From positions 8,326,790 to 8,390,789 of the forward strand of contig JARUPZ010000017.1 of assembly GCA_031213475.1 (NCBI GenBank): a stretch of 64,000 nucleotides of DNA, written 5' to 3'. Shown in pieces: positions 1-64,000 of this stretch. Numbering within the stretch: the stretch's first letter is position 1; each line of letters opens with the position of its first letter. Position numbers and translations under genes: made by a program. The notes below the pieces were generated by a model that saw nothing but the letters and a program-made list of their open reading frames with translations, was not told where the DNA came from and searched no databases. The stretch is from Nereocystis luetkeana (lineage: Eukaryota; Sar; Phaeophyceae; Laminariales; Laminariaceae).

Positions 1-423
1 CATGTCCGCGTGATGATTGCGCCGCAAGCACATCAGACCCCACAAGGCAAACCGTCTCTGCTGGCACTGCCGGTGTTGCCGTACGTAGAGCGGGTTGGCT
101 GCGCTGCATGGGTATAGCATGCCTCCTATATGCTGCTGTTGAGCTGTTGCGCGGGGAAGTACGGACTACTTGTAAGTGCTGTTGTCTTGTTGAACTGCGG
201 TTGTATGCTTGCTGCATACCTGCCTGGATAGGATGTACCGGTCATTATATTTCCGTCCAGAGTGCCGTACCGGGTGTCTGTGAAAGATGACCACAACCAA
301 GCGACACACAAAGATAGATGATGCGATCTACAGGAAAAGGAAGCACTTCCAGCCTTAGCTCAGTGAGGCTGCTGTGGCATAGCGTCTTCGACATTTCAGC
401 AGGTTTACAACGCCATTTCTGAC

Positions 424-534
424 CTGCATGTTGAAGCTCTCCTCCACCTTCGTGAAAGGACACAGCAGGGTGTGCGCAAAGATCACCCCCACCAGCAGAA
501 GCTCGGCGGCTTGCCTCCAGCCTCTCGGTGACAT
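424..534 (-). CDS. ALG12: ALG12-like alpha-1,6-mannosyltransferase, first exon only (gene runs off the left edge)
   Basis: The exon encodes 37 residues from an ATG at 534-532 to CAG at 424, followed by a GT donor (423-422), phase 0. The peptide has a hydrophobic stretch (ELLLVGVIFAHTLL) followed by CPFTKVEESFNMQ. The block CP(Y/F)TKVEESFN(L/V/M)Q after a hydrophobic start is the hallmark of ALG12, the ER-lumenal GT22 enzyme that adds the eighth mannose to the lipid-linked N-glycan precursor from Man-P-dolichol. The E-E pair corresponds to the acidic motif of the first lumenal loop in GT22 enzymes. The other GT22 members (ALG9, PIG-B) have different motifs here. The expected continuation (A-x-H-D) is not found in bases 1-423, so exon 2 should lie outside the window. 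The gene is divergent from the cyclophilin at 2919. The start is the only in-frame ATG near the conserved block and gives an N-terminus of family-typical length. Confidence 0.82.
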
Positions 535-2918
535 CTTGGAAACAATTTCTGTCCAGCTGCGAGCAGTGCAACGCGATGGTTCGAACGATGCAGCCTTACG
601 TGGCCACTTCCAGAACCCGGCCCGGCTAGGCTGACAAGGTCAAGCAATCATCGCCTCCAGCTTGCTGATGCTTGTCTTGCGATGGTGCCAAGATGCCAAA
701 ACGCCGAAGAGTATTCTATAAAACCTAAATATACGAAACGGCACCTATTACTCCGCATATTGAGCAACGCCGAACGCAAGCGGGAGAGAGCCAGCCCTCT
801 GCGCAGCGCCACCGCTAAGGAGTGCCGAGCCCACACGGATTATCATAGCAAGCACTGGCATCAGAACCCTTTGGATTTGAACGTGGCCTGCCTTGCCGGT
901 GCACGAGAGTTCGTCGAGGTGCGCGCCGAGGTACTTTTTTTTCAACTAAAAAAAGTACGTCAGCTGTGAGTTCAACCGATCGGCAGATCGATCGATACTC
1001 AACTTTGCAAGCTGCGTGAACCGATCGCGCGTTTTCCACTAATTCCCTAGCGATTGACTACTGGCCGGTGACTCCCCTGGATGCTACCAGGGTCGACGAG
1101 ACGATATTACTTGTACCATTTCGTACAGTGAAACAGCAGATCGGCACGCGAAGGTCGGGGTACACAAGACAATCGAAATTTGGTTTACACCAGTTTAAAC
1201 GTGACGGGCACACCAACACACTGAAACTTGTTGAAAATACTCCCTGTAAATGTTGCAGCAGATCTTGACGTACCAGTACACGACGTACCAGTGTACGTCT
1301 TTGTTGGTGAGTCTCACTATCTGACATGTTTTTGGCCTCTTCTGCTCTTGATATATGGAAAACACAGTATGCACACAGATTGCAGAGGGTGGCCCAATAG
1401 CGCAGGAGGTGATGTTCGTGCTTTTTGTAGGCAGGCTAACGAGTGGCGCATTTTGATCCTACAGCTCTTTGTTCCGTCTCAAACGCTTGTTTGAAAGGTT
1501 TGTTCAGGGTCATCTATGGACTATAGAAATAGGGACCGAAGTCGTCAAATCGTCCTGTTGACTGCTGTTGGCTGCTGTTGGCCTTCTGGCAGCATCCTAC
1601 GGGGGGTCAACGACCTGTATCCTTCAACAGGGAGGAATGTCACCCGACTTAAATATCTGAAGAACACTGAATGCTACTCAAGCTAGTCCTTAGCTTGTCC
1701 AACCCACGACCCGCTGTGCTTTTCTGCTCCTTGTGGGAGCTACGCCAAAACCCCAATTTTGGCCCGGACAACCGCGCCAACACCGTACAGTACACATAAT
1801 ACGTATTTAAATGTAATTCGCCAGAACAAGCGCCCCCGACGCATCACGAAGCTTGCAAAGATGAGCAGTATCAACCGGAATTTAATCGGTCGCACTCAGT
1901 CACAGCTGGCGTATTTGTATCCAAGTGTTTGTTGTAGAACAGTCTGAAGAGCGTGTGCATGACGATGGGGGGGGGGTGGTCGGGATAAGGTTGAATGCTC
2001 GGCTGGGAACTGCCCGACATCCAAACAGAAGCAAATTTGCAACCAACCTAATATCTTTCGACGAAAATGGCAAAAAAAAACAGACCTCCTGCTCTGCTGC
2101 GTGTATCGTAGGCACTGCCTGCCGTGGTTACTTTGTTTGGAGGCCTACAGATTTAGCCGTAGCGACAACATGTTCTTCCGTCGGAGGCTTCCGCCTTCCT
2201 ATGGGCATGGAGACCGTGGGGGACTCGACGGCACGGGATCCTTGCAGAGCACTTTCGGCACCACTTTCGGCGCCACTAACAAGGTGCATGCCGGAAAGTT
2301 TTCAAGAGCGGTCCCATCCACTTGTCCCTCGAAGTACGGCGCTAGTCGGGCTAGGACGACGCACAGTAGAGGCCCCACCGCATCTTAGGTAGATATCGGC
2401 TGTGATATATATGGGGTTGGGGTTCTACAGGATGCCTCCCTGCCGTCGAGGGCTCCCGCCCGCGCTTGGGGGCCGTGGGTACACTCGACGACAAGGGTTT
2501 TTAGGGGACACTTTCGGTGCTACGAAGAAGATACGGGCAGTTTTAACTGTGCGCGTCTTCCCCCACCCTCATCTCTACCCCCCCGCGCCCCCCCCCCTCG
2601 TCTCTGGGCACCGCCCAATTAATCAACCAGACCCCACGACTTGTCGTCGTTAAGTTACGCGTGCATTCCATCTCCGGCAGCAGCGGGTGCATCGTTATAT
2701 GCCCCCGCTCCAAAAACAACCGATTTTGATTTCAGAGCCAACGCAAGGAGTGGGGCACCAATACGCCGTATCGCTGTCGGCAGCCGAGCTGTGTGCTTGT
2801 CTAGACCTTGTTCGGCGCTCGCTCATCTCTTCCCGGTGCCGCGCTGCAGGAGCCCGCGCAAAACGAGGAGGAAGAGAAGGATCGAGCGGTCGGATTCCAC
2901 CTGCAAGAAGTTGGGATC
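535..2918. other. Intergenic region between divergent ALG12 and cyclophilin genes
   Basis: No supported gene is seen in this 2.4 kb. It holds a copy of repeat K (929-1112) and two diverged direct repeats, each with a CACTTTCGG(C/T)GC core, near 2170-2300 and 2440-2530. There is a short G run near 1968. Promoters of both genes should lie here, but no convincing TATA box or initiator could be picked. Open frames in the interval have no recognisable domain. Confidence 0.5.
929..1112 (+). repeat. Repeat K, uninterrupted copy
   Basis: The segment runs from the A/T-rich start through GTACGTCAGCTGTGAGTTCA to GACTACTGGCCGGTGACTCC and GGGTCGACGAGACGAT. The same order of blocks occurs at 29200-29745, where a SINE splits it. 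It occurs on the opposite strand at 48238-48372 and in part at 34605-34662. The family is unclassified. This copy acts as the empty site that dates the SINE insertion at 29 kb. Confidence 0.7.
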
Positions 2919-3631
2919 ATGGCCAACAGAGCGAAAAACCCCGTTGGTGAGACCTAAAGCAGTGCACAGCAGAAATCCAACTGTTGTCTGTACGAGTGAG
3001 CGCATGCACATGGAACCAAGGGTTAGCCTTGCTTCTTGGTCAAATCGTTTTTCCAGCGTAGATTTCTTTCCAGGTTCGGAGGTCGTGTTCACATCAACGT
3101 TTAAGAACGAGCCGAATTTTTACCTTTGGGTCTCATTTTTTCTATGCTTACCACCAAAGGCGACGTTTATCCAACAGGTTCTGCTTTACCCGCTTCCTTT
3201 ACGACTCAAAGCGTATCTACCTATTGGTGTTGCGGCGGCAACCAAAGGCAGTGCCCCCCCTGTCTTCGCGTGAGGTTCGGAGTTTGCAGCGGTGGCTTTG
3301 CCGGGTTATAAGTGGCTGTGTACGCAGAGCGTGCTGCAGGTGTCAAACACCAGGAAAAACAAAAGTAGTCCCACATTTAGCTCCCCGAGGGCCGCCGCTA
3401 TTGAAGCTGGTGGCGCGTTCTCCTGGCGTGCTAGAACGGCGTAGCAGCGTGCAGAGGACCGCGATGTAACCCATCGTGGTAATATTCCGGCAGCAGTTGG
3501 GCTGCTAATCGGCAGGCAAAGGGCCCGTGCTGGCCGTCTTCATCGCATGCATCTCTCTTGACAGCAGTCATATATGATATATGTCACCCTTCGTCTATTC
3601 CACTCTCTCTATATAGCTTCCTCTCTCACCC

Positions 3632-3673
<42 letters not shown>

Positions 3674-6600
3674 GACCTATCTGCCTCTTTGTCTGTCCGC
3701 TTGTGTGTGTCTGTCTGTCTTTCTCTCCCATCCCCTCTGTATGTGCGCCTGTCTATTTCTGCTTCATATATCTCTCTTACTCATCGCTTCTCCTGCTATG
3801 CTATCTCTGTCTCTACCCTATGGGCATGCCCCCCAGTGTTCCTAGACGTGTCAATCGGCGGAGTTGCAACAAGGCTGACGTTCGAGCTCCGCAAGGACAT
3901 CGTGCCCCGCACAGCCGAGAACTTCAGGTCGCTCTGCACGGGAGATCGGTGAGCGTCGGAACACGTGCTAGTCAATTAGAGGACTGCATCAGATGCACGC
4001 AGCGCGTGCAATCCTTAAGCCTGATGGGACATTGCCGATTTTTCTCGCACCCCCCCCGCATCGACTTCCAATCATACCAGGGTGGATGGCGTGCGGCTCA
4101 GCGATACACCAATGTTCGTGTTCGCGTTCCCCGTATACAGATATGCCAAATTATCTCCGTGAATACGCCTCGTTTAGATGCCTTGCCGCGTGTCCTCCCT
4201 CTCTCTGCTTTGAAGGCCCAACAGGGATGACGGTGTTCGACTAAGCTACCAGGGTTGCATCTTCCACCGGGTGATTAAGGATTTCGCGGTTATTGGTGGC
4301 GACATCGCGGTAAGCTGAGCCCCGAACAGCGACGAAGCGCGATGCCACGTTGGCAGCAGTGGGTGTCTTTGCTTTCTGAAGCGCTCCTCGTATGAGGACC
4401 TCAATGCATTACCCGATAGTATCTAACCTCGAAGAAGACGATTCGTCCCACTCTCGGCCATGCGGTTTATGCACACTTGGTCCTAAAACAAACATACGCT
4501 TCATATTTGAATTTAACGCACCAGTCGGCAGTTGCTCACTTGACGGGTCTCAGCTGGTTAGACAAGGACACAGCTCGGATGGACAGATGATAATCTATCT
4601 GATCTGTCTACAGATAGATCATTTGGTTCCTTACCTGCCGTCGTGAGACGTTGCGCAGGATCTGCACATAACAGATGCAACCCGGAGAGCAATTGCTAGA
4701 CCATTGCAGGTTGTACGTCTCCCACCCGGCAACACGAGCTGGATTGTACAACATCGGGAGTATGTGATACTCCTGCCTTGAAATCTCTAGATCCTCCAGG
4801 GGGAATATATTACATGTGAATGATCTATACATGATCTGTACAGGATCTGTACATGATCTGTAGATAATCTGTCCGAGGTGCTTGACAATGACAAGGTAGA
4901 GGGTGTAGTTTCGAACAGAAACATTTCCGGTTTACGGCGGGTCCTCCTTAACAACAGACGAACTACCTACCACCACGTATGCCACTAGGTTTCAGAAACA
5001 GCCAAGTTTAGATGTTCAGAAACAAACTCACCTGCACCCAACGAGCCATCCCATGGCCTATTAGTTGGTTGTATCGATTCCAACGAATGATGTTGTATAA
5101 CACATATGTTACCCCAAATCGATTGGGTATAGTTCACCCGTTGGAGGAGACCCCTCAGTCAGCAATACTTCGGGAACGACTCATATCATGGTCGGGGTTG
5201 ATGTTTTTGCTTCTGAGGCTATATTTTCTGACCGGTTAAGCGCCTCGACTGATCAACTTCCAGTTAGTGTGATACCATAGATTTTAACACGCTCCGTCTA
5301 TAACCAGCTGCGTAGTGAGTTTGTGGGATTGCCCAAACAAATTTTCTTCGAAGTCACACTCCGGGTGAGCTATTGAGCTCCTCGTGGATGGAGCTCCGCA
5401 GAAAATAAGACACCAACCCTGAAAGGCATCACCCCTACAAGGCATCACCCCTATAAGGCATCACCCCTACCAATCACAACCCCTCACGTGCTGGCGTTGC
5501 TCTTAAACAAACCGCGCCCCTGTGATAGACGCACGACAAGCCGTGCTACCACGATAGGGTTTTGCACTTTCGAGACCCGGCATTTCTAAGTTTGATGAAG
5601 CTCCTCAACTAACTGCGGATCTTTAACCCGGACATCGTTGGGATCCGACGCGAACACCTCAGCGATTAGATGCCTACGAGACGCGATTGTAATTGCGTAC
5701 GCTCTGGGCTCAGCATCACAGCATACATACGGCTCCTTAAATCCGTTGTTCGAGAGCCGCGGGGACCAAAAGGTGCAACCCTACTGCCCCACGCCCCTTG
5801 GTGACGCACACGCCTCCTCCTTCTCCTCCTCCTCCCTCTCGCCCTCCGCCCCCTCCACAACACCGCAGAGACACGACGGCACGGGTCGAGTCTCGATCTA
5901 CGGCGGGCCGTTCGCGGACGAGAACTTTATCTTGAGGCACGTGGGCCCCGGGGTGCTGACCTGCTGCAACGCCGGGCCGGACACCAACTCCTCCACCTTC
6001 ATGATCACCACTGTCGAGGTGGGTGTCGACTCGAAACGGAGCCCTCGTTCCATAGGAGGGGAGAGACTCACTTTGATTTTGTGAGGAGTAGGGGTAGCAC
6101 CTACGCTCGCCTTCTGAGGCACCTGGCGTGGTCATAGTACAGACGCTCTGTTCCTCAAAATCCCGAAGCCGACGTCGCAACCCGAGAAGCAGTCCACTCA
6201 ACTCCTATTAATAGGTCATTTATTCGGTGTATCACGAGCACCATCGTAAAACGCACTGCCGTGCGGTACGGTATTGTAGCGACATCGGGGTTATGGCGCT
6301 CGATCGGTCAGATATCGTTCTGGCCATAACGGGCTACCTCGATCGTGGCACGTGTCTTGCGCGAACCGCGAGGGTCTGTGCCTCAGCCGAAATACGGCGA
6401 GTTCAGAGAGAAACACCGTTGCCGGGGGGGGGGGGGTGGGAGGAGGGGTATGATTGGGATGATGATGCAAATTGTTTTGTCTGTCTTGTGTACGCCTCTC
6501 GTGCAGCGAGTGGGTCTGTACCTCAAAATCAAAGCGCAACACGTCGTGAATACACTTCGTTGGCGCAGGGGGCTAGACGCAATCCCCGTGCGGCGCATAC

Positions 6601-6992
6601 ACTCCCGTAACTGAAAAACATGTCCTGAATCCTTAACAATCTACAGAAATATGAGTAGGGAAGACTACACAGGTCGACGGGACCACCCTTGCACGATGCG
6701 GGCGGAGTAAACAAACCAATGTGGAGACGTTAGCAGATTGGTAGTCATCTCAGTGGACTGATCTGTTGCCCAAGTCGAATGACACCCCCGCGCCCCCCCT
6801 CCCCTCTCGATCGAAGCTTCATCTTCGTTTTGATGACTCCCCCTTTCGTCGTAGGCTCCGTGGTTGAACGGCCGAAGCGTGGCTTTCGGATGCCTCGCGA
6901 ACGCCGAATCGTTGCGAGCGTTGGAGACCCTGGAGGCATGCGGCGCAGAGGGTGGACGCCCCTCCGCCTACATCCAGGCACGCAAACCTTAG
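2919..6992 (+). CDS. PPIH: Cyclophilin of the PPIH (USA-CyP) type, complete, five exons
   Basis: Exons are 2919-2946, 3837-3948, 4225-4309, 5869-6018 and 6855-6992 (TAG stop). All introns are GT-AG and the phases (1, 2, 0, 0) match. The product is 170 residues, one cyclophilin domain. [32 protein letters not shown] and PGVL--NAGPDTN match the U4/U6-snRNP-associated cyclophilin PPIH, which binds PRP4/PRP3 in the spliceosome. The active site is altered relative to CypA. R55, F60, N102, W121 and L122 are kept (R62, F67, N109, W128, L129). M61, Q63, A101, Q111, F113 and H126 are replaced by A68, I70, C108, T118, M120 and S133. Weak or absent isomerase activity is therefore likely, while a binding role may remain. 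The C-terminus ends [12 protein letters not shown] instead of the usual IxxCG-type end. Intron 1 holds a CTGT microsatellite and intron 3 a copy of repeat F. Family assignment is firm, the PPIH subtype fairly so. Confidence 0.88.
3628..3673 (+). repeat. (CTGT)n microsatellite in cyclophilin intron 1
   Basis: About ten uninterrupted TGTC/CTGT units lie in a long CT-rich tract (3590-3800) upstream of the exon 2 acceptor. The tract may act as an extended polypyrimidine region. Confidence 0.9.
4573..4882. repeat. Repeat F (TIR element) in cyclophilin intron 3
   Basis: The left end reads GGACAGATGATAATCTAT and the right end is its inverted counterpart, GATAATCTGTCC. Inside are repeated GATCTGTACAT units. 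Related copies are seen at 9995-10280, 12785-12895 and 60285-60548, the last sharing the end GATGATCTGTCCGAGGTG. The inverted ends suggest a non-autonomous DNA transposon. No target duplication could be fixed. Confidence 0.5.
5345..5530. repeat. Repeat E with short tandem units
   Basis: A segment with ATTGAGCTCCT and GGAGCTC blocks is followed by three tandem copies of AAGGCATCACCCCTA, then GGCGTTGCTCTT. A diverged copy with the same order lies at 9465-9625. It is unclassified and sits within cyclophilin intron 3. Confidence 0.45.
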
Positions 6993-7134
6993 AACTCGAC
7001 GAGAATCTTGGTAGACACAGGAGAGTCACCCGTTTAGAATCCCGCTTACCAGCGGCTCAGCGCAGTTCGCACAGATAGTCTGAACTCGGTTAGATGCGCA
7101 TACTACGGCTAGAAAGGTATTGCACACACCTGAG

Positions 7135-7376
7135 GCGTTCTACGATAGAGGTTCACCCTGGTTTTTCTGAGGCTCCTCACTTGAGGAGCTCCATATCTCA
7201 CCCGAAAAATGACTTCCGCAGAAATCAGATGGCATCCCGATGAAGAATGGTATGGGCTGCGAGTGTAAAAACACCATTTTTCAAAACAAGATTGGCATTC
7301 TGACAAATTTGGGTCAAGGGACCCCGTCGTTAGGAAAATCTCGTGGCTGGAAATGTGCAACCTCTATCGTAGAACG
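7135..7376 (+). mobile_element. Family A TIR element (MITE)
   Basis: The ends are GCGTTCTACGATAGAGGT and its inverted complement (ACCTCTATCGTAGAACGC), about 242 bp apart, with no coding capacity. Internal landmarks are the near-palindrome GAGGCTCCTCACTTGAGGAG and a block GGGTCAAGG-ACCCCGT. Other copies lie at 10735-11252, 13216-13469, 18212-18463 and 55173-55522, with fragments at 15057-15121 and 16470-16500. Target duplications were not clear, so the superfamily is left open. Confidence 0.75.
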
Positions 7377-9464
7377 CGTCACCTGCATTTTCTGGGGCCC
7401 CGTACTTGAAACACCTTCAAAGTTTATCCCGAAGAGTAGCAGGCCTACAGTATAGGAGTGACAGCGAACGAACATGAAATTCCGTTATGATTCACGAAGG
7501 GTATTGGGCCCTGGGTTCTCGGTTAGCAGTACCTCGCGGGCAGGAAACGATCGTGCAAAATACGCTACAGTACACGTACAGTCGCGCATGCGTGTATACG
7601 TGACGAACCGGGAGGTACCTTCGTCCTGTCCTCAGCACGTCAGTCTCGAGCAGCCTGATTACGGATCTGGAGTTGGGCCCAGGGCAAAGTTTGAAGTCGA
7701 AGGAGAGCGCTTTCGCTGATATTCAAAAGCGCCTTATCCAAACAAGTGCGAGGTGATCCTGTGGTGATTGCACCTGGAACGCTGGGTTGACGGTGTCGCG
7801 TGTTTTAGCCGTGACGTGCGTGTTCCAACCGCTTGAGCGCGAAGGAAGTGTCTGTATCGCCCTTATACAGACTATCTATGTGGGCGGCGCTAGTGACAGC
7901 TGTATGGGGCTGGATTGACCAGGCACACTGCTTTGCTTTGTGCTACCACTCGAGAAGTGCTGGTGCTTGTCTTTTGATCTCGCAATGCTTACGGGGCCAT
8001 ACGTTGTGGCCAAAAGTGAAAGGGGATAACAACAATAGCAACGAAAACACCACCACCACCACCACCACCACCACCAACAGCAACAACGACTGCAAGGACA
8101 GCATCCACAACAATATATCAGCATCCCTAGCATCATCAGCAACAGCATGCTCATCGTCGGCAGCGACAAGCTCCCGCGCCACAAGCTTCTCACCATCCAA
8201 TAAACACAATATTGGGCAAACCGACATTGATTGCACGTGCGCTGCTAAAACACCGAACTGCTCTCGCCCACGCCTTACACCGCCTCGACAGATAACAGCA
8301 TGCGGGCAGCTGTTCCCCCCCTTCAAGGCATGACCCAAGCTCTTAAGCCGCCTTGGTCAGCGGGTCCCTTGAAGGGACATGATACCAGCTCCAAAATTGG
8401 TTTAGCCAATGGGTCTGTTCCATTGAAGGCAGGGCTTCAGCCCTTAAGTTGCTTCTCCCAGTTGGTTCAGTTCAATACACGACCCCCGTTCCTAAGTCGG
8501 TACGGCCAACGAGCACAACACAGCGCTCGGGGGGGGAATGGGAGTGTGCGCATTGCCATGCAAGGTCATAGTCGTATGAGGGAAGGGGGGGGGGGAGAAG
8601 GGAAGAGAGTGTTTATGAGGATATGATGGATACGGGATTGTCTTCTCCTATATCGGTATAGTCCGGGGGCGGCCCGCGCAATAGGTGATACAGTATCGGT
8701 GCGGATTTGATGTATGCGGCATGACTCCAAGTACACTACGTAGTGAAGCTGGTCGACACACAACATGAGGTTGCGTCGAAACAAGAGGTCATAGCATGCA
8801 TCCTGCTCAGGACTGGTTTTACGTACACGCTTGGGGTTGGACCCTACAGCAGCGTTAACAATGTTCCATGTATGATCCTATGACTTTACGAGGTTGTCGT
8901 TTTAAAGGGCCCCTCCTCCGTTTTACACCGCCGGAAGGCCCTGTGCAAGTTGAACGTGGAGTGGCGAACGAAACGAACGAGATATGTTTTGACAAATATG
9001 TCCGAGGTGTATAAAGTGTGGTTACGTGGGGGCTTGATACGACACCATGTTTGCTCGTCATGAATGATCTCTCGCTTTGACATTGGACTGGTGATTTCGG
9101 TCGAGGGGTAAGTATGGCCGGGGGGGGGTCGAAACACCGATGACACACAGTGTGATCAATCGATTCTGCAGCCCGTGAACCCAGGGTTCCACCGCAAGAC
9201 GCATGCGATGTATCATGTATCCTATGACTACTTCATCCACAGCCAACGCACCTCGAAAACATGCCCAACGTGCGTAGATAATAATGTCTTCGTTCGAGAG
9301 TTATCTCGCGGTAGGGCCTGCGCTGTTTTGACTCGATACTTTCAGACCGGTTGGTTGGTTCGCATGATACTGTTACAAATACGGTTGTTTCAGGACTACT
9401 GTAGCGCACAGACACGCTGGTTTGGTGGGATGAGCAAACAAACTTCGCCTTTGATGTCATGTTT
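7377..9464. other. Unassigned, low-complexity-rich stretch
   Basis: No recognisable gene is present. An (ACC)n tract near 8050-8074 and neighbouring AAC/AGC triplets make a Thr/Asn/Ser-rich open frame that I treat as a microsatellite artefact. Poly-G runs occur near 8530, 8586 and 9120. Confidence 0.45.
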
Positions 9465-9625
9465 CGGGGCGAGTCATTGAGCTCCTTCCTCATGAAGAGG
9501 TAATAAAATTTGCCGCCAGCCCAAGGAGGAGCTCATAAAATAAGGCGCCATCCCTTTGAGGAACTCATACAACAAGGCGCCACCCCTCGAAGGGCGTTGC
9601 TCTTCGAAAAGACCGAGCCCATACG
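9465..9625. repeat. Repeat E, diverged copy
   Basis: It shares with 5345-5530 the ATTGAGCTCCTTCCT start, the GGAGGAGCTC block, AAGGCGCCA-CCC units and the GGGCGTTGCTCTT end. Confidence 0.4.
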
Positions 9626-9867
9626 TTTTTTTCTCAGGCTCCCCGCTTGAGGATCGTTGTATACGCCTCACCCAAGTCTCCCCCAAGACCCAAGAAAACG
9701 TTTTCGGAGACGAAACAAATGAAACAAAGAGTTGACGGCCCGACAAGCTATAGCCCGTCGGCCTGGGTGTGTTGCACGGAAGATGTATTTGATAACACTA
9801 TCTGCGTTCGAATGATGATTGGTACTACTGTTGTTCCTCAATTTGTTTGGCCCACGTTAGGATTTCT

Positions 9868-9950
9868 GTTCCGTTAAGGAGAAAACCCCTACTCAAATTA
9901 TAGGTAGTTTGCCCCTAAAACGGAACTACAGTCCTCCAGGGGGCTTCAAG
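9868..9950. mobile_element. Degenerate family C (piggyBac-like) foldback fragment
   Basis: CTCAAATTATAGGTAGTTTG-CCCCTAAAACGGAACT follows the central and right part of the family C consensus (GTTTGTCCCCAAAACGGGAC). The left end is eroded. Confidence 0.45.
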
Positions 9951-9994
9951 GAGTTCCGCGAGTCAGATGGCTGTAACTCGGCCGAGCTGTGCGC

Positions 9995-10280
9995 ACACAT
10001 CTGACATATATTATGGACAGATCTTGTACAGAGCATGTACAGATCATGTACAGGTCATTTACATATCATCTACATACAGGTCCGTCCTACTTAATGATCT
10101 AGATATTTCAAGGCAGACATATCATCTATCCTGGGAAGTGCGTGGTTGAGTTATTTTGGCCGGGTGGGACCCGTATAGCCCGCTTGTTTCACAGCGCATG
10201 TTTCTTGAGTTGGAGCTGCACTATCAATTCTACTGGTATGCAGATCCTGCGCAAACTCTCGCAAAGACAAGTGAGGCGCT
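9995..10280. repeat. Repeat F copy
   Basis: GGACAGATCTTGTACAGAG and repeated GTACAGATCATGTAC units match repeat F at 4573-4882, in the opposite orientation. The AGATCCTGCGCAA block is also shared. Confidence 0.4.
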
Positions 10281-10734
10281 ATTAATATATGATATAACCA
10301 CCCGAGGTGCAGAGCGGCGCTACCCCTGTCCGAGCACGCCTCTGTTGATCATGGCTCTCGGTAGCTTCGACAACACGGTAACCAAGGCATCGACGAGTAA
10401 TACAAAGACAGACAAACCCATATGCGATGATAGTACGTGGCATGTATGACCGTGTAGTCGTGTGACCATGGACCCTCTCATTCCCACCGACCAGCCAGCC
10501 ATCGTAGGGGAACGGGGCGGGGGGGGGGCGGGGGTGCGCGGATCGGCCGAGTCACACGTATGTGTCTGACGGGACACGTTCACATAGGAGCTACCCAGCG
10601 GATTTGCAGTCCGAGTTGTGTTTTACCGTTGGATGTGGCAAATGATGCAGTAGCGGGGGGGGTGTGTGTGACAAAGGCTGCGGTAGCGGGGGCACCCCCC
10701 GTCTCAACTCAGGCTGTAGCGCCACACTGGCGAG
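10281..10734. other. No gene recognised
   Basis: Open frames here lack known motifs. G-rich runs occur near 10515-10530. Confidence 0.4.
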
Positions 10735-11252
10735 GACGCTCTCTACGATAGACGTAGCACATTTCCGTTTTTTGTTTTTGTTTCTGAATAACGGGCCTCC
10801 TTAAGACCCGTTCTACGACAGGGGTAGCACATTTCCGCTATTTTTATTTTCTGAAGGACGGGGTTCTTTGATCCCAAATCGTCGGAAGGTCAACCTTGAT
10901 TTAAAAAACAAAAAAAACATTTTTGTAATTATTCGCAGACCTGGCCCATGGGATTATTCGCAGCGATGCAGTTTGATTTTTGCTGGAGTCAGTTTTCGGG
11001 TGAGGTATGGAGCTCCTTGAGTGAGGAGCCTCAGAAATGGTAGGGTGAACCTCTATCGTGAGACGACTCTTCACCCCTAAACGCCGGGACGTTAATCTTG
11101 CTTCGAAAAATGACGTTTTGTATACTTGGGCCATGGGATTGTTCATCGGGAAGCACTTAAATTTTTGCTGAGGTCATGTTTCGGATGAGGTAAGGAGCTC
11201 CTCAAGTGAGGAGCCTCGGAAAAAGCGTGGTGAACCTCTACCATAGAACGCC
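10735..11252 (-). mobile_element. Cluster of overlapping family A elements
   Basis: A start fragment (10735-10800) is followed by a nearly full copy (about 10808-11066). A third copy missing its first part runs to 11252. All have the GTAGCACATTTCCG and CTCCTTGAGTGAGGAGCCTC landmarks and the GGTGAACCTCTA end. The arrangement looks like repeated insertion of the family into itself or a local tandem duplication. Confidence 0.6.
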
Positions 11253-11639
11253 TCCGAGTTGCTCCGTACCTCCCTTCCGAGAGATACTTGTCAAGATACT
11301 TTCAGCACAAGAACGACTCGATCTGATATTGGTTTTTGTATTATAGGGTGTGGCGGATAGCCGCAATACGAAACCGTCAGTGCAGGCGGCAGCTTCGACA
11401 CAACTATGCTGTGTGATACATACCTACTCTGTTATATTTATCTATGTTGCTGTAGGGCCGGGAAACATTCAACACACATTTCAGTTTGCGCGTCTCACCA
11501 AGAACGAACGAGCACGTCGGGCACTACCAAACACTGAAGCTAACTGAAGCTCAAGACAGCAACGAAGTAGGGAGGCCGCGGCTACGCGATTGGTTCTAAA
11601 TCCCTCCTGAAAAAGGAGAGGGGGGAAAAACGTAACCCC
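11253..11639. other. No gene recognised
   Basis: Nothing beyond short open frames can be seen. Confidence 0.35.
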
Positions 11640-12190
11640 CTTTCCAACAGCCCCATATTGTATATAGTTATGTTGCCGTCGGTTTGCAACGGCACTGTAA
11701 AGCATGTCGCCCACGACTTGAGCTAGACAACCAAGGGCACTGCTTTTTTCGTTTGGTTTTTCCGGCGGTCGCCCACAGCTGGTTGTCGTGTTGGACCATT
11801 TGAGCGAGATAAACAACCTAAACTCCGCACAAGGGGGGGTTGTCGTATCACGTAGTGTGTTCATGGTAAGGCACCCAGGAGACGTTTCCGTAGTACTCCC
11901 AATGCTGGCTCTGGAAGTGGCTACACCGGAAATTACATCAACTCATTGAAGCTGTCATCCACAAGCGGTTTTGAGTAGGATGCAGCTCACCCTTCATGCG
12001 ACTCGCCGGACACCTCACGACGCATCGTGCTTGGTGCAAGCAATGTCTGCCTGGTCGATGAAAACCCGACATGGCACGTCCGGGCATTGTAGGGATGCGA
12101 GGGTCTATATACGACTACGGCCATGCATGAGATCAAGTACACCCGTCCTATCAAGTACACCCCCCCCCCCACCCTCGACCCGCAGCCTTA
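11640..12190 (-). repeat. Repeat J, full unit
   Basis: The unit contains CGCCCACAGCTGGTTGTCG, TCATTGAAGCTGTCATCCAC, GGATGCAGCTCACCCTTCAT, a GACTACGGCCATGCATGAGA block and ends in a poly-C run. On the other strand the same blocks form the tandem units at 51610-52844. Fragments lie at 53610-53725, 56330-56530 and 58800-58945. Unclassified; no coding region. Confidence 0.6.
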
Positions 12191-13215
12191 TGCGCTCGTG
12201 TTCCATACGCCGTGCATATTTATAGATATGCCTGTACAGTAGTGATCTACTGCCAGTAGCAAATCTACGGATTGACCCGGCCAGTATGTTCACCAGCCGT
12301 TTTAGTTTTTAGCGTACGCGAAAGAAACACGCCATACTCTAGTATGGAATTTTACCTCCTGTGATAGATTGAAGTTCGTTCAGGATTCATGTTTGCAAGC
12401 TTGGTGCGATACTTCGACCATGGGTGCTACTGTACGGGACGTGTAGGTTTAAGAGGCACCCACAATATTTATCCACCTTATATTTTCTTCGCGAACAAGT
12501 GGCTGCCTAAGTTGCAATGAGCCATGTCTGCATATCGCCTTAGCTTTACGGTACGCTGCACTCCCTGTGTTATCGGAGAAAGTCAGTGCTTGTGGGCGAC
12601 GTATGTACAGCGCGCCTTCTGTTTTTAAACCGCTGCAAGGAACATTGCACACTTCGGACGTACTGTCGATTCCTCTCACTTCTTGGCCTACCTGGTATAG
12701 AGCTTTCAGGGTTGGCACGTTTCTGGTCTGTGCGATTTATTAGCTTGTGTTGCCGCGTCGGAGTCGTATAATCGCCGTGAGCTAGGACAGGTTTCCTGGG
12801 TTTGATCTGTAATGTACAGATCCTGCGCAACGTGTCGTTACGGCAGTTGCAAATCGAGATGATCTACGCTATATTATCGTGGTCTGTCCGAAGGTGTAAA
12901 ACATTGCCGCCACCCCGCTCTCTTTCTTCTTTCACCCATTCTATTGTTCGGGCTTATTTATCCCGCTCCCTCCATCCCTCCCAAGTCGTACCTCAGACCC
13001 GGGGTCAGATGGTAGGCTCTTCCGGGACGTGCCGTACATATTTTGTTCTCGAGAAAGGTGCGGCACTTTCTTTTCTCGTCCACTCGTGCCAAATTGTGTG
13101 CCGCCGTGTTGTCATTTGGTCCTACCGGTTTACCAGGTATTATTTTGTGTGGTGGGTACCTCCCGGTGCCTCCACTGACGGAGACCAGCGACCCCATGGC
13201 TTAAGAATGTATTAC
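12191..13215. other. Unassigned, with a fragment of repeat F
   Basis: At 12785-12895 TGTACAGATCCTGCGCAACG and GTCTGTCCGAAGGTG match repeat F. No gene is supported in the rest. Confidence 0.4.
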
Positions 13216-13469
13216 GCGTTCTACGATAGAAGTAGCACTTTTCCGCCAAACTATCTTTTTTTTTGTGAGCGACGCGGTTCCTTAACCCAAACTCGTCGGA
13301 ACGCCAATCTTGTTTCGAAAAAAGAGGTAATTGTATACTTACTTGGGTAATGGGGTTATTCATCAGGATGCAATTTGACTTCCGCTGAAGACAATTTTCG
13401 GGTGAGGTGTGGAGTTCCTCAAACGAGGAGCTTCAGAAAACGTAGGGCGGACCTCCATAGTATACAGCC
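13216..13469 (-). mobile_element. Family A TIR element, worn ends
   Basis: It begins GCGTTCTACGATAGAAGT and has the family landmarks GTAGCACTTTTCCG, AACTCGTCGGAACGCCAATC and CCTCAAACGAGGAGCTTCAG. The far end is degraded. Confidence 0.6.
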
Positions 13470-15056
13470 TCGTACCAGGTAGTCTAGCGTGCGCGCCAAT
13501 GCTATGAGTGCCAACGTTGAGGCTAACTGCATACACTGCGTAATGGCTACAGTAGAGCAGATACACCAGAGAGGGGGTTGCAATCTCGCGTAGTCTCGTC
13601 GAGTGTTTTAGGCCTGCTAGATAGCGCCCGTGCGCGTTTGAAGCCACTGCATTGTATCGAAACAAGTTTTTACCCCTTCCAACGTTGTATGTGTGGGTGG
13701 GGCAAGGTTTACACCTCCACGTGTTGTATGTGTGGGTGGTACGGTTCGGGTAAACCCTGCACGTTGCCATACAGCGAACGGAATACTGAGTAGCCAATGC
13801 TCACATGCGCACACGCGCACACGCCGTCGTGGTCAGCATGATCGTCTGACGCGTGCTACGACGAGCGTAGCGGCGGCCATGCTTTATGCGCGTCCATGCC
13901 CGAGGGACCGGCTTCTTCGCCCCGCCACGGTGTATGGGAAAGCACGGAATATTCCTCGTAGCCTGATTCAGACACCTTCATCACGGCCGCCTTTGACGAA
14001 AAGCAAAAGCACGCGTCGTACTGGCCATGCCGCTCTTCGCCGCCGTCACCTTCCGGTATATCCTACCCATCCCACACCACCCGCCCGCCCGCCCGCCCGC
14101 CCGCCGCCCCCCTACCTCCACCTGCGAGCTGCTACGGTACGAACTTCACGTATCACATCCGTATCGACGAGGCGTAGTGAGTAGGAAGGACGAATACCGA
14201 TGGTGAAGAAGGACGAACACCGATGGTGCTTCGGCGGCGAAAGGGCCGCAACTGAGCTGATACAGAACGCACTTCACGCATATCGCATCCTTCTCGACGA
14301 GACGTAGGAAGTAGGAAGGACAAACACTATTGGTTGTTCGGAGCCAAACGGGGCCACAACTATCTCGGCCACCTCTTTGGCTGCCTCCTTTTAGCACGCG
14401 GAACGCGATACAACCTGCCCGAAACCTTACTTTCGAGAAGGTCAAAAAGCGCCACACAGAGGGATGGGCCATCCCATGGGATACTCTGGGCGATACACTG
14501 CATACTGGGATAACCATGAAATTGCGTAGTCGGCTAGCAAGCAGGAAACGTTTGGAATAGCGGATATGTTACAGGCCGGGGGGCCAACACAAACGCCAAC
14601 ATACATGAACACATGGGTGGGGTGGCAGAGGTGTTTTGAAACGTGAGGAGGGTCGTACAGAACGTTGAGCTCGCTCGTTCTCGACAACCGTACAAGGCGG
14701 GTGTTAAAGTCTAACTGAACAGCTTCGGGAGATTCTCGATCATTCAGTCTTTACGAAAACGCCTGGTTCTGTAGTCAGCAACTTTTCCGTCTTTTTTTTT
14801 TATCAGAATCGAGCGCAATGAACGATCGCATCCCAGCGCGATCTTAACGCCTTTTATTTAGTGTGTTTCTTCTTTGGGTACTGTGAATCCTCAGCCCTCA
14901 GTTAGTTGTTGAGCCCCCCCCCCCCCATCCCCCCCCCCCTCCCCTCCGAGATAGGACACAAACACGTTTTTTTAGTCGAAATCAAATTAAAATTCATTGA
15001 AGATAAACATTTTAACTCCCCTATCTATGGCGTTCCCCGTTAAGATGGGCCCTAAG
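13470..15056. other. Unassigned; GC-rich stretch with (CCCG)n and short direct repeats
   Basis: A (CCCG)n microsatellite lies near 14077-14107. Two diverged direct copies (14137-14200 and 14262-14330) share CTTCACG and AGTAGGAAGGAC blocks. A Pro/Arg-rich frame across the stretch looks like repeat-driven open frame. Poly-C runs occur near 14914-14940. Confidence 0.4.
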
Positions 15057-15121
15057 GTACAGAAGTCCTCAAAGTGAGGAGCCTCATAACGTTTAGGTTG
15101 AATCTCTATTGTAGAACGCCT
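15057..15121. mobile_element. Family A end fragment
   Basis: CCTCAAAGTGAGGAGCCTC and TCTATTGTAGAACGCCTC match the right end of family A. The left part is missing. Confidence 0.5.
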
Positions 15122-16039
15122 CTGGGTTTCCTCAAGTTCAAGGAAATTAATACGGTTAACGACAGAGTCAAAGTGGCAGGGCCAGAATGGACTACTACAG
15201 TCGACAGTGCTTGCAAAAAGGAGAAATCTCTACAATTGACGGCGGTACGGTGGTATCAAACAAGAATACGTATGGAACTGAAAGTACTGGTATGCGCAGC
15301 GGACGTAGGAACTACGGACCCCTATCCGATATGGAAAGACAGCCAGTAGAGGAGATTTGTCAATACTGGCGAGGTAGTAAATACTAGCAATACATTCAAA
15401 GCGAGAAATGTTCCTACAAGAGATGGCCGAAAACAAAACAGAGCGATTTTCCGAGCTGTTGGAAATAATAGGTACAACAAAGAAATATATGGAATGGGAC
15501 TTTGAGGGCGGGATAAAAAATATCTGGGTACTAGGGATAAAAGCGTTATGCACTGGGTAAACAAGCAGGGAAGGCAGATACGGGGATATCCACCTCAAGA
15601 GCTCAAAACCCGGTAAATGGTCACTACTTCTCGAAAGAGAAAAGGTAAGCACAAGTTGCAGCACAACAATGCCGGTAGCTATGAACGCCCTCAGCAAACG
15701 TTACATTCGACGCAGAATTCGAGAAGGAAATCAACGCGTGGGGGAAACTGAACGTTTTTTAATCAGAAAGGGAAGGCAGGGGTCAGAAGGGTTACAGAGA
15801 GAGTTCACAGGAGGATAGGAGAAGAAAGAAAATGTGTAGCTAAGAAAGGTAGCAGGGGCAGACCGAATGGTATTCTTTTTCTCGAAGTACGGGGGAGAAG
15901 AAGTGCTTACCATGATGGCTATCCAGCGTGTTGCAAAACTGGAAATGGAAAAGCGAGTACGCGCCAAGGAGGTGGAGGGAAGGAGCGGTAGTAAACTTGT
16001 TGAGGAAGGGGGATAATACTGACCCAAGGGATAACGCCA

Positions 16040-16136
16040 TTAACCCCTTTAGAACCGCAGCCCCATTTTGGGGACAAACCACTCAAATTTCAAGTAGTTT
16101 GTCCCCAAAACGGGACTGCGGCTTTAAAGGGATTAA
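16040..16136. mobile_element. Family C foldback (piggyBac-like MITE) in LINE-2
   Basis: The element is bounded by TTAA on both sides. It begins CCCCTTTAGAACCGCAGCCC and reads back as its inverted complement over nearly its full length. Arms join at the centre (CACTCAAATTTCAAGTAG). Superfamily evidence is given in the copy at 34751. Confidence 0.8.
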
Positions 16137-18211
16137 GCACGGTAGGCAAAATAGTTAGAAGTTTCTGAACGACGGAGCGATAAAAATGACGGAGAAGGAA
16201 GACACCATGGAGGCGTTCTACGACAAACGAATCCCACACTTACTTAGGAAAAAGCTCTCTACGAGCCACTACTGCGTACGGCACCCTTACCGTGCGGCAG
16301 CTGAAGGTGGTACAGTGCCACAGTTCGTGGGGATATCTGTAATTGTTGAAGGTGCGCGTGCGTATCACACATCCCTAGCATCGGTCGTTGTACTCATGTG
16401 GTTGTCCCTGATGAATTTATCATTAATAATATGCCTAAGGAGGGGCATAGGAATTTTATGACGAACTCGGGTTAACCTCTACTATTATCGTAGAACGCGT
16501 CCATAAGCGAAGGGCAAGCAGGGTTCAGGCTATACCGTAGCTGCGCAACCAAGGACGGAAAGTCGCGGGACTAGCAACGCAATGTTTTCTAGACGCACAG
16601 AAGGCCCACGACACACTATAAAGAAATGGGATGTGCGACATTATTGGTGGGAAATAGGGATCACAGGGAAGATGTAGAGAATATGAAATATATCACGGAA
16701 TGTGCGAGAATTGCTGTGATGCTGGACGGGGAAACATCGAAATTTGTCGATTTTACGAACAGGTTGCACTGGGGTGTACGTTATCACGTAACCTATTCAA
16801 GGTAAGTATACTAACGGCCTGATAGTAGTAGTCGAAGCAGCAAAGCAGGAAGCCACGGTGGGGGAAGATACGGTGTCGGGATTGATTTTTGTGGATGACT
16901 TAAAACCCGAAGGATCGCAGAAATAATGAGAAAACCCGCCAGAACATACTGGGAGATGGAGGGCGACGGCGGACGCAAGGAAGTACGCAGTTGTCGCATG
17001 TTGCATGTAACAAAAACCTCTTGAGCCGGTTAATTTCAGTTGGAAGTGGGGAGAAGACGAATTAGCGATCGTCGACCAGTATACGCATCTTGGCGTCGAT
17101 ATATAAAAAAACTGCTCTTGGGACACACACATAGCAACGGTAATAGGAATGGGTAAGATCCACACGAAGACAAAATTAATGCGATCCCAACAGACTCGCA
17201 CATTCACACTATCCCAGTATAAAGGGATGTATCCTCTGATGAAGGTGATGATGCCAAAGCTATAATATGCAGGAGAAGTATTGGAACGGGAACGCGAAGT
17301 TCGTGAGACAGTTGGAAACATTACAGGTGACAACAACACAGCTATTTTTAAACTATTCGAGCAGTACAGCAGTACTAACGGCATAAATAAGTGGGAATGC
17401 ACCCATTTTAGACAAATACGAGACGTTAGAAAGTTGAAATGACGCTACAAAGTAAGTGGCCTGCCAAAAAATGATTTTGCCGGCCATAGTTGATAGAACT
17501 GCCGTATGAGAGAAAGAAACAGTAGGACGAGCTGGAAAAAAGGTGGGAATAATAGCGTAGTCCAAAAAGTTTGGAAGGATATTGGAAGTGGGGAGAAGAT
17601 GAATTAGCGATCGTCGATCAGTATACATACGCACCTTGACGTAGATATATCAAAAGACTGCCATTGGGATATACCCATAGCAACGGTAATAATAGGAAAG
17701 GGTTAAACACACGTACGTAGGCAAGATGGATGCGGTCCTAACAGACTAGCACATTGACACTACCCCAGGATCAAATGATGTATCCTGTGATGAATGTGTT
17801 AATACCAAAGCTAAAGTATGCAGGGGAAGTATTGGAAGGGAGCGCGAAGTTCGTGAGACAGTTGGAAACATTACAGGTAGGTGACAACAACAGCTATGAA
17901 TACACTATTCTAGGCTGCTCGAGTACGAGACGAGTAGTACAGCAGTACGAAGAAGATACCTGGGAATGTACCCCTTTCAGAAAAATACGAGACGTGAGAA
18001 AGTTGGAATGACACCACAAAGTAAGGGGCCTGCCAAGAAAAGGGTTTGCCGGTCATAACTGATATGACTGTCTGGGAGAAAGAAACAAGAGGGCGAGCTG
18101 GAAAAAAGGTGGGAATAAAAGCGTAGTCCAGAGGATAAAGGTGCAAGCCAAGGAGATACGATGCCCGTAGCATTATTTTGGGAAACGATATAAATATATA
18201 GAAGTACACAG

Positions 18212-18463
18212 GCGTTACACGATAGAGGTTCACTCTAAGTTTTTTGAGGCTCCTCACTTAAGGAGCTCCATACCTCACCCGAAAACTGACTTCAACGAAT
18301 ATCAAAATACATCCAGATACCAGGTAGATGAATAATCCCATGGCCCAAGTCTACAAAACGTTTGTTTTCGAAATCAAGATTGACATTCCGACGATTTCGG
18401 GTCAAGGAACCCCGTCTTTCAGAAACAAAATAGCGGAAATGTGCTACCTCTATCGTAGAACGG
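18212..18463 (+). mobile_element. Family A TIR element inside LINE-2
   Basis: It begins GGCGTTACACGATAGAGGTT and ends CTACCTCTATCGTAGAACG. The full set of internal landmarks is present. LINE-2 blocks continue on both sides, so the MITE is younger than the LINE. Confidence 0.75.
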
Positions 18464-19439
18464 GTCTACAGGAGATGATAGAAAGAAGGGAAATACTAGC
18501 GCGAAGGGTAGAGGCGAAATCGGAGAGACTCTCGGAGATAAGCGGGGTTAAGCGAAGGGGTAGGGCTGTATGGGAGAAAGAAACAAGAGGGCGAGCTGAA
18601 AAAAAGGTGGGAATAGCGTAGTCGAGAAATTTTGGAAGAGTATAACAGGAGACCAAGGCAAACATGGTGCCCGTAGAGAAGTTTGGGAGAAATGATACAT
18701 ATTATATAATAAGTAGAAGAAAATAGAGAAAGAAGAAGGGAAGGGATAGCACCAAGAAACAAGATAAAATCTTGAAAACACTCAGAAATACACGAGGGGG
18801 GGTCAAGGGATGCAAGGCCCAATGAACTTCGCGATTTCGCCGAAACTGCGATTTTTTTGTCTAGGGGACTGGATCTGTAAGAAAGAAGGAAGAGGCGATA
18901 CACGTGTAGCGCGATGCGTAGATAGATGTATGTGCCCGTGTGACAGAGCATTAATTAGAGTGCAGAAATCACACACACAAGTAGTGAGTTGAAGAGTGTG
19001 AATTGAACCGCGAGGAACGGGATGCGCTAGACGAGGAGATGAGAGAATTAGACAAACGTGACATGACATGGAAGAGTTTGGTACTACATACACTAGATCG
19101 CAGCGAGGAAACCATCGCTACCCTGGGAGATAGAAGGTGGCCACAGACGGCTAAACACGAAGGAAGGGGAAAAATCTATTTGTATGAAACGTTTCAATTT
19201 AAAATGACATAATAATGTGCAAAATACGAAATAAAGCGCCCATCTGTTGGGGGTGTCTCTACTAGAAGTAAGAACGGTACTCCGTCGGCATGTATGCGTG
19301 ACCAATTGTCGAATGACTAGACCAATCAACACATGAGTACGCCCCCCCCTCCCCCTCCGCCGCTCGTGACTATTATACAGGAGTTTTGGCCCAAACGCCC
19401 AGTAAAAAGCGTTTGCGGTTATTTGTTTAGTACGAGTAG

Positions 19440-20715
19440 ATAGTAGGAAATACTGTAGTATTCTGACTCGATGTCCTGGATCATTTGATGTAAGTATTGT
19501 ATTTTGGGATGAGGCCTCCTGCGCGGCAGGGGTTCTCGTCCGGTGTTTCCCCCCGCGCGGAGTGAGTGGACGAGCGCGTCGTCTGCTCTGCGCGGGGTCA
19601 GTACCTCCAAATGATCTCGGAAACCAAGCCTATCAATACTCCTTCTACTGAGGGGTGGGTGGGACGTCTCAATAAATTTTTCGTGCCCATCTCTGCTCAC
19701 GAGGTTTTGGGAACGAAAATGACGAGGGATCGTACGCGACCACTCCACAATACAAAATCAAGACATTTCTGATGGTACACCTAGTTCCATGATTTGTGAC
19801 AAATCATTTCCTCTCTTTCCATCGCCAATGTTTATGTAGTATTCTGACTCCATGTTCTGGATCATTTGATGTAAGTATTGTTTTTTTCGATGAGGCCTCC
19901 TTCGTCGACCCGTGGTCTCGCCCATACTTCGTTGCGTCGTTGGATAGTATTGTGTTGTGTTTTCTCTTAAACTACTACCGGTCGGATACGTAGTTGTCGC
20001 ACCCATACTTACTTCTTTACGCTTGCCTCAACCCTGTCTCGCACATGCAGCGAAATCTTTCTCGAACTCGGGCGACCGAGGAAGCCGGCTAGCGTCCGCG
20101 TAGCGCTGACCGCGTTTTCTCTAGCCACCCTGGACCCGGCCACTAGAAGTAGCGCCGATCGATGTAGTACTTTGCTATTATTGCCTCCGTCTTCTAACCA
20201 CCGATTTTCATGATCTCGTTCACCGCCGTCCCGGCCAGGGATCGGGTGAGAGAGCCACCCACTCGAAAGGAGTGAGTCGTGAAATGGTCCGGCAGGCCCG
20301 CCTCTCGCAAACAAGCCTGCAGCGAAGCGGTCATACGGGCTGCGGAGAGGGGCCGAGAATCCCGCCCCCCTCCCGTCGTAACCACGGGGGAAATATGCCC
20401 GACGGTTAAATCCCACCCTATCCGCTGCGCGGCGGATATGTACGCCGTAACCGCCCGGCTCGCGTACGTCCCCGGGCAGACCCGGTCTGCCAGCAATACT
20501 ACCGCCAGGCTAGAAGCACGGAGAGTCTTGCCAAACTGATAATTAAAAAGATCAAGCCTCTAGACTCTGGGAGCCTCAGAATTTGAGAACGAAAATGACG
20601 AGTGATCGTAGGCGACCACTCCACAATACAAATTCAAGATATTTCTGATGGTACACCTAGTTCCATGATATGTGCCACATCATTATTTCCTCTGTTTCCA
20701 TCGCCAATTTTACTG
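19440..20715 (-). mobile_element. Tyrosine-recombinase retroelement fossil (DIRS order, Ngaro-like split repeats)
   Basis: A minus-strand frame (about 20540-20009) carries the C-terminal box of a tyrosine recombinase: HFTTHSFRVGGS followed by a GGWKTE-type stretch and a tyrosine-bearing end. Two pairs of direct repeats surround it. Pair A is at 20585-20713 and 19709-19830. Pair B is at 19839-19905 and 19445-19513. Read on the minus strand the order is A1, recombinase, B1, A2, B2, the split direct repeat arrangement known for Ngaro-type elements. No reverse transcriptase is recognised between the repeats, so the copy is broken and internally reduced. A Crypton-like DNA element is the alternative. 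Repeat pairs are visibly diverged, suggesting an old insertion. Confidence 0.6.
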
Positions 20716-21059
20716 CGGAAAACAACACTCCTGCTACGTTCGTGATGCGATAGAAAAAGGGCTACCGACGTCACAGCAGCACCAGAAGAGTTTGAGGCCC
20801 CATGCTTCGGGAGCCGACCATTTTGCAATAAAAAAAAAAAACTCTTCACCACCCTGGGGGATAATAGAAGGATCGCTTTGTACTATATAACTATATCAAC
20901 GGTCTTTATAGTTCCGACTACAGTAGTAGAGTGGTACATATACCCGGTATACTGCAAGTACACTATCTACTCCGATTAGGCGTATTTCAGTACTGCTGTA
21001 CCTACCGAGTAATATATGTAAATATATATATTTTTAATCATCACTTCCACTTTCCAGCC
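20716..21059. other. No gene recognised
   Basis: A/T-rich sequence with an A run near 20829-20840. Nothing else can be supported. Confidence 0.4.
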
Positions 21060-21325
21060 TAACCCGTCGGAGGTTTTACCCTCGACGACCTTCTGGACAA
21101 GCCGTGGTCACAGGTGTCTACCCTTTTCCCCCCCGGTACGTGCCTTTATTTTTTGTCGCGCATAGGTAGCTAACTCACTCACGCTCTCGCGCTTTCCGCT
21201 TATCAATTTCTTTCATGTAAGAAAAAGCCCTTTTTACGAGCACGCACTCCGTGGGTCTTGAACCCACGAAATTTTTCTTGATAGGCACGCGGACCACCTA
21301 CCAAGCCACCAGGGACGCCGGCCAA
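21060..21325 (-). mobile_element. SINE-2, tRNA-headed, minus strand
   Basis: On the minus strand, the head at about 21325-21240 reads like a tRNA: GGCGTCCCTGGTGGCTTGGT at the A-box side and CGTGGGTTCAAGACCCACGG at the T arm (B box GGTTCAAGACC). The body (to about 21060) shares blocks with 42520-42865, including GGAAAGCGCGAGAGCGTGAG, AAAGGCACGTACCGGGG and GGTAAAACCTCC. A functional tRNA is unlikely because the acceptor arm is not formed and a repeat body follows. Confidence 0.6.
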
Positions 21326-21369
21326 GTAATACGTTTCAGGAATTTACCCGTCTGATCCCACGGTATTCT

Positions 21370-23800
21370 GGGACGAGATGGCAGAAACACTTAAGGGGAT
21401 GCCAAATTGGAATACCGTCGGACCAGATGGTCTCCCGGGCGAACTCTTGAAAATCGACCACCCCGCATTCGCGCATTACTTTCACAGCAGCACTTCAATG
21501 TTTGGGTAACAGGAGAAGTTCCCCAGCAGCAATGGAAATATGCACTTTATCAAGGTTCTTCACAAAAAAGGTACGAACTGACTGCAACAACTACTACAGA
21601 GGGATTTCGCTTGTTGCCGACGCAGGGTAAGTTTTGTTGAAAAACGCCCCCCTGTACGTGTGCTTCGTCGATCTATCTGCAGAAAGCGTACGAATCTGTT
21701 GACCGAGAGCTGTTGTGGGAGGTACCCACACGTTTTGGCGTACCAACCAAGATGCATGAACATATCCATAATTTCCACGACGGCATGGGGGCTCGCGTGC
21801 GTACTGATGATGACGACGAGCACTCCGAATTGTTTTTGATGCCACGCGAAGGCTGCGGCAAAGCGGTGTGCTATCACCGTTACTGTTCGACGTATTCATA
21901 TATCTGCTGCGTCACACGCCGTACTCGTACGTTTCAGCCTAGACGAAGCCTTCGTAAAGATATTTTGTCCGACTCAGCGATGCTGGAGTAGTTCGAACGG
22001 AGGAGCAGGAGCCGTTGGCGTGCGTGCGAAGGGCTGTAAGGGGCATGTTGTACGCCGATGACGCAGGAATTGTCTCGAAGTCTCGGCTGAACGGCTCGCG
22101 AAAATGATGACAGTCACATCGTGACTGTCTTCGAAGCAGAAGGCCTCACGTGTGGCGGAAAGTAAGACAGAAACCATGCTTCTACCAAACGCCAGACAAG
22201 ACAACCCTCGCACCACAGCTCGTCATCGAAGCAGTAGGCCAGAGGTAAAAGCAGATGACCCGCAGTCCTTATACCCAAGCGGCATTATCCACGAAAACGC
22301 TGACCTCTCGCTCGAAATCGGCCGACGGATCCGTCTCGTGCGAGCATGACTCAAACGGATCGACGCGGAGTTCTATAATAATAGGACGACCGCCCCCCCT
22401 AGCCTGAAAGTCCGAAAGTTGAAGGCCGAGGTGATTGAGACCCTGCTGTACGGGTGTGTGACGTGGACCCCCAGAGCGGAACACTTTGCCAAGCTTCGAA
22501 TTGGCTCACCACCAAGTCCTGTGCGGCGAGTCATTGGCCTCCAGCGCCGACTGCGTACTGACCACGCCACCCTCACGTACGAGAAGGCCCTCAAGATGAC
22601 ACATTACGAGAGCATCAAAAACACCATTCGTCAACGGCGGCTCTTTTTCGCGAGGGGTGTGGCACCGCACAGCCAGGAGCGATTATCCAGTGGGGCAATG
22701 TTCGGCATGATGGCTGGTGGGGAGAACGCGAGACCAGGCGGACAGATTAAGACTTGGCATAGTCGGAGACCTTAGGGAGTTCCGAGCCACCTAAGGGTCA
22801 ACGGAACCTGCCCGCTTGGTATTTGAACTTAAGACCACGCGCTGTGGTCCATTGCAGCAAACACCGGCGGGCGAGTGGTACCGGGGGATCCTTAAAGCAG
22901 TCGAACGGTCAATGGTGAGGTGGCACGAGGCTGAGGCTGAGATGAGTAGGCAGCGCCATGCATCCGCCGTGGGTGGTGTCCAAGGGAATAGAGTGGGGGG
23001 GGGGGCACCAGGAGGAGTGGCAGAAAACCCGACTAAAGGAATGCGGAGAGGGGGGGGAACAGGAGTAAAATGGTAACTGCGGTGGACGAAAGTAGGCAGG
23101 AGATAGATGGCAGATAGGGTAGCAAGGCAACGGGCCGACTAGGAAGTAGAACATGACTATACTACTATTAATAGTGCCACCAACTGGTGCAGCTGGCTCG
23201 AACGTGGTCTTCCATTGTACTGTCTTGGTTTTATTTTTTTCTTTCTTGCGCCGATTCTCTGTGATTTTCATTCTATTTCTTTCTCTTCCTTTTTTACATT
23301 GATGAGCCGTGTTGAAGGAGTCGTGTGGCGTGGGTGATGACGCCTCATGTTTGCTTGTTTCGTATTGTCTGGCGCCACGGGGCTGGACGTAGTTGACGAA
23401 CACAGGACGGAGACGGCAGTCACAGGGTAGCAAGGTACCAGGCGGACTAGCAGGGAGAACCTCTGGCTATGCTACTTGTACCATAAACTGCTGCCGCTAC
23501 CCGAAGGGTGCTTTGTTCTTCGGTTTGCCTATTATTTTTTCTTGGTTCTTCGTCCTACTCTGTTTACAAGTAGTGGTGTTTCTCTCATTTTTTCCCTTTT
23601 CGCCCAGCTCGTTCTTTTCAAGTGTCTCCCACATCCCCTGCGGGGGGGGGCGCGACAGTTTGTGTCTTCTATATATATATATATATTTTTTAGTTTTCTT
23701 TTGATTTGTCTTCTTTGTTTGTTTTTGTTTCTTCTTTGTTTCCCTTTGTTTCTCTACAGCATAGACTAAACTGTGGATGTCGTGCCTGTCGTATCCAGTT
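21370..23800 (+). mobile_element. LINE-1 non-LTR retrotransposon, copy 1 (plus strand)
   Basis: Reverse transcriptase pieces appear in order: [17 protein letters not shown] (about 21420-21470), AYESVDRELLWEVPTRFGVP (21690-21750), FHDGMGARVRTDD (21775-21815) and the catalytic LYADDAGIVSKS (22050-22085). A C-terminal region with LLYGCVTW and RQRRLFFARGVAPHS (22440-22680) follows. Then come a 3' coding tail (22815-23076) and a long 3' untranslated region to about 23800. Several frameshifts and stops interrupt it, and the 5' half is absent, the usual 5' truncation. It faces copy 2 tail to tail. Confidence 0.8.
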
Positions 23801-23825
23801 ATTCAACACGTGACATAATAAAGAA

Positions 23826-24957
23826 GAAACAAAATCAATGAAGATAAATCAAAATAATAATCAAAAAAACATATATAAAACAAACTGTCAGCCCCCCCCG
23901 CAGGGGATGTGGGAGATACTTGAAATAAACGAGCTGGGCAAAAAGGGAAAAAATGAGAGAAACACGACTACTTGTAAACAGAGTAGGACGAAGAACCAAG
24001 GGAAAATAATAGGCAAACCGTAGCAAAAAACACCCTCTAGCTAGCGGCAGCAGTTTGTGGTACGAGTAGCATAGCCAGAGGTTCTCCCTGCTAGTCCGCC
24101 TGGTACCTTGCTACCCAGGCTGCCGTCTCCGTCCTGCGTTCGTCAACTATGCCCAGCCCCTTGGCGCCAGACAATACGAAACGAGCAAACAGGCGACGTC
24201 ATCCACCCACGCCAGACGACTCCTTCAACACGGCTCATCAATGTAAAAAAGGAAGAGAAATACGTAGTATGAAAATCACAGAGAATCGGCGCAAGAAAGA
24301 AAAAAAATAAATCGAAGATATTACAATGGAAGACCACGTTCGAGCCAGCTGCACCAGTTGGTGGCACTATTTAGTATAATAACGTTCTACTTCCTAGTCG
24401 GCCTGGTGCCTTAGTACCCTATCTGCCATCGCCTGTCTACTTTTGTCCAACGCAGCTACCCTTCTACTCCTCCTCTTCCCCCACCCCTCCGCATTCCCTT
24501 GGTCGGGTTTTCTGCCACTCCTCCTGGTGCCCCCCCCCCCAACTCCATTCCCTTGGACACCACCCACGGCGGATGCGTGGCGCTGCCTACTCATCTCAGC
24601 CTCAGCCTCGTGCCACCTCACCATTGACCGTTCGACTGCTTCAAGGATCCCCCGGTACCACTCGCCCGCCGGTGTTTGCTGCAATGGGCCACAGCGCGCG
24701 GTCTTAAGTTCAAATGCCAAGGGGGAAAGTTCCGTTGACCCTTAGGTGGCTCGGAACTCCCTAAGGTCTCCGACTATGCCAAGTCTTAAACTGTCCGCCT
24801 GGTCTCGCGTTCTCCCCACCAGCCATCATCCCGAACATTGCCCCCCTGGATAATCGCTCCTTGCTGTGCGGTGCCACGCCCCCCGCGAAAAAGAGCCGCC
24901 GTTGACGAATGGTCGTTTTGATGCTCTCGCAATGTGTCATCTTGAGGGCTTTCCCGT
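23826..24957 (-). mobile_element. LINE-1 copy 2, 5'-truncated (minus strand)
   Basis: Only the last part is present: KALKMTHCESIKTTIRQRRL on the minus strand (24955-24890), the C-terminal tail (24720-24394) and the 3' untranslated region. With copy 1 it forms an inverted repeat with arms of about 1.1 kb and almost no spacer. Its 5' side is cut by the 3' end of copy 3. Confidence 0.75.
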
Positions 24958-27029
24958 TCTTTCTACCCGTCGACATCCAGAGTGTCCGTGCCGATTCTTC
25001 AATCCTAGAAGATATACAAGTTATGTGTGTCACATACGCCACAGGAATACCACGTTGCCACGTATGTATGCAGTAAGCAAAGCAGTGGGCAATGCAATGC
25101 CATGTCATCAGAGTAGGTACGACAGGCACGACATACACATTCTATTAAATAGAAAGGAATCAATCAAAGAGAAAACAAAAACAAAGAAGGCAAATCGAAA
25201 TAAATAAAGAAAAAAATGAAAGAAAAAAGTAGGAGAAACAATCTGTCGTGCCCCTCCCCCGCAGGCGAGGTGGCCGACACTTGAAAAACAACGAGCTGGA
25301 AACAAAAGAAAAGAATAAATAGATAACAAAAAAACCGCTGCTTGTCAACAGAGCAAGACAAAGAACCAAGGAAAAAATAACAAAGAAAGGGAAACATAAC
25401 TGGCAGGCCAAAGCCCAAAGCACCCTCCAAGTGCGGCGGCAGCAGTTTGTGGTACGAGTAGCATATCCAGGTTCTCCCTACTAATCCGCCTGGTACCTTG
25501 CTACCCAGGCTGCCGTCTCCGCCCTGCGTTCGTCGACTATGCCCAGCCCCTTGGCGTCAGACAATGCGACACGAGCAGAGCAGGTTCGTCATCCAACCAC
25601 TCCACACGACTCCTTCAATACGGCTTATCAATAAAAAAAAGAAGAGAGATAAATAAAATGAGAATCACGGGGGATCAGCGCAAGAAAAAAAAGAAAATTA
25701 AAAAAGGAAGACAATGGAAGACCACGTTCGAACCAGTTGCACCAGTTGGTGGCACTAGTAGTATGGTCTTGTTCTACCAGGTACTTCCTAGTAGGCCTGG
25801 TGCCTTGCTACCTTGTCTGCCATCTCCTTCCTACTTTCGTCTACCGCAGTTTCCCTTTTACTCCTCCTGCCCCCCCCCCCTCTCCGCATTTCCTTGGTCG
25901 GGTTTTCTGCCACTTCTCCTGTTCCCCCACCCCCCCCTGTTCCCTTGGTCACCATCCACGGCGGATGCACGGTGCTGCCTACTCATCTCTGCCTCAGCCT
26001 CGTGCCACCTCACCATTCATTGACCGTTCGGCTGCTTCAAGGATCCCCCGGTACCACTCGCCCGCCTGTTTTTGCTGCAATGGACTACTTACAGCGCGCG
26101 GTCTCAAGTTCAAACGCCAAGGCGAAGGGGGCAACTTGTACGAGAGGGTGGCAGGGTCGGTACGAAGTAGGTGCTGGAAGCCAATGACTCGCAGCAAAGG
26201 ACTTGGTGGTGAGCCAATTCGAAGCTTGGCAACGTGTTTCGCTCTGAGGATCCACGTCACACACCCGTACAGCAGGATCTCAATCACCTCAACCTTCAAC
26301 ATTCGGACTTTCAGGCTAAGGGGGGCGGTCGTCCTATCATACAACTCCGAGCCGAACCGTTTGAGTCATGACATGCTCGCATGAGACGGATCCGTCGGCC
26401 GATTTCGAGCGAGAGGTCAGCGTTTTCGTGGATAGTGCCGCCTAGATATAAGGACTGCGGGGCGTCTGCTTTTTTTACCTCTGGCCTGCTGCTTCGATGA
26501 CCAGCGGTGGTGCGAGGGTTGTCTTGTCTGGTGTTTGTAGAATTCTGAAGCATGGTCTCTGTCTTATTTTCCGACACCGTGAGGCCTGCTGCTTCGGAGA
26601 CAGTCACGATGACTGCCATCACATTTTCGCGAGCCCTTCAGCCGAGACTTCGAGACAATTCCTGCGTCATCAGCGTACAACATGCCCCATACAGCCCTTC
26701 GCACGCACGCCAACGGCTCCTGCCCCTCAATTCGAACTACTCCAGCATCATTGAGTTGGACAAAAAAACTTTACGATGGCTCAGGATGGCTTCGTCTTGG
26801 CAGAATAGTACTACATACAACAGCACGGCGTGCGGCGCAGCAGCGAAGATACGTTGTGATAGCACACCGCCTTGCCGCAGCCCCTGGGTGACATCAAAAA
26901 CCTTTCGGAGTGCTCGTCGTCATCATCAGTACGCACGCGAGGCCGCATGCCATCGTGGAAATTACGGATATTCGTCAGCATCTTGGTTGGTACGCCAAAA
27001 CGTGTGAGTACCTCTCACAACAGCTCTCG

Positions 27030-27237
27030 GTCGACAGAGTACCTGAGTCAGGAGAGATATTTCAGGTGCCTACATCCTCGGAGTAAACCACACTTAAAAA
27101 TCTTTGATGACGGTCACAGACAGGCCCGACTAAGGTGGAAAAAACGAACCGGGTTCGAACCGGCACACGAAAACTTGAGAAATAAGTGTGGGTAGGGGTT
27201 TCCTCTCGCTCTCCGGGGCAGAAAAAAAAACAAATCG
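27030..27237 (-). mobile_element. Possible SINE-like insertion in LINE-1 copy 3
   Basis: The segment splits the LINE-1 reverse transcriptase after QKAYD. On the minus strand it contains CCGGTTCGAACCCGG, a perfect B-box-type core inside a small stem, and it has poly-T runs near both ends. No clear A box or target duplication was found. Confidence 0.4.
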
Positions 27238-27406
27238 TAAGCTTTCTGCAGATCGATAAAGCACACGTACAGGGGGATTTTCCTGTGTCGTCCGAGCTCT
27301 TGCAACCGACGCACGACAAACTAACAACTTATTGATCGTTGATCGTGCGGGGCGGAAGCCGCGCTGTCCCTTCAGGGGAATAATTCCTCCGTCTCGCCGT
27401 AGGTGC

Positions 27407-27656
27407 TTAGGGTTGTTCTTCGGAAAGCTTTTTCTTCAAAAGTTTCGACAATTTTTTCGCGCAAATTTTTAATCTTCCATATTTTCCTGTTTTTTTTTCC
27501 AAATATTGGAAGGTTAGCGAACTTGATATTTTTGGTTCTGGAGAATTTCACGAATAGTGACGGAACGCCTCCGTATATTGATACATATCTCCGATTATTT
27601 CCAAACTTTGGAATTTTTTGGAAAAAACGTTCTCCGATAAGAATGAACCTTACTTA
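27407..27656. mobile_element. Family H TIR element in LINE-1 copy 3
   Basis: The left end is GTTGTTCTTCGGAAAGC and the right end is the inverted GTTCTCCGATAAGAATGAAC. The interior is nearly identical to 37687-37925, for example GGAGAATTTCACGAATAGTG. Flanks (TGCTTAGG and TACTTAGG) look like a worn 8-bp target duplication, which would suit hAT-like elements. Confidence 0.6.
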
Positions 27657-28010
27657 GGCGGGACGCGACATTTTTCAACAAAACTTCGCCTGCGTGGGCG
27701 ATAAGCGAAATCCCTCTGTAGTTGCTGCAGTCAGTTCGGCCCTTCTTTTTGTGAAGGCCCTTGATGATCGCATCTTTCCATTGCTGGGGGACTTCTCCTG
27801 TTGCCCAAACATTGACGAGGATGTTGTGAAAGTACTGACTGGGCAAATGCGGGGTGGTCGATTTTCAAGAGTTCGACAGGGAAACCGTCTGGCCCGACAG
27901 CATTCCAATTTGACATCCCCTTAATAAGTGCTTCCGTCATCTCGTCCATAGAAGGTTCAGCTTCAAGCGTCAGTTTCAGCGGTCGCGGTGGCAAGAGGTC
28001 GCTTATCGTG

Positions 28011-28560
28011 GGTAGAGTATATACTTCTAACCTTATACCTGGTACACATAGAGTATTTATATGCGAACCCTCCTACTACTACTGTTGCATGCCCCGAGAG
28101 TATTACATGTTACGTCAGGCCGTGTTCGCTCATAAGGAACAACAGTAGTCAGACGACCACGGAATTCCCATCGTCGGCAGCTTATGACGTCATATTTTCC
28201 GGCAGCTCAATTCGTACTGTACTTCCGGAGACTCGGAGTATATACTCGTACGTACTCGGAATATATCGGAAATTTATAAATATAGTTAATTGTTGTATAT
28301 ATATGTTCAATTTTACGTTTTTTTTTTTTTTTTTTCCAACCACAACATGATTCAAAAGATGAAATGCCGTACCTTGGTAATCAACCGAGCCAGCGGGAAC
28401 ACTTTTGACACGAAACACAGCAGTGCAGAAACCGTCATGAGCCGTGCGAAACCGTGACCCTATAGCACCGTTTCCCGGCTAATGAAACGGCGGGTTTTCG
28501 ACGGTTTCAAGGTAACCGCACTCGGTCCGTCAAATGAAACCGGTTTGAAGGTATTTGGCA
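28011..28560. other. A/T-rich, no gene recognised
   Basis: Contains a T run (28318-28335). No conserved frame. Confidence 0.4.
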
Positions 28561-28606
28561 CCGTATCTTGACGCACACAGTGCGGTGAGGTTTCGATGGC
28601 ATTCCT

Positions 28607-28970
28607 TCGGTGCGGTTCGGTGCGGTTTCAAGAAATCCGGAGTGTTACGGTGCGGTTCGGTGCGGTTTTCAGATATCGTGAACCTTACGGCGCGGTTCGG
28701 TGCTGTGATATAATATATCCTACGGTGCGGTTCGATGCGGTTTTAAAATATTGTTAATGCTACGGTGCGGTTCGGTGCGGTTTCCAGATGTCGGGAACCC
28801 TACGGTGCGATTCGGTTATCTTTGAAATCCCACCGTCCGGTTCGGTGCGGTTTTCCTATTTTGTAAAACCTAGAGTGCGGTGCGGTGCGGTTTTCAATAG
28901 GCAAACATGCTACGGCCGTGCGGTGTGGTTAACCGCACAGAACCGCACCGAACCGATAGGAGGAACCGCA
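28607..28970 (+). repeat. Minisatellite with 40-bp period
   Basis: About eight units begin near 28612, 28651, 28691, 28725, 28765, 28805, 28835 and 28875. Each has a core like GGTGCGGTTCGGTGCGGTTT followed by a variable A/T-rich 20 bp ending in (C/T)TAC. The array ends with an inverted half unit (GAACCGCACCGAACCG), so the last units can fold back. Confidence 0.85.
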
Positions 28971-29199
28971 CCGTAAAGAACACCCTGGTCATTTCCCCCC
29001 CTGCTCCGTCTCGATTCCTGCCGACCCTAAACTAAGGTGGATGGAGTCTAAATCGCGATACTCTCCTCGAATTATTATAGTACTGCCGCGCTTTTGTTCT
29101 GGAGAGTTCTTCACTTTCTGTATTTTAGACACATTGTCGGATGGCAAGCATAATAATAATAACAATAATTTAATGCTAGTATGTTACCTGGTATATATT

Positions 29200-29745
29200 A
29201 AAAACTAAAAAAAGGCACGTCAGCTGTGTGAGTTCAAAACAGGCCGGTCGCCCCGGTGGTTCAAGTGGTTAACCTCGAATTCTACTTGTTTGAGTCCTGG
29301 GTTCGAGCCCTAGGAGGGTCGGACTTTGACTTTATTTGCAAAAATAAAAAAAAGGGATTCAATTGTTGAGAGCGCCTTGCAGCGTGGGTAGGCACAATTC
29401 GATGCGAGTCGACGAGGGAAGAAAAGGCTGAAATCTTCTCGCGATAAAAATGAAGGCACGTACCGTAGCGGGAAGGGGGGAGAAGAGCCTGCTATGTGAC
29501 CCCGGATCTGAGTTACGAGTTGGAAGGAGAGAGAGAAGAAGATGTGCGAAGATAATGAATGGGATGGAAAAAAAAAAAAACAAAAAAAAAAAAAAAAAAA
29601 AAACAAAAAAAAAAAAAACGATCGGTCGATATACTCAACTTTGCGAACTGCGTGATAACCGCGCCCGCGTTTTCCATTTCCCCCCCGCGATTGTCTACTA
29701 CTGGCCGGTGACTCCCCTCGATGCTTCCAGGGGGTCGACGACACG
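29200..29745 (+). repeat. Repeat K, split by a SINE
   Basis: CACGTCAGCTGTGTGAGTTC at 29215-29236 continues at 29619 as CGATCGGTCGATA and runs to GGGGTCGACGACACGAT. The uninterrupted order is seen at 929-1112. Confidence 0.65.
29242..29618 (+). mobile_element. SINE-1 copy a, tRNA-derived
   Basis: The head starts GGCCGGTCGCCCCGGTGGTT, with TTCAAGTGGTTAACCTCGA in the D-arm/A-box region and CTGGGTTCGAGCCCTAG (B box GGTTCGAGCC). The body includes GCGCCTTGCAGCGTGGGTAG, TCTTCTCGCGATAAAAATGA and GACCCCGGATCTGAGTTACG. It ends in a long A tract. Two further full copies (32736, 38124) share head, body and tail in the same orientation. Confidence 0.85.
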
Positions 29746-30318
29746 ATACACTACGCATGCATGTATGTATGTGTGTATACACAGGCTCGATTTCCGATAT
29801 GGCTTTGGGTCGGTACCAGAATCGGCACGGACACTGATGTGACTGCTGTTTGCGCTGACGGGTGTCGAACTGGTATACTTATTGTATTCCTATTAATATA
29901 TACCGGTACCAGGTACCTGGTATGTATTTTGAATAAGGGTTTGACCCGAAAAAATACGAACAGACAAGTTTTTTACTCATATGTTTGGATCATCATATAC
30001 ACGTATATATCCAGTGCACCTCCTATCGATCTCTATTTTTGTCGCTTGACTTCCAGAATAGGTCCAGAATCCAGAATGTTTGATGCAACAAATAACGTAA
30101 TTATTATATGGAAAATCTTGGGAAAATAATAATTATTGATTCTCGACGAAAAAACAGCGAGAGGCCCGGGCGTGCGCCGTACGACCAAACAAACGACGGC
30201 CACAAAGGACCAAACAAAACCAGGTACCTGGAATAGAGACGTCGAGGTATACGAGACTGGAAACTCGAAACGCTGGGGTACGGACACCTCGCACAGCTCC
30301 GGAGCGGCAGGAAGGTTC

Positions 30319-59107
<28,789 letters not shown>

Positions 59108-59697
59108 TGGTATACGTGTTTGCCGACCACAGGGAGCAGTATCAGTATGATGTGAAACCGGCCTTTTAAGAGACCGTTTGGTGTTTTAAGTGGTTTGGGT
59201 TGTCTAGGATGGGTGGGGGGGGGGGGGGGCATTTTGTCTGGGTCCCCCCGCGTAGGTGTTGGTGCAAATTCGGGCGCTGTGGAGATAGCCTGGTACATGC
59301 TTGAAAACCACTGAGCTATTGAAGGCGGTGGCTGCTTTGGGGGTTGGGGCGGGGGATCGTGGTCGGATCCAACGATTCCCCCTAACGCTAGCGTAATCGC
59401 TACGTCTACACGCCACATTGGGCTCTCATCGCTATGCCCTCCCCCAACATACAGCTCAGTAGTTATGTCTTTACACTCTGGACGACAATAAGTAGTTGTG
59501 TCTTTACACTCTGGACGGAAATACGAGGACATACGAATACCAGTCGGTGCTTCTAGTTCCGCCCTGTTAAGACCGCGGTCCATTTCGTGGACAGAATACT
59601 TGGAATTAGAGGGATATGTCCCTAGCGCAGGGCTGCAGCGCCGGAAGGGTTAACCTGGTATTTTTCTGAAGATAGGCAACACCCGCGTGAACAGCCT
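59108..59697. other. Downstream of exostosin; degenerate family C relic at the end
   Basis: 59561-59654 keeps CTGTTAAGACCGCGGTCC and GGGCTGCAGCGCCGGAAGGG arms of family C. A 19-bp direct repeat (TGTCTTTACACTCTGGACG) lies at 59466 and 59500. No gene is seen. Confidence 0.5.
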
Positions 59698-59797
59698 NNN
59701 NNNNNNNNNNNNNNNNNNNNNNNNNNNNNNNNNNNNNNNNNNNNNNNNNNNNNNNNNNNNNNNNNNNNNNNNNNNNNNNNNNNNNNNNNNNNNNNNN
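59698..59797. other. Assembly gap (100 N)
   Basis: Exactly 100 unknown bases, the usual placeholder length for a scaffold gap of unknown size. Confidence 1.
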
Positions 59798-60284
59798 GCT
59801 CGGGTGCGAGCTTCCATCAATAATTTGATCGTAGCGTCCGATCCAATAGGCCATTGTGTTTCCGGAGCCGCATCGGGGCGGCTCATATCAGTAGTGCAGA
59901 CCTCTCGCGGTTACCAGTGCTATTTGATGGGGGCACAGGACTTGCAGCTGGAGGTGTGGTTGAGAGTACGGAATGGGATAATATATCTGAGGGACATCCC
60001 GTGTGTAACATAGTCGGGTTCGAAGACAGGGGTGGGGGAGTCTGTAGTTTTGTTGGCTGGAGGGTGACTGGACCGTCCTCGAGGTGGTAGTTCAAATACG
60101 AGGGGGGGTCTTTACGGGAAGGGGGTCAGGTCGGGATTCATTTTGAAATATCATGGGTCGGGTCGGATGCAGGGTCGGGAGGTGTTTTTTGTTTTTTTTT
60201 TCCCCTCACGCATCGAGTCGGGTTACCCCCACCCGACCTAACCCGCGAGGGTTCGACCCGGCCCGTCGATAGCTTCGAAAACCT
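59798..60284 (+). other. Possible coding remnant after the gap
   Basis: A plus frame to 60013 reads like protein (ASINNLIVASDPIGH, VQTSRGYQCYLMGAQDL) but has no known motif. Its start lies in the gap. Confidence 0.2.
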
Positions 60285-60548
60285 TACGGCAGACGATGAT
60301 CTATCTATATACAGATCATATCGTATTGTCTACAGTAGTTCCTCGCCTGCCGGTGTGAGCGGTTGTGTAAGGACCTGCACATAGTAGTACAGGTCCAAAA
60401 CGAAGAAGCATGCGCCAGATCGTTCGGACGGCACTGATCCCACCCGGTAACGGGAGTCAAGATCGTACACGATCGGGAATTGATCTTGTGAAGAGTCTAC
60501 TACTGTAGATCAACCGTGAAGCCGAAACCGATGATCTGTCCGAGGTGG
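60285..60548. repeat. Repeat F copy
   Basis: AGACGATGATCTATCTATAT at the left and GATGATCTGTCCGAGGTG at the right, inverted ends as at 4573-4882. Confidence 0.45.
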
Positions 60549-61435
60549 TGGTGTGCAACCATTGCAATTATGGCAATCATTGCCGCTCTCAGGTTCCCCC
60601 AATACCTTTGTATCCGGTGAGTGATTTTTTTCGAACGCCGGTTGTTGTTTGGGGCCGGGGGGGGGGGCGGTGTATACCAGTAGAGCTTTGGAAATGGGGA
60701 ACGCCCTCCTACGTTTTTATTGGTTACCGCCTCGCTCTACCGGTGCATGCGGTCACTGCATGACGCAAATAACCAATGTGATCGACTGCGCTCGGCGCTG
60801 TTGAACCCCCCTCCCCCTCTTCGTCCACCGTCTCCATATGTTCCGAGATATCAAAGCGTTCAATACTAGCTGGATTGTTTAACGCTAGTCCAGGTTGGGT
60901 GGGGCACGAGTAGGGAGGTCAGACTCGCGTATGTGTTTTTTATACAGTAGGTAGGCCCTGTTAGGGGACCCCTATAGCTCCCGATGTTAGGGGTGCTTTG
61001 CGGTTGGGTTCTGGAATCGAGGTCCTCCACATACCAACGTCCCTTAGGTGACAAATGTCTGGCTCCACGTAGGCACCTAGGTAATGTTGAGTGGGACCGG
61101 ATCCTTGGGGGGACCTTAAAAGGGGGGAAATTGACGATAAAAAAATGGCGATTTACGGAGCCCGGCGGCCACTGCGTGATCGGGCGGTGGTGGTGGTGGG
61201 GGGCGGGGGGCGGAGGGGGGGGTCTAAACGGTGTCCGAGTTACAGTCCGAGGAGTCGCACTGGATGGGTATGGAGCGCAGTCAGCATGACATGGACCCGT
61301 ACTGCTGTGCACTCAGGCGTTCGCAAATGGTACCGAAGTTGACGTTGCTTAGGTCGTTTTTGCGGGAGATCTTAAAGCGAATAAGCCGAACGCCAGCGGA
61401 GGCCACCATGCTGAGTGGGGCGGGGGAGCGGGGGG

Positions 61436-61475
<40 letters not shown>

Positions 61476-62265
61476 AATAACTCTACGATAGGGTTTTGGG
61501 GCGCGCAAAATATGTACCAGGTATTAATAGTTCCTTCTGCCAGTTCCGTTGTCGTTGTTGTTTTTTCGAGCGAGAAATTAGGGGCGTTCGCCCAACTGGT
61601 TCAAGGGGGTTTGACTTTCCTGATTGACCGCGAGCGTCCATACTAAAGGGCGCCCCTGGCCCCTCAAGGTGAGGGCACGAACGGTTTTGCAGATTGTTGA
61701 GATCGCATAGAATATACCCGGCATATATAGAGTACCATTTGCTTTGGTATAACAGGGGGGGGCTTAAACTGGGCTACTACCTACTTCTTGCTGCGTTTAT
61801 CGTTTTGCCATATTTTGGTGTGAAGGGGAATGATGCGCTCGAGACCTTGCAGGGAAAAGAGACCACAGCATGCCCGCGCGGCGAGGATGGGTAGTCGCTC
61901 GAGAGTTGAGAGCGACGGAAAGGACCCTGCTGTGGTATTGGGAGGGCGGAGGTGGGGGTTGCGTCAGGGGCTCTCACTCGTGCAGACCTGGTACGTTTTT
62001 TTTTTTTTGTCTGGCCCGTCATTGCGGCTGCGTTCAAGTGTAGACTATAGGACATGCCACAAGGTCAGAGGAGTTGCTCGTTTGAGCCTGCATTTGTAAC
62101 CGGGGCGCCTTGGCGGCTGTTTTATCACGCGAAACGGCCGGCTGCGCGAAGATATCGCACACATCTAGGAGGTGTTTCGTGCGTGAATTTTTTCTGCTTG
62201 TTGTGATGCATGAGTCGTGCGGCGGCGGCGGCGGCTGTACTCTCTCTTGGTTGTGTGTGTTTCAG
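60549..62265. other. Unassigned, G-rich tracts
   Basis: A G run of about 31 lies at 61441-61472, and others near 60658 and 61198-61220. No gene is supported. A frame at 61231-61420 begins with GTG and has no domain. Confidence 0.4.
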
Positions 62266-62316
62266 GAGTTCAAAAGTGAAGAGGGCATGATCGACCCCAG
62301 CGTGAGCCAAGGTTGA
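62266..62316 (+). CDS. Possible terminal exon, 16 codons
   Basis: After a T/G-rich tract ending TTTCAG the frame reads EFKSEEGMIDPSVSQG and stops. It looks like a last exon of a plus-strand gene, but no upstream exon could be linked. Confidence 0.2.
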   Translation, partial: EFKSEEGMIDPSVSQG

Positions 62317-62498
62317 GAACGACCTCTCTTTTCGCATCGAAGCATATCCCCGTGCATTCCGTCGGGCCGCGGCTTCGTGGCCCAATGCGCGAGAAAGCCT
62401 GTGAGGCTAGCTGAAGTGTGGGTTGGGGCTACGGTAGTAATGCTGCAAGTAGTGTAGTTGGCTGTGAAAATTCTCGTCGACCGTTTCGTTTGTTTCAT

Positions 62499-62606
62499 CC
62501 CTTTTAGAACTTACCTGCAGTCTCGTTTTGGGGACAATTGGGGACAAATTACTTGGAATTTGAGTGCCTTGTCCCCAAACCGGGACTGGAGTTCTAAAGG
62601 GGTTAA
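62499..62606. mobile_element. Family C foldback, longer variant
   Basis: CCCTTTTAGAACTTACCTGC at the left, GAGTTCTAAAGGGGTTAA at the right. The left arm has extra bases (TTAC and a repeated TTGGGGACAA). Confidence 0.75.
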
Positions 62607-63289
62607 GTACCAGGTTGTTCACTACGAGACAAACACATATATCTACGGTAGCTGCTTCGGTGGGTTGTTGTTGTCCATTCGTAGAACGTTGATAAAGCTG
62701 CGACAACGTCTCCCTACGAAGACGTACGTTCTGTAAGAAGTCTCACGCGGCAGGGCGTCACTCGTGTTTGGGTGATTGCCGACAGTGTTCGTTCCTGTTA
62801 ACCCCCCCCCTCCTCCCCGTCCTGTCGTAAGGTAGTTCGTAAACACGAACAATAGTATACGAAGTATCAAGAAAAGGGTGTTTCAAGTCTAAAAGTACCC
62901 ATGATTCAGACTCGCGAGAACTCGGTCATTTCAGCCGCTGGTACCCTTGAGGCTCGCTCACGAGGACTCTACCGTTCCAGTACTTTGACGACTTCTGGGA
63001 CTCGGTGCTTCAAAATGACGGGTATTCGCTGGTCAACGACTGAGTCCCGATGACTGGGCATTCAATTTGGTACTCTGCAGACCTTTTTGTATACGGTGTG
63101 TTATTCTCGGGTCGCTGCTGCAATTTTTCTCTCCCACACAAAATGTACCTCACCTCTACGCAGTATATATAGTGTTACTGTACCGCTGCTGTTTTTATTT
63201 CGCTCCTACCTCACGTGCACATACATGCTGTTATTGTTTCTGGCCGACGTTTTTGCGAACGTATTGTTCCTGCTTTTTTGGCCGTTTAT
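62607..63289. other. No gene recognised
   Basis: Only short frames; C runs near 62803-62812. Confidence 0.4.
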
Positions 63290-63386
63290 TTAACCCTTTT
63301 AGTACCGCAGTCCCGTTTTGGGGACTAGTCAGTCAAATTCTAGGTAGTTTGTCCCCAAAACGGGACTGCGGTACTGAAAGGGTTAA
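63290..63386. mobile_element. Family C foldback
   Basis: TTAACCCTTTTAGTACCGCA and GGTACTGAAAGGGTTAA, TTAA at both ends. Confidence 0.88.
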
Positions 63387-63510
63387 GCCCGACCAACCCC
63401 TGATATTTACATACCTCCGTCTAAACTTGTATTAAACGGTAACACCCAGGGAAAAGCAGGGCAACGTTTGCCCTGGTCTATAGTACAATACAATAACAGG
63501 TTACAAGTAC

Positions 63511-63705
63511 TCATGGCCTGCAGGTATCTGTCGACCCTCTCCTTGCGGAAAAAGACATGTCGCCGGTCACTTCCTGCTCCGACAACGATAAGAGGTGTCT
63601 CTGGAACTCCAGGGGAAAGTATGACGAGATCGAGTTGAGATGCCAGCATCGGCCACACACGAAGCGGTAGCCCGGGCTGTTGAGACTGGCGGCGTCCGGG
63701 TCCAC
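63511..63705 (-). CDS. Possible coding exon, unrecognised
   Basis: The minus-strand frame reads VDPDAASLNSPGYRFVCGRC and SSYFPLEFQRHLLSLSEQEV after a CAG at its 5' side. It looks protein-like with a CxxC pair, but I recognise no family and cannot link it to another exon. Confidence 0.22.
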   Translation of the reverse strand: MDPDAASLNSPGYRFVCGRCWHLNSISSYFPLEFQRHLLSLSEQEVTGDMSFSARRGSTDTCRP

Positions 63706-64000
63706 AAGCTGTTACGCTGAACGATTGGGAATCTCCTAAAACGGCACGCGGTTGTCTTTTGCTCCCCCGTTCACTTATCGCCTTGACCTACATACGGTAG
63801 TTCGTGGTCACCAAGAACAGTTCCCGAGAACTATGGGATCTGGGAGTATACATGTATATTGTGTGTGTTTTTTACGTACTCTGCTCCTGCGCGCTTCCGC
63901 TCAGGTTTGTTGTGTTCGTACCGTTGTCCTCGGGTCTGTGCGTAGGACCCCCAAGAGGTTTATTACATGAGACAGTCCGTCCTTGCCCACGTCACTATTG

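Follow-up and report, generated by a model that had tools for sequence, protein, structure and literature searches.

Two abundant TA-flanked words, in a 64-kb window and genome-wide, are probably excision scars of TA-inserting transposons

Transposon excision scars are usually observed singly, in assays. The scar of Minos, TACGAGTA/TACTCGTA, has four bases and two mismatches, and the end of the mariner element Mos1, whose overhangs are 3 nt, begins CCAGGT. In the portions of the sources available, Tc1/mariner scars are 2-4 bp long (PMC7913693), the scars of Tc1/mariner and Stowaway elements derive from 2-nt overhangs (PMC4561436, PMC3878927), and the excision scar of Sleeping Beauty and Frog Prince is C(A/T)GTA (PMC3878927). 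In the brown alga Ectocarpus, Mariner-Tc1 elements comprise 17 families and almost 12,000 copies, mostly small and non-autonomous; the main text of that paper, in the portion available, contains neither the word footprint nor the word excision (PMC12477816).

The window, by which we mean the whole 64-kb stretch of DNA analyzed here, contains two recurrent words bounded by TA, TACCWGGTA and TATTAATA. We consider it probable that both are scars of repair after the excision of cut-and-paste DNA transposons whose insertion at TA duplicates this dinucleotide. Excision-type scars are real, and TACCWGGTA is an unusual 5-bp type. A preliminary description of the window had attributed both words to TA-inserting elements; exact gains of 6 and 7 bases and the TA duplication of a small element, family B, agree with this, whereas the donor with CC...GG ends that it envisaged was not recognized in ~340 kb.

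The window has 25 copies of TACCWGGTA, compared with 0.47 expected from shuffles and 0.58 from a second-order Markov model, and reads TACCAGGTA at 13 and TACCTGGTA at 12 of these sites on the plus strand. TATTAATA occurs 12 times (expected 0.57 and 0.39, respectively). The many-fold recurrence reported earlier is therefore evident, as is the concentration beyond 28 kb (20/25 TACCWGGTA and 9/12 TATTAATA). The sites outside stacks are as follows.

12689..12697, minus strand, TACCWGGTA, word match
13131..13139, plus strand, TACCWGGTA, word match
13473..13481, plus strand, TACCWGGTA, word match
18318..18326, plus strand, TACCWGGTA; absent from sisters; because the gap is uneven, 9 or 11 bases, it was not scored as an exact gain
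25775..25783, plus strand, TACCWGGTA, exact 7-base gain, 3 empty sister alignments
28036..28044, minus strand, TACCWGGTA, word match
29185..29193, minus strand, TACCWGGTA, word match
31567..31575, minus strand, TACCWGGTA, word match
32084..32092, plus strand, TACCWGGTA, word match
32098..32106, plus strand, TACCWGGTA, word match
32389..32397, plus strand, TACCWGGTA, word match
32421..32429, minus strand, TACCWGGTA, word match
40720..40728, plus strand, TACCWGGTA, exact 7-base gain (CCAGGTA at 40722) against the copy at 33212-33559, one sister only
42132..42140, minus strand, TACCWGGTA, word match
48649..48657, plus strand, TACCWGGTA in family B copy 4, 8 empty sister alignments
48784..48792, minus strand, TACCWGGTA, word match
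51511..51519, plus strand, TACCWGGTA, word match
55049..55057, minus strand, one-base variant in family B copy 7 (TACCTTGTA as read on the plus strand), 7-base gain
6206..6213, unstranded, TATTAATA, word match
10280..10287, unstranded, TATTAATA, word match
23166..23173, unstranded, TATTAATA, exact 6-base gain, 2 empty sister alignments
29891..29898, unstranded, TATTAATA, word match
32225..32232, unstranded, TATTAATA, word match
32329..32336, unstranded, TATTAATA, word match
32704..32711, unstranded, TATTAATA, word match
36605..36612, unstranded, TATTAATA, word match
41149..41156, unstranded, TATTAATA, word match
46704..46711, unstranded, TATTAATA, word match
56309..56316, unstranded, TATTAATA, word match
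61515..61529, plus strand, TACCAGGTA overlapping TATTAATA with a common TA, entered once per set

The genome-wide count that had been proposed as a check gave 182,395 copies of TACCWGGTA in 465.1 Mb, compared with 1,744 of its backward control, and 93,112 copies of TATTAATA compared with 10,689 (465 Mb). Chance or low complexity as the source of both words is ruled out by the enrichment in the window and genome-wide. The genome density of TACCWGGTA, 392 per Mb or about one per 2.5 kb, also gives 25 per 64 kb, and the window is thus average for this word. Its centre base is strongly constrained: A or T occupies this position in 25/27 TACCNGGTA of the window and in 182,395/193,277 genome-wide (94%), with 60 A and 56 T in 264 kb. 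Site preference differs between the two words, with C 5' of TA in 61.5% for TATTAATA (background 20.4%) and a purine in 178/232 for TACCWGGTA (background 60.8%, p 4e-7), the latter partly due to stacks, where G adjoins TA. The shortened forms TACCAGTA (32 vs 8.3) and TACCGGTA (14 vs 4.1) are enriched in 264 kb, and there are 64 excess one-mismatch forms of TACCWGGTA to 113 exact ones, a decay of ~6% per site. Variants of TATTAATA, such as TATTATTAATAATA, are also present. An Rfam search at gathering scores and a tRNA search returned no matches. In the open literature we found no paper with two of TACCAGGTA, TACCTGGTA, TACCWGGTA and TATTAATA as whole words, and none that combined the search terms chosen for 5-bp scars.

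Both words appear as exact gains against sister repeats. We carried out an unbiased survey of gaps between paralogous repeats over 351 kb. CCWGG+TA accounted for 16/51 seven-base insertions (13/31 in the first 264 kb), more than any other insertion class between 4 and 15 bases long. For 15 of the 16 events checked we found exactly empty sisters, with 1 to 8 empty sister alignments each; nine had two or more, and six had one only, so that the gain direction of these six rests on the other events. The sixteenth is a double scar whose nearest sister carries one unit, the only case among the 16 of a scar at the same place in a sister. The empty sisters, together with the near absence of scars in sisters, indicate that most of these, at least, arose by insertion and do not represent ancestral bases that other copies have lost. 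All four TTAATA gains in the survey were exact at TA and lay at C-TA-G. Within the window, we recovered each gain reported in the preliminary description, namely TTAATA at 23168, CCAGGTA at 25777, and the 7-bp gains in family B copies 4 (CCAGGTA at 48649) and 7 (CCTTGTA at 55051), and the empty sisters in 15 of 16 events answer its proposal to score whether gains at TA measure exactly 6 or 7 bases. The name LINE-1, which it gave to repeats at 22-26 kb and 37 kb, was not confirmed: one ORF taken from them had no Pfam match, and some of their sequence makes up large inverted repeats. No CCAGTA gain, corresponding to the shortened forms, was present among the 1,202 gap events of the survey. TACAGTA (96 vs 37) and TACGAGTA (47 vs 8.6) are enriched in 264 kb, yet no CAGTA or CGAGTA gain was found among these events, and both were set aside as further scars for lack of matching gains.

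Family B is a 105-bp element with terminal inverted repeats and ends TTACGGGG..CCCCGTAA (TT..AA), present in 15 copies in 264 kb as judged by a fixed end pattern. Host-repeat copies without the element, compared with a filled copy, reveal duplication of the target TA; with its inverted ends, a length below 500 bp and many copies, family B belongs among the TA-inserting miniature elements. The end pattern had 0 matches in viral contigs. The copies in the window are listed here.

43760..43864, plus strand, family B element, TA on both sides
46596..46700, plus strand, family B element
47036..47140, plus strand, family B element
48566..48677, plus strand, family B element with TACCAGGTA inside
49528..49632, plus strand, family B element
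50905..51009, plus strand, family B element, left TA reads TT
54972..55084, plus strand, family B element with TACCTTGTA inside
55194..55298, plus strand, family B element within another repeat, unfilled copies of which reveal the TA duplication
57740..57844, minus strand, family B element in the opposite orientation

Judged from sequence, family B is the likely source of TATTAATA, because it combines TT..AA ends and TA duplication with the C-TA-G preference common to both (C 5' of TA at 19/27 family B insertions). The earlier derivation of TA-TT-AA-TA from this family is thus retained as likely. In Tc1/mariner terms, TATTAATA keeps both TAs, its insert equals the terminal bases of a local TA-inserting element, and the two have the same site preference. 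A family B locus was seen filled and empty, and a TATTAATA scar was seen against an empty site, at separate loci. Also common in these sequences is a family whose ends read TTAA-CCCTTTTAGAACC.

A comparable donor for TACCWGGTA was sought in several ways. No element with CC..GG ends was recognized in the window or in ~340 kb holding some 128 scars (overlapping loci counted once). The search of the window gave 28 matches, none element-like by eye. With 14/16 end bases matching in 264 kb, the CCAGG and CCTGG groups comprised six pairs, and the five of these that were listed all belonged to inverted repeats or double scars, and at a looser score in ~338 kb there was no element among the best 40 matches. 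The recurrent 16-base words after TACCWGG comprised one tandem repeat only, and 49 candidate long insertions between paralogues, viewed by eye, contained no CC..GG element. DDE_3 transposases had 0 matches genome-wide at E 0.001 and DDE_1 transposases 28. Among the five DDE_1 loci whose surroundings were inspected (L043-L047), no TA-flanked inverted ends were found within 4-5 kb of the domain at L043, L044 and L047; exact 12-base inverted repeats more than 300 bases apart were absent at L046 and present as one pair at L045.

TACCWGGTA is also found in stacks, in which successive units share a TA.

29907..29922, unstranded, double scar TA-CCAGG-TA-CCTGG-TA, word match
30218..30233, unstranded, decayed double scar CCAGG-TA-CCTGG, outer TAs altered
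32567..32582, minus strand, double scar TA-CCTGG-TA-CCTGG-TA, word match
33564..33579, unstranded, decayed double scar CCTGG-CA-CCTGG
46831..46846, unstranded, double scar TA-CCTGG-TA-CCAGG-TA, word match
56398..56420, unstranded, triple scar CCAGG-TG-CCTGG-TA-CCTGG, first inner TA altered

The stack TA-CCAGG-TA-CCTGG-TA had been described at two places; it is present at 29907, but the site at 32567 reads CCTGG-TA-CCTGG. Genome-wide there are 15,917 doublets (vs 2), and the double-scar pattern was matched in 9 viral contigs (L001-L009). One four-copy family carries 0, 0, 1 and 2 scars at one TA. Among the plus-strand doublets listed (n=59), the two centres agree in orientation in 40 and are opposite in 19; neighbouring pairs in 264 kb, including decayed pairs and two duplicated loci, divide 11 to 10 (n=21). 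Slippage as the sole cause of stacks was rejected, although the 40 to 19 ratio among the doublets listed leaves room for some.

These observations can be arranged into a simple mechanism. An element would insert at TA, as seen for family B through its empty site. Its transposase would then make staggered cuts a few bases inside the 5' ends, leaving end bases single-stranded on both flanks, and joining of the flanks would give TA, end bases and TA, the product seen as exact gains. In the case of TATTAATA, family B would supply these end bases, TT and AA. TACCWGGTA is most simply modelled by two 5-nt 3' overhangs, one on each end and each reading CCAGG (or CCTGG). These overhangs could pair as C-C-x-G-G round one A:A (or T:T) mismatch that repair would convert to A or T; an A/T centre (94%) is what annealing of CCAGG overhangs round a single A:A mismatch would be expected to give. 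Each scar would create a new TA in a favourable context, and scars may for this reason draw new insertions and build up into stacks. As for the TACCWGGTA donor, it might be rare, lost, or of a form that escapes the searches used. We tentatively suggest, as one possible history, that a TA-inserting element with a 5-nt stagger, now almost invisible, passed through often and left cleanly, so that its scars (>180,000) far outnumber its copies and act as landing sites at which the 7-base unit multiplies in place.

Other readings fit the data less well. It is hardly credible that the extra bases are ancestral and were deleted in the sisters between two TAs: although TA-CCAGG-TA could shrink to TA by microhomology deletion, and the six events with one empty sister are on their own without direction, nine have two or more empty sisters per filled copy (8 to 1 at 48649), and 182,395 copies of one word are beyond what deletion can make. 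Loss instead of gain, as the general case, was rejected on the empty-sister counts and the series of 0, 0, 1 and 2 scars. We regard as very unlikely the proposal that the words are functional motifs under selection (protein-binding or methylation sites) or result from microsatellite-like growth of a 7-base unit. The 7-base spacing of stacks and the surplus of same-centre doublets among those listed would suit such growth, and some slippage may occur; however, opposite centres, a third of the doublets listed and nearly half of the pairs in 264 kb, are beyond slippage, doublets are a minority of all sites, and single units appear as exact TA insertions in different repeats and decay.

That TACCWGGTA is the whole product of a donor-less process adding CCWGG+TA at TA, such as abortive transposition or break-and-repair with a fixed filler, is unlikely, though it would account for the failure to recognize a donor in ~340 kb, the nearly invariant product and growth in steps of 7. 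We know of no activity that adds a fixed 7 bases at TA, and the second scar of the same genome has a matching element. Moreover, two TAs around a near-palindrome with one ambiguous centre have the look of a Tc1/mariner scar, as in the C(A/T)GTA described for Sleeping Beauty in the available part of PMC3878927. There is a modest chance that a different element gave rise to TATTAATA, or that A+T-rich repeats produced part of it incidentally: the backward control of this word is high, TTAA is the piggyBac target and the TTAA-CCCTTTTAGAACC family is common here, and variants such as TATTATTAATAATA occur. Against this, C-TA-G is preferred by all four TTAATA gains and by the scars taken together, as it is by family B, and piggyBac elements are scarless on excision (PMC3878927, available part). 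Excision of TA-inserting elements, with family B as the likely source of TATTAATA, remains our preferred reading.

If so, the hundreds of thousands of scars in one genome would serve as a tally of past excisions. From sequence alone one could estimate the frequency of excision, the way in which breaks were joined (from the centre base and shortened forms), the sites preferred, and the manner in which revisits produce stacks. Adding 7 or 6 bases each, the scars would be a real source of small insertions in the lineage, and a 5-bp scar with an A/T centre would imply a transposase stagger wider than the known 2-4 nt.

Compared with Tc1/mariner and Stowaway elements, as far as the available sources describe them, TA-TT-AA-TA is alike in consisting of TA and two bases from each family B end, and in deriving from a small element with inverted ends and TA duplication. 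The family B ends, TTACGGGGG, presumably differ from the Stowaway consensus. Minos has a longer overhang than Tc1, and its word TACGAGTA is enriched here without CGAGTA gains. The first five end bases of Mos1 equal the CCAGG insert, but its overhang is 3 nt as opposed to the 5 proposed here. The likeness of TACCWGGTA to Tc1/mariner excision holds for the TA on both sides and the exact gains and fails for length, since five bases, at 182,395 sites, exceed the 2-4 bp given in the available part of PMC7913693. Sleeping Beauty and Frog Prince, in the available account, resemble TACCWGGTA in keeping TA on both sides of a near-palindromic insert with an A/T centre, and differ in an insert of 3 bases rather than 5 (CCWGG) and in the DDE_3 transposase, which had 0 matches here. 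The logic that we propose for TACCWGGTA is that of the Sleeping Beauty scar TAC(A/T)GTA, with two more bases.

The preliminary description proposed that the recurrent words TACCWGGTA (W = A/T) and TATTAATA (TA-TT-AA-TA) are scars left at TA sites by excising transposons, and an excess of both is borne out in the window (C17:8326790-8390789) and throughout the genome (465,085,209 bases, 1,987 contigs). The window contains 25 TACCWGGTA sites, compared with 0.47 expected from shuffles and 0.58 from a second-order model, and 12 TATTAATA sites, compared with 0.57 and 0.39, respectively. Under the second-order model, CCWGG ranks first by a wide margin among TA-N5-TA words in the window and TTAA has the largest excess among TA-N4-TA words. 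Genome-wide, both motifs lie far above their backward controls (182,395 vs 1,744 for TACCWGGTA and 93,112 vs 10,689 for TATTAATA), with TACCSGGTA at 10,882 vs 1,899. As the genome density of TACCWGGTA is 392 per Mb, the window is average in this respect. The distribution is uneven: C3:1.00-1.05 Mb (loci L038-L042) has one site in 50 kb and loci L045 and L046 have none. These tracts and locus L018, all nearly devoid of the motif, are possibly young repeats that arrived after the activity. Two further words, TACGAGTA (47 vs 8.6) and TACAGTA (96 vs 37), are in excess in the window plus 200 kb (the 264 kb set) and are possible additional scars; no paired gains of either were seen in the repeat comparisons, and their sites are partly copies of one repeat (24061, 25453, 37316).

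Repeated stretches were compared pairwise and, irrespective of motif, all gaps were retained whose two flanks each matched in at least 10 of 12 bases. The 264 kb set yielded 613 insertion events, in which CCWGG+TA made up 13 of the 31 7-base insertions and TTAATA 3 of the 33 6-base insertions. In a larger 351 kb set (1,202 events) these fractions were 16/51 and 4/68, and one 14-base insertion consisted of two CCAGGTA units. For 15 of the 16 scar events in the first set, tallied by place such that an old duplication of a scarred stretch would be counted twice, one to eight sister alignments are exactly empty at the same TA (at least two in nine events, only one in six). One alignment for event 48649 has unrelated letters at the site. 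No single scar common to sister copies was seen among the events, and no sister has a scar at the same place in 15 of 16; the exception is the double scar at C1:244,424, the 16th event. It belongs to a four-copy family in which the same TA bears 2, 1, 0 and 0 scars, respectively, at C1:244424, 245028, ~245600 and ~217100, reading CACGTA-TTGCG in two copies, CACGTACCAGGTATTGCG in one and CACGTACCAGGTACCAGGTATTGCG in one. Judged from these alignments, the scar words are insertions. One-mismatch forms exceed expectation by 64 per 113 exact scars in the 264 kb set (~6% change per base), and repeat copies that are 90-97% alike differ by some gains; on sequence grounds the activity seems both long-lasting and fairly recent.

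Family B is a 105-bp miniature element, TTACGGGGG...CCCCCGTAA, with TA on each side. The copy at 55194-55298 is nested in another repeat, and a same-strand copy of this host repeat at 18420-18480 lacks family B and reads GATAGAGGTAGCACATTTCC, indicating that the target duplication is TA. C lies outside the TA in 19 of 27 bases at family B, and beside TA in 61.5% of 130 TATTAATA flanks vs 20.4% for all TA; C-TA-G is the site of all four paired TTAATA gains. A 2-nt cut inside the family B ends would leave TA-TT-AA-TA at the site. Family B or its relatives are thus quite probably the source of TATTAATA (65 sites and 15 family B elements in the 264 kb set). The proposal of TA-inserting sources is supported for family B, through its TA duplication, TT..AA ends and C-TA-G context. 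No CC..GG-ended element, the source proposed for TACCWGGTA, was recognised among the candidates listed from ~340 kb. Zero donors in 338 kb sets a rough 95% ceiling of ~4,000 copies genome-wide, applicable only to elements with clear inverted ends.

DDE_3 had no genome-wide match at E 0.001 (30 candidates scored), and DDE_1 had 28, several in open frames. In locus L044, a 415 aa open frame combines DDE_1 with a Tc5-type DNA-binding match that is weak (E 6e-4) and falls short of the Pfam cut-off. Reading five of the 28 loci revealed no inverted ends flanking the domain, so these five may represent host genes, elements of greater length or old copies. Window positions 18591-19361 are 68% similar over 800 bp to L046:1093-1831, and L046 has a DDE_1 match with three stops close by; a larger element may thus include the repeats at 17-19 kb in the window. 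The window contains several families with inverted ends, among other features; together with the tRNA-derived-looking repeat and the GT47 match, these families give the genome a eukaryotic appearance, perhaps that of a brown alga:

33119-33213, 34751-34847, 38614-38711, 42212-42308, 42410-42506, 63290-63386 and others: ~95 bp palindromic family, TTAA-CCCTTTTAGAACC ends
34844-35147, 47589-47888, 50370-50672: ~304 bp family, copies 92-93% alike, long inverted ends (TTTAGCAATCTGGGAGAAGGGATC), possible target duplications of 8-9 bases
22579-24957 and 21695-27038: long inverted repeats (88% alike across 2.4 kb), composed of copies previously named LINE-1
29243, 32737, 38124: tRNA-derived-looking repeat (judged by eye)
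57102-57659: GT47 exostosin-like gene, partial (E 6e-13)

The ~95 bp family resembles a piggyBac-type miniature element, and its 34751 copy lies in the left end of a 304-bp family member. Similar large inverted repeats occur in loci L020-L021 and L038-L042. No tRNA gene and no Rfam family was called in the window.

Among 116 TACCWGGTA sites in the 264 kb set, 13 neighbouring pairs have 7-base spacing. Genome-wide there are 15,917 doublets, with triplets counted twice, vs 2 in the backward control. Even targeting of ~25 million TAs (from 3,403 in 64 kb) would yield an estimated ~1,300 doublets, suggesting that existing scars are revisited ~12 times more often. Every scar supplies a TA flanked by G or C, matching the site preference, and this favoured context may partly explain the excess. 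Manual counting of the listed plus-strand doublets, 59 in total and all from C1, gave 40 with equal and 19 with opposite centres; a manual count of 21 neighbouring pairs in the 264 kb set, including decayed and duplicated loci, gave 11 and 10. Some equal-centre stacks may accordingly reflect slippage. The 19 opposite doublets listed on C1 comprise 14 CCAGG-TA-CCTGG and 5 CCTGG-TA-CCAGG, an imbalance between the two orders.

A purine is found 5' of TA in 178 of 232 TACCWGGTA flanks vs a 60.8% background (p 4e-7), a preference that differs from that of TATTAATA. The 13 stacks in the flank set place G next to TA in at most 26 flanks, and the remainder is by arithmetic still purine in 152/206. Taking TACCWGGTA and TACCSGGTA together, 182,395 of 193,277 sites genome-wide carry A or T at the centre (60 A and 56 T in the 264 kb set). 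Excision would leave a 5-nt overhang, with ends annealing around one A:A mismatch before repair; such a mismatch, repaired either way, would give the A/T centre.

The initial observation is real and its interpretation largely correct, and the type, abundance and stacking of the TACCWGGTA scar are unusual. The scar follows the same rule as that of Sleeping Beauty, C(A/T)GTA in an excerpt of the review PMC3878927, but with a proposed 5-nt overhang here; overhangs in that excerpt are 2-3 nt, and scars span 2-4 bp in an extract of PMC7913693 and 0-4 bp in one of PMC9976928.
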